64,000 nt of DNA from Okeania sp. SIO1I7 (GTDB lineage: Bacteria > Cyanobacteriota > Cyanobacteriia > Cyanobacteriales > Microcoleaceae), in the NCBI GenBank assembly GCA_010672585.1, contig JAAHGF010000006.1, forward strand, positions 62,001 to 126,000, in the 5' to 3' direction. Position numbers and translations under genes: made by a program. The notes under the pieces were generated by a model. The model ran no database searches and was not told the DNA's origin. It saw only the letters and a list, made by a program, of their open reading frames with translations. Below, one piece after another: positions 1 to 64,000 of the stretch. Numbering within the stretch: position 1 is the stretch's first letter; each line of letters starts with the position of its first letter.

Positions 1-976
1 AGTCGGGAGCGATCGCCATTTACAGTTACTTCAAAATTCCCTTAAATTTATAAATTTACCTGTACTTGGGGTACTGCGACGACATCAAAATATTACTATT
101 CCTGACCGACATTTGGGTTTACTTCCTACCGATGAAATGCCTGATTTAGATAATTTAATTAATGACTTAAGCGATATGGCAAAAACTTGTTTTGATTGGG
201 AGAAATTACTACCACTTTTAAAAATTCAGAATGAGGGGTCTCAGCACTTTTTATCTAGCCAAGTTCCCCCTAATAACAGAATACATTTTTCACAATCAAA
301 TGTCAAGAATGTTGAGAAAAAAAAGTCGCAATTTTTGATAGGAGTAGCTCGCGATCGCGCATTTAATTTCTATTACCAAGACAACCTAGATATTCTGGAA
401 GAGTTAGGAGCAAAAATAGTATTTTGGAGTCCCCTAAAGGATGAAAATTTACCTGCGGGAGTGGAAGGTTTATATTTTGGTGGTGGATTTCCAGAAGTTT
501 TTGCCCAACAGTTAAGCGAAAATCTTTTAATGAGAAAAGCTATTCAGACAGCAATTATTTCTGGAATGCCAACTTATGCTGAATGTGGTGGGTTGATGTA
601 TTTATCTCAGGCAATTATTGACTTTAATGGTAAGTCTTGGGAGATGGTAGGAATTTTACCAACTAAGGCAGTAATGGGTAAAAGTTTAAAGTTAGGATAT
701 CGGCAAGCAATTACTAATATAGATACTCCTTTATTAGCAGCAAATACACAAGTTTATGGACATGAATTTCATCGTTCTGAATTAACTGAAGCTCCCGCAA
801 GAAATCTATACAAAATGTGGCGAATTGATGAGGATAAAAATCGGAGCAAAGCAACTGTTGAAGGTTGGAAATTTTATCAACTTCATGCTTCCTATCTTCA
901 TATTCATTGGGGAAGTAGGGTAGATATTCCTCGACGATTTATTAATTATTTGGAAGAGGGAAGAAGGAAAGACTGA
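1..976 (+). CDS. cbiA: Cobyrinate a,c-diamide synthase, C-terminal part (5' end outside window)
   Basis: The frame is open from base 2 of the window, so the start lies upstream. The product is the C-terminal part of CbiA/CobB, which uses ATP and glutamine to amidate the a and c carboxylates of cobyrinate in B12 synthesis. Visible parts are the end of the dethiobiotin-synthetase-like domain (LGVLRRHQNITIPDRHLGLL) and a class I glutamine amidotransferase domain. The latter has a nucleophile elbow YAECGGLMYL (Cys codon 584-586) and a histidine motif YLHIHWGS near the end. Spacing and motif order are normal for the family. The first in-frame ATG (113) is internal, not a start. No neighbouring cobalamin gene is visible in the window. 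Confidence 0.93.
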   Translation, partial: VGSDRHLQLLQNSLKFINLPVLGVLRRHQNITIPDRHLGLLPTDEMPDLDNLINDLSDMAKTCFDWEKLLPLLKIQNEGSQHFLSSQVPPNNRIHFSQSNVKNVEKKKSQFLIGVARDRAFNFYYQDNLDILEELGAKIVFWSPLKDENLPAGVEGLYFGGGFPEVFAQQLSENLLMRKAIQTAIISGMPTYAECGGLMYLSQAIIDFNGKSWEMVGILPTKAVMGKSLKLGYRQAITNIDTPLLAANTQVYGHEFHRSELTEAPARNLYKMWRIDEDKNRSKATVEGWKFYQLHASYLHIHWGSRVDIPRRFINYLEEGRRKD

Positions 977-1190
977 AGTTGATTTTTCGGTACACTTAGA
1001 GACAATTAACTTTAGCTAATCTCTAATAGCTTTTTGCTGATAGGAAGCATTAGTATAAAGGCAGAGAGGAAAATATAAATCTCACAAATAAATTTATGAG
1101 TATGAGTAGGAAGACTTTTTTCTTCTACTCCTCACTTTCTGCTTTTTTTTGGTAAAATAATAACTGTTCAATATCAGCTTGAGAAATAAA

Positions 1191-1541
1191 ATGACAGTAT
1201 CTGTGGAATTTATTGAAGGATTGAATGAGAAAATTACAGAAGTTAGTCTGAGAAAACGTCGTAACTCTGACACAAAAATAGTTGTACTAATGTTTGACCG
1301 TCTCCAAGCTACAGAAAGCTTTCGTTCCTTCACTAATAAAATAAATAAATTATGGTTGAAAGACGAGGAAGGAAATATTGAAGTTGCTCCTAGTGGGATT
1401 AAATTTTTGTCTGCTGATGAAAGTGATTTTTCTCAAGTAGAATGTTCTTTTGAAGTTGAATCAGAGGAAAATTTTGAGAGAGTGATGCGATTTTTGCACC
1501 GTTACGCTGAGGCGAATGGTTTTGAGTTTAAGTCTAATTAA
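1191..1541 (+). CDS. psb28: Photosystem II assembly protein Psb28 family
   Basis: The 116-aa product fits the small soluble Psb28 family, which binds PSII assembly intermediates at the cytoplasmic side near CP47/cytochrome b559. Diagnostic parts are the N-terminal IEFIEGL-type strand, the central LxDEEGxIEV segment and the C-terminal RVMRFLHRYAEANGFEF helix. I start it at ATG 1191 rather than the in-frame TTG 12 bases upstream, because the family begins close to this Met. The N-terminal half diverges from the usual VRLTRSRDG consensus (here VSLRKRRNS), so it may be the Psb28-2 paralogue rather than Psb28-1. It is a single gene with repeats on its downstream side. Confidence 0.85.
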   Translation: MTVSVEFIEGLNEKITEVSLRKRRNSDTKIVVLMFDRLQATESFRSFTNKINKLWLKDEEGNIEVAPSGIKFLSADESDFSQVECSFEVESEENFERVMRFLHRYAEANGFEFKSN

Positions 1542-2173
1542 GTAACTTTGAATAAGGAAAAAGGAAGAAGTGGATAGGGATAGTCATTTCAGTTATCAGT
1601 CTTTCAAATCAGAATTAGGAGGCAATAAAATACTGAAGTTGATTTTTTTCATACCCTTAAAAGGGGAGGTTTTAAACCTTACTTTTTGGTCAAGGACACG
1701 CCACTTTGTGTCTTATAACCCCAAACAATTTTAAGCATCCCTTTTCATTAATGGATAATTGATAATGGATAATTGATAATTACCTCTGGTTTTAACCGCT
1801 ACGGAATTGAATATAAGGAAATATTATTTCTTCTCTTGGTCGATGGTCGGACAGCGAGGAGACTTCGCCATCTCTCGACCGCTTTTTTCCCCTTAAAAGG
1901 GGAGGCTTCAAGACGCGAATTATTTAATTATTAATTAGTTAATTATTCGGTAAGGTGGAGTATTAGTATTAAACCCGCCACTTAACGAACTCAGAAGTCA
2001 GAAGTCAACCCACCCCTAACCCCTCCCAGGAGGGGAAGTTAGAAGTTATTTTTGTAACGGGTATTTAAGCCCCGCTCCAAAAATATTGCGCCTTAAAAGG
2101 CGGGGTTTTAGACCCATATTATTTAGATAAAAGATCAAAAAACTTGTATAGCTAAATTTTAGAAAAATCAAAA
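1542..2173. other. Gene-free spacer with repeats
   Basis: This 630-base spacer has no credible gene. It holds a short inverted element around 1660-1680 (AAAAGGGGAGGTTTTAAACC type), a family A palindromic repeat (1748-1952), a CAGAAGTCAGAAGTC run with the C-rich CCCACCCCTAACCCCTCCC module (1990-2045), and another AAAAGGCGGGGTTTTAGA stretch near 2093-2112. Confidence 0.7.
1748..1952 (+). repeat. Family A MITE-like repeat, copy 1
   Basis: The element has heptad-like AT arrays at both ends (GATAATG/GATAATT on the left, TTAATTATTAATTA on the right). Its core reads ACCTCTGGTTTTAACCGC, then a stretch with TTGGTCGATGGTCGGACAGC, then CTCTCGACCGCTTTTTTCC and AAAAGGGGAGGC. The core can fold as GGTCGA...TCGACC. 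The same element recurs seven more times in the window in both orientations. There is no coding capacity. Confidence 0.8.
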
Positions 2174-2665
2174 ATGAGTAAATCAATAATAGTTAAACAA
2201 CTGTTTACCCAAGAAATTACACCAGAGAATTTTCGACCTTTTGGGCAGGTAATTTGGGCTGCAAAAGATGGCAAAAAATATGACCAAGACGATGCTCTAT
2301 TAAATTTAGAAAATGGTACGCCACGATTCTATATTATGCGGTTATTTGGAAAAGGTCGAAAATTTACTAAAATTACTCGTCATGTAAAATGTACTCAATG
2401 TTTGGGTTCTTTAGAAGGTAAGGAATGGTTAATGGCAGTTGCTCCACCTTGCGTAGAGAATGCACCAAAATTAGAAGATATAGTTGCTTTTAAAATTCCC
2501 GGGAATTGCTTTATTAAATTAGAGGTGGGAACTTGGCACGCAGGACCATATTCAGATTATGAATTTGTAGATTTTTACAACTTAGAATTGAGTGATACAA
2601 ATGAGGTAGATCATTTTTCTCACGACTTTGCTAAAAGTTATAATTTAGAGTTGGAAATTGTTTAA
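2174..2665 (+). CDS. Ureidoglycolate lyase (AllA-like) family protein
   Basis: The 163-aa product matches the ureidoglycolate lyase/AllA cupin-like family common in cyanobacteria. Features seen: TPENFRPFGQVI at the start, RITRH/KITRHVKCTQCLGSL in the middle, LMAVAPP, then a metal-type GTWHAGP and a terminal FYNLELSDTNEVDH. AllA splits ureidoglycolate to glyoxylate and urea in purine catabolism. The cyanobacterial homologues stand outside an allantoin operon, as here, so the substrate is not established. The start ATG follows an AT-rich leader with no strong ribosome site. The length is normal and it is monocistronic. Confidence 0.82.
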   Translation: MSKSIIVKQLFTQEITPENFRPFGQVIWAAKDGKKYDQDDALLNLENGTPRFYIMRLFGKGRKFTKITRHVKCTQCLGSLEGKEWLMAVAPPCVENAPKLEDIVAFKIPGNCFIKLEVGTWHAGPYSDYEFVDFYNLELSDTNEVDHFSHDFAKSYNLELEIV

Positions 2666-2680
2666 GATTATTCTCCTTTT

Positions 2681-2748
2681 TTGACATCCTCCCGACGCTG
2701 CTCTACGAGACAGCGTGGGATTCCCGATCCATTGCTGATAGGGAATCG
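2681..2748 (-). mobile_element. Orphan right end of an IS605/TnpB-type element
   Basis: The segment starts TTGACATCCTCCCGACGCTG, then has an inverted pair around GAGACAGC and GGGATTCCCG. It is almost identical to the right end of the intact TnpB element at 61144 and to another orphan at 62752. On the minus strand it reads as the 3' part of an omega-RNA-like scaffold. No tnpB reading frame is attached, so this is a relic or a small non-autonomous derivative. Confidence 0.65.
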
Positions 2749-2794
2749 TTTCATCTAATCATAACTTGATCGTTTTGATTTCGTAACAAGTTTT

Positions 2795-3026
2795 ATACCA
2801 ATTTTATGAATGTTTGCTACAAATAGTTAGGCTATTTCTTAGGAGTAAACCCACCCGCGGGTCCCTCCCCTCCTGGGAGGGGAACTCAGTCGGACCGAGT
2901 CGTATGGGAATAGTTTCAATACCAGTTTTTAGCTAATAAATTCTATTTTTTGTCAAAGGGAGACCTCCTGTAAAATCTTTTTCTTATGCTTATTATTCAA
3001 ACACATTCTTTTTTCAAAATGGTATT
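2795..3026. repeat. Family D MITE-like repeat, copy 1
   Basis: The terminal inverted repeats are ATACCAATTTT on the left and AAAATGGTAT on the right. The interior has TGTTTGCTACAAATAGTTAGG, the C-rich CCCTCCCCTCCTGGGAGGGG module, and AGACCTCCTG near the right end. Close copies are at 33266-33495 and 59267-59524. It ends about 60 bases before the pyrF-pyrE start codon and could carry part of that promoter. Confidence 0.75.
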
Positions 3027-3087
3027 ATATATTGAAAATGAGTAGAGCAATAATATAAAAATTATCAAAGGATAGAGAGAAATTATT

Positions 3088-4584
3088 ATGAACTTTTTTG
3101 ATAAATTATTAATCAGTATAGAACGGAATCAAAGTTTACTCTACCTCGAATTAGACCCAGACCCAGAAAGTTTACCCAAAGAAGTTGCCCACCAAAATAT
3201 TCCAGCAAAATCTTTATTTGTTAACCCTCCAGAAAAAGATAATCAAGAATTAATTCAAAATTGGAATGAGTGGCTCTATTTTTTAATAACTCAAACAGAA
3301 AAATATGTATGTGCTTATAAACTTTCTCTAGGCTATTATCAATCTTTGGGTATACCAGGTTTAGAACTACTTCAGCAAACCATAAAAACTATTCCTTCTG
3401 AAATTCCAATTATTTTAGATGCGAAACACGGCGACCTCAATACAAGTACAGTATTTGCTAGGACTATTTTTCAAGATTTGCAAGTAGATGCTTGTACAAT
3501 TTCACCTTATACTGGTCTTGATTTAGTTGCACCTTTTTTACTTTATCCAGGCAAAACAGTCTTCCTGCTTTGTGCCACAGCAAATTCTTCTGCAGCAGTA
3601 TTACAAGAATACCCAAATCAAGGGCAACCTCTTTATCTCAAATTAGTAGAAGAAGCTCAAAGTTGGGGAAGTATTGAACAGCTAGGTTTAGAAGTAGGAG
3701 TAATGCCGGATATTCTCGCTAGAATCAGAAAAATTGCTCCTGAAAGATTAATACTAATTCAGGGAGATATAGCGGAAGAAAACGATATTGCTAATCCTGA
3801 AGAATTAGCTCAACTTTTAGCTGCTGGTTTGAATATTAATGGTGAAGGGTTATTATTACCAATCCCACCAAAATTATTTGGTGCAGCACATCCTAATCAA
3901 GAAATTGAAACCTTAAGAGATAGGATTAATCAACAGCGTCTACAAGTAGTTGAAGGTAGTCCGACCTGTGAATTGTGGTTGCCAGATGTTTGTTTTTTAA
4001 AGCATGAACCACACCGGGATTTAATCTTACAACTTTACGATATTGGCTGTATTATTTTTGGCGACCATGTACAAGCATCGGGGGCGACTTTTCCTTATTA
4101 TATAGACTTACGAAAAATCATTTCTATTCCTCAAATATTCCATAAAATAGTTACTGCTTATGCAGAGATTCTCAAAGAATTAGAATTTGATAGAATTGCA
4201 GGTATTCCTTATGGTTCATTGCCCACTGCAACAGGTTTAGCTTTGCGTCTAGAACGTCCGATGATATTTCCTCGTAAAGAGGTAAAATCTTATGGCACTG
4301 GTCGATTAATTGAGGGACATTTTCAACCAGGGGAAAAAATTGTTGTTGTGGATGATATTATGATTAGCGGTAATAGTGTAATGAAGGGAGCAGATAAACT
4401 TAAATCAGTGGGATTAAATGTAGAAGATATTGTTGTTTTTATTGACCATGAACGGGGTGTAAAAGATAAGTTACAAGCAAATGGATATAGGAGTTATTCA
4501 GTATTGACTGTGACAGAAATTGCTCAAACTTTATATGAGTCTAGTAAGATTAATTCCGAACAATTTGATATTCTGAAAAAGTAA
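3088..4584 (+). CDS. pyrFE: Bifunctional OMP decarboxylase / orotate phosphoribosyltransferase
   Basis: The 498-aa fusion covers the last two steps of UMP synthesis. The N-terminal half is a type 2 (long) orotidine-5'-phosphate decarboxylase with the catalytic Asp-Lys-Asp in LDAKHGDLNTS (D111, K113, D116); the usual Arg after the Lys is His here. The C-terminal half, from about residue 290, is an orotate phosphoribosyltransferase. It has AGIPYGSLPTATGLAL, FPRKEVKSYGTGR and the PRPP loop VVVDDIMISGNS (about 418-431). The order PyrF-PyrE is the form known from several cyanobacteria and is opposite to eukaryotic UMP synthase. Length and motifs indicate a working enzyme. It is transcribed alone. 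Confidence 0.93.
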   Translation: MNFFDKLLISIERNQSLLYLELDPDPESLPKEVAHQNIPAKSLFVNPPEKDNQELIQNWNEWLYFLITQTEKYVCAYKLSLGYYQSLGIPGLELLQQTIKTIPSEIPIILDAKHGDLNTSTVFARTIFQDLQVDACTISPYTGLDLVAPFLLYPGKTVFLLCATANSSAAVLQEYPNQGQPLYLKLVEEAQSWGSIEQLGLEVGVMPDILARIRKIAPERLILIQGDIAEENDIANPEELAQLLAAGLNINGEGLLLPIPPKLFGAAHPNQEIETLRDRINQQRLQVVEGSPTCELWLPDVCFLKHEPHRDLILQLYDIGCIIFGDHVQASGATFPYYIDLRKIISIPQIFHKIVTAYAEILKELEFDRIAGIPYGSLPTATGLALRLERPMIFPRKEVKSYGTGRLIEGHFQPGEKIVVVDDIMISGNSVMKGADKLKSVGLNVEDIVVFIDHERGVKDKLQANGYRSYSVLTVTEIAQTLYESSKINSEQFDILKK

Positions 4585-4732
4585 GCATTTCCTGCGGAAT
4601 GCTCCGCAAATAGTATTTCCGTTTGTCATCTGGAAGCAAACAGCTTTTGAAGATAATAACTTACTAAGGTTAGTCGATTGCCTTTTTCTTTCGGTGCGGA
4701 ATGGGGAAGCAAACATGAGTCTATCCCACTAA

Positions 4733-4862
4733 TATAAAATCCGGTTGAACAGTCGTCCGCAGCGACGAAGCGCAAGCAATCTCCTCAAACCCTGAGATTG
4801 CTTCCTTCCACGCAGTGACCGTCGCAATGACTTAGCTATAGTAATTATCCGGATTCTATATA
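4733..4862. repeat. Family F inverted-repeat element
   Basis: The termini are TATAAAATCCGG (4733-4744) and CCGGATTCTATATA (4849-4862), inverted with respect to each other. The 130-base interior carries GTCGTCCGCAGCGACGAAGC and AGCAATCTCCTCAAACC. Only one full copy is seen in the window. Confidence 0.6.
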
Positions 4863-4865
4863 ATC

Positions 4866-4954
4866 AGGACTTACGCAAAGACACTGTGTATAGAGTCCAG
4901 TAACTATTGGACAATAGTTATGAGTACTATATATAGCGTATCTGCGTAAGTCCT
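4866..4954. repeat. Family E inverted-repeat element, copy 1
   Basis: The ends AGGACTTACGCA and TGCGTAAGTCCT are perfect inverted repeats of 12 bases around an 89-base element. A second complete copy is at 42362-42451, and half copies are near 23731 and 29422. Confidence 0.75.
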
Positions 4955-5134
4955 AATAATATGATTTTTGTGTAATTCACTATTTTTATAGAACCTGAAT
5001 ATATTGGATACTTTCGGTGCGATAATGAGTTAATAACTCATAGCTGATAGCTGATAGCTGACTGCTGTTTGCGCAGCATTCTGTAGGAAATACTTACATT
5101 AAAATATAGAAAATATTTAAGTCAGATAATTACG

Positions 5135-6070
5135 ATGAAAAAGTTTTTATTGGTAACACTTATTAGTAGTTTTATTTCTATCTTAAATCTACAATTTAAG
5201 CCTGCTCTGGCTAATCGAATTACGAGAGCTGATTATAACAATTTAAAAATTGGCATGACTTATCAAGAAGTTAAGCAAATATTGGGAAAAGAAGGTGAAA
5301 TTTATACAGAATATAATAGTCCAACAACAGAAAGTTTTGGCGTAGCATATCGCTGGCTAAATAATGATAATACAGGTATAATTGCCATATTTAATTCAGA
5401 GAATAAACTGATTAAATTATCTGCTCAAAATTTGAACGCTACTAACTTCGGAGTTAATCGAAAACCTCCTGTAGTTACCAGTACAGATTTTGAAAATATT
5501 AAAGTTGGGATGACTTATGATGAAGTGAGAGAAATTATTGGTAATGAAGGAATAAAACAACCAACAAGAGATAATCCTTTAACTAATGCTAATACTGTTA
5601 CATATAATTGGGTTAATCCTGATGGTACAAGCATGAGTATAATTTTTGATTCTAATCAGAAAGTGGTTACTATTAGAACTAAAAATATGAATACTTATAA
5701 TTTTGGTAATCCTTTCTGGAATCAACCCAAACCAGTTTATTCAATTACGCGACAAAAATATGAAAAATTGCAGCTAGGAATGACATACCGAGAAATAAGA
5801 AATATTCTGGGAAAAGAGGGAGAAATAGACCCAGAATTTGACTCAGAAGCTTTTGTACAATCAACAGAAGCAAGGGAAATGCAAATTAATAATACCCTTG
5901 GTAGAGAACAAGAAGTTACATCAGATGAGTCACAAGCAGAAAATCAAATTAAGGGTGCTTATGAATGGAAAAATCCTGATAATACAGGCATAAAAATAGT
6001 TTTTAATATGCAAGACCAAGCAGTTGCCATATATACTTCTGGTTTAGATGTAGGACTTCCTTACAAATAG
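5135..6070 (+). CDS. Secreted protein with three BamE/DUF3862-like repeats
   Basis: The 311-aa product begins with a Sec signal peptide (MKKFLLVTLISSFISILNL, probable cleavage after ALA near residue 26). Three similar domains follow, at about 27-105, 110-195 and 205-305. Each has Y-x-x-L/I-K-x-GMTYxEVRxIxGxEGE and a later YxWxNPDxTGIxIxF strand. This is the SmpA/OmlA-BamE and DUF3862 style beta-lactamase-inhibitor-like fold. The third copy carries an acidic insertion of about 35 residues. The family suggests protein binding in the periplasm or outer membrane; the partner is unknown. The internal triplication shows in the protein rather than as recent DNA repeats. Confidence 0.8.
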   Translation: MKKFLLVTLISSFISILNLQFKPALANRITRADYNNLKIGMTYQEVKQILGKEGEIYTEYNSPTTESFGVAYRWLNNDNTGIIAIFNSENKLIKLSAQNLNATNFGVNRKPPVVTSTDFENIKVGMTYDEVREIIGNEGIKQPTRDNPLTNANTVTYNWVNPDGTSMSIIFDSNQKVVTIRTKNMNTYNFGNPFWNQPKPVYSITRQKYEKLQLGMTYREIRNILGKEGEIDPEFDSEAFVQSTEAREMQINNTLGREQEVTSDESQAENQIKGAYEWKNPDNTGIKIVFNMQDQAVAIYTSGLDVGLPYK

Positions 6071-6105
6071 ACATCTCCATCAAAAGAGGGAGTAGGGAGT
6101 AGGGA

Positions 6106-6133
6106 GTACGGACGTTGCATGCAACGTCCGTAC
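6106..6133. repeat. Perfect 28-bp palindrome
   Basis: The half site GTACGGACGTTGCA is followed directly by its reverse complement. Degenerate relatives occur at about 10564-10594 and 37704-37731, where one arm ends CAACGTCCCTACC, so this is a dispersed unit. It lies 36 bases after the BamE-like gene and could act as a terminator-like hairpin, though no T tract follows. Confidence 0.65.
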
Positions 6134-6529
6134 AGGGAAATAATTGATAATTTGTTTGTGATAATTGATTTGATTTTTTATTATTAGAGATGTCTAATAG
6201 TGAAAATTGAACCTAAAAATTGTGGTTTAAAGCCTCCCATTTTAAGGGGATAATCAAGAAAAAATTTCCTTTGAGTCAATCCTCTTTTTTTAAGCATTCA
6301 GCCGTCAGCATTCAGCTAGCCTCCTATGGTCGGAACTGCGAACTTCAGCTATTGCTTTGAGTTTTAGATAAAAGCTTTATTAATTGAAGCAGAATTAAAT
6401 CTTACTACCAAAGTCGGCTTTAAAGTCTATATTCATTTAAACTCCCTTATGAGAGCTGAGAACTAACAACTAATAGCTGTTTGCGCAGCAGTCCGCAGGA
6501 AATACTTACTCTTATTTTAAAGGAGAGGT

Positions 6530-6570
6530 AATTATTAATTATTAATTATTAATTATTAATTATTAATTGT
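6530..6570. repeat. AATTATT heptanucleotide tandem array
   Basis: About five to six tandem copies of the seven-base unit AATTATT (or TAATTAT). They come after GGAGAGGT and end nine bases before the coaX start. The same arrangement, GGAGAGGTAATTATTAATTA, precedes the Uma2 fragment at 22222. Confidence 0.85.
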
Positions 6571-6578
6571 TAAACTAT

Positions 6579-7382
6579 ATGTCAGAAAATCAAGAATGGC
6601 TCGCTTTAATGATTGGAAATACCCGGTTACACTGGGGATATTTTGTGGGTGCAATACTTCAGAAAACCTGGGATATAGACCGGATTCAAAAATGGGAAAT
6701 AGAGGAAAATATTAATGAAAAAATAGCAGTGATAAAACTACTCAAAAGTACATTAGAAACTCAGAATATAAAATTCAATCATCAGATACCTTTATTAATA
6801 GCATCAGTAGTTCCTCAACAAACAGCACTTTGGCAAACTTATCCTTGGTCTGATATGATTACTTTAGATAAACTGCCACTGCAAGGACTTTATCCTACAT
6901 TGGGAATAGATAGAGCTTTAGCAGTTTTGGGTGCAGGCACAAAGTTGGGTTGGCCTGTGCTAGTAATAGATGCTGGAACAGCAATTACTTTTACTGGTGC
7001 TGATGTCCAAAAAAAAATAGTGGGGGGGTCTATTTTACCAGGGTTAAGGTTGCAATTATCATCTTTGATAGCAGGAACAGCTATGTTACCTTTGGTTGAT
7101 ATACCAGTAGAGTTACCTCCACGGTGGGCAACAGAAACAGCAACAGCTATTCAAAGCGGGATAATATATACAGTATTAGCAGGTATACAAAATTATATTG
7201 TTGCCTGGCAAGAAGAATTTCCTGAAGGAAAAATAGTCTTGACAGGAGGCGATCGCACCTTATTATTAAGTCATTTCACAAAACTTTTTCCGGAGTTAGG
7301 TGCATCAATGATAGTTGCACCGGAAGTAATTTTTTGGGGTATAGCAAAAATTTGGCATCAAATATCTCAAGTCAAAATATAA
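6579..7382 (+). CDS. coaX: Type III pantothenate kinase
   Basis: The 267-aa product phosphorylates pantothenate in the first step of coenzyme A synthesis. Seen motifs: the phosphate loop LMIGNTRLHWG near the N terminus (the usual Asp is replaced by Met/Ile in this lineage), GIDRALAVLGA, VIDAGTAITFTGAD and GGSILPGLRLQLSSL. The Asp-Gly-Thr loop and the Gly-x-Asp-Arg motif are the type III signature. I prefer ATG 6579 over an in-frame TTG 12 bases upstream, which would sit within the heptad array. The AT repeat lies directly in the leader, so translation initiation probably has no strong Shine-Dalgarno site. Confidence 0.9.
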   Translation: MSENQEWLALMIGNTRLHWGYFVGAILQKTWDIDRIQKWEIEENINEKIAVIKLLKSTLETQNIKFNHQIPLLIASVVPQQTALWQTYPWSDMITLDKLPLQGLYPTLGIDRALAVLGAGTKLGWPVLVIDAGTAITFTGADVQKKIVGGSILPGLRLQLSSLIAGTAMLPLVDIPVELPPRWATETATAIQSGIIYTVLAGIQNYIVAWQEEFPEGKIVLTGGDRTLLLSHFTKLFPELGASMIVAPEVIFWGIAKIWHQISQVKI

Positions 7383-7510
7383 AAATAAATATAAGTAATT
7401 TGCTTGATAAAATAATATATTAATAATAGATTAAGGCAATTCTGCCCTTACTTTCTCATTAGCTGGAGAATATTCTAGTCCACTTATCAAATTAAAGGAA
7501 TAAACAAAAT

Positions 7511-8380
7511 ATGACAAGTTCGGAAACTCTTGATTCTCAGTTAAACATCAAGACCGATAATTATAAATCTCCACCATCCAGCCCTAGCATCTTACCATTT
7601 TTGAGAATACTTGAATATCTATCTTTTGCGACTACTATTGGCTCAGGAATTAGTGTTTATTTCTTTCGAGAGCTGATTCAATTGCCGATAGTTTTAGTAG
7701 TTTCTATTGCTCTGTTTATTTTTTTATATCTCCTAAATCGGCAATTACAAATCAACTACACTAAAACAATCAAGGATTCTGATTTACTTAAAAAAGCCAC
7801 CTTATACGGTAATGTTTTACAACTAGAAAATTCTCCAGAAAATATTCAGATAACTCAAGAAGTAGAAAAAGCTTTACGTTATACTCAAGAGTTAATAGAC
7901 GATTACAAAAAGACCAGGAAAAAAGCCAGAAATATCTACTATATTTTGCAGTTAGGTACAATAATTTTTTCGGGAGTTACCCCAATTTTAGTCCTTGTTG
8001 ATAAATTAGAAACTGGTCAGGCTTGGTTAAAATGGTTGCCTGTAATTTGTCCAGCGATCGCTTCTATAGTGGCTAGTGTTGTAACTTCATTTCCTTTCCA
8101 AGAAAATTGGATTTCTGCTAATCGAGTTGTGGAACTTCTAGAAGCAGAACAGGAGAAATTTATCTTAGGAGCAAATTTATCTTATAGAATTTATGATGTA
8201 GAAGATACAACTGAACGTGGCAAAAAAGCTAGAAATTCTATAGCTAATTTTATTACCAAGGTAAATACTATTCATCTCAAACAAGTAGAAGGACAGGAAT
8301 CATCACAACAAGAAGATAAAAAGGAAGAAAAAAACAACTTATCTGTTGAACAGGCAAAATCCTTGTTAAAGAATACCTGA
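7511..8380 (+). CDS. DUF4231 family membrane protein
   Basis: The 289-aa product has two pairs of membrane helices at about 30-52/57-77 and 144-164/175-195. They are separated by a basic coiled stretch (DDYKKTRKKARNIYYIL), and the C-terminal motif is FITKVNTIHLKQV. The tail is charged and probably disordered. This layout fits DUF4231, which belongs to the wider SLATT group of four- or two-helix membrane proteins. Some SLATT members act as pore-forming effectors in conflict systems, but here there is no partner nucleotidyltransferase or SLOG gene, so a defence role is not supported. The ATG is preceded by AAAGGA. Confidence 0.75.
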   Translation: MTSSETLDSQLNIKTDNYKSPPSSPSILPFLRILEYLSFATTIGSGISVYFFRELIQLPIVLVVSIALFIFLYLLNRQLQINYTKTIKDSDLLKKATLYGNVLQLENSPENIQITQEVEKALRYTQELIDDYKKTRKKARNIYYILQLGTIIFSGVTPILVLVDKLETGQAWLKWLPVICPAIASIVASVVTSFPFQENWISANRVVELLEAEQEKFILGANLSYRIYDVEDTTERGKKARNSIANFITKVNTIHLKQVEGQESSQQEDKKEEKNNLSVEQAKSLLKNT

Positions 8381-8665
8381 AAAATATAGTTTTGAGAATT
8401 AAGGGAGGAAACAAAAACCTCCCTGAAAAATAGCATAAGCATTTCCTTCGGAATGCTGCGCAAACAGCTATTATCTGTCAGCTCTCTGCAACAATACTCT
8501 CTCCTTAAGGACAGTATTTAAATTAAAATAGACTTTAAGGCTAAGGGAGCCAACTTTTGTAGTAAGACAATTAATAAGGCTTTTATAGTAAACTAAAAGC
8601 AATAGCTGATGGCTGATGGCTGACGGCTGAATGCTTACAAAATAGCAACTAAATTTATATTAATT

Positions 8666-10093
8666 ATGTTATTAAATAGACCTTCTATATTTACCAGTTT
8701 AACTATTTGTTTATCAATGTCAGTCAGTGCTTGTGCAAATAATCCCTCAAGTAAAGAGCTAGAAAAAATTTTTGCAGCAGACCCCCAGTTAAAAAATAAC
8801 CCTCCTTTTAGCCAATTAATTCAAACCCCCACTCAAAACAACCAACAACCCGAACAACCAACACAAATTCCGGCTGATTTTCCCTCAGAAATATCTCCAT
8901 ATCCCAACTCCCAATTAATAGAAAAATCCGAACAAGAGCAAAAAACAGTTTGGAGTAGTTCAGACCCTACTAACGTAGTCCAAAATTTCTATCAAAAAGA
9001 ATTTCGAGACAAGAATTGGGAAATTATTAGCAACCCTACCGAAGAGGGTATTGGATCTCTGGTAGCAGAAAAAAATGATTTGCAGGTAGAGGTATCCCTC
9101 AAACCTAGCCAAACTCCAGGAGTAGTAACAGAATATGAGATAGACTATCAACTCAAGAATCAAGAAACTACTAATGTCCCCTCGTCCCCTGTTGTCCCAG
9201 TCGATCCATCAACTACCCAGCTAGAAACTCAGCCATCTCCTAATTTCACAGCATCACCCATTCCTGACTCATCTCCAACTACATTATTCCCGACACCTTT
9301 GCCCACTCCCGGAGTAGCCGCATTACCGACTCCCACACCACTCCCTCCCGGTAATATACCCCCAGTGTCCATCCCCACTTCTTCAGAGTCCCCTGTTTTG
9401 GAAAAAGCTCTCACAGATGTGCCTTCAGGATTACGTCAATACATCGCAGATTTGTCCAAACTGGGAATATTTCAGCAGTCACAGCCCAAAAATCAAGATA
9501 ACCCAGATGCTACTATTCTTTTAGTCGATCCTCAGAATCTTGTCACTAGGCGGGAATATGTTCGGTGGTTGGTAAATACTAATAATCAGATTTTTACTAA
9601 TAATTCTACTCAACATATTAGACTAGCAGGGGTCAATGAAACACCAATTTTTGAAGATGTCCCGAAAAACGACCCAGACTTTGCTATAATTCAAGGTTTG
9701 GCAGAAGCTGGTTTAATTCCTAGTCCTTTGTCTGGAGATATTAATGTAGTTAAATTTCGTCCAAATGATTTTTTAACCCGTGAGGATTTGATTCTTTGGA
9801 AAGTACCTCTAGATTTTCGCAAGGCATTGCCAGAGGCTACAGTGGAGAAAGTTAAAGAAGCTTGGGATTTTCAAGATGCTTCTAGGATTGACCCTGCTGC
9901 TTTGAGAGCTGTATTGGCAGATGCTCAGAATGATTTTTCTAATATTAGGCGGGTTTTTGGTTATACTAAGTTATTTAGGCCAGATAAAACAGTGAGTCGG
10001 GCTGAAGCTGCTGCTGTTTTATGGTATTTTGGAGACCAAAAAGAGGGTATATCGGCTCAGATGGCTTTACAACAAAGCCAAAATCTTCAGTAG
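8666..10093 (+). CDS. SLH-domain lipoprotein
   Basis: The 475-aa product has a lipoprotein signal with lipobox VSAC (Cys23). A globular segment follows at about 65-165, then a Pro/Thr/Ser-rich linker (about 170-250), and an S-layer-homology-type region from about 255 to 455 (YIADLSKLGIFQQ, NLVTRREYVRWLVN, RPNDFLTREDLILWK, KTVSRAEAAAVLWYFG). In cyanobacteria SLH proteins commonly tether the outer membrane to peptidoglycan. Here the lipid anchor plus SLH arrangement suggests the reverse polarity or an inner-leaflet anchor. It is the last gene before tRNA-Glu. Confidence 0.85.
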   Translation: MLLNRPSIFTSLTICLSMSVSACANNPSSKELEKIFAADPQLKNNPPFSQLIQTPTQNNQQPEQPTQIPADFPSEISPYPNSQLIEKSEQEQKTVWSSSDPTNVVQNFYQKEFRDKNWEIISNPTEEGIGSLVAEKNDLQVEVSLKPSQTPGVVTEYEIDYQLKNQETTNVPSSPVVPVDPSTTQLETQPSPNFTASPIPDSSPTTLFPTPLPTPGVAALPTPTPLPPGNIPPVSIPTSSESPVLEKALTDVPSGLRQYIADLSKLGIFQQSQPKNQDNPDATILLVDPQNLVTRREYVRWLVNTNNQIFTNNSTQHIRLAGVNETPIFEDVPKNDPDFAIIQGLAEAGLIPSPLSGDINVVKFRPNDFLTREDLILWKVPLDFRKALPEATVEKVKEAWDFQDASRIDPAALRAVLADAQNDFSNIRRVFGYTKLFRPDKTVSRAEAAAVLWYFGDQKEGISAQMALQQSQNLQ

Positions 10094-10192
10094 TCAAGAT
10101 ATCCAAACAGTTTAGCGAAAATTTTTTTTTCATACCCCTTGACATTTATTTAGGAATTCGCTAAGTTAGTAAGAGTGAAAAGAAACAAATAA

Positions 10193-10265
10193 GCCCCCAT
10201 CGTCTAGAGGCCTAGGACACCTCCCTTTCACGGAGGCGACAGGGATTCGAATTCCCTTGGGGGTA
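10193..10265 (+). tRNA. trnE: tRNA-Glu (anticodon TTC)
   Basis: The 73-base cloverleaf has acceptor GCCCCCA paired with TGGGGGT, D arm TCGTCTAGAGGCCTAGGA, anticodon stem CCTCC/GGAGG with loop CTTTCAC (anticodon TTC at 10227-10229), and T arm CAGGG-ATTCGAAT-CCCTT. CCA is not encoded. In cyanobacteria this tRNA also feeds tetrapyrrole synthesis via glutamyl-tRNA reductase. A heptad array starts four bases downstream. Confidence 0.97.
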
Positions 10266-10268
10266 TTT

Positions 10269-10307
10269 TTAATAATTAATAATTAATAATTAATAATTAA
10301 TAATTAC
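10269..10307. repeat. TAATAAT heptanucleotide array after tRNA-Glu
   Basis: About five tandem copies of the seven-base AATTAAT/TAATAAT unit start four bases after the tRNA 3' end and finish at ATTACCTC. This sequence matches the terminal arrays of the family A elements, so it may be a family A terminus left alone. Confidence 0.8.
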
Positions 10308-11251
10308 CTCTTCTTTATATCAACGTTGGTTGAAGACCCGCGCTCTCCCGAAGGGGAGCGTCGCATGGGAAAACCAGACCACCCTTGTTGCAGCCATACT
10401 GATAAGTCAACGCTAGTCTGGTTACGCAACGCCAGGAGCTATCTATTTAGCCGACAACCAAAGTGACATAAGTAGTAAAAGTGTCCACAATATTTTCTTG
10501 TAGACATTAGGATATACTGCTTCATAAAACTGATACAAAGCGTGACATAACGTGACAAATTGATGTGTACGGACGCCCTTATGCAACGTCCCTACCTGCT
10601 TCTTGTGAGGCCGTCGGCAGTTACTCATCCACAGGCATTGACGGGTTTTGCCCGACCGTATCTGTCCAGTCTATACTTACATTTAAGTCTTTGTCAATCA
10701 AAATCAGAAAAAAGTCCTCAAACCCTTGCTGCGCCGTTTTAGCGTAGGGAGCGGGATTTCTTGTGAGGTCTATGTCTATATAGATAGACTGCCAGAAATG
10801 TTTAAGCAGCGATTAGTGCAGAAGATACAAAGCGTCACCATCGTTACTACTTGCGTGTGAGAACTAGCGTATTATGTCGCGCTCCGTATCGCAAATTGTT
10901 AACTAAGTCGAAACTCCTTCAGCAGATCACCTTCTACTGTGCATTGTTAACAAATAGCTCGCACTCATAGTATTGGATAACAGAGATATTAGTGACGTTA
11001 TCTTTTGTTTTTTTGGTAATATTATAGTATAGCACTACAAGAATTGGTTAAGACATTTTTCAATCCTCAAAACCTTTTACCGAAAAATTGGGTTTATTGA
11101 TAATAATTAAACAATAAGTTACCATCTTTAATTAACTAGAAAAAGTATGACATTTTGTCATAGATAAAAAGCAGATCAAAGCAGTTGTAATTTCAGAAAT
11201 TCAGTGCTATTATCTCCATGATTAATTTACTGAAATTTAGGCATTAATAAT
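10308..11251. other. Long gene-free spacer
   Basis: This is nearly 950 bases without a credible gene. It begins with a CAACGTTGG ... GACCCGCGCTCTCCC/GGGGAGCG hairpin unit (about 10321-10364) that recurs in inverted form at 62450-62490 and 63008-63052 beside TnpB-related sequence. A degenerate copy of the ACGGACGTTGCA palindrome is at 10564-10594. The rest is less AT-rich than its surroundings and contains stop codons in all frames; it may be decayed mobile DNA. Confidence 0.5.
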
Positions 11252-11938
11252 ATGATCTTCAAAAGATTAAAAACTACGGGTATTAGCTGTTGTGCAACTT
11301 TAGCGATACTATTTGTTGGTAGTGGGCAAACTAACGCAGCAACAATTACTTATGATTTTGAAATATATGATAATTCCAATCCCAATACTTGTACTTCTCC
11401 ATTGAGTGCGGGTAAATGTTTCATGGAAAATGGGTTTAATGTAGCAGCATTTTCAGCACAGGAAATAGGCAGTTCATCAGCTAATTTTAGTGATAGTTCA
11501 CATTTTCATCCTAGCGAGAGTTATGAAGCTCAACATTTTACTAATGAATTCGGACTTTTAGGTTCATTTATAACTTTAAAAAATGGTGGCATCTTCTCTT
11601 TAGAAAGTTTAGATTATCAATTGCGGAATAATGTAAATGCAATTACTGGTTATACAACAGATGATACTAAAATCTTAATTTCCACAACATTTGACCCAAC
11701 AATGCAAGTTTCTGGTCAATTTATAGAATATTCCATTGGTGACGATATATCTTCACCTTTTCAAACTTTATCAATAGATGGTTTTGAAAATATTACTCAA
11801 GTTTATATTGCTAGTTCTGGTGATGTAAATTTTGATAATATCATGTTAACTCCTGTTCCCGAACCTACTTCAATATTAGGTTTATTAGCTTTCGCAACAT
11901 TTGGCGCTACTTCTATACTGAAGCGCCAAGATAATTGA
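11252..11938 (+). CDS. PEP-CTERM sorting domain protein
   Basis: The 228-aa product has a signal peptide (about residues 1-30, cleavage after TNA) and an extracellular beta-rich body without recognised enzyme motifs. It has a C-terminal PEP-CTERM signal: VPEPTSILGLLAFATFGA followed by basic LKRQDN. Such tails are processed by an exosortase, which links secreted proteins to the envelope or exopolysaccharide. No exosortase is in the window. Two Cys residues (CTSPLSAGKC) may form a disulphide. Confidence 0.85.
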   Translation: MIFKRLKTTGISCCATLAILFVGSGQTNAATITYDFEIYDNSNPNTCTSPLSAGKCFMENGFNVAAFSAQEIGSSSANFSDSSHFHPSESYEAQHFTNEFGLLGSFITLKNGGIFSLESLDYQLRNNVNAITGYTTDDTKILISTTFDPTMQVSGQFIEYSIGDDISSPFQTLSIDGFENITQVYIASSGDVNFDNIMLTPVPEPTSILGLLAFATFGATSILKRQDN

Positions 11939-12092
11939 AGTAGGTTGTAGGTTGTAGGTTCAATCTTAAATTTTGGTTGTTCTCAAATACGGTAGCATTA
12001 GTATTATTAAGTATTTGAGAAATAAGTGTTGTTAGGGTTTTTCGACCGTTTCGTAAAACCCAAAACCCTAGGACAGGGTAGCGACGACAATA

Positions 12093-12563
12093 TTAATGAT
12101 TAGATGGTCTATTTTTTTGCGATCGAATAATCCAGAAACTAATTGATAGAGCAATAATAGCAATTCCTAATCCGATTAAATCTTCTCCTGTTTTTTTATC
12201 AATATCAAAAATAATAATTTTCCTAGCTACAGCAATTAAAGAAGTAGAAATTACTAATTCTACTTGAAAGACGTGCCTGCGGAGATAAGCTGTAATATTT
12301 TCTAAAATTTCTAGGGCAATTAAAATATTTAAAAATAGTCCAAATATTTCAAATAATGTATCTTTAAATAAAGGATGGGATGTAAAAAAAAGTTGTTGAG
12401 AGATAAAAACTATCACGTCAAAGACGGCAAAAAGAATTACAGCGATCAATGCTAAAGATAGAATTTTAGATACTACGAGTTCTATATTTTCAACGAATGC
12501 TAGAAAAATATCATCTTTTTCAGGAAAAAAAATATTTTTGATAGTTTTAAGGAAATTATTCAT
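12093..12563 (-). CDS. PsiE-family membrane protein
   Basis: The 156-aa product has four predicted membrane helices (about 29-52, 72-92, 105-120, 130-148). Between helices 2 and 3 sits the family motif LEILENITAYLRRHVFQVELVI. The phosphate-starvation-inducible E (PsiE) family is defined in Escherichia coli; its function is unknown and phosphate regulation is not shown here. The start codon overlaps no other gene, and a small membrane ORF lies upstream on the same strand. Confidence 0.82.
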   Translation of the reverse strand: MNNFLKTIKNIFFPEKDDIFLAFVENIELVVSKILSLALIAVILFAVFDVIVFISQQLFFTSHPLFKDTLFEIFGLFLNILIALEILENITAYLRRHVFQVELVISTSLIAVARKIIIFDIDKKTGEDLIGLGIAIIALSISFWIIRSQKNRPSNH

Positions 12564-12738
12564 TTTTAGATTTAGTTATACTATTTGAATCAATATTCTA
12601 TTTTCTTTCTATTCCCTATTTCTGATCGTCACAGTTTTGAAATATTCTTCGATCTAATTGGTATTAGGGACTTGAGTTAGAATTCGGAAACTGAGAGAAT
12701 GTTATTTTTTGTTTTTAACTTTTTGAGTATGGAGCAGT

Positions 12739-12930
12739 CTATTTTCCTTCTGTTATTTCAATGTCATTAACATTGTTTTGACTAGCAGCAATAATCAAAG
12801 AACTTACTCCAACAAAAGCTATTATTCCTACCAAGGAAGCAATTGATAAATTTTTGATGAAAGAAGATAATTCTGAGGTATTAGGTACCACCGAATCTTG
12901 TTCTGGTAAATTATCGGAATTGGATGGCAT
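12739..12930 (-). CDS. Small single-pass membrane protein, unrecognised
   Basis: The 63-aa product has an acidic, Asn/Ser-rich N terminus, one membrane helix (LSIASLVGIIAFVGVSSLII, about 29-48) and a short polar tail. It reads in the same direction as the PsiE gene, about 175 bases upstream of it. I do not recognise it. Amino acid composition is that of a real protein and it lies outside the repeats, but the short length leaves doubt. Confidence 0.5.
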   Translation of the reverse strand: MPSNSDNLPEQDSVVPNTSELSSFIKNLSIASLVGIIAFVGVSSLIIAASQNNVNDIEITEGK

Positions 12931-12991
12931 ATTTTCACTCTAGATTTTAGTTTTGTCTAATTAGGGTTTGCTGAATAAGTCTTTTAGTAGA

Positions 12992-13030
<39 letters not shown>

Positions 13031-13418
13031 ACCCACCCCTAACCCCTCCCCCTCCCAGGAGGGGAGGGGAAGACAGGAGAAATGGGAATTTACAGGAGGT
13101 AGGAGCTAAGTTTTGTCCCTTAATTTTTCTGCCCAAATATTGACCAAAATCCGCTCCTAATTGAACAATTACCACTTAAAACCTCGAACTTTTTGATACT
13201 TAAAAAGGCACTTACCTTTATCTATAAAGACTTTTAGATTTAATTAGCAAGCCCTAATTAGAATAAGATTACATCAAGTTGGTAATTTGTTATATAGCAG
13301 TGGAAAGAAAGGGTACGGAAATATCAAAAGCTTAAAACTCAGACAACGCTAGATTTTGCCTTATTCCTTCTTCCTTCTGCTGTAAAAAAAACCATATCTT
13401 CCCTCTTATGGAAAAATT

Positions 13419-13697
13419 GGCGTTGGTGATTTGAGGTATGATATTATGTCTTGATAAGAGCAGGATAGAACTCCGTTCCGTGCTCCACGTTTTCGGTGCA
13501 GAATGCTGCGCTTGACCTGTCGCGTAGCGTTAACGTGCGTTGTGCACCAGCAAACAAAAAACTTTCTCCTGATATTCCTTCTTCTTCCTTCCCCTCCTGG
13601 GAGGGGTTAGGGGTGGGTTGACTCCTGAATCCTGACTCCTGACTCCTGACTCCTAAGTAATGCGCGATTAATATCATACACGCGCTTCAGCAACGCC
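13419..13697. repeat. Family B MITE-like element, copy 1
   Basis: The left end GGCGTTGGTGATTTGAGG then TATGATATTATG is inverted against the right end TAATATCATACACGCGCTTC then CAACGCC. The interior carries TTTTCGGTGCAGAATGCTGC, AACTTTCTCCT, the GGGAGGGGTTAGGGGTGGGT module and CTCCTGA heptads. It lies 36 bases downstream of the stop codon of the histidine kinase at 13734. Copies are at 15848-16171 and 55951-56170. Confidence 0.8.
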
Positions 13698-13733
13698 GAA
13701 AAATTTAGCTACTATCGCCACTGTCCCTATACC

Positions 13734-15773
13734 CTATTCCGTAGTTTTGAGAGTAATGGGTAAAGAGATAGAAACTGTAGTACCTTGATTTTTTCCAGCA
13801 CTTTCTAGAGCAATATTACCTCCCATCAATTCCATCAAACTACGAGAAATTGATAATCCTAAACCACAACCACTATAAGCACGAGTAGTCGAACCATCTA
13901 CCATTACAAAAGATTGAAATAGTTTATACTGTTCGCTTGGTTCTACCCCAATTCCTGTATCTTTAATAGTTACTACTACAATGGGTACTTGATCTATATC
14001 ATAAGTATTAACACCTGGTTTAATCCGAGCATCAATAGTAATACTACCAGTTTCAGTAAATTTAATTGCATTATCAATAACGTTTAAGAATACTTGCTTT
14101 AGCTTATTGGGGTCAGCTTCTACAAATATAGATTTAGAGATATTAGATTTATATAGTTGCAGATTTTTTTGTTGAATTATAAGTTGCTGAGAATCAATTA
14201 TTTCATTTAAACAATCATACAAATTTACTGACTTTTTATTGACCGGAAGTTTGCCTTGTTTAATTTGCACCAAATCTAAAAGTTCATTAATTAGATTCAG
14301 CAAATAAATGGCAGATTTATCAGCTTGATTTAATAATTCTATTTCTTCTTCTTGACTATCACAAAAGCCATCAAGAATTAATTTTATAGAACAAATAATA
14401 CTATTCAGTGGAGTCCTCAGTTCATGGGAAATATTTTTCATAAATTCATCCTTAAACTGATCTGCTTGTTGTAAAGCAGAGTTGTTGTTCTCCAATTCAA
14501 CAAATGATTTTTGTAATTGTTCGGTCATTTGATTAAATGCCTGAGCTAATACTGCTAGTTCTTCAATGGGAACTTCTTTTACTTTTTGTTCCCACTTTCC
14601 AATAGATACAGAAGTTGCTACTTGCTTTAAGTCTTTTACTGGTTTAATAATCAATTCACAACTGAATAAACCAAAAATAATTGCTATTATTAATGCAATC
14701 AAACATAGAGCAATAGTAATTCGCGTATTGGTATGAATACGCTCTGTAAAATCTGCTTCAGGAATTACTACCAAAATCAACCAATCTAAACCATATTTAT
14801 CACTAAAAGGTACGACTTGTAAAAATTGTTGTTGACCATTAATATCAAAGTTCAGTAATAAATTGCTTTGGATTTGATTGAGGTCCTCAAACCTGTCTTT
14901 CAGATGTTGACTTGCGGAATTAACTAAAGGATCGTTACTGTTGGCAGCGTCAATTAATTCTAGAACCCCATTTTCTTGAATAAAAGACTCAGAAGTAGCG
15001 GAACTAGCTATTAATTGTCCATAACGATTTAAAATGAAAGCTTCCCCAGATTTACTAATTTTCAAGTTTTTGAGAAAGTCATGAAGTTGAGAGAAAGTGA
15101 GGGTAGCAGAAACTAAGGCGATCGCATTATCATCATTATTAACGACAGGTTGAGTTGCCATAATTTCTACTCTTTCATCAATGAGCGATTTAAACATCTC
15201 ACCCCAACCTGCTTTACCTGTAGCGATGCCATCTTGATACCATGGTCGCAGACGAAAGTCGTATTCTGGAACTACTTTTGTAAGATTAGTCCGCACCCCT
15301 TGAGGGTTGGTAGCATATTCCTGCAGCTCTCCTTCTGTAGATTCGTCTGTGATGATGATATTAAATTTATTATTTTCTTGGCGACTGACTGCAATCATAG
15401 ATCCTGATGTAGATGTAATACCAATGACACCAATGGAATCAAAAGAATGAATTTGTTGCCATAAATGACGCTCTACATCATTAATTTCTTGAATATTAAG
15501 TTGATTAAGACGAATAGCATTTACATTCAGTTGATTCACCAGGTGGGGAGTCTGTAAAAAAATATTCAGTTTCTGCTGAATACGAGCTGTAATTTCGTCT
15601 TGTAACTGATTAGCTAGGTCGTTGATAGCGCGCTTACCATTTGTAAATGAAAGATATCCCACTAATCCTACTGTTGCTATGATTTGCAGCACAAATGGGA
15701 CAATGACTATGACTCGTAGGGGGAGTTTTGGTGAGGGTTGGCAAAATATAGGGTTTAGTGGTAACTTTGGCAT
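13734..15773 (-). CDS. Cache-HAMP sensor histidine kinase
   Basis: This 679-aa membrane sensor kinase has an N-terminal helix (about 19-42), a large periplasmic double Cache-type region (about 45-345, with RPWYQDGIATGKAGW), a second helix (about 350-374) and HAMP (about 374-427). Then come HisKA with phospho-acceptor His450 in SHELRTPLNSI, and HATPase_c with N box FLNVIDNAIKFT, G1 DTGIGV and G2 GCGLGLSISRSLMELMGG. G2 reads Gly-Cys-Gly where Gly-Thr-Gly is usual. No receiver is attached. It is paralogous to the next gene (16174-19617) over the whole sensor-kinase part, but ends after the ATPase. Ligand unknown; related Cache domains bind small organic acids or amino acids. Confidence 0.9.
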   Translation of the reverse strand: MPKLPLNPIFCQPSPKLPLRVIVIVPFVLQIIATVGLVGYLSFTNGKRAINDLANQLQDEITARIQQKLNIFLQTPHLVNQLNVNAIRLNQLNIQEINDVERHLWQQIHSFDSIGVIGITSTSGSMIAVSRQENNKFNIIITDESTEGELQEYATNPQGVRTNLTKVVPEYDFRLRPWYQDGIATGKAGWGEMFKSLIDERVEIMATQPVVNNDDNAIALVSATLTFSQLHDFLKNLKISKSGEAFILNRYGQLIASSATSESFIQENGVLELIDAANSNDPLVNSASQHLKDRFEDLNQIQSNLLLNFDINGQQQFLQVVPFSDKYGLDWLILVVIPEADFTERIHTNTRITIALCLIALIIAIIFGLFSCELIIKPVKDLKQVATSVSIGKWEQKVKEVPIEELAVLAQAFNQMTEQLQKSFVELENNNSALQQADQFKDEFMKNISHELRTPLNSIICSIKLILDGFCDSQEEEIELLNQADKSAIYLLNLINELLDLVQIKQGKLPVNKKSVNLYDCLNEIIDSQQLIIQQKNLQLYKSNISKSIFVEADPNKLKQVFLNVIDNAIKFTETGSITIDARIKPGVNTYDIDQVPIVVVTIKDTGIGVEPSEQYKLFQSFVMVDGSTTRAYSGCGLGLSISRSLMELMGGNIALESAGKNQGTTVSISLPITLKTTE

Positions 15774-15847
15774 AATAGCGATCGCTAATTTGTTCCTACT
15801 TACATTTCAATTATACAGATACAATTTGCTCAAGTTTTTGATTATTG

Positions 15848-16171
15848 GGCGTTGGTGATTTAAGGTATGATATCATGTCTGGATTAGAGAGCGATAAAAC
15901 TCCGTTCCGCTTACAGGTTTTCGGTGCGGAATGCTGCGCTTGACCTGTTGCGCAGCGTTAACGTGCGTTGTGCGCCAACTAAACAAAAAACTTTCTCCTT
16001 CTATTCCTCTTTTTTCTTCTTTCTTCCCTCCTGAGTTCCTCTCCCCCTCCCAGGAGGGGCTAGGGGTGGGTTGACTCCTGACTCCCCTCCTGGGAGGGGT
16101 GGGGGTGGGTTGGGGAGGGGCTAGGGGTGGGTTAACTCCTATTAATATCATACACGCGCTTCAGCAACGCC
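15848..16171. repeat. Family B MITE-like element, copy 2
   Basis: It has the same termini as copy 1 (GGCGTTGGTGATTTAAGG and CAACGCC) and the same orientation. It ends two bases after the stop codon of the kinase-cyclase gene. The interior holds three tandem variants of the GGGAGGGG...GGGGTGGGTT module, giving a longer element (324 bases). It fills the whole gap between the two kinase genes. Confidence 0.8.
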
Positions 16172-16173
16172 GA

Positions 16174-19100
16174 TTATTTTTGATTCCAGATTGTAACTCC
16201 TTGCCAGTTTGTAGGTGTGCCCTCTGATAAAAAATTATTCACTCGTTCTAAATAAATTTCTGCGACTCGATCGCTTGGATTTACTGTTAATACTTTCTGG
16301 AAATATTCCTTTGCCATGGTAAATTCTTGTTGTTGATAATGTAAAATTCCTTGGGCAAAATTTGACTGAACCTGTCTTTTTAAGTTTAGCAAAGATTCGG
16401 TTTCTCCATCCATAACTTCATAAATTTTAATGGGATGATTCCGCCCTTTTACCTGGACTCGGTCTAAAAATCTAATTTGATATTGATTTGCATCTACTAA
16501 GTTATCAAATACTGCTTCACTAATAATTATAGAAACGCCATAAAATTTTGTTAATCCTTCTAAACGAGCAGCTAAGTTTACATTATCTGAAAAAGCATCA
16601 CCTTGCATTCTTGCTTGTTCTCCTACTATACCTACCATCATTTGTCCAAAATGAATACCGATACCAATGGAAATAGGTTTATAGCCTTGATTTTTCCTAA
16701 TAATATTATATTCTGCAACTTCTTTGATTTTAGCAATACCAGCTTTGACACCATCATCTGCTCTATTAGGAAATACAGCCATCATTCCATCTCCTAAATA
16801 TTTGACTATAAATCCAGAATTGTCTCTAATTTTTGGACTGACACGCCCTAAATATGAATTAACAAAGTTAAAGTTTTCTTGGGGTGTCATTGTTTCTGAA
16901 AGAGCGGTAAAAGAGCGAATATCAGAAAACATTACTGCCATTTTTTTACTTACATGATTGCCCAATTCCACATCAATTATAGAGTCTTTTTTGAGGAATT
17001 TGAGAAATTCATAAGGCACAAATCGACTATAAGAACTATTGATTTGAGATAGTCTCAAATGAGTTTTAAGTCTAGCATTTAGTTCATTTTTAGAAATTGG
17101 TTTAGTCAGATAATCATTAGCACCAACATTCAATCCTTCTACTAGATCGTAAACTTGATTTTTAGCAGTTAACATTAGAATTGGTAACTCACTAGGTAAG
17201 AAATTTTGTCGCAATTTTTGTGTAACTTCATAACCAGTCATTTTTGGCATCATTACGTCTAATAAAACTAGATCTGGCTGAAAACCTTGTTCAATTATTT
17301 TCAAAGCTTCTATACCATTAATTGCTTGAACTATGGAGTAATTTTCTAGGGATAAAATATTGACGAGTACCTGTAAGTTTACTGGTTCATCATCGACAAT
17401 CATAATTTTAAATTTTTTTTCTGTTTCTAGGGGATTTATAGAATCATCTTTTGACTCTTCTTGAATAAGAATCTCTTCTTCTTTTTCTTCAGTTATAGCT
17501 AGATTATTAGCATCTGTAAATCTTGATATAACGGAATTATTACTAATAGCAAGTTCTGTAGATATTGGCAGAGTAAAAGTAAATTGAGAACCTATGTCAA
17601 TTTGAGATTTAACCCAAATATTTCCTCCGTGTAATTCCACCAGTTTTTTAGTAACAGCTAAACCTAAACCAGTACCTCCATATTGACGAGCTGTAGAACC
17701 ATCAGCTTGTTCAAATGATTCAAATATTCTGTCTAGTTTATCTTCTGCAATACCAATACCAGTATCAGAAATAGTAATTGCTAATTGTTGGTTTTGGAGA
17801 ATTGGATGCTGACTATTGAACTGCGAATTTTGTTGTCGATCAATAATATCTACCGATATTTCTACTTTCCCAGTATCTGTAAATTTAACCCCATTACCAA
17901 TCAGGTTATATAAAATTTGATGCAGACGATTTTCATCAGCATAAACCGCAGGTAAATCAACAGGAATAGAATTAACTAACTCTAATTTTTTAGAACCTAC
18001 TAAAGATTGACAAAGAGTGACAACTACCTCTGTTATTTCTCTGATTCCTATAGGTTTTAACTGCAACTCCAGATTTTGATGTTTCAGTTTAGAAAAATCG
18101 AGAATATCATTGACTAAATCTGTAAGTCGATGACCACTTTGAGCAATCATTAATAAGTTTTTTTGCTGTGTTTTTGATAATTTTCCTGTTGCTCCATCTA
18201 ACATTGATTCAGCAATTCCAATCATTCCATTCAGAGGGGTACGAAGTTCGTGAGAAGTATTTGCTAAAAATTCATCCTTAAGTTTATCTAATCTTTGTAA
18301 GTCAGAATTTTTAGTTTCTAGGGTACTAAATGATTCTTGTAATTGCACAGCCATTGTATTAAATGAATTGGCTAATTCTCCTAGTTCATCAGAGTGTTTA
18401 ATATCTACTTTTTGTTGCCAATCTCCTTGAGCAAAACCCCTAGCTGCTTTATTTAAACTGATAATTGGTTTAATTACCCATCTAGAGGTTAAAACTCCAC
18501 CAAGTATTGCTAATCCCAAAGCTGCTAACCATAATAAAATTGTATTACGTCTTTGAATATTAATTTCCTCCATAAAATCTGCTTCTGGAACTACTACTAC
18601 AATAATCCAGTCAATACCTAAACCGTATGTTACGGGTTTGATTTCTAGGAAGTGACGTTGATGATTAAATTCAAAACTTAGCTGTTGACTTTGATTGATT
18701 TTAGTCAGGCCAAGAAAGGTTTTATGTAAGTATTGAGCTGAAGCTTGAATTACAGGTACACTACTTTCTAAAGCTGGCAGTCGTTGTAAATTTTGTTCAT
18801 TATCTGGAGTGATAAATAGCTCTTCTGAAGTGGATGTAGCTACTATTAATCCAGAGCGTTCGACAATAAATACTTTTCCTGATTTACCTATCTTTAGCTT
18901 GCTTAAAAATTGACTGATTTTATCAAGAGTTAAATGTACATTCAGTATACCTTGACGAATACCTTGTTCATCATAATAAGGTAACCCATTAGAAATGCCA
19001 AATTTTACACTAGAATCATTTCCATCTATCCAAGGATAAATTTTACTCCAGGTAGGATTTCCCGCTTGGATAACAGCTTGATACCAAGGTCTGTTTCTGG

Positions 19101-19617
19101 GGTCGTATGGAAAACTTTCAATTGGTGGTTGGATAATATTTCCCTGTCGGTCGAGAGTATATTTTTCTATATTTCCTCCTGTTAAATAATCGCTAATTCC
19201 TAATTGTAAGCGTCGATCTTCTAATCTAAATAACCATACTGCTTCTCCTTCGGTAGAGCCAAAACTAATACTACTAATATTTGGAAATAGTTGCATTTGT
19301 TTAAATAAATATGGTTGCCAATTCCAGATATTTTCTACATCTAAATTATTGAGACGAATAGCATCTCTATTAACTTGATTAATCAAAGAAGAAGTTGCTA
19401 GATAGTTTTCTAAATGTTCATCAACACGGGTTGTCACTCCATTGAGTAATTGACTAGCAACATTATTTACCGCTTTTTGTCCGTTGCGTAACGAAAGCCA
19501 TCCGGTCAAACCTACAGCAAGCATAATTTGCAGCACAATAGGTAATACAAAAACTTTGCGTAGAGAAGTTTTTCGAGATGTTTTTTGATTTGAATTCTCT
19601 AAATCTTGAGTAGACAT
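16174..19617 (-). CDS. Cache-HAMP hybrid histidine kinase fused to adenylate/guanylate cyclase
   Basis: This 1147-aa sensor has membrane helices near 20-40 and 360-380 around a double Cache domain (NRPWYQAVIQAG), then HAMP, and HisKA with His456 (SHELRTPLNGMIGI). HATPase_c (GTGLGLAVTKKLVELHGG) and a receiver domain with Asp787 (LLDVMMPKMTGYE) follow. A class III cyclase domain has metal ligands Asp899 (FSDIRSFT) and Asp943 (KYLGDGMMAVF). A TPR-like helical tail ends it. It resembles CyaC of Anabaena and Spirulina without the N-terminal receiver. The likely role is signal-driven cAMP synthesis through an internal phosphorelay. I start at ATG 19617; an in-frame TTG 48 bases upstream would add 16 residues that do not look like the family. 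Confidence 0.9.
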   Translation of the reverse strand: MSTQDLENSNQKTSRKTSLRKVFVLPIVLQIMLAVGLTGWLSLRNGQKAVNNVASQLLNGVTTRVDEHLENYLATSSLINQVNRDAIRLNNLDVENIWNWQPYLFKQMQLFPNISSISFGSTEGEAVWLFRLEDRRLQLGISDYLTGGNIEKYTLDRQGNIIQPPIESFPYDPRNRPWYQAVIQAGNPTWSKIYPWIDGNDSSVKFGISNGLPYYDEQGIRQGILNVHLTLDKISQFLSKLKIGKSGKVFIVERSGLIVATSTSEELFITPDNEQNLQRLPALESSVPVIQASAQYLHKTFLGLTKINQSQQLSFEFNHQRHFLEIKPVTYGLGIDWIIVVVVPEADFMEEINIQRRNTILLWLAALGLAILGGVLTSRWVIKPIISLNKAARGFAQGDWQQKVDIKHSDELGELANSFNTMAVQLQESFSTLETKNSDLQRLDKLKDEFLANTSHELRTPLNGMIGIAESMLDGATGKLSKTQQKNLLMIAQSGHRLTDLVNDILDFSKLKHQNLELQLKPIGIREITEVVVTLCQSLVGSKKLELVNSIPVDLPAVYADENRLHQILYNLIGNGVKFTDTGKVEISVDIIDRQQNSQFNSQHPILQNQQLAITISDTGIGIAEDKLDRIFESFEQADGSTARQYGGTGLGLAVTKKLVELHGGNIWVKSQIDIGSQFTFTLPISTELAISNNSVISRFTDANNLAITEEKEEEILIQEESKDDSINPLETEKKFKIMIVDDEPVNLQVLVNILSLENYSIVQAINGIEALKIIEQGFQPDLVLLDVMMPKMTGYEVTQKLRQNFLPSELPILMLTAKNQVYDLVEGLNVGANDYLTKPISKNELNARLKTHLRLSQINSSYSRFVPYEFLKFLKKDSIIDVELGNHVSKKMAVMFSDIRSFTALSETMTPQENFNFVNSYLGRVSPKIRDNSGFIVKYLGDGMMAVFPNRADDGVKAGIAKIKEVAEYNIIRKNQGYKPISIGIGIHFGQMMVGIVGEQARMQGDAFSDNVNLAARLEGLTKFYGVSIIISEAVFDNLVDANQYQIRFLDRVQVKGRNHPIKIYEVMDGETESLLNLKRQVQSNFAQGILHYQQQEFTMAKEYFQKVLTVNPSDRVAEIYLERVNNFLSEGTPTNWQGVTIWNQK

Positions 19618-19854
19618 AAGTAAGTTAACCCTGGTATTACTATAAATTTTAAATCGTCGAAACAAAAATTAAAATATAATACTTACCATAGCAATTTTAA
19701 AATTAATTTGAGAAATTTCTTGATGATTCAATTGAATTGCCTTGAATAAATATGAATTGAAAACTCTACTTATTAGCTTCTTTTATTTTCCATATTCCCT
19801 ATTCTATAAATTTTAATATTTATCTTGAATTTAAGTACATTAGAGAAAAAAATC

Positions 19855-20015
19855 ATACCAATTACCATGAATTAATACTCTACTTGTGTGGCACTTCAGT
19901 TATTAAGTAATCAACACAATTTGAATAGCATTTTTGCTAATTAGTAGCTCAGTTAATGTTAATTATTATTATGTTTAATTCCCCTCCTGGGAGGGGCAGG
20001 ACTGTTTCAAAGTAT
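19855..20015. repeat. Family G repeat, partial copy
   Basis: The left end ATACCAATTACCATGAATTA, then GTTATTAAGTAATCAACAC and TTTTTGCTAATTAG, matches the left half of the element at 51061-51297. It then runs into the CCCCTCCTGGGAGGGG module. The right terminus is not clear. Confidence 0.55.
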
Positions 20016-20288
20016 TGTAAATTAACGATGAGCGGGAGAACGAGAGATGAGGGGATTGTGGAACAGTGAAATTCACCAAAATTTGCCGATTTTGAGCGCC
20101 AATAAGCGTCCCTTTTGCTCTGACTAAAATGGTGAAAAATCAACTTTTAATCATAAATTCAAAGCCTCCATCCCCGTGTCTGGTGTGTCTGGTGTGTCCC
20201 CGTGTCTATCGAGAATGAAACAGCCCTGCTCCTGGGAGGGGGAGGGGGAGGGGTTAGGGGTAGGTCCCCTAATAAAGCTTTTATCGTA

Positions 20289-20392
20289 ATACCATTTCTC
20301 TGTAAAAATGCGCTTAATAATTATTCCTCAGACCTTATTAAACTGACTATTCTCATCTTTATATTAAGTGCAACTTCATGGAGAAATGGTAT
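20289..20392. repeat. Short inverted-repeat element (ATACCATTTCTC termini)
   Basis: The 104-base element has perfect 12-base ends ATACCATTTCTC and GAGAAATGGTAT. The right end matches the right end of the family G element at 51297 (GAGAAATGGTAT), so the two probably share a transposition machinery. Confidence 0.75.
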
Positions 20393-20539
20393 AAACTAAA
20401 AGCAATAGCTGATGGCTGATAGCTGACAGTTGTTTGCGCAGCATTCCGTAGGAAATGCTTACGTCGGAACTGCGGACTTCAGCAATTAATTTTGTGGAAT
20501 ATAAAAGCAACCTTTGAAATTGAGAAAGAATAAAAAGTT

Positions 20540-20829
20540 ACCGAATAATTAATAATTAATAATTAATAATTAATAATTAATAATTAAATAATTCGCACCT
20601 TGAAGCCTCCCCTTTTAAGGGAAAAAAAGCGGTCGTTTGCTTCGCAACGCTGACGCGAAACGCGACAGCGGAACGGAGTTCTCTCTTCGCAGCGCACCCG
20701 TTGGGTGAGATGGCGAGGTCTCCTCGCTGTCCGACCATCGACCAAGAGAAGAAATAATATTTCCTTATATTCAATTCCGTAGCGGTTTTAACCAGAGGTA
20801 ATTATCCATTATCCATTATCAATTAATGA
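20540..20829 (-). repeat. Family A MITE-like repeat, copy 3
   Basis: It is inverted with respect to copy 1: ACCGAATAATTAATAATTAA array first, TTGAAGCCTCCCCTTTTAAG, AAGCGGTCG, then ACCATCGACCAAGAGAAG, TTTTAACCAGAGGTAATTA and an ATCCATT array. An extra 80-base insertion in the core (CTTCGCAACGCTGACGCG ...) makes it the longest copy. Confidence 0.8.
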
Positions 20830-21083
20830 AAGCTAAAATACCCTTCCTAAACCTTAGAAGTAATGATTCATTACTAATTGCTGAATGCGAGCGCATCCTG
20901 CAGGGAAGTGCTGAATGCTAATAGCTAAATGCTTACCTGTATTGAGAGATTTAATCAAGTTAAAAAAATCAAAAATCAAGGTTGTTTATGTATTCAAAAT
21001 TAACTATAGAATCTAACTTTTGACTTTTGACTTGGTAAATGGGTATGATGAAATCTATTAACTGTTGCTGAAAAAGAGGAAAA

Positions 21084-22010
21084 ATGCGAATACTGATTAT
21101 GGGTGGGACTCGATTTATTGGGGTCTATTTAACTAAAATTCTAGTTGAACAAGGACATGAAGTGGTGCTATTTAACCGTGGTAATAAACCAAGTCCAGTT
21201 CCAGAAGTCAAAGAAATTCATGGCGATCGCACGGATGCTACTCAACTCAAAGAAAAATTAGCATCGGAAAAATTTGATGCTATTTTTGATAATAATGGCA
21301 GAAAATTAACTGATACAAAACCTTTAGCTGAAATCTTCAAAGACCAGGTACAACATTTCATTTATATGAGTTCTGCGGGGGTTTATTTAAAGTCTGACCA
21401 AATGCCTCATATTGAGGGAGATGCTGTAGATCCAAAAAGCCGTCATTTAGGAAAATATGAAACAGAAACAGAATTAACAAATCAAGGTTTACCCTGGACT
21501 TCAATTCGCCCTACTTATATTTATGGACCACAAAATTATAATGATTTAGAAGCGTGGTTTTTTGACAGAATTGTACGCGATCGCCCGATTCCTATTCCTG
21601 GAAATGGACTCCACATTACTCAATTAGGTCATGTCAAAGATTTAGCAATGGCAATGGCAAATGTATTAGGAAATAAGCAAGCAATTGGGCAAATTTATAA
21701 TGTTTCTGGAGAGCGTTATGTCACTTTTGATGGTTTAGCTCGTGCTTGTGCTGAAGCTGCTGGAAAATCTCCTGATTCTATTAATTTAGTACATTATGAC
21801 CCGAAGCAATTTGACTTTGGAAAAAAGAAACCTTTTCCATTACGAACTCAACATTTCTTTGCCAGTATAAATAAGGCAATGACCGAACTAAATTGGCAGC
21901 CAAAATTTGATTTAGTTTCTGGGTTAAAAGATTCATTTGAAAATGATTTTATTGCCTCCGGTCGTGACAAAAAAGAAGTAGATTTTTCAATTGATGATGA
22001 AATTTTATAG
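21084..22010 (+). CDS. NAD-dependent epimerase/dehydratase family protein (CSP41-like)
   Basis: The 308-aa product is an atypical SDR protein with a Rossmann loop MGGTRFIGVYL at residues 6-16 and a first acidic turn GHEVVLFNRG. Its SSAGVY replaces the catalytic Ser region; a Tyr-x-x-x-Lys is not obvious (GKYETETEL instead). It ends with a C-terminal substrate domain (LNWQPKFDLVSGL). The overall pattern, including FNRGNKP and the GDRTD turn, is that of cyanobacterial homologues of chloroplast CSP41b, an RNA-binding stem-loop protein tied to ribosomes and transcription. A sugar-nucleotide epimerase role is less likely. The start follows AAAGAGGAAAA, a fair ribosome site. Confidence 0.8.
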   Translation: MRILIMGGTRFIGVYLTKILVEQGHEVVLFNRGNKPSPVPEVKEIHGDRTDATQLKEKLASEKFDAIFDNNGRKLTDTKPLAEIFKDQVQHFIYMSSAGVYLKSDQMPHIEGDAVDPKSRHLGKYETETELTNQGLPWTSIRPTYIYGPQNYNDLEAWFFDRIVRDRPIPIPGNGLHITQLGHVKDLAMAMANVLGNKQAIGQIYNVSGERYVTFDGLARACAEAAGKSPDSINLVHYDPKQFDFGKKKPFPLRTQHFFASINKAMTELNWQPKFDLVSGLKDSFENDFIASGRDKKEVDFSIDDEIL

Positions 22011-22086
22011 TGTGTAGCGCTAGGGAATAGGGAATAGTTGGAAAAACATTTCCTAGTCTAAGATTCATCATCAGTAATTGTCTTTA

Positions 22087-22214
22087 CTGAATAATTAAGG
22101 TTTAAAGCCTCTCCTTTAAAGGAGAAACAATGAATTAATTTTCCCTTTTGCGTCAATCCTCTTCTTTTCAAGGAGAGGTAATTATTAATTATTAATTATT
22201 AATTATTAATTGTT
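22087..22214 (-). repeat. Family A repeat, internally deleted copy
   Basis: It begins CTGAATAATTAAGGTTTAAA, has CCTCTCCTTTAAAGGAGAAA, lacks the GGTCGA core, and ends AAGGAGAGGT plus an AATTATT array. This shorter subtype is the one found directly upstream of coding starts (also at 6530 and 35290). Confidence 0.7.
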
Positions 22215-22221
22215 GAATATC

Positions 22222-22422
22222 ATGGCCAAACTTCAACTATCCAACAAAATTCTAACTACCGAAGAGTATCTCAACTACAACGACGGCACTGACACTCGCT
22301 ATGAATTACTCAATGGACTATTGATAGAAATGCCTCCCGAAAGTAATCTAAATGCGCGCATTGCTGCATTTCTCTTGACTTCTTCAATCCAACTCCATTC
22401 CCTAAACCACAGCAGTTTCTAA
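22222..22422 (+). pseudogene. Uma2-family endonuclease, truncated N-terminal fragment
   Basis: The first 50 or so residues match the N terminus of Uma2/DUF820 PD-(D/E)XK nuclease-like proteins: LTTEEYLNYNDGTDTRYELL, then NGLLIEMPPES and a short helix. After about base 22378 the frame runs antisense into the 3' end of the convergent LD-carboxypeptidase gene and stops. Intact family members are about 190 aa or more, so this is a remnant. ATG 22222 is the family start. The complete relative at 37787 is too different to be the direct source. Confidence 0.8.
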
Positions 22423-23430
22423 CATTTTAATCGTACCGCGATCGCTATCTATCTCTACCTCTACTCCCAATGGTACTGTAAATTTATTCCGAATATGACC
22501 GATCGCTGTACCATACCAAGCAGGAATACCTAGAGGTCGAATATGGTCTACCAAAACCTGCCATAAAGTTAACGTGGGAAAATTATCTTCCTCATCCAGA
22601 CATCTAGTACATTGCGTAAATACAAAACCCTCCAACTGTTGCAACACACCTGCCAAACTCAAATGAGTTAACATCCGGTCTACCCGATAAATATCTTCTC
22701 TTATCTCCTCCACAAACAAAATTTTCCCTCCCCAGTCTGGCAAAAAATTAGACCCCACCATCGCTGTTAATACAGACAAGTTTCCCCCCACCAGTTGCCC
22801 CCGTGCTTTTCCACTCGTAATAGTTTCTACAATATTCGTGGGAGGTTGCAAGGTCATCGCCTTTCCTTCAAACAGTATACTTTTGAGATAATTAACAGAA
22901 AATTTATTCCAGATAGATGTACCAAAGGGACCGTGAAATGTCACCAGACCACTGCGAGCATATATTGCCAATAACAGAGCAGTAATATCGCTGTAACCAA
23001 TGATAATTTTGGGATTTTTCCGGATTAAGTCATAGTCTAATAATGGCAAGATGCGACTACTACCCCAACCACCTGTGGTTGTTAATAATGCTTTTACTTC
23101 GTCATCCGCAAACATGGCATTAATATCTGCAGCACGGTCTATATCTTTACCTGCTAAATATCCATATTGATCGAGAACGTGGGTACCAACTTTTACTTTT
23201 AATTTTTGTTGCCCTAAAACCAAATTGACGTATTTGAGTTGATGTTTATAAATCATGGTGGCAGGACTAACTACTGCTATGGTATCGCAAACTTTGAGGC
23301 GGGGTGGTTTGAGGATAGGTTGGGGGGATACTGCTGAGGCAACCCGGAGCGATCGCTTATTTGTCGCAGCGAGTTGGGTTGTCAATAAACTTAGACCTAG
23401 CAATTTTAAAAAATAACGGCGATCGCTCAT
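22402..23430 (-). CDS. ldcA: LD-carboxypeptidase (S66 family), exported
   Basis: The 342-aa product is a muramoyltetrapeptide carboxypeptidase type serine peptidase that trims the terminal D-Ala from peptidoglycan tetrapeptides during recycling. The catalytic triad is visible: Ser147 in IIGYSDITA, Glu241 in LFVEEIRED and His312 in GTAIGHIRNKF. The N terminus DRRYFLKLLGLSLLTTQLAA looks like a twin-arginine signal, so this copy probably acts in the periplasm, unlike cytosolic LdcA of E. coli. Length is normal for the family with the added leader. Its 3' end overlaps the Uma2 remnant. Confidence 0.88.
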   Translation of the reverse strand: MSDRRYFLKLLGLSLLTTQLAATNKRSLRVASAVSPQPILKPPRLKVCDTIAVVSPATMIYKHQLKYVNLVLGQQKLKVKVGTHVLDQYGYLAGKDIDRAADINAMFADDEVKALLTTTGGWGSSRILPLLDYDLIRKNPKIIIGYSDITALLLAIYARSGLVTFHGPFGTSIWNKFSVNYLKSILFEGKAMTLQPPTNIVETITSGKARGQLVGGNLSVLTAMVGSNFLPDWGGKILFVEEIREDIYRVDRMLTHLSLAGVLQQLEGFVFTQCTRCLDEEDNFPTLTLWQVLVDHIRPLGIPAWYGTAIGHIRNKFTVPLGVEVEIDSDRGTIKMLETAVV

Positions 23431-23479
23431 AAATATTGTAGCAGGAAAAAATATAACTTTCTTGATGATATTCTATAGT

Positions 23480-23642
23480 AATATCATGTCCGGATAATTA
23501 GCGATAAAAAAAACTTCCTCTTATTTTTTGCTTCTTTCTTCCCTCCTGACTCGGTCGTTCCCCTCCTGGGAGGGGGAGGGGCGAGGGGTGGGTTGACTCC
23601 TCCGTCATTTTGTTTATAAGTAATCAACCGGACATAATATAA
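23480..23642. repeat. Family C MITE-like element, copy 1
   Basis: The left end AATATCATGTCCGGATAATT and right end CAACCGGACATAATATAAT are inverted. The interior has AAACTTCCTC, CTTCTTTCTTCCCTCCTGAC, and the GGGAGGGGGAGGGG module. It lies about 110 bases beyond the 3' end of the 1824-aa gene. Copy 2 is at 30269-30409; single ends occur near 33641, 38681, 52855, 59003 and 59173. Confidence 0.75.
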
Positions 23643-23649
23643 TATCCTG

Positions 23650-23749
23650 TCTGCTTAATCAGCGAAGTCTATAGGGGCGAAGGGCAGTTTTGCTGCACAA
23701 CATGAAACGCCCCTACTAGATATGGTAATTCTGCGTAAGTCCTGAGATA
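23650..23749. repeat. Family E half element and GGGGCGAA unit
   Basis: TAGGGGCGAAGGGCAGTTTT ... GAAACGCCCCTACTAGATAT is itself an imperfect hairpin. It runs into TCTGCGTAAGTCCT, one family E terminus, just after the 3' end of the long ATPase gene. The hairpin could terminate transcription from that gene. Confidence 0.5.
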
Positions 23750-26700
23750 TTAATTTTTCATTGCTTGCAAGATACGTCCCACCACAGGGTCGATTCGCCA
23801 GTAGTTTTTACCATCATTTTTACTACCGACTGGGGTAGCGAGACTGAGTAAATCTGCCCACTGGAGAGTTTGATTAATAATTTCAGGGGAAATGTCCTCA
23901 ACAAGAACAATTAAATCTTCAACCGATGCTTCATTTTCCCAATTAGCTAAAGCTTTTAATACCTGTTTTCGCTGAGATTGGGAATCATCAAATCCCATTG
24001 ATAGATATACCTCCCTTAAAAATTCAGGAGTTTTTAACTGCTGTTCTAAATTATCTAAAGCTTCTTGCCAGCGACTAGGTTCAGAATTAGTTAGTTGATA
24101 GAATTGTTGCAGCAGAAATGACCAATTTCCGGTGATATTAGTAATCTTTTCCCTGATTGTAGGCTCGCTGTCAAAGTGACAATCATCTAGCCAATGTCGC
24201 AATGCTGCATCACTCCAAGGTTTAAGAGTAAAAGTTGTAAGTTCTCTTTCTTTTAAGTTATAGCTAATCGACTGCCACGCTTGTTCGGAATTGCCCATAA
24301 AAACAATCTTGGCAAATGAAGTCTTGGCTTTCAATCTCTTAACTTTCTCCCTAGCTTCATCAATCCATTTTTCATCCCAAGGACAAGTCGGTGAGACAAC
24401 AAACAATGATGTGCCATTTTTTTCTCGTTGCTTAAGGTCATGCAAGCGGACGCTAAACTCATCAAAAGAGGAAAGACTATCTAGACCAATTAAGAACTTC
24501 TCACCAACTGCCGCCTTCAGAAATTCTGGCAAATATTCTAGTCCCGCAGCAGAGCAACCAAAGACGAGGGCAACATCATTTCTTTGACTCTCAAGAGTGG
24601 ATTTCTGTTGATCTGTTAGCGGACTGCGCCTGAAATCATCTTCATTCAGAGCCGATCGAAAAGTAGCAGGTTCATATTCAAGGGGAATCTCGCGGTCTTC
24701 TCTGAGTAGTTTTGCCTCAATCTCTTGCTGGCTTCCCATCAGTAAAGTCACATTAGGACTCCTCAAAGTGAAATAGCCTTCACTACTGACTCGCAAAACT
24801 CCCAGTCCCACCATTTCTTCTAATAAAGCACGAATATCATCTAAAGACGAGCTTCTTTGAAAACCTTTTGGCCACCAACCCAGTGCTTGATCCTTAATCC
24901 AAGATACACCGAAGCCATCCGTAATAGCTCTTTTTGACTCCAAAGCTTCATAAGCAATAGCGTAGGCAATAACCTCATACCGCTTATCCAATCCTAGTGT
25001 CAACTCAAAACGATCGCGAATTGCTTGTCGCAGTTTTTGATTTTCATAAGCCTCTTTAACACGCTCGGAAGCAATTTTATAGGGAGGGCTACTTTTGGCA
25101 TCGAAACTTTCAAAATCAGGGTTATTGATATGTTCGAGCAACTGTTTACAGTAGAGTTGAATCAAACTGGGATAATAATTAGTCTGGGAGAGAATCCGAA
25201 AAATCAAATCTGGGGACTCAAAGCGATAGCCAAGATTTGCTAACGGACGCTGGATTAAAGCGGTTGCTGCCCGCATTTCACCATTATTCAATAGCGGACC
25301 GATACAAATAGGCTGTCCAAAGTGAGCTAATGGATGATTAGATTGTCTCGTCGTGCGCTGGACGTTATGCAATCCTGCAAATACAACTTTAAAACGTCTT
25401 TCTGTCTCCAGCATTAACTTCCTCAACCGATCGCAACGTACAAAATCTTCTTTGGCATCTCCTTCCAGGAAATTATCTGCTTCATCTAACAGCAGTAAGA
25501 TTCGTCGTTGGTTATCCTCATCTAACCAGCTTTTAACTAAGTTTCTGAAACCCTCCCCAGATTTGGCATCTTGAGAATTTGTAACCTTTAGCTTCTCCAG
25601 TTCTACTCCCATAATTTCCCAAATATCATCCAGAGGTTGCTTGCGACCTACTTCTTTTATATCTATAAATCGAGCTGTCCAGTTGCGATTCTTAGCATTA
25701 AAGTCACGCTCAACGTAGCGCAGCAGAACAGTTTTGCCTAACTGGCGACCTCCATAAATTAAACAAGACCCCATTTTGTCCTGAATAGATTTTCGTTCTC
25801 GTTCGCGTCCATAAAACATCTCAGGTGGAACTAACCCTGCTTCTGTGCTATAAGGTTCAATGAAAGTAAATGGTAAAGTACATTCAAACATAATCGGTAG
25901 GCGATCGCCTGGTATTGTACACAGATATAGCATTAACATATCGTCAATGACTATAAATTGGCGATATCGCTCCCGACATAAATCTGCTAACTTTCGCCGT
26001 GCTTGTTTTGAGGCAATTCTACCAAAGTGGAATACCAGGACTGGATTGGTTTGAGAATTTGACTCAACAGCATTGAGTAAGTTCTCTACATTAGGTCTAC
26101 CCCACACACACAGAATCTGGTAGCATCCCTCAGCTTTTGAACCGTAGACAGGAACAGGACAGCGATTTTTATCTTGTAATGGCTCAGTGTTGACATCAAA
26201 CCAAATATATTCTTCTCTTTCTCCAGCGTTTCTCATCTGAGCTATTACAGAGTCAAAACCAAGAAATCTCAAAATTTTACTGGCATCTTTGTCTGTGACT
26301 CCTTGCTTTCTCCCTTTTACCGAAAACCAGGTTTCAAGTGTTCCTGCTGCTGTTTTGGCGGTATTTCCCTGTGGCATTCTCATGGAGTTAATACTTCTAC
26401 CTTTTTTAATGTCCTCAATCAGTTGATCCTTTCTATTTTTATACTTATCAGTGGGCTTTAAGACATCTTCAATGTCAGTATATTTTTGGTCGAAAAAATC
26501 AAGGAAAGTATCTCTTTTGTTTTCAAGATCGGGAATTGGTCGTCCCTGCTTCACCATCTCTATATACTCATTAGCAGTTAAGATATCCCCCTTCTCCAAG
26601 ACAGTGTTAATTCGGTCAAAGGCATCAGGGTGACTACTCTCTATTCCTTGTTCTTTTAGTTCATTGCGCATATGAGTAACTTGTTCGTGTTGTTTATTAC

Positions 26701-29224
26701 GAATTGCCTTTTCTATACTATCAAGTTGCTTAAATTTTACAGAAAAGCGCAGGACTGTTTCTCGATCGTTTGTGAGCGTCTCTGTGAGCGCCTTAGTTTT
26801 TCCTATATATTCAAGCCACTCTGTTTCTGTGAGTAAACCCAAAGCTACTGCTTCCTCAACTTTATTGCTAGTTTTTTTGATTGCATCTTGCAAGCGGGTG
26901 CAACAGTCATTAATAGCATCATTTCGCTTCAGCTCTAGTTGCTCAATATTAATCAATTCCGAACCGCGCTCCCGAAGATACTCAATAATTCTTTCTGTTG
27001 CTTCGTGGTCTAGTTGCTGGCAACGATCTTCAAATGCTTGTTCCCAAGTTTTACCGCCGTTAGCAACCGTTTCAATAATGCCATTGATTATTTCTTCTAG
27101 ATCGGAAACATCTGCTTCCCATTGTTCGTTCATTGGTAGAGATGAAATTTTTAACAGTGGGGCGTGGATGATATGTTTTGGGTTCCCCTTGACTCTGGGT
27201 AAGGGTTCATCTGGATCGAATAAAGCACGGATATCTTCGATCGCTTTTCTGCAGCAAGAGAGACCAGCTAAAACAAATAATGGAGGATTTTCCTTTTCGT
27301 AGTCGTTAAGTTCGGCGATCGCCTTATCCTGAACGCCAGAAATTTTTTGTCCCAACAGTTCTGCTTCCTGCTGAATAGAGTTCTTTTTGTTAGCTTCTAG
27401 TTCTTCTTGTTGTAATTCTACCCACTCTTTTGCTAAATCTAAAGCTTCAGCAGTGAACTTGCAAAGGCGATCAATCATCTTTTCTGGAATAGGTGTGCCA
27501 CGTCGTGCAGTACGAATTTGACCTTCTGTACGTCGTGCTTCTTCTTTAATTTTTGACTCATCTAATAGCTTGTTAACTTGCGTTTCTACAGTTTTCCATG
27601 CACTGTTATCCTTAGTTATAATCGGATTTAGCAAACAATAGACTAACCCATCAGTTCTTAGCCAATCTTTCCAAACTTTTTTCGCCACTCCATGCTTCAT
27701 ATCATACGCTTGTGCTTGAGACCACCAATGGTCAACCTTTTGATATAACTGCTCTAAAGATTTTTGTCGTTCTGCTGGAGATGTAGCTTTTTTCAGCATT
27801 TTGGGTGCTAGTGGTAAATGTTTTTTGCCGTATTCAGAAATGACTTGGCAATATTCGTAAAGTTGATTGAGTTGAGCTGTACCCAAAGGCAGTCGTTGGA
27901 GAATATTATAAGCTCCTGTATCGGGAGCTAGCAATGCTGGACGTATTGATGCAGCAGCTAAGAGCAACATAACTGCATAACTCCATTCATTTTTCCCAGA
28001 GGTTTCGTTCCCGGTATAGTTAGCAAAATCATCTTTAAGTCGATAGGCAATTTCTCCAACTTCAGAACGCAAGTGCTGACTTAAGGCTAATGCTCGAATT
28101 AACCAAGATGGCAGATGTGGTTCTACATTGGGATATTGCTGCTCCACCGCATAAGCTAAATGGTAAGCCAAGCTGAGTTGCTGTTCGCGGATTAGTTGCC
28201 AAATTAAATCGCGCAAACCTGTAGGGTGTTCTTTATTGATGCCATTTTTGATAATAAGTTTAGCGATCGCTTGCGCAGTATCTTCTAAAGAGTAATTGTA
28301 AAGAGGTTGTTCGGCTTCTATTTCCTCTGGTACTTCCGTGCTTGGTAATGTTGTTGGTATCTCTACTGGTGCTTTCTCTGGAATAACTTCAACAGTTGCT
28401 TGCTCTTGAGAATCTTTGATCGGAGGTAGAGCGATATCTTCTGGCAAATAGTTGTCAATAGATTGTTCGGTTTCTATCTCCTCTTGTGCTTCCGTGTTTG
28501 GTAATTGTGTTACTGTCTCTACTGGTACTTCGTCTAATATAACTTCAACAGTTGGTTGCTCTTGGGAATCTTCTATCGGAGGAGGAGCGATCGCATTTTC
28601 TCTTGATGGTACTGCTTCTTGAGGAGAATTTGTATTGACAAAACTCTCATTTTCTGATAAAGATTCAACAATTTGTTTTTGCTGTTCTTTTGCTTTTTCT
28701 TGGAAAAGGATACTTCCTGTTAATATTGCCATTGCTAAATGCATTCCAAAGGATGCATTAACACCTGCCTGTAGTTCAGCTAGATGCAGATAGTCTTGAG
28801 GAGATTCCCGTTCTGAAATTAGTTCCAAAAGTTCCGAAAAAGGATGTATTTTATCAGTCAAAGTTTGAGTTTCTATATCTACTTCACCTTCCAAAACTTG
28901 TTGTTTAAGTTCTTGGGCTTTTTTCTGACACTCTAGTAAAGACTGAAAATTATTATTATCTTGATGAGACAGTCTTAAAACATCTTCCAAAACTGCTAAT
29001 GCTTTCTGTCTAATTTCCATTCTGAGCTTCTGTTTCTCTTTTGCTTTTTCAACAGTTTCCAGTAAAGATTTAAGTTGAGAAATAGAGACAATCTCATCCG
29101 GTGATTGTTGAGGCGGTACGCTGAAAGATTCAGCTACTTTAAGCAGTTTATTTCGGAACTCAAAAAAGCTCTTTTGTAAAGATTCAAATTGTTTTTGTAA
29201 ATCAGTGAAATTATTATTTGACAT
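23750..29224 (-). CDS. Very large P-loop ATPase with coiled-coil N terminus, unrecognised family
   Basis: The product is 1824 aa. About 1-130 is coiled coil. About 215-315 is an acidic Pro/Glu linker holding a duplicated unit (DSQEQPTVEVI and DSQEQATVEVI). About 320-960 is mainly helical. About 965-1130 is an alpha/beta domain with FHFGRIASKQARRKLADLC and FIVIDDMLML. A STAND/AAA-like NTPase follows, with Walker A YGGRQLGKTVLL (about 1157-1168) and Walker B LLLLLDEADNF (about 1243-1253). A winged-helix-like segment leads to a last domain with a degenerate loop (LVFGCSAAGLEYL) and repeated Trp motifs. There is no signal peptide or membrane helix, so it is cytoplasmic. The layout is that of a signalling or conflict-type STAND protein, but I do not recognise the family. 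It stands alone between two family C repeats, with a truncated HTH relic upstream. Confidence 0.85.
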   Translation of the reverse strand: MSNNNFTDLQKQFESLQKSFFEFRNKLLKVAESFSVPPQQSPDEIVSISQLKSLLETVEKAKEKQKLRMEIRQKALAVLEDVLRLSHQDNNNFQSLLECQKKAQELKQQVLEGEVDIETQTLTDKIHPFSELLELISERESPQDYLHLAELQAGVNASFGMHLAMAILTGSILFQEKAKEQQKQIVESLSENESFVNTNSPQEAVPSRENAIAPPPIEDSQEQPTVEVILDEVPVETVTQLPNTEAQEEIETEQSIDNYLPEDIALPPIKDSQEQATVEVIPEKAPVEIPTTLPSTEVPEEIEAEQPLYNYSLEDTAQAIAKLIIKNGINKEHPTGLRDLIWQLIREQQLSLAYHLAYAVEQQYPNVEPHLPSWLIRALALSQHLRSEVGEIAYRLKDDFANYTGNETSGKNEWSYAVMLLLAAASIRPALLAPDTGAYNILQRLPLGTAQLNQLYEYCQVISEYGKKHLPLAPKMLKKATSPAERQKSLEQLYQKVDHWWSQAQAYDMKHGVAKKVWKDWLRTDGLVYCLLNPIITKDNSAWKTVETQVNKLLDESKIKEEARRTEGQIRTARRGTPIPEKMIDRLCKFTAEALDLAKEWVELQQEELEANKKNSIQQEAELLGQKISGVQDKAIAELNDYEKENPPLFVLAGLSCCRKAIEDIRALFDPDEPLPRVKGNPKHIIHAPLLKISSLPMNEQWEADVSDLEEIINGIIETVANGGKTWEQAFEDRCQQLDHEATERIIEYLRERGSELINIEQLELKRNDAINDCCTRLQDAIKKTSNKVEEAVALGLLTETEWLEYIGKTKALTETLTNDRETVLRFSVKFKQLDSIEKAIRNKQHEQVTHMRNELKEQGIESSHPDAFDRINTVLEKGDILTANEYIEMVKQGRPIPDLENKRDTFLDFFDQKYTDIEDVLKPTDKYKNRKDQLIEDIKKGRSINSMRMPQGNTAKTAAGTLETWFSVKGRKQGVTDKDASKILRFLGFDSVIAQMRNAGEREEYIWFDVNTEPLQDKNRCPVPVYGSKAEGCYQILCVWGRPNVENLLNAVESNSQTNPVLVFHFGRIASKQARRKLADLCRERYRQFIVIDDMLMLYLCTIPGDRLPIMFECTLPFTFIEPYSTEAGLVPPEMFYGRERERKSIQDKMGSCLIYGGRQLGKTVLLRYVERDFNAKNRNWTARFIDIKEVGRKQPLDDIWEIMGVELEKLKVTNSQDAKSGEGFRNLVKSWLDEDNQRRILLLLDEADNFLEGDAKEDFVRCDRLRKLMLETERRFKVVFAGLHNVQRTTRQSNHPLAHFGQPICIGPLLNNGEMRAATALIQRPLANLGYRFESPDLIFRILSQTNYYPSLIQLYCKQLLEHINNPDFESFDAKSSPPYKIASERVKEAYENQKLRQAIRDRFELTLGLDKRYEVIAYAIAYEALESKRAITDGFGVSWIKDQALGWWPKGFQRSSSLDDIRALLEEMVGLGVLRVSSEGYFTLRSPNVTLLMGSQQEIEAKLLREDREIPLEYEPATFRSALNEDDFRRSPLTDQQKSTLESQRNDVALVFGCSAAGLEYLPEFLKAAVGEKFLIGLDSLSSFDEFSVRLHDLKQREKNGTSLFVVSPTCPWDEKWIDEAREKVKRLKAKTSFAKIVFMGNSEQAWQSISYNLKERELTTFTLKPWSDAALRHWLDDCHFDSEPTIREKITNITGNWSFLLQQFYQLTNSEPSRWQEALDNLEQQLKTPEFLREVYLSMGFDDSQSQRKQVLKALANWENEASVEDLIVLVEDISPEIINQTLQWADLLSLATPVGSKNDGKNYWRIDPVVGRILQAMKN

Positions 29225-29448
29225 AGTTTGATTATTTCCGAGAAAATTACTTGTTTATTGTTCATTATATATCTGGTTTATTTTTCCAGCATTGAATAGA
29301 TTTTCATTGTTGTTAACTCGATAATTAATTGATGAAGTGAGGCAGTCTTTATTTTTATTCAAAGGTTTTTCTTGTGAAATATCTCTGGTAATTAAATCTC
29401 CTTTTGAGTTGATTTTTTCAATGCGTAAGTCCTAAATTGAAAATTAGC

Positions 29449-29598
29449 CTAATAGGGAAGAAGTCTACAACTTCCTGATCTATTGACAATTTGGAATGCC
29501 ATGCCTAAGTATTTGGCAAACTGAGAATTAGATAGTCCTAAATGTTGTCTGAGAGTTGTGATGAGAAATGGAATATCTATTGAAGTAGTTAAAATCAT
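29449..29598 (-). pseudogene. Truncated XRE-type helix-turn-helix remnant
   Basis: A 49-codon frame from ATG 29598 to TAG reads LRQHLGLSNSQFAKYLGMAF then QIVNRSGS. That matches the first two helices of XRE/Cro-type transcriptional regulators of the plant-like cyanobacterial kind (usual text LRxxLGLSQxxFAxxLGVSFQTVNRWE). After NR the conserved Trp-Glu-x-Gly is missing and the frame ends shortly after LLP. It is either a degraded regulator or a very short HTH peptide. It reads in the same direction as the 1824-aa gene, about 225 bases upstream of it. Confidence 0.5.
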
Positions 29599-29958
29599 GG
29601 GAGTTATTACAAAAGTCTAGTATAATCCTAGCCGATCTAACTTTTGATAGACAATAGTAACATTACGGTTGTTAATTATTTGAAAAAGATTTTTTTATCA
29701 ATGAAAATTCAAGGAAGACTTGAAAATTGGATTAATTGAGCAACATTATTTTTGTTAATATTCCCATCAATTTATACCGCAATAATATGCGATAAATTAA
29801 CACTTATTTTTTTATAAATACATAATATAATTTTACAATTTTTCAGGATTATGAAGCAATTATAAGTAAACTATATTTCATAAGATACCTTTGGCAAAAC
29901 TGAATTTTAAAGAAATTACTATGAAAAAATAATCAATTTATCTGACTTTTAACTTTTT

Positions 29959-30138
29959 ACCGAATAATTAAGGTTTAAAGCCTCTCACTCGCTGTGGAGA
30001 AACAAGCGGTCGAGGGATGGCGAGGTCTCCTCGCCATATCCAATCGACCAAGAGAGAAAAAATTTTCCTTTTATTCAATCCTCTTCCTTTTAGGGAGAGG
30101 TAATTATCAATTATCCATTATCAATTATCAATTATTAA
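29959..30138 (-). repeat. Family A MITE-like repeat, copy 6
   Basis: ACCGAATAATTAAGGTTTAA, GAAACAAGCGGTCGAGGGAT, CCAATCGACCAAGAGAG, and AGGGAGAGGTAATTATC plus the heptad array. It has the same orientation as copies 3, 4 and 5 and belongs to the AAGGTTTAAAGCC subtype. Confidence 0.75.
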
Positions 30139-30268
30139 ATATCTTGTCTAATATTTCTTGCACCTTGTCTATATTAGGGGAGCTTACTTTAACAACCTAT
30201 AACAATTTTAATTTTTGACTTACTCCTACAAAAAATCTCATCTCTCTTTGAGCTGGTGATAAGATAGT

Positions 30269-30409
30269 AATATGATGTCCGTTTTATAGTGTGATAAAAA
30301 ACTTTCTTCTTCTCTTCCTTCTTTTTTTCTCCTGTACGTCGCCCTAAGGACGACTCCCCTACCTTACTCCTCCGTCGTTATTTATAAGTATTCAACCGGA
30401 CATGATATA
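30269..30409. repeat. Family C MITE-like element, copy 2
   Basis: The left end TAATATGATGTCCGTTTTAT and right end CAACCGGACATGATATAA resemble copy 1. Inside are AAAAACTTTCTTCTTCT and CTCCTCCGTCGTTATTTATA. It ends about 45 bases before the start codon of the kinase-ATPase gene. Confidence 0.7.
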
Positions 30410-30455
30410 ACTGGCTAAGTCATTTAATTAAGTTAACTCAAAATCACAAATAAAA

Positions 30456-33209
30456 ATGTCTGAAAATAATTCTTTAATTGGTCAAACTCTCAGACAACAT
30501 TACAAAATTGTCGAACAATTAGGTTGTGGGGGTGGGTTTGGAGAAACTTATATTGCTGAGGATATAGATATACCAGAAAATCCTAAACCTCAGCGTGTTG
30601 TTAAACGACTAAAACCGACGATTAAGCATCAACAAGTCCAAAGATTATTCGAGCAAGAAGGTCAAATTCTCAACCGACTTAGTAGATACGATAAAATTCC
30701 TACTTTGTATGCTTATTTTGAGCATAATCAAGAATTTTATCTAGTTCAAGAACTGATAATAGGTCATGATTTAACTACAGAAATGAGTCAGCCTTGGAGT
30801 GAAGCTAAAGTGCTAAATTTTTTGTCAGAAATTTTAGAAGTTTTAGCTTTTGTACATCAAAATGGGGTTATTCATCGAGATATTAAACCGGGGAATATTA
30901 TGCGGCGAGACCGCGACCAAAAATTAATGTTAATTGATTTTGGTGCGGTTAAAGAAGTAAGTAATATTGTTGTTAATTCTCAGGGAAAATCTAGTAGTAC
31001 AATTGCAGTAGGTACTCCTGGTTATATGCCTGTGGAACAAGCACAAGGAAGACCACAATTTGCTAGTGATATTTATGCTGTGGGTATTACTGCAATTCAA
31101 GCTTTGACAGGAGTTTCACCGAGGGATTTTATCCAAGATGAAGTTGGTGAAATAGACTTGCAAAAATTAGCTCCTAATATCAGTGAAAAGCTGGCTAATT
31201 TTTTAACAAAAATGGTTATGGTTAATTGGAGACAACGTTACTCTGATGCCACAGTAGCTTTACGAGGATTACAGGGAAATATTGAACCTATTTCTGGAAT
31301 ATTAAATTGGATTTTATTAAAGATAACTATTGGTTTAATTTGTCAGCAGAAAAATTGCGATTTTAGTATTTTTCAAAATTGCCTAGAATTATTTGTAGAC
31401 CGCCTTCAGCAAAATAGTAATTCTGTAAATTATGAACTTTACAAAACTGTCAGTATTTCGCTCTTAAATGCACAAGAAAAAATTGCTATTGAATATAGAA
31501 ATCAGATTGGTGGTTCTTTTCCGACAATAGTTCAATATTCACCATTTCATTCTGAGGAAAAACGAGAAAATTTGGGTTGGGTGAATCGTAAAATATCTAA
31601 GTTGAGAAGTGAATTTAAAAAAATCAATCAAACAAAATATATTACAAGTTTTCCTGAAGATATTAGTTGTTTGTTAATTCCTTTGCCTCCTGTAGATGAA
31701 ATTAAGAATTTATGCCAAAGTTTTATTCAGGTTTTACTTCAGGGAGATGAACCAGATGGATACTTAGAAAAGCTGCAAAGAGATGTGGGAGGATTATTAA
31801 ACTTAGTAGCTGTTAATTTTATGCAAGAAATGCGCCATAATTCAATAGTTAAAGAAATTTTTGAATGTGATTTTTTAGAGATAATTAATCAACAATTACC
31901 AGGAGAGAAATTGACTCTAGAAGATTTAGAGAAGTCTCTCCAGAAAGTTAGATTAGAATTAACTGAATTAAGGATTCAGCAAGAAAAAGCAAAAACAGCG
32001 ATTATCTCACAACCTATTAATTTTGATGTGACACGACCAGGTAATTCACAGGTAGTTGAAAAAGGAAGAAGGAAGGAGGAAGAAGGAAGAAGGCATCCCC
32101 CATTGCCCCCCTTTGAAAGGGGGGAGGAAGAAGGAAGAAGAAAAAAGTGGATGGGGACTCAAACACCAATCAATTTTCAACACAATGAAAAGGAGTTATT
32201 ACTGGATACTCCCTCTGGTCAAGTACCACTTAATTCTATCTTTTATATAGAGCGATCGCCCATAGAGTCGGAGTGTTATGAAACTATTATGAATCCGGGA
32301 GCATTGATTCGAGTTAAAGCACCTCGACAGATGGGAAAAACTTCTTTAATGAGTAGAATTTTGAACTATGCTCAACAGCAAGGATATTACAAAGCTTGTT
32401 TAAACTTTCAGTCAGCAGATGAAGAATTTCTCACTAATCTTGATTTATTTTTAAAGTGGTTTTGTGCCAGTATTACTAACGAATTGAATCTAGAAGAAAA
32501 ACTCTCTGAATATTGGCAAGGAGTATTAGGAAGTAAAAATAAATGTACAAATTATTTTCAAAGATATCTACTATCAGAAATTGCTACTCCTTTAGTTTTA
32601 GGGTTAGATGAAGTAGACCAAGTATTTCAACATCCAGAAATTGCTACTTCCTTTTTTGCTTTGCTCAGGACTTGGCATGAACGTGGTAAAAATGAAGAAG
32701 TTTGGCAAAAGTTAAGGTTAGTAATTGTACATTCAAAAGAAGTATATATTCCTCTAAATATTAATCAGTCACCTTTTAATGTAGGTTTGCCCATAGAGTT
32801 ACGAGAACTCAACTGGGAAGAAGTAGAAAATTTAGTCAAATTACATCATCTAGAATGGTCTTCAGAACAGATAAAAGAATTAATGGCAATGGTAGGAGGA
32901 CATCCTTATTTAGTACGTCAAGCTCTCTATCAAATTGCGCGGGGAAGAATAACATTAGAAAAGCTATTACAGGTCGCTCCCACAGAAGAAGGCCCCTATT
33001 GTGACCACCTACGTCGCCACTTAAATAATCTCGAAGAACACCCAGAATTATTAACAGCAATTAAACAAATTATTACGATAGACTACCCTATATCTATAGG
33101 CACAAAAGAAGGATTCAAATTACGCAGTATGGGATTAGTAAAATTTCAAGGTAATTTAGTCATGCCTCTATGTGAATTGTATCGGAGATATTTTAGTTAT
33201 CGATTGTGA
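30456..33209 (+). CDS. Ser/Thr protein kinase fused to AAA-like (PF14516-type) NTPase
   Basis: The 917-aa product starts with a Hanks-type kinase (about 12-275) with glycine loop QLGCGGGFGETYIAEDID, Lys in VVKRLKP, catalytic VIHRDIKPGNIM (about 138-149) and LIDFGAVKE. The glycine loop has one Gly more than the usual GxGGFGxTY. Residues 275-530 form a helical region with a cluster resembling effector-associated domains. Residues 535-570 form a basic Glu/Arg/Lys linker encoded by an intergenic-type repeat. From about 575 comes an AAA-like NTPase with P-loop KAPRQMGKTSLMSRIL (about 620-635), LVLGLDEVDQVF and GGHPYLVRQALYQIA. Similar fusions are common in filamentous cyanobacteria and are thought to sense and phosphorylate; targets are unknown. 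Confidence 0.9.
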   Translation: MSENNSLIGQTLRQHYKIVEQLGCGGGFGETYIAEDIDIPENPKPQRVVKRLKPTIKHQQVQRLFEQEGQILNRLSRYDKIPTLYAYFEHNQEFYLVQELIIGHDLTTEMSQPWSEAKVLNFLSEILEVLAFVHQNGVIHRDIKPGNIMRRDRDQKLMLIDFGAVKEVSNIVVNSQGKSSSTIAVGTPGYMPVEQAQGRPQFASDIYAVGITAIQALTGVSPRDFIQDEVGEIDLQKLAPNISEKLANFLTKMVMVNWRQRYSDATVALRGLQGNIEPISGILNWILLKITIGLICQQKNCDFSIFQNCLELFVDRLQQNSNSVNYELYKTVSISLLNAQEKIAIEYRNQIGGSFPTIVQYSPFHSEEKRENLGWVNRKISKLRSEFKKINQTKYITSFPEDISCLLIPLPPVDEIKNLCQSFIQVLLQGDEPDGYLEKLQRDVGGLLNLVAVNFMQEMRHNSIVKEIFECDFLEIINQQLPGEKLTLEDLEKSLQKVRLELTELRIQQEKAKTAIISQPINFDVTRPGNSQVVEKGRRKEEEGRRHPPLPPFERGEEEGRRKKWMGTQTPINFQHNEKELLLDTPSGQVPLNSIFYIERSPIESECYETIMNPGALIRVKAPRQMGKTSLMSRILNYAQQQGYYKACLNFQSADEEFLTNLDLFLKWFCASITNELNLEEKLSEYWQGVLGSKNKCTNYFQRYLLSEIATPLVLGLDEVDQVFQHPEIATSFFALLRTWHERGKNEEVWQKLRLVIVHSKEVYIPLNINQSPFNVGLPIELRELNWEEVENLVKLHHLEWSSEQIKELMAMVGGHPYLVRQALYQIARGRITLEKLLQVAPTEEGPYCDHLRRHLNNLEEHPELLTAIKQIITIDYPISIGTKEGFKLRSMGLVKFQGNLVMPLCELYRRYFSYRL
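32058..32156 (+). repeat. Intergenic-type repeat inside the kinase-ATPase reading frame
   Basis: GGAAGAA-type heptads (GAAAAAGGAAGAAGGAAGG), then CATCCCCCATTGCCCCCCTT, TGAAAGGGGGGAGG and more heptads. The same order, heptads, CATTCCCCCTTTGCCC, TTTGAAAGAGGGGAGG, heptads, is seen between genes at 34819-34985. Here the unit is read in frame as a basic linker (EKGRRKEEEGRR, HPPLPPFERGEEEGRRKK). Confidence 0.85.
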
Positions 33210-33838
33210 AGCCAAACTATAGCGCTACGCGCAAATCAGAAGTCAAAAGTCAGAAGTCAGAAGTAATACCAAATTAATAAATATTTGCTACAAATAACTA
33301 GGTTATTTCTTAGGAGTCAGAATGAATAGTTTTAATACCATTTATGAGGTTGTAATTTATCTTTTTCTCTTGGTGCGCGTTCCGCAAGCGAGCTGACGTC
33401 GTCGCGGGGTCGCACCGCTTAGTTCAAGGGACATCTTCTGCACTTGTCTTTTAATCATGCTTATTATTCGTAACATTCTTTTTTGAAAATGCTATAATCC
33501 CTAACTGAGTTTGAGTGTTTATAGTTGCTCTAAGCTATTTGTGTAGTGCTATAAAATTCCAAGTTTACGTCTATTAATTTGTTGAAAAATACTAGATTTT
33601 CACCATTTTCTCCTGTAGCCAGTCTATAAACAATGTATTTATATCATGTCCGGATAATAAGTGATAAATAGGATGGGGTTTGATACCAAATCTGGTTATG
33701 AAAAGCTAATTTATCTAAATCCTTCTAACCCTTATTACTTCTACCCTCTGCCTTCTGCCTTACCTTAATACTATAATTAAAAGTGCATCAAATGTATTTA
33801 TTTGCTCCTAATAAAACCCTAGTTATAATCCTGCAAAT
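33210..33838. other. Gene-free spacer with repeats
   Basis: The spacer contains a CAGAAGT heptad run (about 33236-33264), family D copy 2 (33266-33495), a single family C end (33640-33653, ATATCATGTCCGGATAATAA), and a CTTCTACCCTCTGCCTTCTG stretch. No gene is seen. Confidence 0.65.
33266..33495. repeat. Family D MITE-like repeat, copy 2
   Basis: ATACCAAATTAATAAATATT, TTGCTACAAATAACTAGGTT, ATTTCTTAGGAGTCAGAAT on the left; TTTTTGAAAATGCTATAAT on the right. It aligns with copies at 2795 and 59267 over both ends, while the middle differs (GCGAGCTGACGTCGTCGCGG replaces the C-rich module). Confidence 0.7.
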
Positions 33839-34819
33839 ATGTTTTCTATTAACAAATATTTATCCTCGCTAAACAATCAGCGAAAATTCGCAAGATTACT
33901 CAGAAGTACACTGAGATTTCTCTATAGTTTATTAGAAATTGCTACTATTTTACTCACCGTTATTTTGTTGATTTTAGGGATTATTTATATTGAAAATACC
34001 ATAGAACAAAAAACAGAGTGGGGTAAAGCTTTTCTACAATCCCTTGAAGACTCAGAAATTTTAGGAACTATTGAAAATATTAGCGTTGTTACAGCATTAG
34101 TGATTTACGTTAGGTGGGGAAAAAAGAAATCCCATTATCAAGCTTGGCAAGTAATTGACTCTGCCCAAGGATTACAAATTAGCTATGCTAGAATCAAAGC
34201 GCTAGAAGAACTTGTAAAAGGAGGTGTTTGTTTAAAAGGTTTATCTTTACCTAAAACCAATTTAGACCAAGTTAATTTAGTAGATGTAGATTTTAAGGAA
34301 GCAAATCTTCAAGGAGCAAAACTTTTAGAAGCCAACCTTCGAGGAGGTAAATTTGAATTAACTCAATTACAAGGAGCTTTTCTGTGGGGAGCAAATCTTC
34401 AAGATACTTTCTTTCTCTTAACTCAACTTCAAAAAGCAAATCTTTGTTCAGCAAATCTAAAAAATGCCGATCTTGAGGGAGTGAATCTCTTAGAAGCTAA
34501 TTTACAAAAAGCAAATTTGGAGGGAGCTTATATACTAGGAAATCTTCAAGGTGTTGACTTACAAGAAGCAAATTTAAAAGGAGCAAATCTGCAAGGTTGT
34601 TATCTGAAAAATGCTAACTTTCAAAGTGCAAATTTGAAAGGAGTAAACTTACAAGAAGCTAATTTACAAGGAGCAAATTTTCAAGATGCTAATCTACAAG
34701 ATACCAACCTACAAAAAGTAAAAGGTCTGAATCCATTACAGATTAAATCTGCTAATAACTGGCAACAAGCTAAATATTCTCGAGAATTTTATTCTCAGCT
34801 AAATTTACCAGAGAAATGA
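33839..34819 (+). CDS. Membrane-anchored pentapeptide repeat protein
   Basis: The 326-aa product has an N-terminal membrane helix (about 36-60, IATILLTVILLILGIIYI), possibly a second at 80-95, then a linker. About 25 A(N/D)LQx-type pentapeptide repeats run from about 140 to 300 (EANLQGAKLLEANLRGG and similar). These repeats fold into a right-handed quadrilateral beta helix. Such proteins are abundant in filamentous cyanobacteria; known functions of single members (gyrase protection, heterocyst glycolipid export) cannot be transferred. The stop codon sits right at the start of a GGAAGAA heptad array, so the array may have shaped the C terminus. Confidence 0.85.
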   Translation: MFSINKYLSSLNNQRKFARLLRSTLRFLYSLLEIATILLTVILLILGIIYIENTIEQKTEWGKAFLQSLEDSEILGTIENISVVTALVIYVRWGKKKSHYQAWQVIDSAQGLQISYARIKALEELVKGGVCLKGLSLPKTNLDQVNLVDVDFKEANLQGAKLLEANLRGGKFELTQLQGAFLWGANLQDTFFLLTQLQKANLCSANLKNADLEGVNLLEANLQKANLEGAYILGNLQGVDLQEANLKGANLQGCYLKNANFQSANLKGVNLQEANLQGANFQDANLQDTNLQKVKGLNPLQIKSANNWQQAKYSREFYSQLNLPEK

Positions 34820-34985
34820 AGGAAGAAGGAAGAAGGAAGAAGGAAGAAGGAAGAAGGAAGAAGGAAAAAGGAAGAAGGAAAAAGGAAGAAGGAAGAAGGA
34901 AGAAGGAAGAAGGAAAAAGGAAGAAGGAAAAAGGAAGAAGGCATTCCCCCTTTGCCCTTTGAAAGAGGGGAGGAAGAAGGGAAAA
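34819..34985. repeat. GGAAGAA heptanucleotide array with CCCCCTTTG hairpin unit
   Basis: About 16 tandem copies of GGAAGAA/GGAAAAA, interrupted near 34942-34975 by a CATTCCCCCTTTGCCC-TTTGAAAGAGGGGAGG hairpin, then GAAGAAGGG. The array is the longest of its kind in the window and starts on the pentapeptide gene stop codon. Confidence 0.85.
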
Positions 34986-35093
34986 TTGCTTATGAATAGT
35001 CAACGACCGACCACTCCGTCTATAAAAATAGCAATCCTAAATCATTTGTGATAATTTTATTGCTTTGGTATTCGCTATTCCCTGTTCCCTATT

Positions 35094-35299
35094 CCCGAAT
35101 AATTAAGGTTTAAAGCCTCTCCTTTAAAGGAGAAAAAAGCGGTCGTTGCGTAGCTTCCCGAAGGGTGGGATGGCGAGGTCTCCTCGCTGGCCGACCATCG
35201 ACTAAGAGAAGAAAAAATATTCACGCTCCGCGTCAATCCTCTCCTTGAAAAGAAGAGGTAATAATTATTAATTATTAATTATTAATTATTAATTATTGA
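35094..35299 (-). repeat. Family A MITE-like repeat, copy 7
   Basis: CCCGAATAATTAAGGTTTAA, CCTCTCCTTTAAAGGAG, AAAGCGGTCG, GGCCGACCATCGACTAAGAG, GAAGAGGTAATAATTATTAA and the AATTATT array. It ends about 55 bases before the galT start. Confidence 0.75.
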
Positions 35300-35353
35300 A
35301 CTGTCCCCTAAAATCTACAATATCTCACAACTCAAATAAGATTGCTAAATAAT

Positions 35354-36358
35354 ATGAACAAAAGTCACATTCGGCTCAACAAAACCACAAGAGAATGGGT
35401 TATTTATGCGCCAAACCGAGGCAAACGTCCCCAGGACTTTCAACAAGAAGATATAGTACAAGAAAAAGTAGAAAGTCACTCTCCAAACTGCCCTTTTTGT
35501 ACTGGTAATGAAGAGCGTCTAGGAGGTATTTTATTAGAGAAACAAAACCCAGAAAATACTAACTGGCAAGTACGGGTTATTCCTAATAGATTTCCCGCTT
35601 TAACCCCCGATGAAAATACCGATCGAAAATTAGAAGGAATTTATCTGACAATGCCTGGTTATGGTAGACATGAAGTAATTATTGAAAATGCCGACCATAG
35701 CAAAGATATTCCCACAATGTCTATCCAAGAAGTAGAGACTATAATTGATACTTACCATCAACGTTACATCGAACTTATGGAAATAGATGAAAGTATGATG
35801 GTCATTATATTTAGAAATCATGGTAAAAAAGCAGGAGCTTCTTTACGTCATCCCCATTCTCAAATTATTGCTACTAGCATTGTTCCCCAACATCGGCGCT
35901 GGCAAGAAGAAGAAGCTCAAAGATATTATGATGAATTTGGGCGCTGTTTATACTGTGAAATATTAGAATTTGAAAAGCAACATAAAAAGCGAGTAATTGA
36001 GGAAAATTCTTCCTTTTTAGCTTTTATTCCCTTTGCTGCTAAAGCACCTTTTGAAATCTGGATCATGCCAAAAGAACATCAAGGTGATTTTGGTAGTATT
36101 TCAGAGCAAGAAAAGTCAGATTTTGCATTAATACTAAAAAATATTCTCACCAAATTATCAGAAAAATTGAACGACCCAGATTATAATTATGTAATTAACA
36201 CTGCGGCTCGTTATAAAGCAGAAGAACCTCAAGTACATTGGTATTGTTTAATTGAACCTCGACTTACCACACAGGCAGGTTTTGAAATTGCTTCTGGTAT
36301 TAGAATTAATCCCTCCCTTCCAGAACTAGATGCAGAATTTTTAAATGCTACTGAATAG
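35354..36358 (+). CDS. galT: Galactose-1-phosphate uridylyltransferase
   Basis: The 334-aa product is a HIT-superfamily nucleotidyltransferase that exchanges UMP between UDP-glucose and galactose-1-phosphate (Leloir pathway). Seen: ITREW-like KTTREWVIYAPNRGKRPQDF at the start, a zinc site CPFC (Cys46, Cys49), and the covalent-intermediate motif RHPHSQI with nucleophile His168. A C-terminal half has a second HIT-like fold (CLYCEI, FEIWIMPKEHQGDF, VHWYCLIEPRL). The more divergent plant-type ADP-glucose phosphorylase is an alternative for this subfamily. I use ATG 35354; a TTG 12 bases upstream is less likely. No other galactose gene is adjacent. Confidence 0.85.
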   Translation: MNKSHIRLNKTTREWVIYAPNRGKRPQDFQQEDIVQEKVESHSPNCPFCTGNEERLGGILLEKQNPENTNWQVRVIPNRFPALTPDENTDRKLEGIYLTMPGYGRHEVIIENADHSKDIPTMSIQEVETIIDTYHQRYIELMEIDESMMVIIFRNHGKKAGASLRHPHSQIIATSIVPQHRRWQEEEAQRYYDEFGRCLYCEILEFEKQHKKRVIEENSSFLAFIPFAAKAPFEIWIMPKEHQGDFGSISEQEKSDFALILKNILTKLSEKLNDPDYNYVINTAARYKAEEPQVHWYCLIEPRLTTQAGFEIASGIRINPSLPELDAEFLNATE

Positions 36359-36405
36359 CAGGGAATATTCAACAATTAATAATGAATAATTAATAATGAA
36401 TAATT

Positions 36406-36655
36406 ACCGAATAATTAATAATTAATAATTAAATAATTCACGCCTTGAAGCCTCTCCTTTTAAGGGGAAAAAAGAGGTCGTTAGCGTTTGCGATAGCATT
36501 CCGTAAGGAAAGCTTCCCGTAGGGTGGGATGGCGAGGTCTCGGAGCTAGATCCAATGGACAAAGAGAAGAAATAATATTTCCTTATATTCAATTCTGTAA
36601 CGGTTTTAACCAGAGGTAATTATCAATTATCAATTATCCATTATCCATTAATGAA
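36406..36655 (-). repeat. Family A MITE-like repeat, copy 4
   Basis: ACCGAATAATTAATAATTAA array, CTTGAAGCCTCTCCTTTTAA, AAAGAGGTCG, a core with GCATTCCGTAAGGAAAGC, CAATGGACAAAGAGAAG, then TTTTAACCAGAGGTAATTA and an ATCCATT array. It fills most of the 400-base gap between galT and purN. Confidence 0.8.
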
Positions 36656-36763
36656 CTCCCCTTAAAAGAGGAGGCTTTAAACCACAATTTTTCGCTAAGG
36701 AAAACATTCTTCTGCCTTCCTTTTTAACCTTTATTTCCCTTCTACCTTCTGCCTTCCTTCCTC

Positions 36764-37414
36764 CTAAGTTGATGCAGCAAGAGCAATAGCTCCCACAATA
36801 ATTTGATGTTCTTGTATTTGAACTCTTTCGTGCAAAGTTTCTGGTGTATCGTCAGGCAAAATGGGTACAGCCGCCTGCATTAAAATTGGACCATTATCTA
36901 CTTCTACATCTACTAAATGTACCGTACAACCAGTTATTTTTACTCCAGCTTCTAATGCTTGTTCGATGGCTTTAACACCTCGAAAACTAGGTAATAAACT
37001 GGGATGAATATTGATAACTTGATTGGGAAAAGCATCTATTAAAACTTTAGTAACAATTCGCATCCAACCAGCCATAATTACCCAATCTACATCATATTTT
37101 TGTAGATTTTCAACAATTTTGCCATCAAATTTTTCTCTATTTTTGCATTCTCGATGATTTAATAATATTGTCGGCACACCCCATTTTTCTGCTCTTTTTC
37201 TCACCTTTGCTCCAGGATTATTATAAATCATTACCTGAACTTGAGCATTTAATTTTTGATTATTTATTGCCTCCATAATAGCCTCAAAATTACTACCACT
37301 TCCAGAGGCGAGAATTCCTAATTTTAAAGGAGAATTTTTTGCCGAAAAACTCTCAGGGATAGCTGGAGAAATTAGAAAAGAATTAGAATTGAGTTGTTGA
37401 GATTCTGTTGTCAT
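36764..37414 (-). CDS. purN: Phosphoribosylglycinamide formyltransferase (GART)
   Basis: The 216-aa product transfers the formyl group of 10-formyl-THF to GAR in purine synthesis. Motifs: GILASGSGSNFEAIMEAI (substrate loop), catalytic Asn135 and His137 in NIHPSLLPSFRG, and Asp173 in VDVEVDNGPI. It carries about 30 extra N-terminal residues before the usual start, a polar stretch also seen in other cyanobacterial PurN. No internal Met at that point offers a shorter start, so the long form is probably real. It is encoded alone with a heptad array directly upstream. Confidence 0.92.
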   Translation of the reverse strand: MTTESQQLNSNSFLISPAIPESFSAKNSPLKLGILASGSGSNFEAIMEAINNQKLNAQVQVMIYNNPGAKVRKRAEKWGVPTILLNHRECKNREKFDGKIVENLQKYDVDWVIMAGWMRIVTKVLIDAFPNQVINIHPSLLPSFRGVKAIEQALEAGVKITGCTVHLVDVEVDNGPILMQAAVPILPDDTPETLHERVQIQEHQIIVGAIALAAST

Positions 37415-37455
37415 TTTTTCAAGTTAAATAGCAGGAATTGTTTAGATTATATAAC

Positions 37456-37537
37456 AGAAGGAAGAAGGAAGAAGGAAGAAGGAAGAAGGAAGAGGGAAGA
37501 AGTAAGAAGGAAGAGGGAAGAAGGAAGAGGGAAGAAG
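37456..37537. repeat. GGAAGAA heptanucleotide array upstream of purN
   Basis: Tandem GGAAGAA units with GGAAGAG and GTAAGAA variants, starting about 40 bases upstream of the purN start codon. Varying copy number here would change the spacing of the purN promoter. Confidence 0.85.
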
Positions 37538-37558
37538 CAATAACTGCTGCTCCCGTAA

Positions 37559-37661
37559 TGTTTACAGCAAAGAGGAATACCTGGCACGGGAGCAAGATGC
37601 TCCCACTGTTCTCGTAACAAACATGGCCGAGTAATGCACGACCGTTACAATGCGCTACCAC
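37559..37661. repeat. Dispersed repeat with GGGAGCA-AGA-TGCTCCC hairpin, copy 1
   Basis: GGGAGCAAGATGCTCCCACT at 37588, then GTAACAAACAT and TTACAATGCGCTACCACC. The same order is found at 54395-54492 between atzG and atzE. Confidence 0.65.
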
Positions 37662-37786
37662 CTATTTAATTTTTTCCCCGACTCCCCGACTCCCCGACTC
37701 CCTGTACGGACGTTGCATGCAACGTCCCTACCTACTCCCTGCGATACAATATATTAAACAATTCCCAAATCAATCTGGAGGTAATT

Positions 37787-38677
37787 ATGTCAGAAAAATT
37801 GACAATTCTGCCCCATGAATATCCAGACACCAGTAATATGATTCTGGAGGATGACGCTCCCTTGGATAGTTTTATCAATGAAAAACAACAACGTCTACTC
37901 ACAACAGTATTTTATAGCGGTGCAGAAATACCAATAAATGTTCCTTTTATCGTTGCTGCTAATGTGGGTTTATTTTCTCATGTCCGAGATTCAGGAATTG
38001 TGCCTGATGTGTTTTTAAGTTTAAATATTGTTGGTGAAAAAGAATGGTGGGAACGTAATGTTCGCTCTTATTTATTCTGGGAATTTGGCAAACCACCAGA
38101 TGTAGTAATTGAAATTGTTTCTCCCACTCCAGGCAATGAATTAGGAAGTAAATTAACAGACTATGCCAAGTTAAGAATTCCTTATTATGTTGTCTACGAT
38201 CCATTGCAAAAACTAAGTGAAACTGTACTGCAAGTATTTCAACTTCAATTTAATTCTTACATCCCTAAAAATGATGCTGGGTTTCCTGATGTGAATCTGG
38301 GATTAACTCTGTGGAGTGGTACATTTGAAAATATTAATGGTACTTGGTTGCGTTGGTGCAATGTCGATGGAAATGTAATTAAAACAGGAGATGAAATAGC
38401 AGCAGAAAAAAATGCTGAAATATCTCAAAAAGATGTTGAAATATCTCAAAAGGATGCTGAAATATCCCAAAAGGATGCTGAAATATCCCAAAAGAATGCT
38501 GAAATTAAACAGGCGTTATTATTGGCAATTGAAATGGGACTAAAACTCAAGTTTGGTGATGAATTGGTAGGGATATTATCGGAGATTTCAGAAATTAATG
38601 ATGTGAAATTGTTAGAGAGAATTGTTTCTCAAATTCCCCAGATTTCTTCAATGGATGAATTACGAAAACTATATTAA
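37787..38677 (+). CDS. Uma2 family protein with heptad-repeat C terminus
   Basis: The 296-aa product has a Uma2/DUF820 nuclease-like core (about 30-200) with VPDVFLSLNI, VVIEIVSPTPGNELGSKL and KLRIPYYVVYDP. These carry the Asp and Glu-x-Val of the PD-(D/E)XK fold. It is followed by four to five copies of the heptapeptide DAEISQK (about 208-240), encoded by near-identical 21-base DNA repeats, and a helical tail. Uma2 genes are highly multiplied in cyanobacteria and their role is unknown; the tail should form a coiled coil. The leader TCTGGAGGTAATT has a clear Shine-Dalgarno site in front of ATG 37787. Confidence 0.85.
   Translation: MSEKLTILPHEYPDTSNMILEDDAPLDSFINEKQQRLLTTVFYSGAEIPINVPFIVAANVGLFSHVRDSGIVPDVFLSLNIVGEKEWWERNVRSYLFWEFGKPPDVVIEIVSPTPGNELGSKLTDYAKLRIPYYVVYDPLQKLSETVLQVFQLQFNSYIPKNDAGFPDVNLGLTLWSGTFENINGTWLRWCNVDGNVIKTGDEIAAEKNAEISQKDVEISQKDAEISQKDAEISQKNAEIKQALLLAIEMGLKLKFGDELVGILSEISEINDVKLLERIVSQIPQISSMDELRKLY
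38409..38512 (+). repeat. 21-base in-frame tandem repeat coding DAEISQK
   Basis: GCTGAAATATCTCAAAAAGA and close variants are repeated about five times with a 21-base period. The high DNA identity implies recent expansion or conversion. The period of 21 keeps a heptad in the protein. Confidence 0.85.
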
Positions 38678-39001
38678 TATGATGTCCGGATAAACTGTGT
38701 CGAAAGTACTATCAAAAGTATCGATACTCACTAATCCCGAACTGGGAGCTGTCCAATTCCACCAAACGGAGCTGCCTCCATTTTCTTCAAGCTCATTTTC
38801 CTCATGAAGAGGTTCTCTCTTTGTCAGGGGGGAGTCAACAAAAAGTTCCCCTTTGTAAGGGTGGAAGCTAACAAAAAATCCCCCTGAGAAAGGGGGATTT
38901 AGGGAGATTTAAAATGTGCTTCATCAGCAGCGATCGCAGAATTATGATAGATGTCTTTGGCTGGCATTTATAATAATTATCAATTGGGTAATTTTAATTT
39001 T
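38678..39001. other. Gene-free spacer
   Basis: It starts with a single family C end (TATGATGTCCGGATAA, 38679-38694). Around 38823-38912 there are two CCCCTTTG/CAAAGGGG-type inverted units (AAAAATCCCCCTGAGAAAGG, GGGATTTAGGGAGATT) common between cyanobacterial genes. No gene is seen. Confidence 0.6.
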
Positions 39002-41059
39002 TTATGGTTCTATCCAACCTTGAAAAGCTGCGACTAAAACATTAGCAACTGGATTATCAATAGCTTCTTTGAATGCTTCGGTTCCTGCTGATTTTAATAC
39101 TCCTATTACTCGCTGTTTTAATGGGGGGTTACTTTCTAAAATTTCAATAGCTTGAGCAGCAACTTTCATTTGACTTGCTGTGGTTTCTGTAGGGTTTGAT
39201 TGTTCTAATTGTTTGAGTAACTCCTGAATTTCTTGAGCAGCTTCAGCCAGGTTTTGTTTTGTTTCGGGGTTAGTGGAATAGTTGTATTGATTTCCACTTA
39301 TTTGGTCTCTACCAGCAAAACCTCCTTCAAATTTTTGGTCTCTACCAGCAAAACCTCCTCCAAATTTTGGATTATTAAATTCATATTTGGTATTTTCTTT
39401 TTCTGCCATTGTTTTAACAACTCCTATTAATTCTGTGTTCTCTTTGCGTATATGTTCTATTTGTTGGTTTAAAAGCTTAATTTCCTTATTTTTAGCTTTT
39501 AACTTTGGTTTATATTTTTGCCAGAATTTACGCTCATATTCTGCCTCGTCAATTTTATCAGAAACTTTGACGCGAATCACAAAAGCACCATCGCCTTTAT
39601 TTTCTATTGTTTGGATGACTGGTAATTCTTCTGTTTCACTTTCTACTCGAAGTTCTTGAAAAGTTTTCTGAAAAATCTGCCAGTCAATACCATCTTTGAA
39701 AATTAAATCGACAGTATTGGGAATTTTCTGAGCTAATTTAGCAAACTCACCAGGTTCAAAATATTTCTCTGGATCGGCAGGGCGACGTTCGCGTTGAGGA
39801 TATTTCAGAAAAATATAATCGCAATTAATATCAGTTAGTTTAGTAGTATTACTAATTGCCCAATCTTCTACACAAGCTCCTGTTAAAGTTGCTCCAGTTA
39901 AATCTGCTCCTTCTAGTAAAGTTTGAACTAATTTAGCTCCAGATAAATTGGCATTTTGTAGGTTGGCACGGTTTAAGTCTGTACCAAAGAAGCTCGCACC
40001 TTGTAGGTTGGCTTCCTTTAAATTAATACCTTTAAGTTCCAGGCGATCGAAGTTTTGTTCTTGCCCTTCCCCTGTTCTAATTAACTCTCTGACTTTTGCA
40101 CTTTTTAGATAGGTTTCGCCAGGCCGTATGCGGTCTAATTTTACAGTGTTTTTCCAACAAGTACGGGTTATGTCGGCTCCTCTAAAATCTGTACTTTTGA
40201 GAGTAGCATTAGTGAAGTCGGTATCAATTAAATCTGCATTTCTGAAAGACGTTCCACCTATGGCAGCAAAGGTAATAGTTACGCCACGAATTAGAGCATA
40301 TTTTTCATTTCCTTTGATTGCCCAATAAGCAATGTAAGCACTTAACAGTATTTGGACGACGGCGATGGCGACGGCGATGGCGACGGCTTCGGCAAAGGTT
40401 CCGATAATAGCTCCAGCAAAGGCTATGGCTCCGGTAATAGCTCCGGTGATGGCTCCGGCAATTGCTCCGGCAATTGCTATGACGAGGGCGAAAGCTCCGG
40501 CAATGGCTATAGCAAGAGTGAAGGCTCCGGTGAAGGCGGTGGCGAGGGCAATGGCAAGAGCGATATCTCCAGCGACGTTTTCGCCGAGAGCTGTTGAGAG
40601 GACAGTGGCTATGGCAAAGACTCCGACGAGGGCGAAGGCTCCGGCGACGGCGATGCCGATGCCGACATTGCTTATTCCATTACGAATGATTATTATCCAG
40701 AACACAACAACTAGAATTAAGCTAACCCAACCAACAATTTGATTTTCTAGACTATTTGAGTTGAATATTTTTGATACAAAATATGAATTAAATAAAGTAA
40801 GAAAACCTGAAATTCCGGCCAAGGTAAAAATACCAACAAGCAGGACTATTACCCAACGTTTCTGTAACCCTGCCGTAGCTCCACAAAACTTAGCTCCCGT
40901 TAGATTCGCTCGTCGAAAATTAGTACCTCGAATATCCGCACCACTAAAATCTGCTCCAGACAAATTTTTTCTCTTAAAAGATAGACCCCGAAGACTCACC
41001 CCTTGGAAATCTCGTCTACCTTTTTTATATTCCTGCAATATCTTACGCGCTTTCATCAT
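39002..41059 (-). CDS. Large pentapeptide repeat membrane protein with Ala/Ile-rich helices
   Basis: The 685-aa product starts with a basic stretch and pentapeptide repeats (about 18-62, FSGADIRGTNFRRANLTGAK). Membrane helices follow at about 70-130, then an unusual Ala/Ile/Gly tract (about 135-240, IAGAIAGAITGAITGAI) with several predicted helices. Further pentapeptides come at about 265-425, then a coiled stretch. A duplicated short motif NPKFGGGFAGRDQKFEGG-type follows at about 575-600, then a conserved helical tail. Related layouts combine a pentapeptide beta helix with a channel-like membrane block; no function is known. The start is ATG 41059 behind AGGAA; a second ATG follows directly. 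Confidence 0.82.
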   Translation of the reverse strand: MMKARKILQEYKKGRRDFQGVSLRGLSFKRKNLSGADFSGADIRGTNFRRANLTGAKFCGATAGLQKRWVIVLLVGIFTLAGISGFLTLFNSYFVSKIFNSNSLENQIVGWVSLILVVVFWIIIIRNGISNVGIGIAVAGAFALVGVFAIATVLSTALGENVAGDIALAIALATAFTGAFTLAIAIAGAFALVIAIAGAIAGAITGAITGAIAFAGAIIGTFAEAVAIAVAIAVVQILLSAYIAYWAIKGNEKYALIRGVTITFAAIGGTSFRNADLIDTDFTNATLKSTDFRGADITRTCWKNTVKLDRIRPGETYLKSAKVRELIRTGEGQEQNFDRLELKGINLKEANLQGASFFGTDLNRANLQNANLSGAKLVQTLLEGADLTGATLTGACVEDWAISNTTKLTDINCDYIFLKYPQRERRPADPEKYFEPGEFAKLAQKIPNTVDLIFKDGIDWQIFQKTFQELRVESETEELPVIQTIENKGDGAFVIRVKVSDKIDEAEYERKFWQKYKPKLKAKNKEIKLLNQQIEHIRKENTELIGVVKTMAEKENTKYEFNNPKFGGGFAGRDQKFEGGFAGRDQISGNQYNYSTNPETKQNLAEAAQEIQELLKQLEQSNPTETTASQMKVAAQAIEILESNPPLKQRVIGVLKSAGTEAFKEAIDNPVANVLVAAFQGWIEP

Positions 41060-41414
41060 AAGTATTCCTGAAAAATTGAGAATTTATGGCTACCTAGTCA
41101 GCTACAGATTCTAGAAAAATAGTCTTACCATACCCCATGTATAACTTTTCCTAACTTAGGAAATTTAGGGAATTCTGAAAATAACCTTTTCAGCCTTATG
41201 GGCATAAGCCATTGTATTGTTGTAGAAAGTTGCACGCCACGTTACCATATAATATAGTTCACGGTAAAATATTAAAATCAGGACTGATACAGAAATCGGG
41301 TTTATCGACAGGATTTCCAGGTCTTAAACACAATAATTAAGGGAATAAGCCAGTTTCTTGTTTAGGTGCATAAACCCCCATTAATTAATAACTATTACCT
41401 CTAAAAAAATCACC
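41060..41414. other. Gene-free spacer between divergent genes
   Basis: These 355 bases should hold both promoters for the divergent pentapeptide and DUF4058 genes. I see no repeat family, hairpin or gene in it. Confidence 0.5.
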
Positions 41415-42203
41415 ATGCCATCACCCTTCCCTGGAGTAAATCCTTATTTAGAAAATTCCGCCTATTGGTCAAGTATACATCACTGGCTAATTACTGAAAT
41501 TGCTCGATTATTAAACCAAAAATTAGCGCCTAAATATGTTGTTGCGGTAGAAGTGCGAATCTATGAAACCAGTGGAGAAAAATCTACACTTATTGGTATT
41601 CCTGACAATATCATTGCCAAAAGTTCTGAAAATACTATCAAATCTACAGAGTCTAATGTAGCCGTTGCAACCTCTTATCTTCAACCTTTAACCATCGAAC
41701 TTTCTCTTCCAGAAACAATTAAACAAGGATATTTAGAAGTTAGGAAAGTTGGCACAGGAGAAGTTATTACGGTCATTGAAATTCTTTCACCTATCAATAA
41801 AAATCCAGGAGAAGGTAGGAGAAAATATGAAAAAAAACGCCTGGATATTTTAAATAGCTACACAAATTTTGTAGAAATAGATTTGCTACGTAAAGGTAAT
41901 TCAATGATTACTTTAAATCAGAATATAGACTATGATTATTGTATTTTAGTTAGTCCGAATCATCAACGTCCTCAAGCAGAACTTTATGCTTTTAAAATTC
42001 AAGATATGATTCCTACTTTTACTTTGCCTCTGCTCCTAGAAGATGCAGAAGTTACTCTAGATTTACAAAGTATTTTACATCAAGTTTATGACCAAGGACG
42101 GTATGATTTAATAATTGACTACCAACAAAAAATTGTTCCTGCTTTATCAAAAACTGATGCAATTTGGGCAGAAAACATTCTGAAAAAACAAGGATTAAGA
42201 TAA
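41415..42203 (+). CDS. DUF4058 family protein
   Basis: The 262-aa product starts with the family signature MPSPFPGVNPYLENSAYW, then HHWLITEIARLLNQKLAPKY, VIEILSPINKNPGEGRRKYE and NFVEIDLLRKG. The Glu-x-Leu-Ser-Pro and Glu-x-Asp-Leu segments resemble a PD-(D/E)XK nuclease core, which is how this cyanobacterium-rich family is usually viewed, but no activity is shown. The length is normal. It is transcribed alone. Confidence 0.88.
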   Translation: MPSPFPGVNPYLENSAYWSSIHHWLITEIARLLNQKLAPKYVVAVEVRIYETSGEKSTLIGIPDNIIAKSSENTIKSTESNVAVATSYLQPLTIELSLPETIKQGYLEVRKVGTGEVITVIEILSPINKNPGEGRRKYEKKRLDILNSYTNFVEIDLLRKGNSMITLNQNIDYDYCILVSPNHQRPQAELYAFKIQDMIPTFTLPLLLEDAEVTLDLQSILHQVYDQGRYDLIIDYQQKIVPALSKTDAIWAENILKKQGLR

Positions 42204-42361
42204 ATTTGTACTAATAGTAATTAGATAATTAGAGCATATTTACAGTAGGGGCGAATGGCATTCGCCCTTACAAGATTTTAGTTGTAACGATGTGGTTTAT
42301 CAATCTGAAAAGCCTTGTTAAACTGGAGCGATCGCTTCTTTCAAGATGTCTTAAATTATTC

Positions 42362-42451
42362 AGGACTTACGCAAACTCTTGGACAATACGCTACCTCTAG
42401 AGGGCAAATGCCATTTGCCCCTACAAGATATGGTGGTTCTGCGTAAGTCCT
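42362..42451. repeat. Family E inverted-repeat element, copy 2
   Basis: AGGACTTACGCA and TGCGTAAGTCCT (as CTGCGTAAGTCCT) flank 66 bases including GGGCAAATGCCATTTGCCCC, an inner hairpin. It lies about 20 bases beyond the ptuB-like stop codon and probably works as its terminator region. Confidence 0.75.
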
Positions 42452-42468
42452 GTTATTAAAATTTCAGT

Positions 42469-43128
42469 TCATTTTTCCCCAATAAAGTATTCTTGAATAA
42501 TGTAAGTAATTACTGCACAAAAAGGGATGTACTTACCTTGATTATCCAATTTATCAAAACTATCTAGTAATTCCTTGATTTCTGATTTTTCAAGATTTTC
42601 TACAACTTCTAATATACCATCAATTGCTGCTTTACGCATTGCATTCAACTTATCAATATCTAATCCTAATTTATCAATTGTTGTCAGAGCAATTTCTTTT
42701 TCTTTTTTATCTAAAACATTAGCAGGTAAAATTTCTCCAGAACCAGTATAGCGAAAAAAATCACTACAATTTGGTTTTAAAGGAGAAAGCATCAACTTTT
42801 CTTCATACCAATCTGCTTTTTTGACACCACAATGGGGAGGTTCTTTCTTTTCTCTTTCACGTTGGCACGATGCTAATAAATTATTATAATTTAGCTGCTC
42901 TTCTGAAAAAATGCTACGAGGTTTGAGGTGTTCTATATGACTATTTTCTTTATCAATTTCCATGCCACAGTAACAACAAATATAACCCTGTTCCTCAAGT
43001 AATTTTTGATGAATATTAGTTTTTTCTTTGCTCCTTAAATCATTATAGGTAGGTTGCCAATCTTCATTAGCAGACGCTTTAAATTTTGCTAAATCTTCAG
43101 GTTCATCACTCTTTTTTATATACTTCAC
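42469..43128 (-). CDS. ptuB: HNH endonuclease, PtuB-like (Septu / TIGR02646)
   Basis: The 219-aa product has an HNH nuclease core with CCYCGMEIDKENSHIEHLKP and LNYNNLLASCQRER. Cys-x-x-Cys binds zinc, the IEH His and the Asn-x-x-x-x-Cys complete the motif. The N-terminal KYIKKSDEP and C-terminal helical part fit the TIGR02646 group that includes PtuB. Its ATG overlaps the stop of the ATPase gene by four bases (ATGA), so the two are co-translated. In Septu and in Ec78-type retrons this nuclease acts with PtuA in anti-phage defence. No reverse transcriptase or retron RNA is seen here, so Septu is the better match. Confidence 0.85.
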   Translation of the reverse strand: MKYIKKSDEPEDLAKFKASANEDWQPTYNDLRSKEKTNIHQKLLEEQGYICCYCGMEIDKENSHIEHLKPRSIFSEEQLNYNNLLASCQREREKKEPPHCGVKKADWYEEKLMLSPLKPNCSDFFRYTGSGEILPANVLDKKEKEIALTTIDKLGLDIDKLNAMRKAAIDGILEVVENLEKSEIKELLDSFDKLDNQGKYIPFCAVITYIIQEYFIGEK

Positions 43129-44558
43129 TTCTTCAAAATCTCCCGCCGACGCATTAATATATCTGCTCTGACAAATTCTGGTTCATCAGTACCTATTTCT
43201 TTCTCAATTTCTAGTCGTAATTTTCTGGCTGACTCAAGATTCCCACTATCTATTAATCGAAATAATTCCATCAATTTTTCCTTGATTTTTTGGGGACGTT
43301 CAGGAACTTTCATTAAATCTTCTAAAATACGATTACTATCTCTACCGAAGGAACTAGAAGGATGTTTAAGAATGACATTATCATCTATTTTTTCCAAAAT
43401 ATAAACGCTATTCGGTTTGATTTGACTGACAACTTGTGGGGAGTGGGTAGTGATAATAAATTGACAGTTAGGAAATGTTTTTATTAGTTTAGGAATTACT
43501 TGACGCTGCCAAGCAGGATGTAAATGTTGTTCAATTTCATCTATTAATACCACACTACTTGCTGTTAAGGGATCGGCTAAACTTGGATTAGCTATTGCTA
43601 AACGTCTTGCTAAGTCACCTACTAATGCTAATAAGCTTTTTTCTCCATCAGATAGTTGTTGAATATCAAGTTCTTGGTCTTGTTTTTTGATAGTCATTCT
43701 TGGGCGAGGTTTGCGACGGACTCTTATATCTTTAAAGTCATTTTTTCCTAATATAGAATAGATAGCTTTTCTGACTGCTTCAAGTTGGCGATCGCGATAT
43801 TCTGGATTATCTCGAAGTTCTTCATTTTCGGTTTCTTCTATTACTCTAAACCATTTAAAAAAGCTATCAAAATTAATTTGTATTCCATCAAGTGCTTGTT
43901 TGTAAGCATCAATTTGTCTAAAGGCATAATTGTCTTTGATTTCTAGAGGAACATTAAGTACAGAACGATTAACAGGATAGTAAACAATTAGAGGAATATC
44001 AAGTTGAGAATTATTTTCCAATTTAGTACGAATATCATCTGCTATTTCTTGTAAATATAGAAACTGTTCTTCTTCAATTTCATCATCATCAATTTCTTCT
44101 TCAATACTTATATTATTTCCTGAATTTTTAGGGGATATTTGTTTTCTATGGTTTTCCCCATACCAAATTATATCTCTTTCTACACCATCAATAGAAAAGA
44201 TAATTTGACAGTAGGTTTCTTGACATCCATTTGTAATATCCTGTTCGCTAAAACGTCTGCCTTCTGATTTATCTATATAATCATCATCATCTAAATCTAA
44301 ATCGTGTGTTGTCCTTTTTAGTTCATACTGAATTCTAGCTAAAAGCCAAGATAACATAATTGCTATACAGTCTAAAATACTAGATTTCCCTACTCCATTA
44401 ACTCCAATAAATACAGTAGGTTCTGTAGTCACAAAATCAATAGTTAAATTATTTATTCCTCTAAAACAATTGATTTCTAAGCGTTTAAGTTTCATCAGTT
44501 CTTTAGAAACTTTATCTTTAGAAACTTTAATAGAACCCGTAGAAATAACTCTTCCCAT
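43125..44558 (-). CDS. ptuA: AAA/ABC-type ATPase, PtuA-like (Septu)
   Basis: The 477-aa product is an SMC/RecF-like ATPase of the OLD/PtuA kind: LKRLEINCFRGINNLTIDF, Walker A FIGVNGVGKSSILD, ABC signature LSDGEKSLLALV, Walker B VVLIDEIEQHLHPAWQ and a switch His in FIITTHSPQVVSQI. No TOPRIM domain follows. It is upstream of and overlaps the HNH gene, the known order of Septu. The start may be ATG 44558 or the in-frame ATG 44495 just before KLKRLEIN, where homologues begin. The extra 21 residues contain a duplicated VSKDKVSKE. Confidence 0.87.
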   Translation of the reverse strand: MGRVISTGSIKVSKDKVSKELMKLKRLEINCFRGINNLTIDFVTTEPTVFIGVNGVGKSSILDCIAIMLSWLLARIQYELKRTTHDLDLDDDDYIDKSEGRRFSEQDITNGCQETYCQIIFSIDGVERDIIWYGENHRKQISPKNSGNNISIEEEIDDDEIEEEQFLYLQEIADDIRTKLENNSQLDIPLIVYYPVNRSVLNVPLEIKDNYAFRQIDAYKQALDGIQINFDSFFKWFRVIEETENEELRDNPEYRDRQLEAVRKAIYSILGKNDFKDIRVRRKPRPRMTIKKQDQELDIQQLSDGEKSLLALVGDLARRLAIANPSLADPLTASSVVLIDEIEQHLHPAWQRQVIPKLIKTFPNCQFIITTHSPQVVSQIKPNSVYILEKIDDNVILKHPSSSFGRDSNRILEDLMKVPERPQKIKEKLMELFRLIDSGNLESARKLRLEIEKEIGTDEPEFVRADILMRRREILKK

Positions 44559-44886
44559 AAGAAATAATTCGTAAAAAAAAATTGTAGGGGTTTAGTCTTA
44601 AAACCCAAATGAGATTTGAAAACCAAACTCCTACAAGTAAATACTATAACATAAGTCCAGTAGGCCGTATTAATGAAATGTAATGCACTGCCTATTGGAC
44701 TGTTTCATCTAAAATGATGCAATAAGTGTAGGTTGGGTTGAGGAACGAAACCCAACGTTAGCAAGCTTTTGTTGGGTTTATCCTAACGGATAAGCTCCGC
44801 TAACACTGTTGTTCAACCCAACCTACATTTTTAGGCGTGTCAGTCTACTACTGGACTTCTCCCCCCTGCTTTCAAAGCGAGGGATA
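44559..44886. other. Gene-free spacer with inverted repeat
   Basis: The spacer contains the ptuA promoter region and a family H element (44727-44827). No gene is seen. Confidence 0.6.
44727..44827. repeat. Family H inverted repeat
   Basis: TGTAGGTTGGGTTGA at the left is inverted against TTCAACCCAACCTACA on the right; CCCAACGTTAGC and GTTGGGTTTATCC form an inner arm. The sequence is a repeat type common between cyanobacterial genes. Confidence 0.75.
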
Positions 44887-47800
44887 TTACCCTCTGATAA
44901 CAAAGTCCTCAACTTCAAGCAATGCTCCATTACTCAAAGTGGCAAACTGAGCGCCATCACCAAAACCACCAGCACTACCATTGGGGTTGTAGAATAATGC
45001 ACCACTATTACTATTGTAAACAATAACAGCATCAGAAGTTGCAGCAGCATTATTAGTGGTAACAGTAGCAAATTCTGTTTCGATATCGTTAATAGCAGTA
45101 AATGTTGTTTGACTCAGGAGAATTTTATCTTGACCCACAACAAAATCAGTAATTTCATCCACACCAATATCATCAGCATCAAATTCCTGATTTGTGGCAA
45201 AGATAAAACGGTCAATACTAGCACCACCAGTCATAGTGTCATCTCCACTTCCACCGTTGAGGCGATCGCGTCCTTGACCACCATTCATCTCATCGTTGCC
45301 ATCCCCTCCAAATAGGAAGTCAATACCAAGACGACCTTCTAAAACATCATCGTTATCTTGACCATAAAGGAAGTCATTACCACGACTGCCAATAATTAAG
45401 TCGTCACCACCACTACCAACAAGAGTGTCATCTCCTGCTAGACCTGTGATGGTATCATCTCCAAAGTTGCCGTTGAGACGTTCACCTTCTGGAGTACCAA
45501 CAATTTCTTGGTCAACTGGATCGACAATAGTGACTTGAGCAACTTGGTTTTCTGCATCAACTACATAGTCTTCTGTTTCTATCAATTCAATAGTTGTGGT
45601 TTCTTCGCCTTCCGACTCCTCATCCGGAATAGTTGTCCAGGTAACAGTCGCTGTAGTTGCTCCTTCGTCAATGGTAATAGCGGAACGTGAGAGTTCATCC
45701 CCTGCTGCTTGGAGTTGTTCTAGGTTAGAAGCATTGGTTAACTCAGGAGGAAACTCAATATCGCCAAAAGCATCATCAGCATCTGTTTCTGACCAAATTA
45801 CCCGTAAACCTCCTTCTGGAGCAGCTTGACTTAAATTGAAAGTTAGGCTGTATTGACCTGCATTTTCACTAACAGTTTCCGGTTCAACATCAATACTTAC
45901 TATTATTGGTTCAATGGTTTCAGCGGGGTTAACTACAAATTCACTTACTACCTGTAGTGGACGGTTAATAATATCTTCTGGGTTTGCTAATAACTCTTCC
46001 TCTGTGTAGGGTTCCACGCCATAAGTGACAACGCGTAACTGTTGAGTTTCTGGGTCAATTTCAAATTCTGTCCAACCAAAGGTATGAGTGGCAGTGTAGT
46101 CACCTTGAACTAGGGTGGCATCAATTTGACCCTCTGCTATTTCTAAATTATCGTTCAGACCAATGGGGTCATAACCAAAGGTTGCTAACTCCTCATTGAT
46201 CAATGACTTGAGAAAATCATCTTTGTCATTAATTTCACTACCACCATCGCCGATGACTGGCAAACTCTCATAAAAAGCTACTTCTTCAGGACTCAAAAGA
46301 TTGAATGCGGCAGCTAACTCAACTACACTCTGACCTAATGGAGGTTCAAAAGCAACGGAACCTGTGGTAATTTCAAAAGCATTAGTAGCTATTTGTTCTC
46401 CACCAAACTCTTCTTGATAAGTCAGGTTATTAACTACGGTGCCGTGAATATCTGCCGCCACGAATACCACATTATTGATATCGTTATCGTCGATAAATTT
46501 GAGAATTTCTGTTCGTTCGGCAGCATAACCTTCAAAGCGAGCGCTTGCTGCTGCAGTTCCCAAGTTTTGGATGGGTTCGGGGACCATGACGAATTTCCAG
46601 GTAATATCGTTGTTTTCTGCCTGGAGTAAGTCGTTTTTCAGGTCTTCTAGTTGGGGTTCTCCTAACATTGTGCGGTCGGGGTTAAAGGAAGCTGCCAGAA
46701 ATTCTGCAATGCCTTGTGGTGTTACTTCGGCAGGGTCTAATTCTTGGTCTCGGAAGGAACGAGCGTCTAAAACAAAAGTAGCTGCATCGCTGCCGAATGT
46801 ATTATAACGATATAGTTTCCGTTCTCCTGCGGTGCGGTCTTCTCCTGTATTTCCATAAAATTCATCTTGCAAAGGATTAAATTCCTGGAATGCTTGTAGA
46901 CCATTTTCATAGAGTTCAGTGTCGTTAATTAACCCTTGTGTTTCTGGGAAGCGGGGGTCACTATTTGCGGGGGCACCTCCGGAAAAGTCGTTGATAACTT
47001 CACGGTCGTCTATTGTGGCAAAAATTGATGTGGTGGCCCGGAGGTCTGCCCAGGTATTTTCACCGAAGCGATCGCTATATACTTCTTCATGTTTGGCCCG
47101 AAATTCTTCTATTGTTTCTGCTTGTGGTTTTGGTACTGCTGGAGAGGGAATATCAGCATAAATTGTATCGCCATGTAAGACGAAGAAGTCTAAGTCTGCT
47201 TCATCAGCATTAGCAATAGCTGGATAGGGAGCAAGTTCGCCTCGCCAGTCTCCGGAGACTCCAAATTTTAAGCCAGTTTGATTACCTAATTCTGCTGCTG
47301 TGTTAAATTCTCCTATTTCTGTTGAACCTGCTGCATCGGTAACTCGATAATAATATTCGGTGTCGGGATTTAAGTTTGTTATTTCGACTTTGACTGGAGC
47401 ATTTGTTAGGTTGCTATTAACTGTTTGAATAATGTTAGTAAAGTCAGGGTTTGTAGCAACTTCAAATGTAATTTGTCCAGGGGAATTACTATTTGCCCAT
47501 AACACTGTTGAAGTCTGGGTAGTATCGCCACTAGCGATACCATTAATTAGGCTGTCTGATACTTGCCGAGGATTATAACTGAAAGGGTCAATTTCTAGAG
47601 GTTCTTCAAAGGCAGTTGCCACATTTTCCCAGGGGATAAATTTAAAGTTGGTATTGAAGTTTTGAATTTCTCCATCTTCTGGGTCTTGACTAACTGCTTC
47701 TGGTTCATTTGCTCCGTCTTGAACTACTAATAAACCGTTGGGGTAATTGTTACCTAAAGGCAAGTTAATAACATCTGCACCATCAGATTCTTGTGCTCCA

Positions 47801-50800
47801 TCAATATTGGCAAAATCTCCTACAAAGAAGTTACCAATATATTCGTTATTGCCTTCCCTTTCATAAACGGCAAAAGTATTATCTCCCTGACTAGAAGCTA
47901 ATAAATAACCATTACCATTCTCAGCATAATAAATAGTTAAACCTTCTACATCCGCTTGAATATTCTCACCAATTTCATCAACTATAGTTCCGTCTGTACT
48001 ACCATCAACTTCTGCATCAAATTTCCAAATTCCGAAGTTTTCTTGACCAGCATAAAGAAATCCTAATTCTTGGTCTACTACCATTCCTTCCACTTGAGCA
48101 TCATCCAATTCTCCACCTTCTGGAATAGGTACATCTAGACGACGAACTTCTGTGGCACTTACTGTTCCATCTCCATTACTTGTTAACTCTAACTGAGCAA
48201 TTTGGTCGCCATCTGCCTGACTAACATAAGCGTAAGTTTCTCCAGTGTTAGGATTAGTATAAGTTGCTAATCCATAAGCAGTTTGTTCCCCATCATCTAC
48301 ACCAAAAATTGAAACTTCAGGGTCGCTAAGATTAGCAGCAGTAATATTAGTAAGTTGACGAGTTTGAGGGTCAATACTCCAAATTGCTAAAGTATCATTT
48401 GCCCGGTCAGTTGCTACTGCTAAATCAACTGTTTCATCTCCTATTTGGAAGTTATAAACAATATCGACATTGTTGAAGCGAACATCCCCAGGAGTTGGAG
48501 GAGAAATTTCTTGTAAAAGTTCACCTTCTAAATCATAAACTGCTAAACCAGCATCTTTTAATGTACTAATAACTAAACTTTGGTTAGGGTTATTAGGATG
48601 AACATAAATTGCTGGATCGTCTGAATCAATACCTGTTTCAATTCTGTTCGTGTCTGGAGTTTCAACAGTAGGATAAACAGCAGGAATACTATCAATATCT
48701 AGGGAGAAACCTAAGAATTGAGTAACTTGATTTCCAGCATTAAAATTATTATCACTAACTACCACCAAAGATTGAGACCCATCTGGCAAAACAGGTCCGA
48801 ATGTCATCCCCTCATCATTATCTAAAGTAATGCCTAATTCTCCGAAATCTAATAATAATCGTTTTTCAGCTACAGCATCAACATCAAATAACTCTCCATC
48901 GGGGTCATCAGGATTAATTAAACCGTCAAAATCTTGGATATTAGTTGTATTTTGTAACTGAACTTCGTAGAGACGAATATTATTACCAACTCCAACAGAA
49001 AAAGACCTTTCTAAAGCTAATAAAGTGTCACTATTATCAAGGGCAAGTAATTCAACTAAACCATTATCTGCAAAATCATCTACTGGGTCTGGAGGAACAG
49101 GAATAGGGTCAACAAAATAGAGAAACTCTTTAATAGCTTCCCCAGTTTCTAAATCGTATTTAATAATCCGAGAAGCACTCTCATTTTCCAAAGTAGGACG
49201 TTCGCCATCTTGTACTAAAGCACTTTCTGTTGCTGTATAAAGAAAACGTTCATCAGGAGTAATTGTTAAACTTTCAAATGCCTGATTATTTCTGATGCCT
49301 TGAGTGCCATCTTCATTAGGTAAAAATTTATCTGGAATTGTTAACTCATTTAACTGTTCTCCTGTCAGAGAAAACTCATTAATAAATGGGTCAATACCAT
49401 CATTAATATTTCCTTCTGAAGATATGAATAAATTCTCACCATCAAAAGCAATTCCTTCCGGGTCAACACCATTTTCAGGAAATGGTATTCCATCATTATT
49501 TAGGAGAGTCGTAAAATCTGTAAATTCAACATCTCCATCATCAAGACTACCATCACTCCAATCAATATCAACAGTATAAAAACGGGCATCATTATTCTGA
49601 CTCCGGTCATCAGAAATAGCATAATAAATTCCTGAACCTTTATCATAACTAATACCAGAAATACCCCCTACTTCTGTACCTTCAAATTCCAATCCAGTCT
49701 CAAATTCTACCCCCCCAATAAACTCAATATTTGTGACAGTTTTACGATTTTCATTAGTAACATCTGCCCAAACCAAACGATGGTCTGAACTAGGAAAAGG
49801 AAAATCTCCCACTAAATCAAATAAAGAGTCATTTTCCTCCGGCCAAAAAACAGCAGCATCAACTATTTCTTGATCTATTGAAGGTAAAACATAATCAACT
49901 TGTAAATTTCCAGAAGTACCTTCCGCATCATTAAAATCTGCCGTATCAAAAGCAGGGTTGCCTCCATGATTTGCACTTTCTCCCCCTTGACGGTTTGTAG
50001 CATCAATTCCCCCATTACTACCAGGAGTTACTGAAGTATTAACCAGAGGATTTTCTAATAATTGATTAATAGCATTATTGAAACTATCCCCATCAACTGG
50101 GTCAGCATTTTGGTCTCCCATAATCACAAAAGAATTACCAGGATTTAAACCACCAAAATTTCCTGCATCATCATAAATATAATCTCCTTCTCCAGGAGTA
50201 ACATAATCTGCCCAAAACCGAATTTCATCGTGATTTCTTCTGCCATTTCTATCTTCCTCCCCATCAAAAACTGGTGGAGTAGGATGACTAACTAAAACAT
50301 GAACTATTTCCCCATTCACATTTATCGGCACATCCCAATGACTCTTAGAAGAAAGACGAAATACCTCTAATTCTTCCTCCGAATACCAATCATTAGGTTC
50401 CGGTGTATCAAGATTATCTGGTAATAATGCACCTGGCATATCTTTCCAGAGGAAATCTTGAAAAGTTCTGACTTCCTCTTCAACAATGGGATATTTTGAA
50501 TATAAAACCATTCCGAATTGACCAGGAAAATTGCCAAAACCAAAAGCATCATCCCCATAACCAAATTCACCTGGTGTTGTGACTATTTCCTCATTATTAT
50601 CTAGGTCAAAACCAGAAGAAATACCTGTATTAGAAGGAGCAAAATATACGAAAGGATATTCTACAGGATCTACTCCATTTTGACTGATTCCTAAATAGTT
50701 TTCTTGGAATAAATTAGCAGCAGTTCCTTCTGAGTCAAAATCAAATTCATTAACTAATAAAACATCAGGATTGACTCTTTGAATAATTTCTGCTACTGTC

Positions 50801-50904
50801 TGTGCTTGTTGGTCTTGTTGTGTAGAAAGGTCTGTGATTAATTCACCTTCTTCGTTGCGGTTTAGAGATGCGTTGAAGGTGGCAAAGCGGATTGGATTTG
50901 GCAT
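44887..50904 (-). CDS. Giant RTX protein with four phosphate-ester hydrolase modules
   Basis: The product is 2005 aa with no N-terminal signal. Modules: about 1-385 endonuclease/exonuclease/phosphatase fold (LLVNEFDFD, IMGDQNADP, SSDHRLVW); about 390-740 esterase-like phytase domain (GISGISYDKGSGIYYAISDD, YTATESALV); about 743-1110 beta-propeller 3-phytase (DSDDPAIYVHPNNPNQSLVI); about 1115-1640 PhoD-like alkaline phosphatase with a Fn3-type lead (VLHGDTIYAD, IDDREVINDF, VAADIHGTV); about 1665-1790 Calx-beta-like; about 1800-1895 RTX repeats (GGDGNDEMNGGQGRDRLNGG); then a C-terminal secretion tail. The RTX repeats and missing signal indicate type I secretion with calcium folding. The role inferred is scavenging phosphate from nucleic acids, phytate and phosphoesters outside the cell. 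The catalytic residues of the EEP and PhoD parts are present. Confidence 0.88.
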   Translation of the reverse strand: MPNPIRFATFNASLNRNEEGELITDLSTQQDQQAQTVAEIIQRVNPDVLLVNEFDFDSEGTAANLFQENYLGISQNGVDPVEYPFVYFAPSNTGISSGFDLDNNEEIVTTPGEFGYGDDAFGFGNFPGQFGMVLYSKYPIVEEEVRTFQDFLWKDMPGALLPDNLDTPEPNDWYSEEELEVFRLSSKSHWDVPINVNGEIVHVLVSHPTPPVFDGEEDRNGRRNHDEIRFWADYVTPGEGDYIYDDAGNFGGLNPGNSFVIMGDQNADPVDGDSFNNAINQLLENPLVNTSVTPGSNGGIDATNRQGGESANHGGNPAFDTADFNDAEGTSGNLQVDYVLPSIDQEIVDAAVFWPEENDSLFDLVGDFPFPSSDHRLVWADVTNENRKTVTNIEFIGGVEFETGLEFEGTEVGGISGISYDKGSGIYYAISDDRSQNNDARFYTVDIDWSDGSLDDGDVEFTDFTTLLNNDGIPFPENGVDPEGIAFDGENLFISSEGNINDGIDPFINEFSLTGEQLNELTIPDKFLPNEDGTQGIRNNQAFESLTITPDERFLYTATESALVQDGERPTLENESASRIIKYDLETGEAIKEFLYFVDPIPVPPDPVDDFADNGLVELLALDNSDTLLALERSFSVGVGNNIRLYEVQLQNTTNIQDFDGLINPDDPDGELFDVDAVAEKRLLLDFGELGITLDNDEGMTFGPVLPDGSQSLVVVSDNNFNAGNQVTQFLGFSLDIDSIPAVYPTVETPDTNRIETGIDSDDPAIYVHPNNPNQSLVISTLKDAGLAVYDLEGELLQEISPPTPGDVRFNNVDIVYNFQIGDETVDLAVATDRANDTLAIWSIDPQTRQLTNITAANLSDPEVSIFGVDDGEQTAYGLATYTNPNTGETYAYVSQADGDQIAQLELTSNGDGTVSATEVRRLDVPIPEGGELDDAQVEGMVVDQELGFLYAGQENFGIWKFDAEVDGSTDGTIVDEIGENIQADVEGLTIYYAENGNGYLLASSQGDNTFAVYEREGNNEYIGNFFVGDFANIDGAQESDGADVINLPLGNNYPNGLLVVQDGANEPEAVSQDPEDGEIQNFNTNFKFIPWENVATAFEEPLEIDPFSYNPRQVSDSLINGIASGDTTQTSTVLWANSNSPGQITFEVATNPDFTNIIQTVNSNLTNAPVKVEITNLNPDTEYYYRVTDAAGSTEIGEFNTAAELGNQTGLKFGVSGDWRGELAPYPAIANADEADLDFFVLHGDTIYADIPSPAVPKPQAETIEEFRAKHEEVYSDRFGENTWADLRATTSIFATIDDREVINDFSGGAPANSDPRFPETQGLINDTELYENGLQAFQEFNPLQDEFYGNTGEDRTAGERKLYRYNTFGSDAATFVLDARSFRDQELDPAEVTPQGIAEFLAASFNPDRTMLGEPQLEDLKNDLLQAENNDITWKFVMVPEPIQNLGTAAASARFEGYAAERTEILKFIDDNDINNVVFVAADIHGTVVNNLTYQEEFGGEQIATNAFEITTGSVAFEPPLGQSVVELAAAFNLLSPEEVAFYESLPVIGDGGSEINDKDDFLKSLINEELATFGYDPIGLNDNLEIAEGQIDATLVQGDYTATHTFGWTEFEIDPETQQLRVVTYGVEPYTEEELLANPEDIINRPLQVVSEFVVNPAETIEPIIVSIDVEPETVSENAGQYSLTFNLSQAAPEGGLRVIWSETDADDAFGDIEFPPELTNASNLEQLQAAGDELSRSAITIDEGATTATVTWTTIPDEESEGEETTTIELIETEDYVVDAENQVAQVTIVDPVDQEIVGTPEGERLNGNFGDDTITGLAGDDTLVGSGGDDLIIGSRGNDFLYGQDNDDVLEGRLGIDFLFGGDGNDEMNGGQGRDRLNGGSGDDTMTGGASIDRFIFATNQEFDADDIGVDEITDFVVGQDKILLSQTTFTAINDIETEFATVTTNNAAATSDAVIVYNSNSGALFYNPNGSAGGFGDGAQFATLSNGALLEVEDFVIRG

Positions 50905-50962
50905 AAATTAAGAATCCTTAAATTATTTACAGAAATAACCGTAATGGGATTTTATAGGTGAT

Positions 50963-50992
50963 AATTTAAACTCTGCTTATATTGAGGTTAAA
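50963..50992 (-). promoter_or_regulatory. Possible PHO box upstream of the phosphatase gene
   Basis: On the minus strand, TTTAACCT-CAA-TATAAGCA-GAG-TTTAAATT gives three 8-base repeats at an 11-base period. This is the layout of cyanobacterial PHO boxes (consensus near PyTTAAPyPyT). It lies about 60 bases upstream of the start codon. The middle repeat is poor, so this is a candidate only. Confidence 0.35.
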
Positions 50993-51060
50993 TTTTGTTT
51001 ATTGGTACAGTCTAAAAAGATTCAAATCTAAATAGTTGATTGTTTCACCTTATATCATTT

Positions 51061-51297
51061 ATACCAACTCCCATGCATTAATGCTATACTTAGGTAAAAT
51101 TTAAGTTATTAAGTAATTAACACAGGTAGAATAACTTTTTTGCTAATTAGCACCCCAGTTAATGTTAATTATTTTGTAAGCATTCCGTAGGAAATGCTTA
51201 TATTATTTTTATGTTTACTTCTCCCCCACCCTCCTACTCCCCTACTCCCCCACTCCTGGGTTCAAGAAAATGTAGAAAAGTTTTTGAGAAATGGTAT
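51061..51297. repeat. Family G MITE-like repeat
   Basis: ATACCAACTCCCATGCATTA at the left and GAGAAATGGTAT at the right. The interior has GTTATTAAGTAATTAACAC, TTTTTTGCTAATTAG, GTAAGCATTCCGTAGGAAAT and a CCCCCACCCTCCTACTCCCC stretch. The left half matches 19855-20015 and the right end matches 20381-20392. Confidence 0.7.
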
Positions 51298-51562
51298 TAA
51301 GCTTTTATGCATTTAAACGACTTAATTATTGTGTGCCTCCTTCAAGAGAAAACTCTTATTACTTCTGACTTCTAACTTCTAACTTCTGACTTCTGAATTG
51401 CTAAGATCGCCTAAATTAGTAGGCGCTATATAGAACCCATTTGAGGTCTATATAATTATGGTAGTCAAGTCTTTTCGCGCATCAATTTTGAGGAAAAATC
51501 ATCTGTCAGGAGTGTTGAATTTTTTGTATTATCACGAACCCACATCTTTCCTCTTCCCTCTT

Positions 51563-51769
51563 ACCGAATTATTAATTATTAATAATTAAATAATTCGCGC
51601 CTTGAAGCCTCCCCTTTTAAGGGGAAAAAAGCGGTCGAGAGATGGCAAGGTCTCCTCGCTGTCCGACCATCGACCAAGAAAAGAAATAATATTTCCTGAT
51701 ATTCAATTCCGTAACGGTTTTAACCAGAGGTAATTATCAATTATCCATTATCAATTATCAATTAATGAA
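51563..51769 (-). repeat. Family A MITE-like repeat, copy 5
   Basis: ACCGAATTATTAATTATTAA, CTTGAAGCCTCCCCTTTTAA, AAAAGCGGTCGAGAGATGG, CCGACCATCGACCAAGAAAA, TTTTAACCAGAGGTAATTA and an ATCAATT/ATCCATT array. It is the cleanest copy and nearly a mirror of copy 1. Confidence 0.82.
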
Positions 51770-51932
51770 CTCCTGTCTCTTCCCTCTTACCTCCTGTCTC
51801 CTGTCTCCTGTCTCCTGACTCCTAGCTAAAAAAACTTGGTATTTATGAAGATACCAAATGGGTTATATATAGTGTTTTTGCGTAAGTTCTGATATAATTA
51901 TTAAGATTACGAGTAAAATAACAAATTTATAG

Positions 51933-52784
51933 ATGCCAGTGTTTACTGTCAATAAACAAAACTCTCGTCAACCTTATGATGGTTGGTCTTTAGATGACCG
52001 CGATCCCAAAGTAATTGAATCTTTGATGCCATTATGGGAATGGTTTTATCGTTATTATTTTCGAGTTCAAACCAATGGCTGGCATCATATTCCTAGAGAT
52101 GAAAAAATACTGATAGTTGGATCTCATAATGGTGGTTTACCCGCTCCAGATATGCATATGTGCATGTATGACTGGTTTAAAAGGTTTGGTGCAGAGCGTT
52201 TGGTTTATGGACTTATGCACCAGAATGCCTGGTCAGTTTTTCCTACCACTCCCTTAGCAGTGCAATGTGGGGCAGTTAGAGCACATCCGAAAATGGCGAT
52301 CGCTGCTTTCCAAAGAAATGCCTCTGTAGCTGTTTATCCTGGTGGCGGCCCAGATGTTTTCCGTCCTCATTCTATGCGAAATAAAATCTATTTTGCTGGA
52401 CGTAAAGGCTTTATTAAGTTGGCTTTGCGTGAAGAGGTGCCTATTGTACCAATGATTTCTCATGGTGCCCACGATACTTTAATCGTGCTAGCAGATGTTT
52501 ATGAACAAGTGAAACAGCTCCATGAATGGGGTTTGCCTTGGTTATTTGGTCTCGACCCAGAAGTGTTTCCTATCTATATTGGATTACCCTGGGGATTAGC
52601 TATTGGGCCTTTACCTAATTTCCCTTTGCCAGTAAAAATTCATACCCGAGTTTGTCCTCCCATTGTATTTGAGCGTTATGGACGCTCCGCAGCTAGCGAT
52701 CGCGATTATGTTGATGCTTGTTATGAGCGAGTTATGACCCAAATGCAACAAGAATTAGACCAATTAGTGTTATCCACTTCATAG
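51933..52784 (+). CDS. Lysophospholipid acyltransferase family protein
   Basis: The 283-aa product fits the LPLAT/DGAT-like superfamily: block I is GSHNGGLPAPD, which holds Asn in place of the second His of HHxxxxD type motifs. Block III is SVAVYPGGGPDVFRP and block IV is VPIVPMISHGAHDTL. A membrane-associated acyltransferase using glycerolipids is inferred. Cyanobacterial relatives such as slr2103 of Synechocystis are discussed as makers of acyl-plastoquinol or triacylglycerol; whether this gene is that orthologue I cannot tell from sequence alone. There is no signal peptide; one amphipathic region lies near 200-225. Confidence 0.82.
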   Translation: MPVFTVNKQNSRQPYDGWSLDDRDPKVIESLMPLWEWFYRYYFRVQTNGWHHIPRDEKILIVGSHNGGLPAPDMHMCMYDWFKRFGAERLVYGLMHQNAWSVFPTTPLAVQCGAVRAHPKMAIAAFQRNASVAVYPGGGPDVFRPHSMRNKIYFAGRKGFIKLALREEVPIVPMISHGAHDTLIVLADVYEQVKQLHEWGLPWLFGLDPEVFPIYIGLPWGLAIGPLPNFPLPVKIHTRVCPPIVFERYGRSAASDRDYVDACYERVMTQMQQELDQLVLSTS

Positions 52785-52946
52785 TTTAGTACGGTATATA
52801 CTTTGAACGGCTGAAAACTGGGCAAAGGTTCAAAGCCAAAAGGTTTTTTTAGATTATCCGGACATGATATGACTCAGTCCTCTTGACTCCTGACTCCTGG
52901 CAAAAAACTGAATCGCCGACAAAGATACCAAACTAGGTTCTATAAA

Positions 52947-54329
52947 CTACAATGCAATTATTCCTTCCATCTCCAACGCTGCTGCTACCTGTAAAATCAA
53001 TGCTTCATTCTCAGGCGCAGCAATAATTTGTACCCCCAAAGGTAAACCATTAGTACGGCGGATGGGTACTGACAAAACGGGCAACCCGATAAAAGACAAA
53101 GGTTGCGTATACAAACCTAAATTCGGACGCACTAACACTTCCTCCCCAGCAATAGTAATTTTTTCTTGCCCTAATAGTGGTGCAACACAAGGAGTAGTGG
53201 GAGCCAAAATAATATCTACTTCCTTAAATATTTCTCCAACACAACCTTGATACCAACGGCGGAAACGTTGAGCTTGAATATACCAGTCTGCTGGAATTAA
53301 AGCACCCGCTAAAAAGCGATCACGAGTTGCTGGATCGAAATCTTGGGGGCGGGTGCGTAAATTTTCTAAATGTAAATTCGCCCCCTCCGCAGCAGTAATA
53401 ATATAAGCAGCAGCTCTAGCTCGGTGTGCCTCCGGTATAGTCACCCTTCGAGTTACTCCCAATGCTGTCGCTACCTGTTCAACTGCTGCAAAAACTTCTG
53501 GCTCCCCACCTGTGGCAAAGTGACCGTCAGCAACCGCAATGCGTAAATTTTCAATATTTTGATTGAGTTGAGGCAAACAAGCTTCCGGAGTACGATGGGT
53601 ACAAACTGGGTCTCTAATATCTGACCCCTGTAAAACATCATAAACTGTTGCGATATCTTTTACAGAGCGAGCAAAATGTCCGACATGGTCTAAACTACTG
53701 GCAAACAGAAAAACCCCTGCTCGCGATAAGCGTCCATAAGTGGGTTTAAATCCGAAAACACCGCATAAGGAGGCTGGCACGCGGATAGAACCGTTGGTAT
53801 CGGAACCGAGAGTTATGGGTACTAACCCTGCAGCAACGGCAGCAGCAGAGCCACCGGATGACCCCCCGGAGATGCGGGTAAGGTCGTGAGGATTAGGTGT
53901 TGCGCCATAGTGGCTATTTTCTGTTACGAAACCATAGGCGTATTCATCCATATTCAGGGTCCCAACAAGGATTGCTCCTGCTTGTTTGAGTTTGGCGACG
54001 GCGGTTGCGTCTTCTGTTGCGGGTTGGTTTTCGGCATTTATTTTGGCTCCAGCAAGGGTGGTTATACCTGCGATGTCGTAGAGATTTTTGACGGCAAAGG
54101 GTACTCCTGCTAGGATACCAGGATTTTTGCCTTGAGCAATTTCTGCATCTATTTGTTTGGCGGTGTTAAGGGCGGTTTCTGTAGTAATAGCAGTGAAGCA
54201 GTTGAGGGTTTGGTTGTGCTGATTAATTTGTTGTAAGCATTTAATTACTATGGTTTGAGCTGTGGTTTCGCCTGTTTTGATGGCTGTGGCGATCGCCATT
54301 GCATCTATTTGATTAAATTTGATAGTCAT
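52947..54329 (-). CDS. atzE: AtzE-family amidase (1-carboxybiuret hydrolase-like)
   Basis: The 460-aa product is an amidase-signature enzyme with Lys81 ([11 protein letters not shown]), cis-Ser157 ([11 protein letters not shown]) and nucleophile Ser181 ([16 protein letters not shown]). The full-length AtzE pattern continues in the C-terminal half ([35 protein letters not shown]). AtzE with the small AtzG subunit hydrolyses 1-carboxybiuret in cyanuric acid breakdown. Cyanobacterial pairs stand without other atz genes, as here, so the natural substrate may be another ureido or amide compound. The small subunit gene is upstream on the same strand. Confidence 0.87.
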
Positions 54330-54394
54330 TTTGGTTTAATAGGTAAAAAAGTAAGAAAGTTTTTGGGTAGTTCTGCATAGTAATGGTATATGCA

Positions 54395-54492
54395 GATGAA
54401 CAATGCATAGTGTGGGAATCATACTCGCGAGGGAGCAAGATGCTCCCACTACTGTGTCTGGTAACAAAAATAATTACAATGCACTATCACCA
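54395..54492. repeat. Dispersed repeat with GGGAGCA-AGA-TGCTCCC hairpin, copy 2
   Basis: The 17-base hairpin is at 54431-54447, followed by TGGTAACAAA and TTACAATGCACTATCACC. It matches 37559-37661 and separates atzG from atzE, which are closely linked in other genomes. Confidence 0.65.
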
Positions 54493-54507
54493 GTTTTTGT
54501 AGCTATA

Positions 54508-54699
54508 TCAATTCTCTAATTTTTCTGGGTCAAATTTTGGTGCTGGTTCTATTTCTGGTGGTAGGGGAAAGTCTATGACTAATTGAGCGATCGCTGTAAT
54601 TTTTTCCAGATTTTCTACTACACCAGGGAGGTGTTCTGGTTGTAATTGTAAATTTATTAGCTGCGCTGTAATTTCGATATATTTTTCTATGTTTTTCAT
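54508..54699 (-). CDS. atzG: AtzG-like small subunit (DUF4089)
   Basis: The 63-aa helical product (INLQLQPEHLPGVVENLEKI, FPLPPEIEPAPKFDP) is of the DUF4089/AtzG type. It forms a complex with the amidase AtzE and is needed for its folding. The Pro-rich tail PLPPEIEPAPxF is the recognisable end. It lies upstream of atzE with a 178-base gap containing a repeat, where many relatives are nearly adjacent. Confidence 0.85.
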   Translation of the reverse strand: MKNIEKYIEITAQLINLQLQPEHLPGVVENLEKITAIAQLVIDFPLPPEIEPAPKFDPEKLEN

Positions 54700-54732
54700 A
54701 ATTCAATTAGTAATCTTAAAGAGGGAAGAATT

Positions 54733-54982
54733 TATTAATTGATAATTGATAATGGATAATTGATAATTACCTCGGGTTTTAACCGCTACGTAATTGAATA
54801 TAAGGAAATATTATTTCTTTTCTTGGTCGATTGGATATGGCTCCGAGACCCGCTCTTATCAGAGCCGCTCCGCTAACGCCATCTCTCGACCGCTTTTTTC
54901 CCCTTAAAAGGGTCGGCTTTAAACCAGAATTATTTAATTATTAATTATTAATTATTAATTATTAATTATTAATTATTCGGTA
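54733..54982 (+). repeat. Family A MITE-like repeat, copy 2
   Basis: Same orientation as copy 1: ATAATGGATAATTGATAATT array, ACCTCGGGTTTTAACCGC, TTGGTCGATTGGATATGGC, CTCTCGACCGCTTTTTTCC, CTTAAAAGGGTCGGC, then a long AATTATT array and TCGGTA. The core carries an extra GACCCGCTCTTATCAGAGCC. Confidence 0.8.
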
Positions 54983-55139
54983 GATATGGATAGTCTCCGA
55001 TCAGCCACTTTGTATCTACAAACCCCAAGCAATTTTAGACAACCTGTAGACGGTGGTTTATTATACCAAGCGCCATCAATGTTTGCTACAAATACGCACG
55101 GTTATTTCTAGTAGTAGGGGCGAATGGCCATTCGCCCTT

Positions 55140-55935
55140 ACAGATTGAGATTTTTCATTATTAGTTTGTTGAATGGATTCGACCCTATCCCTAATTTTCT
55201 GCTTCATTTTTGGTGGCACTGATAAATTTTCTAGATGGGGCAACCAGTTATTCAGCACTTCTAGCTCTGTATCTAGGGTTTTTCTCAGAGTGATCGCCCA
55301 AGCTTCTAATGTATCTAAATCTGTATTTACTACTGTTGGCCCAAAATTCTAGTTGGTTAGTAATGATTTGTCCGACAAGTTTGGGTAAGGAGCTTGCCCA
55401 AGATATGGAAAAAGGAGCAATTGAGCCTTTAAATCTTCATGTTCCGGTAGCCTTTCTATTATATTGCGTTCTGGGAGAAAAGGCGCGTTCGCAAGATGAA
55501 AAAGTCATAGAAATTGAGGATACACTTGACGAATGGGAAGATAGTAATCCAATAGTTCAATACTTTCGCAAGATGAAAAAGTCATAGAAATTGAGGATAC
55601 ACTTGACGAATGGGAAGATAGTAATCCAATAGTTCAATACTTTGCAGTTGAGAGCATTTATGATGATAATTTTCTAATCGTTCTTCAATTTTATCTTTCT
55701 GAGCTTGTAGACTGGAATGTGCTTGATTTAATTCTTCTATTTGAGACAAAAATTTTCTCTTTTCTTGTTCCCAATTCTTAGCCCAAGAAATTTTCGCCCT
55801 CTCCTTCTGAATAAAAGACTCTGTTATTTGACCGGGAAAAGTTACTGGATATGGAGTCAAATCCCAATTACAAGTTTAGCAATAATTAACTTTTTCTTCT
55901 GTATATTTCGTCTTACATATCGGACATTGATTCAT
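55140..55935 (-). pseudogene. Degraded zinc-ribbon / coiled-coil protein with in-frame stop and tandem duplication
   Basis: From ATG 55935 the minus strand reads MNQCPICKTKYTEEKVNYC, then TAA (55878-55876), then TCNWDLTPYPVTFPGQ in the same frame. The stop falls inside what is a four-Cys zinc ribbon typical of cyanobacterial proteins with TPYP-x-T segments. A coiled coil follows (WAKNWEQEKRKFLSQIEELN). Then a 77-base tandem duplication (55491-55567 and 55568-55644) shifts the frame. Beyond it a plausible helical tail resumes in another frame (LDTLEAWAITLRKTLDTELE, PHLENLSVPPKMKQKIRDRV) with one more stop between. The parent family is unknown to me beyond the ribbon. Confidence 0.65.
55491..55644. 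repeat. 77-bp perfect or near-perfect tandem duplication
   Basis: The unit starting GCAAGATGAAAAAGTCATAG is present twice head to tail with a 77-base period and ends CCAATAGTTCAATACTTT. As 77 is not a multiple of three, it breaks any frame through it. Identity looks complete by eye, so the event is recent. Confidence 0.9.
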
Positions 55936-55950
55936 ATTATTTAATTCTTT

Positions 55951-56170
55951 GGCGTTGGTAATTTGAGGTATGATACCATGTCCAGATAAGAGCGCGATAG
56001 AACTGCGTGACCTTTACGCGACCAAAAAACTTTCTCCTTCTACTCGGGGTTTCTTCTTCTTTCTTCCCTCCTGACTCGGTCCGACTGACTTCCCCTCCAC
56101 CGGAGGGGTCAGGGGTGGGTTGACTCCTAAAGAATTAAGATTAATATCATACACGCGCTTTACCAACGCC
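55951..56170. repeat. Family B MITE-like element, copy 3
   Basis: GGCGTTGGTAATTTGAGG, TATGATACCATGTCCAGATA at the left and TTAATATCATACACGCGC with CAACGCC at the right. It has the same orientation as copies 1 and 2, with an inner GGTCCGACTGACTTCCCC variant of the C-rich module. Confidence 0.8.
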
Positions 56171-56463
56171 AATTCTTTTTATGAGTTTTCATTTCGGTAG
56201 ACCACTGTAGGGGCGAATGGCCATTTGCTAACGTAGAAGTTCTCCGCCACATCTAAATATGACTTATGAAATGATTTGTATTAGACCTCTGGATATAATT
56301 AATCTCAAACCCTGATCATACCTGGGTAAAAACTTAGTTTCCACGCCTATGTCTATTAATGATGGCACTCAGGACGATACTCTCAATTGTTTATTCAACA
56401 TCATAAAATATGTTATAACCTTTGTTCTGTACTTAGAATATTCATTTATCCCAATAATTTACT
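56171..56463. other. Spacer upstream of miaB
   Basis: GTAGGGGCGAATGGCCATTT is a dispersed unit also seen near 42246 and 55125. The rest is plain AT-rich sequence and should hold the miaB promoter. No gene is seen. Confidence 0.5.
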
Positions 56464-57819
56464 ATGACCACAACTCCCCGTCGCTATCACATTACTACTT
56501 TCGGCTGTCAAATGAACAAAGCTGACTCTGAACGCATGGCAGGTATCCTAGATAATATGGGTTTTATCTCCTCAGAAGACCCTGATGAAGCCAGTATTAT
56601 TTTATACAACACCTGCAGCATTCGTGACAATGCTGAACAAAAAGTCTATTCTTACCTGGGTAGACAAGCAAAACGCAAACACAAACAACTAGACCTCACT
56701 CTTATTGTTTCCGGGTGTGTTGCCCAACAGGAAGGAGAAGCACTACTGCGACGAGTACCCGAACTAGACTTAGTGATGGGACCTCAACACGCTAACCGTC
56801 TCCAAGACTTATTAGAACAAGTATTCAATGGCAACCAAGTAGTTGCAACCGAACCAATTCACATTGTGGAAGACATCACTAAACCCAGACGGGATAGCAA
56901 AGTCACTGCTTGGGTAAATATAATTTATGGTTGCAATGAACACTGCACCTATTGTGTTGTTCCCAGTGTGCGAGGTGCAGAACAGTCTCGCTATCCTGAA
57001 GCTATTCTGGCTGAAATGGAGGAGTTGGGGCGACAAGGTTATCCAGAAATAACGTTGTTAGGGCAAAATATTGATGCTTATGGACGCGACTTACCGGGAG
57101 TGACAGCAGAAGGACGCAATAAACACACATTCACAGATTTACTTTACTATGTGCATGATGTATCAGGTGTTGAGCGTATCCGCTTTGCTACCAGTCACCC
57201 CCGCTATTTCACTGAACGTTTAATTAAAGCTTGTGCTGAGTTGCCCAAGGTGTGCGAACATTTTCATATTCCCTTTCAGTCTGGGGATAATCAATTATTG
57301 AAGGCGATGGCAAGAGGTTATACCCATGAAAAATATCGCCGAATTATTGATAAAATTCGAGAACTAATGCCAGATGCTTCTATTAGTGCTGATGCAATAG
57401 TAGGTTTTCCTGGAGAAACTGAGGCACAATTTGAGAATACGCTGAAGTTGGTTGAGGAGATAGGGTTTGACCTATTGAATACTGCTGCTTATTCTCCTAG
57501 ACCGGGAACTCCAGCAGCTTTATGGGAAAATCAAATAAGTGAAGAAGTGAAAGCGGACAGACTGCAACGGTTGAATCATTTAGTGGGTGTGAAAGCTGCA
57601 GAGCGATCGCTACGTTATATGGGTCGTACTGAAGAAATTTTGGTTGAAGATACTAACCATAAAAATTCTGCTCAAGTTATGGGTCGTACCCGTGGAAACC
57701 GTCTGACATTTTTTGAGGGGGATATTAATGAGTTGAAGGGTAAGTTAGTAAAAGTGAAAATTACGGAAGTACGTCCTTTTAGTTTGACAGGAGAAGTTAA
57801 GCAGTTAGTGGTGGTTTAA
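56464..57819 (+). CDS. miaB: tRNA-2-methylthio-N6-dimethylallyladenosine synthase
   Basis: The 451-aa radical-SAM methylthiotransferase adds the methylthio group to i6A37 of tRNAs that read UNN codons. The N-terminal domain has the auxiliary cluster cysteines Cys15, Cys51 and Cys85 ([31 protein letters not shown]). The radical-SAM cluster is Cys157, Cys161, Cys164 in [16 protein letters not shown]. The C-terminal TRAM domain ends in SLTGEVKQL. The length is normal. It is transcribed alone. Confidence 0.95.
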
Positions 57820-58195
57820 CAGTTGTAAGGATGGGTTTAGTGAATCAGTGAACAGTTATCAGTTATTATAATGAGAGATCCCGAAGAGAAGAATATCGGA
57901 GTCTACAGACCCGCCATCAAGGTAAACTACGCGCTTTTCAACCAGAAGCGTCGGGGTCTGAAACTAACCGGTTAAAAATACTAACTGATGACTGATGACT
58001 GATGACTGATAAGTTGCACCCAGATAATTTGCTAAATTTGTAGAGACAGAAATATTCTATTTAATTCAGTAATTAACCCTTTGATTAAGAGTAATATTTA
58101 ACGAAAGAATGAATTTTTATGAACTACAAACAATGCCATAATAACTCAGAGGTAATTGTGAAAATATTTCTTCTTTAATCAAGGAATTGGTAAAT
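57820..58195. other. Gene-free spacer
   Basis: The spacer contains TGACTGATGACTGATGACTG heptads (57979-58008) and a GACCCGCCATCAAGG / GCGTCGGGGTCTG inverted stretch (57908-57961). It lies between convergent genes; no gene is seen. Confidence 0.55.
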
Positions 58196-58633
58196 TTACT
58201 CCCCTCTGTAAGTTACTTGTTCTTTCCTAACAACCATTCCGTTTATAGCCATACTAAAATGACTATTGTCTATCATAAAAGTTTTACTTCCATCAATAGC
58301 TAAATATCCTTGTTCACCACTCACAGGTAATTCTAAAAGTTTATTAGGATTTGATTTTGCACCAGCTACTAAAGTTAATTGACCATTACCACTACGACAA
58401 ATATTAGCAAAATAATTTTTCGATTCAAAGTATTTTACCTCAGACCAATTCTCTCCTTTTTTCTCGCAAATACGCCAATCTTCACGGGATGCTTGAGTAA
58501 GTAATATAGATTTGTTTTCAATTTTTTCTGGGTTAGAAGCTAAAACTTTAGATGAGGAAGTTAATAAGGCAAATGTACCAAGTGTAAATACTCCTAGTTG
58601 AAAAATTTTTTGATTGATTTTAAGTAAATTCAC
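58196..58633 (-). CDS. Secreted hypothetical protein
   Basis: The 145-aa product has a signal peptide (about 1-33, GVFTLGTFALLTSSSKVLAS) and a small soluble domain with two Cys (RICEKKGENW and ANICRSGNG). That suggests one disulphide in the periplasm or outside the cell. I do not recognise the family. It starts with GTG behind AAGGAG at an eight-base spacing, which supports translation. The gene has no same-strand neighbour. Confidence 0.7.
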   Translation of the reverse strand: MNLLKINQKIFQLGVFTLGTFALLTSSSKVLASNPEKIENKSILLTQASREDWRICEKKGENWSEVKYFESKNYFANICRSGNGQLTLVAGAKSNPNKLLELPVSGEQGYLAIDGSKTFMIDNSHFSMAINGMVVRKEQVTYRGE

Positions 58634-59615
58634 GGCAAGCTCCTTGAAATGTAAATTAGTATTGAAAATTTATAGGTTCATCACAATGAATTATTACTTT
58701 CATTGCTGTTTAACTTCATTAACACTATTGTTGACTAAAAATTAGCAAAAATCAACCTAGAAAATACTGAATTTTTCCGGGCAATTTTTTGAAAATAAAT
58801 TATCGCAAAAGTAGCTCCATAAAATCACCTATAGTCTAATGTTTAAAATCAAATCCGTTTAATTAGGTATAAAAATATTGTCCATCTTCACCATTGCCAA
58901 ATCTTGATAACTGTTTTCCCTCCTGTACGGGCGTTAGCGTCAGCTATGCGTCAGCAAACGGCCGTTTGCTTGCGCATAACAATTGTTAACGCCCCTACTC
59001 CTGATATCATGTCCGTTGGGGCGCGTTTGTGTAAACCCAAGGGTAAATATCTACAGGAAATTTAGATTTTTTTCTTGCAGGGTAGCCTTCTTCCCTTTTC
59101 TTTACTCTTCCCTCTTCCCTCTTCCTTCTTCCCTCTTCCTTCTTCCTTCCCTTTGCTATACAATACCGATGCTACCGGACATGATATGACTCCTACCTTC
59201 AAAAGATTTTATATCGATGCTACCGGATTTGATATAAGGAATACAAGCCTTCAAAGTATAGATGTTATACCAATTTTATGAATGTTTGCTACAAATAGTT
59301 AGGCTATTTCTTAGGAGTCAACCCACCCCTCGCCCCTCCCCCTCCCAACCCACCCCTAACCCCTCCCAGGAGGGGAGGGGGAGTCAGGAGTCAGGAGTCA
59401 TCTGGGAATAGCTTCAATACCAGTTTTGAGCTAGGAAATTCTATTTTTTGTCAAACGGAGACCTCCTGCATTTGTCTTTTTCTCATGCTTATTATTCGTA
59501 ACATTCTTTTTTCAAAATGGTATTATCAAGTAAATATCCCCGAGAAATTACGGAACTTTGCTAAAGTTAAGCTGTATTGTAGAAAAATTCCTCAAGACAA
59601 TAATGGAGATAATAG
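58634..59615. other. Long gene-free spacer with repeats
   Basis: The spacer contains the promoter region of the minus-strand gene, a GCGTTAGCGTCAGC/GGCCGTTTGC stretch (58926-58995), family C ends (ATATCATGTCCG at 59002, ACCGGACATGATATGACT at 59171, ACCGGATTTGATATAAG at 59222), CCCTCTTCCTT heptads (59095-59155) and family D copy 3 (59267-59524). Confidence 0.65.
59267..59524. repeat. Family D MITE-like repeat, copy 3
   Basis: ATACCAATTTTATGAATGTT at the left, AAAATGGTATTA at the right, with ATTTCTTAGGAGTCAACCC and a doubled C-rich module inside, then AGTCAGG heptads. It is nearly identical to copy 1 outside the module. Confidence 0.8.
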
Positions 59616-60356
59616 GTGCAAATTACTAAACGTAACATCGAGTTAAGAGTTGATGATAGTTTAATGCGTGTATATGTAGCAACTCCCAAACCAGACGGAG
59701 TTTATCCAGGTATTGTATTCTACAGTGATATCTATCAATTAGGAAGTCCGATAATTCGTCTAGCTAATTATTTAGCTGGTTATGGTTATGTAGTAGCTGC
59801 CCCAGAAATTTTTCATCGTACTGAACCAGTGGGTCTAGTCATTGAGCCAGATGACCTGGGGCGAATGCGGGGTAATGACAATGCACGTCGAACTAAAATA
59901 GCTGAATATGATGCGGATACAAGAGCTGTGATTGAATTTCTCAAAACAGAAAGTTCAGTTGCTGAGGATAAAATAGGTGCTATGGGTTTTTGTATTGGTG
60001 GACATTTAGCATTTCGGGCTGCTTTTGAGAAAGAGGTAAAAGCCACAGTTTCTTGTTACCCGACTGGTGTTCCCAGTGGCAAGTTAGGTCAGGGAGTTGC
60101 TGATACAATTAAACGAGTGAGTGAAATTCAAGGTGAGATACTGATAATATTCGGTACTCAAGACCGTCATACACCAGAAGGCGATCGCCAAACCGTAGCT
60201 CAAGCTTTGGAACAAGAGAGTATAGCTCATCAAATTTTCTTATATGAAGCGGAGCATACTTTCATGCGTGATGACGGTTATCGTTATGACTCCGCTGCAA
60301 CTACTTCAGCTTGGTCTAAAATAATACCTTTCTTTAATCGTGTGTTTGACAATTAA
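59616..60356 (+). CDS. Dienelactone hydrolase family protein
   Basis: This 246-aa alpha/beta hydrolase has nucleophile Cys in MGFCIGGHLAFRAA, an acid in FGTQDRHTP and a His in EAEHTFMRDDGYRYD, so the Cys-Asp-His triad of dienelactone hydrolases is complete. The YQLGSPIIRLANYLAGYGYV and IFHRTEP segments are also typical. The natural substrate in cyanobacteria is unknown, as no chlorocatechol pathway is present. It starts with GTG 59616 behind a GGAG ribosome site (about 59605-59608); no ATG nearby fits better. Confidence 0.87.
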   Translation: MQITKRNIELRVDDSLMRVYVATPKPDGVYPGIVFYSDIYQLGSPIIRLANYLAGYGYVVAAPEIFHRTEPVGLVIEPDDLGRMRGNDNARRTKIAEYDADTRAVIEFLKTESSVAEDKIGAMGFCIGGHLAFRAAFEKEVKATVSCYPTGVPSGKLGQGVADTIKRVSEIQGEILIIFGTQDRHTPEGDRQTVAQALEQESIAHQIFLYEAEHTFMRDDGYRYDSAATTSAWSKIIPFFNRVFDN

Positions 60357-60488
60357 TAGAAAGAAAACACTATTTTTAGTTAATTAATCACAATTATAGT
60401 TGGGCAGAATGTACTAGACTTTCCATTTCACTTAGCCCAACTTACATAACTAAAACTATTCTTAGTAAAGCAAAGATGCTGCAACTAT

Positions 60489-61022
60489 TTATGCAGATAC
60501 CTTATCTGGGAAATATTTCTTGAGTTTTTGCAACTTTGGAGGAATGGAAAATGCACAATAAGGTTGATTAGGATTCTTGTTAAAATAGTTTTGATGATAC
60601 TCCTCAGCTCTATAATATTCCTTCAAATCAACCACTTCAGTAACGATCGGATTATTAAATGTGCCATTATTATCCAAAGTCGAAATAACTTCTTGAGCAA
60701 CATCTTTTTGTTCTTGGGAGTGACACATAATAATTGAACGATACTGAGTACCAACATCATTCCCCTGTCTGTTAAGTGTTGTGGGGTCGTGAGTCACAAA
60801 AAATATTTCTAATATTTCACGCAGTGATATTTTTTCAGAGTCAAAAGTGACTTTTACTACCTCAGCATGGCCTGTTTTTCCAGAACATATAGATCTATAG
60901 TCAGGATTCTTAGTATTTCCTCCAGCATAACCAGATTCTGCCTCTTTAACCCCTGCTACAGAAAGAAAGACGGATTCTACACACCAGAAACATCCACCAC
61001 CCAATACAATTGTATCTAACAT
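60489..61022 (-). CDS. msrA: Peptide methionine-(S)-S-oxide reductase
   Basis: The 177-aa enzyme reduces methionine-S-sulfoxide in proteins. The catalytic motif GGGCFWCVE is at residues 8-16 with nucleophile Cys11. SGYAGGNTKNPDYRSICSGKTGHAE, read as SGYAGG and TGHAEVVKV, and THDPTTLNRQGNDVGTQYRS, read as DPTTLNRQGNDVGTQYRS, are family blocks. The resolving Cys is probably in the NPNQPYC segment. I choose ATG 61022 because GGAGG lies eight bases upstream, and the in-frame ATG 36 bases earlier has no such site and precedes the ribosome site itself. Confidence 0.93.
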   Translation of the reverse strand: MLDTIVLGGGCFWCVESVFLSVAGVKEAESGYAGGNTKNPDYRSICSGKTGHAEVVKVTFDSEKISLREILEIFFVTHDPTTLNRQGNDVGTQYRSIIMCHSQEQKDVAQEVISTLDNNGTFNNPIVTEVVDLKEYYRAEEYHQNYFNKNPNQPYCAFSIPPKLQKLKKYFPDKVSA

Positions 61023-61143
61023 GAATTTTTGCCTCCAAATTTTGGCTATAATTTCCATTAAGTATTATTGTAAACTGATTAGGGAATAGCAATCTTCAGT
61101 TCAAACCAGTCATATCAAGTCCGGTAGCATCGGAGTGCGTATC

Positions 61144-61300
61144 TTGACATCCTCCCGACGCTGCTCTCACGAGACAGCGCGGGATTCCCGGTCCATCGCT
61201 GGTAGGGGCTTTCTGTTTCAATGCACCCGCCTTCCGGGATTTACTCCCAGAAGGTCTAAAAGCGCGCTCCACAGACTGACACTGCTCCTCCCGCAGAAAA
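61144..61300 (-). ncRNA. Putative omega RNA (TnpB guide RNA scaffold)
   Basis: In this family the guide RNA covers the 3' end of tnpB and the right end, and its guide is the host sequence just beyond. Here the right end folds as GGGAATCCCGCGCTGTCTC with GAGAGCAGCGTCGGGAGG, and the first bases after it (61143 leftwards, GATACGCACTCCGATG) would be the guide. The 5' limit is a guess. Confidence 0.45.
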
Positions 61301-62372
61301 TATTTATACTTGCGTTAATATCTCTATCATGGTGACTACCACACTCAGGACAGTCCCACTCCCTAATATTTAGAGGTAATTTATCTACCACATATCCGCA
61401 GTCAGAACAACGCTTGGAACTAGGAAAATATCTATCAATCTTGATTAGTTCCCGTCCGTACCATTGTGCTTTGTATTCTAATTGCCTGACTAACTCTCCC
61501 CAGTTAACGTCACTAATTGCTTTGGCTAATTTGTGATTCTTGATCATATTTTTTACTGCCAAATCTTCAACTACAATTAATTGGTTTTCTCTAATGAGTT
61601 GAGTTGTCAGTTTATGGCTATAGTCAAGCCTTGAATCCTTAATCTTAGCGTGTATCCTGGCTACTTTGAGTCTAGCTTTTTGGTAGTTATTAGACCCTTT
61701 GGTTTTCCTAGATAGAGATTTCTGAGCTAACCTGAGTTTTTTGTAGAGTTTATTGAAATACTTAGGGTTGTTGACTTTTGTGCCATCGCTTGTAGCAATG
61801 AGACTACTAATGCCGACATCCACACCAACTTGTTTTTTGAGTGGTTTGAGACTCAAATCTCTGGTGTCGTTGAATCTCAAAGATACAGACCATCTACCCG
61901 ACGGGTCAAGGTTAACTGTGATCGTGGTTGGTACACAACCTGATGGTAGTTGCCTGCTCCACCGAATTGGTAATGCTTCAGCACATTTAGCTAAATATAC
62001 TTGACCATCTTCCCACTTAAATGCCGAGCTAGTAAATTCTGCACTACCACCATTTCGTTTTTTCTTGAAATTTGGGTACTTACTACGACCAGAGAAAAAG
62101 TTAGTGAAAGCTGTTTGTAAATGCCTGAGACTTTGCTGGAGTGGCACACAACTTACTTCGCTTAGGAATCCTAAGTCTTCCTGCTTTTTCCAATTTGTCA
62201 GCATTGCCGAAGTTTGCTTATACCCTACTCGCTCTTGTTTGTCATACCAAGCTTGAGTTCTGGCTGCCAAGGCTTTATTGTAGATTAGTCGAACGCACCC
62301 CAAGGTTCTTCGTAGCAGATTTTCCTGCTCTGGGTTTGGATAGAACCTGAATTTGTATGCTTTTTCGACCAT
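61218..62372 (-). CDS. tnpB: RNA-guided endonuclease TnpB
   Basis: The 384-aa TnpB has all catalytic parts: RuvC-I Asp185 (VGVDVGISSLIA), RuvC-II Glu269 (LIVVEDLAVKNM), a zinc ribbon Cys322-x-x-Cys325 / Cys341-x-x-Cys344 and RuvC-III Asp351 (DRDINASINI). The N terminus EKAYKFRFYPNPEQENLLRR, read here as YKFRFYPNPEQ, starts the WED domain. The length is that of compact IS1341 TnpB. In TnpB elements the enzyme cuts DNA next to the TAM under RNA guidance and helps the element persist after excision. The 3' end of the gene overlaps the presumed guide-RNA scaffold. Confidence 0.92.
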   Translation of the reverse strand: MVEKAYKFRFYPNPEQENLLRRTLGCVRLIYNKALAARTQAWYDKQERVGYKQTSAMLTNWKKQEDLGFLSEVSCVPLQQSLRHLQTAFTNFFSGRSKYPNFKKKRNGGSAEFTSSAFKWEDGQVYLAKCAEALPIRWSRQLPSGCVPTTITVNLDPSGRWSVSLRFNDTRDLSLKPLKKQVGVDVGISSLIATSDGTKVNNPKYFNKLYKKLRLAQKSLSRKTKGSNNYQKARLKVARIHAKIKDSRLDYSHKLTTQLIRENQLIVVEDLAVKNMIKNHKLAKAISDVNWGELVRQLEYKAQWYGRELIKIDRYFPSSKRCSDCGYVVDKLPLNIREWDCPECGSHHDRDINASINIFCGRSSVSLWSALLDLLGVNPGRRVH

Positions 62373-62393
62373 TTACCTGTTTGCTAATTAATT

Positions 62394-62420
62394 TTCACAG
62401 CTTAACATATTATCTGTGAA
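62394..62420. other. Left-end hairpin of the TnpB element
   Basis: TTCACAG and CTGTGAA pair across a 13-base loop, 22 bases upstream of the tnpB start codon. Two bases outside it lies TTGAT on the minus strand. Subterminal hairpins of this type are the recognition sites for Y1 transposases. Confidence 0.65.
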
Positions 62421-62427
62421 GTATCAA

Positions 62428-62690
62428 CATTGATTGGTTTTCGCGGACGAAGGGGAGCGTCGGGAGAGCGCGGGTCTCCAACCAACGTTTAGATGAAGGT
62501 GAAGAAAAAAGAGCGATATTCCTACGCAACACTACCGCGATCGCCACTATGCCAAAAAGCAGCAGTCCTCATTAATATAGAATACAACTATTTCTGCAAC
62601 TTATTAAACTTCAGGTATATCTATAGTTTTTACTTTAGTCTACCTTTGTGAAAACCGCTAGAATTCAGATTCTAATTTTTTACTAAAAAA
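62428..62690. other. Spacer beyond the left end of the TnpB element
   Basis: AACATTGATTGGTTTTCGCG and GAAGGGGAGCGTCGGGAGAG, GCGCGGGTCTCC, CCAACGTT recur at 62975-63054 and, inverted, at 10321-10364. The rest is AT-rich. No gene is seen. Confidence 0.5.
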
Positions 62691-62729
62691 AACCTTGCAG
62701 GTTTCTAATACCCACAAGGTCTTTTTTTT
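62691..62729. terminator. Bidirectional rho-independent terminator
   Basis: AACCTTG (62691-62697) pairs with CAAGGT (62715-62720), with a T8 tract after it on the plus strand and an A-rich run before it that gives a T tract on the minus strand. It can stop transcripts from both sides, such as one continuing past the collagen-like gene. Confidence 0.65.
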
Positions 62730-62751
62730 ATTCATTTATGAGAATTGACTA

Positions 62752-63054
62752 TTGACATCCTCCCGACGCTGCACTTGCGTGAAAGCGCGGGATTCCTAAC
62801 CATCGCGCTCTTAGGTCTTTCTGCTGCCTCTTGCAGAGGAGCTGCGCGCTCCAATGCACCAGCCTCCAAGGCCCTCGCCTCTTTTCGGTCTAAAGGCGCG
62901 CTCCACAGACTGACACTGCTAGCCCAGCAGCCAAGTTTTAAATCTAACACACTATTGGCATACACCGCAAAATTGATTGGTTTTTCCTGCGGAATGCGCT
63001 CGCATTCATCCCGACGCTCCCCTTCGGGAGAGCGCGGGTCAAGGGCCAACGTTG
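62752..63054 (-). mobile_element. Deleted TnpB-family relic (orphan right end plus tnpB 3' remnant)
   Basis: Read on the minus strand, a remnant coding ASSVSLWSAPLD (compare RSSVSLWSALLD near the TnpB C terminus) is followed by an expanded GAGGCTGGTGCATTGGAGCG region. The right end is GGAATCCCGCGCTT and GCAGCGTCGGGAGGATG, TCAA. Outside the remnant, GATTGGTTTTTCC and GGGAGAGCGCGGGT match the sequence beside the left end of the intact element. The whole tnpB body is missing. Confidence 0.65.
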
Positions 63055-63086
63055 AGATAAAACTCAACTGTCAAGTCTCAAACACA

Positions 63087-64000
63087 TCAATTTGTAGTAG
63101 TAGGTTGAACGAATAGGGATAGTGCCTGTACTGATGCCTCTGGTTGTGCCTCTCCTTCAAAGGTCATTACCTCTGCACCTTCTTCTATCATGTTATTTAC
63201 AGTCAGTGCATCTCTTCGCAATGTCTGCAATTGTTGGAGCAACATTACATCGTTAGTTTGAATATCTGTGAGGTCTACAAGCTCCCCTGTATTAGTTACA
63301 ACATCTCCAAATACAGTGTTAGCAGGTACTATATTGCCATTTCCTAAATCCACTAACAGTGTAGGACCGCCGCCTGCAGGAACAGCTTCTACACTTGTAG
63401 GTCGGCCAACAGGACTAACACCTATGAGATTTGGAAGAGCAAAGTTAGTGACTCCATCACCACCATATAAAGTTCCTAATACCCGGAATAGAGATTCGTT
63501 TCCAGCGATCGGCAGCAACTGACCTTCAAGAGATAAGAATCCTGGAGGAGCTGCAGTACCAGCAAACAAAACTACTTCTCCAGGGAAGAAACCTGCAGGA
63601 GCATCCTCTGTTGCAATGATATAAGCCAGTGGTGGACCTACTTGAGCGGATAGACCAGGAAGGCCAGGAGCACCAGCGGGACCTACTGGACCTACTGGAC
63701 CTACTGGACCAGGAGCACCATCTAATCCTGGAGTTCCTGGTACACCTGCCGGACCTACTGGACCTGCCGGACCTACTGGACCTACTGGACCTACTGGACC
63801 TGCCGGACCAGCCAGACCAGGAGCGCCATCTAATCCTGGAGTTCCTGGTACACCTGCCGGTCCTACTGGACCTGCCGGACCAGCCAGACCAGGAGCACCA
63901 TCTAATCCTGGAGTTCCTGGTACACCTGCCGGACCTACTGGACCTGCCGGACCCACTGGACCTGCAGGACCAGCCAGACCAGGAGCACCATCTAATCCTG
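63087..64000 (-). CDS. Collagen-like protein with phage tail collar domain (5' end outside window)
   Basis: The minus-strand frame stays open to base 64000, so the N terminus is missing. The visible part begins with a Gly-x-y collagen-like tract ([19 protein letters not shown], repeated) of at least 110 residues, then a collar domain: [40 protein letters not shown] and [13 protein letters not shown]. That is the microcystin-related MdpB / phage tail collar type. The C-terminal part carries [18 protein letters not shown]-like strands and an Asn/Thr end. Such proteins form trimers and occur as tail fibres or as cell-surface fibres; with no other phage gene here, a surface role is more likely. 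Confidence 0.85.
63670..64000. repeat. 18-base-module tandem repeats coding Gly-x-y collagen
   Basis: The anchor TCTAATCCTGGAGTTCCTGG occurs at 63721, 63829 and 63901 and begins again at 63991, with spacings of 108, 72 and 90 bases. All are multiples of 18 (six residues). The intervening CCTGCCGGACCTACTGGA units differ in number, which marks recent slippage or recombination. Confidence 0.9.

Follow-up and report, generated by a model that had tools for sequence, protein, structure and literature searches.

The window, a 64,000-nt stretch of a contig of Okeania sp. SIO1I7, carries on its minus strand one long open reading frame, P0001, the product of which belongs to a protein family that we term family A. 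The parts of the gene and the features on both flanks are as follows.

23610..23642: 33-nt flanking repeat D4, copy 1
23750..29224, minus strand: family A open reading frame P0001, 1824 aa, with an ATG start and no internal stop; codon-position pattern as in intact relatives
23753..24640, minus strand: second, degenerate NTPase–winged-helix (WH) module lacking Walker motifs, residues ~1529–1824 (model and profile match to the first module)
24698..25075, minus strand: winged-helix-like part, residues ~1384–1509 (model secondary structure)
25085..25825, minus strand: STAND/Orc-like P-loop NTPase, residues ~1134–1380 (AAA_22; model; invariant G-K and D-E)
25475..25498, minus strand: Walker B LLLLDEAD, residues 1243–1250 (family alignment)
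25730..25753, minus strand: Walker A GGRQLGKT, residues 1158–1165 (family alignment)
25868..26257, minus strand: alpha/beta domain, residues ~990–1119, containing FHFGRIASKQARRKLADLC (model secondary structure; conserved alignment columns)
26255..28273, minus strand: long helical region, residues ~318–990 (structure model for 640–990; sequence for the earlier part)
28279..28590, minus strand: duplicated acidic linker, two 156-nt copies (tandem repeat D1, 80% identity)
28670..29224, minus strand: N-terminal domain, residues ~1–185 (coiled coil predicted by eye only)
29225..29419, minus strand: upstream remnant of the sigma-70-to-A linker of the SIO3B5 protein (tblastn of its residues 539–604)
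29449..29598, minus strand: HTH-like relic of 49 codons at the place expected for sigma-70 (translation; named from sequence only)
30378..30410: 33-nt flanking repeat D4, copy 2, 91% identical to copy 1

This layout agrees closely with the preliminary description, in which a single uninterrupted frame of 1824 aa, a duplicated acidic linker, Walker motifs at about residues 1157 and 1243 and a second, degenerate nucleotide-binding-like domain had been proposed. The Walker A GK and the D-E pair of Walker B are invariant in the family A alignments. NYYPSLIQ, a candidate for the G/NxxP-type motif of such NTPases, is conserved as well, and the secondary structure after the NTPase is winged-helix-like. 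Residues 640–1824 were modelled on 66 rows with a mean pLDDT of 90.4 and a pTM of 0.83, and the model reproduces the domain order proposed from the helical region onward: helical region, alpha/beta domain, P-loop domain, winged-helix-like part and lastly a second alpha/beta domain, the C-terminal part of which is again winged-helix-like. By hhalign, the second domain aligns with the first NTPase–WH module at 68.6% over 230 columns, against 0.2% for the reversed control; thus, it looks like a degenerate repeat of that module. The motifs and secondary structure make the P-loop domain resemble the STAND/Orc-type NTPases.

The only match of P0001 above a curated cut-off is to the generic AAA_22 (Pfam, residues 1152–1289, E 3.4e-8), and those to AAA_16 and TniB fall below their Pfam cut-offs. 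P0001 has no match in PADLOC (E up to 0.1), in NCBIfam (E up to 1) or, by phmmer, among PDB sequences (up to E 1), and a PDB profile search with A gave weak matches only, the best being the PH0952 sensor (E 0.23). The reading as a P-loop ATPase of an unrecognised family is supported; no curated match in Pfam, PADLOC or NCBIfam was found beyond AAA_22. An identity as a single-gene Avs or NACHT protein was rejected on the lack of a curated match in the same three collections. The weak TniB match (19.0 bits with a cut-off of 22.4) would fit a TniB/TnsC-like transposition ATPase, but P0001 far exceeds the 189-position TniB profile, and transposases are named only at the Salinibacter locus among 13 annotated plasmid loci (a weak observation, with only the largest neighbour clusters annotated); we regard such a role as highly improbable.

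Residues ~1–185 of P0001 show 23–40% identity to the N termini of other cyanobacterial proteins. This type of N-terminal domain also heads cyanobacterial proteins of 409–607 aa (L020, L010, L012, L007 and L008), the C-terminal repeats of which resemble ChW repeats, and a match to the domain is present in many related genomes.

Upstream of the ATG, the 65 codons at 29225–29419 are about one-third identical to the linker of the Okeania sp. SIO3B5 fusion protein. The similarity ends at 29419, an in-frame TAA at 29255–29257 interrupts it, and the match is weak, being seen by tblastn only as an extension of a strong match. The HTH relic that had been noted beside the gene is there as an HTH-like stretch at 29449–29598, but it is not the sole content of this flank, which also holds the linker remnant. 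The kinase–NTPase fusion and the Septu pair noted in the same part of the window are both real by Pfam and PADLOC. The former is a Ser/Thr kinase fused to AAA_35 (30456–33209, plus strand), an NTPase family different from family A, and the latter is a PtuA/PtuB pair 13 kb away (42469–44558, minus strand; PADLOC E 5.9e-148 and 7.7e-74). Neither shows a recurrent partnership with family A at the loci examined. Farther along, a 2005-aa protein (44887–50904, minus strand) combines Exo_endo_phos, a phytase-like esterase, phytase, PhoD phosphatase and RTX repeats.

Distribution of family A and its partner gene

Of 59 related genomes, six have the core of family A, and in two of the six (G014 and G032) it comes without the long helical region; the remaining matches at E <= 0.001 in the 59 genomes are limited to the N-terminal domain or the P-loop region. 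Within the genus, the core is found in two of five genomes, the window's own included, and the A genes of the genus-mate G001 and of SIO3B5 have identical DNA sequences. At E <= 1e-40, four of 292 genomes of the phylum contain the family, again with the own genome included. The preliminary description had named patchy strain distribution as a sign of a conflict role, and the distribution is patchy among the related genomes as well as in the phylum. A housekeeping gene was ruled out by the phylum count together with the absence of the core from three of the four other genomes of the genus. A phage gene was also ruled out, with no match among 50,697 phage records and two loci in IMG/VR.

By tblastn, family A occurs in 24 of 72,556 plasmid records. 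A scan of GTDB genomes with an alignment of 18 members returned at least 593 pattern matches and at least 569 confirmed relatives, in which a gene may be counted repeatedly. The best 80 of the at least 593 matches were kept as loci; by their titles, these derive from Cyanobacteria, Acidobacteriota, Pseudomonadota, Planctomycetota, Verrucomicrobiota, Bacillota, Myxococcota, Chloroflexota and others. Family A is a large, apparently unnamed family of many phyla and is rare in cyanobacteria. The locus set comprises 102 fetched loci, 98 after four same-contig copies were dropped; at 93 of the 98, at least one neighbouring ORF is present.

The largest neighbour cluster of A is a protein of ~380 aa, partner B, at 62 of the 93 loci (BLAST cluster). 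A profile adds eight loci to give 70 of 93, and 23 loci, several of them outside the sigma-fused clade described below, have no detected B. In 59 of the 62, the start of B lies within −170 to +20 nt of the stop of A, with start codons chosen mechanically. P0001 had been likened to large single-gene STAND defence proteins. This is not supported for the family, in which 70 of 93 loci have a HEPN-type partner gene, nor for the clade of the window copy, in which A is fused to sigma-70 and usually adjoins a nuclease–helicase gene.

Near the C-terminus, 54 of 59 B proteins have R-[NH]-x3-H and four more have R-D-x3-H; the B of L097 (350 aa) shows no R-x4-H motif, and with L097 excluded neither the R nor the H varies across the 58 rows. 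The motif agrees with the HEPN rule as worded in the accessible text of PMC3710099, by which the R of R-x4-6-H is followed by a polar residue, mostly N, D or H. The commonest Pfam match in B is HEPN_Swt1 (19 of 56 rows, best E 0.0045), which is under the cut-off in the rows shown. Compared by hhalign with a HEPN_Swt1 profile of 28 domains from related genomes, the C-terminus of B scores 70.2% (E 4e-5) over 52 columns with motif on motif, and 14 controls (the B N-terminus, a reversed profile, two A parts and ten column shuffles) score at most 0.5%. For the modelled B, Ribosomal_S13 (E 0.0066) ranks above HEPN_Swt1 (E 0.094), both under the Pfam cut-offs. A PDB profile search over the HEPN part gave ribosomal S15 (E 0.28) and Cas13a (E 3); the best PDB profile match of B, weak and outside this part, is chlorite dismutase (E 0.041). 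NCBIfam gave one weak match, in one of 56 rows. The model of B has a pLDDT of 95.3 and a largely helical C-terminus. Judged by the short motif, the 52-column profile match and the helical secondary structure, the C-terminus of B is likely to be HEPN RNase-like, and A with a HEPN-like B forms a testable two-gene unit. A reading of the N-terminal domain of B as a third NTPase-like domain is not supported (hhalign 0.2% versus the first module and 1.0% versus the second). Two longer partners (L034 and L038) match AAA_33, that of L038 under the cut-off.

Front ends, exchanged partners and ancestry of the window copy

Sigma-70 is fused to the N-terminus of A in 12 of 98 loci (phmmer; 16 of 102 with same-contig copies), all cyanobacterial by title. 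Its regions 1.2, 2, 3 and 4 are each found in seven of 83 scanned N termini and in two proteins scanned singly. No B was found at the 12 sigma-fused loci, and in ten of them an HKD-SNF2 helicase gene adjoins A, upstream in some and downstream in others; the helicase of L040 matches PADLOC C3a139 (E 2.7e-131). In the Microcoleus group the helicase is upstream of A with a four-base overlap; in Brasilonema and Phormidium it lies 16–111 nt downstream. At the other two sigma-fused loci, L055 and L057, the contig ends 433 and 0 nt downstream of A, respectively. A natural minimal A of 902 aa, which is the core only, lies beside a helicase at L062. The sigma-70 of this clade, together with WYL regulators near four loci, would suit a MalT-like STAND transcription regulator for stress or metabolism, with the sigma fusion as its informative form. 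However, sigma-70 is confined to 12 of 98 loci, and elsewhere A has nuclease-like partners and defence neighbours, so that a regulator of this kind seems very unlikely.

The window copy nests within the clade of sigma-fused proteins (tree support 100/99). A tree that constrains the seven sigma-fused rows to a clade excluding it is rejected (AU p = 0.00063), and thus the window copy most simply descends from a sigma-fused ancestor and then lost the sigma part. All five genus members have a match to the pre-sigma domain that is short and distant. The B, helicase and DruE proteins of the relatives, including DruE of G055, have no match in the window, and at E 0.001 B has none in the own genome either. 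The best own-genome match to the Microcoleus-type helicase has an E of 6.5e-14, compared with 0 in the Microcoleus-group carriers and 8.8e-60 in G001. With the sigma part lost and no detectable partner, the window copy stands alone, as had been noted, and it is probably an orphan, its function reduced or altered.

Whether this one copy, as distinct from the family, is a decaying pseudogene with its function gone was considered separately, since such decay is compatible with any function of the family proposed below. The missing sigma part, the interrupted linker remnant, the partner gene found neither in the window nor in the own genome and the repeats on both flanks all fit decay, but the 1824 codons are intact. 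The second-/third-position divergence between the window copy and SIO3B5 (0.206/0.446) is proportioned about as between intact relatives (0.272/0.559 and 0.145/0.322), which indicates that the reading frame was conserved for most of its history, and the end branch of the window copy is 0.42 versus 0.39 for SIO3B5. Loss of the sigma part may be recent, and decay would be compatible with this. We consider a pseudogene a substantial possibility, while leaning towards a copy that still functions in reduced or altered form.

Fusion of A to pPIWI-RE occurs at four loci (Azospirillum, Bradyrhizobium, Microvirga and the IMG/VR contig L132), and pPIWI_RE_X is found in four of 83 scanned N termini. The three plasmid loci with this fusion (L034, L035 and L044) also carry DinG and REase genes. 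The window protein has no pPIWI-RE match in Pfam or PADLOC. Regarding Druantia-like genes, G055 has the order DruF-like, DruL-like, DruE, A and B, and in Methylocystis the A–B pair is followed by a STY4851-family gene, which we take to be DruH, and a DruE-like helicase. One of 135 scanned A neighbours matches DruH3 (E 6.6e-120), and DruE-like helicases occur within 6 kb of ten of 93 loci.

These arrangements bear on an alternative in which A, instead of being a suicide switch, is an ATPase for assembly or DNA scanning (a role proposed for BrxC or DUF499) that aids Druantia, pPIWI-RE or HKD-helicase machinery, with B as a structural or backup subunit. The pPIWI-RE fusion itself, adjoined by DinG and REase genes, the DruE gene next to A in a Druantia-like locus and the DruE-like helicases near other loci would all be expected, and several winged-helix-like parts might contact DNA. 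However, at most loci A–B is present with no Druantia or pPIWI component close by (a seed search with few seed loci and many short contigs), and B retains an invariant nuclease-type motif. We regard this alternative as possible but unlikely.

Defence neighbourhood and proposed function

At 80 loci, neighbours of A that lie within 1.4 kb and have at least 200 aa were scanned over their first 330 aa, with A and B themselves left out. At E 1e-10, the 135 neighbours match 90 PADLOC families, and 108 neighbours of 40 response-regulator genes match four (three RtcR-type and one CARF-type); these figures are of redundant families, not genes, the commonest occurs in six of the 135, and partners such as the HKD helicase and DinG are counted in. 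Among the matches listed (25 of the 90 families) are DruE, DruH, Avs2, BrxA, DpdE, ZacA and DarG. The control loci were drawn from 33 of the same genomes, and the plasmid loci and most cyanobacterial A loci have no control of their own. A DruE-like or HKD-SNF2 helicase lies near 22 of 93 A loci and 0 of 40 control loci (seed search; Fisher p 0.0002), and near 14 of 85 versus 0 of 40 when seed loci and near-copies are dropped (p 0.005). With the same loci dropped, DruE-like helicases alone do not differ significantly (8 of 85 versus 0 of 40, p 0.054). The richness in PADLOC families among the neighbours of relatives is in line with the defence-type reading of the NTPase made from the window; a position in defence islands does not prove function.

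From the domains, adjacency, fusions, clade-specific partners and defence neighbourhood, all seen in the sequences, we infer a cue, switching by the NTPase, cleavage by the partners and phage defence. Family A is, on balance, likely to supply the ATP-driven switch in a modular system against invaders, in which both the front ends and the adjacent nucleases can be exchanged. The core would be the alpha/beta domain, the STAND/Orc-like NTPase with its winged-helix-like part and the degenerate second copy. The N-terminal front ends (the helical domain, sigma-70 or pPIWI-RE) would be interchangeable and probably sense or target. First, an invader-derived cue or nucleic acid would be bound by the front end; the NTPase would then alter its state or oligomerise. 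Finally, the nuclease would come from the adjacent gene, usually B, or the HKD-nuclease/SNF2 helicase in one cyanobacterial clade. The B partner may cut RNA, with growth arrest a likely result, and the HKD helicase partner may cut DNA. A bolder and rather doubtful extension is that sigma-fused A is a counterpart of the integrated decoys of plant NLRs: a host-type sigma factor within an NTPase immune receptor would be the bait, phage proteins seizing host sigma or RNA polymerase would trip the switch and the adjacent HKD nuclease–helicase would fire, and the same chassis would take pPIWI-RE as a nucleic-acid-guided front end. Family A also provides a way to examine whether the transcription machinery of the host serves bacteria as bait in immunity.

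NTPase-based defence with a nuclease effector is a known kind, and family A resembles several systems. With the Avs/AVAST/NACHT STAND proteins it shares a P-loop NTPase core, modular front ends, large size and defence-gene neighbours. However, A has no Avs or NACHT family match, its candidate effector is usually a separate gene, and it has a second, degenerate NTPase module and sigma-70 or pPIWI-RE front ends. The nearest known analogue of A–B is the fusion of a Swt1-type HEPN to the DUF499 ATPase in the accessible text of PMC3710099. DUF499/Hma (BREX-related type 1) combines an AAA+ ATPase, a Swt1-like HEPN and SNF2-type helicases, as far as the accessible parts of PMC3710099 and PMC12839542 go, but A has no DUF499 match in Pfam or PADLOC, and B is a separate protein with an extra N-terminal domain beside the HEPN-like one. 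Druantia is approached by the gene orders in G055 and Methylocystis, whereas A and B match no Druantia model and most loci lack a DruE-like gene. Lastly, the pPIWI-RE proteins of Azospirillum, Bradyrhizobium and Microvirga have A as their C-terminal part and, together with the DinG and REase genes there, resemble the three-gene system. The 2013 description of pPIWI-RE covers stand-alone and three-gene forms, and its main text, in the accessible part, does not contain the word 'ATPase' or name such a fusion (PMC3702460). The accessible parts of PMC13092281 (DefensePredictor), PMC7159879 (eLife 2020), PMC10853773 (NAR 2024) and PMC12839542 (NAR 2026) hold nothing recognisable as family A. Among open-licence papers, a scope mostly without subscription papers and bioRxiv, there is no description of family A, of a sigma-70–NTPase fusion or of an A–pPIWI-RE fusion.

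Family A is a common, apparently unnamed NTPase family that accompanies defence genes in many phyla, and its front ends and nuclease-like partners are swappable. Large plasmid proteins with no annotation other than 'hypothetical', 'ATP-binding' or 'RNaseH domain-containing' can now be placed in this context. At single loci, further neighbours were seen. In Streptomyces fungicidicus (L045), a 1273-aa protein annotated as sigma-70 (1–3665) lies ~5 kb from A–B, a vWA/AAA/DUF5682 cluster is on the other side, and an annotated N-6 methylase is ~2 kb beyond B. On an Agrobacterium plasmid (L038, 17300–20676), ThiF and patatin genes, which are presumably CBASS-like, are found ~1.3 kb beyond B.
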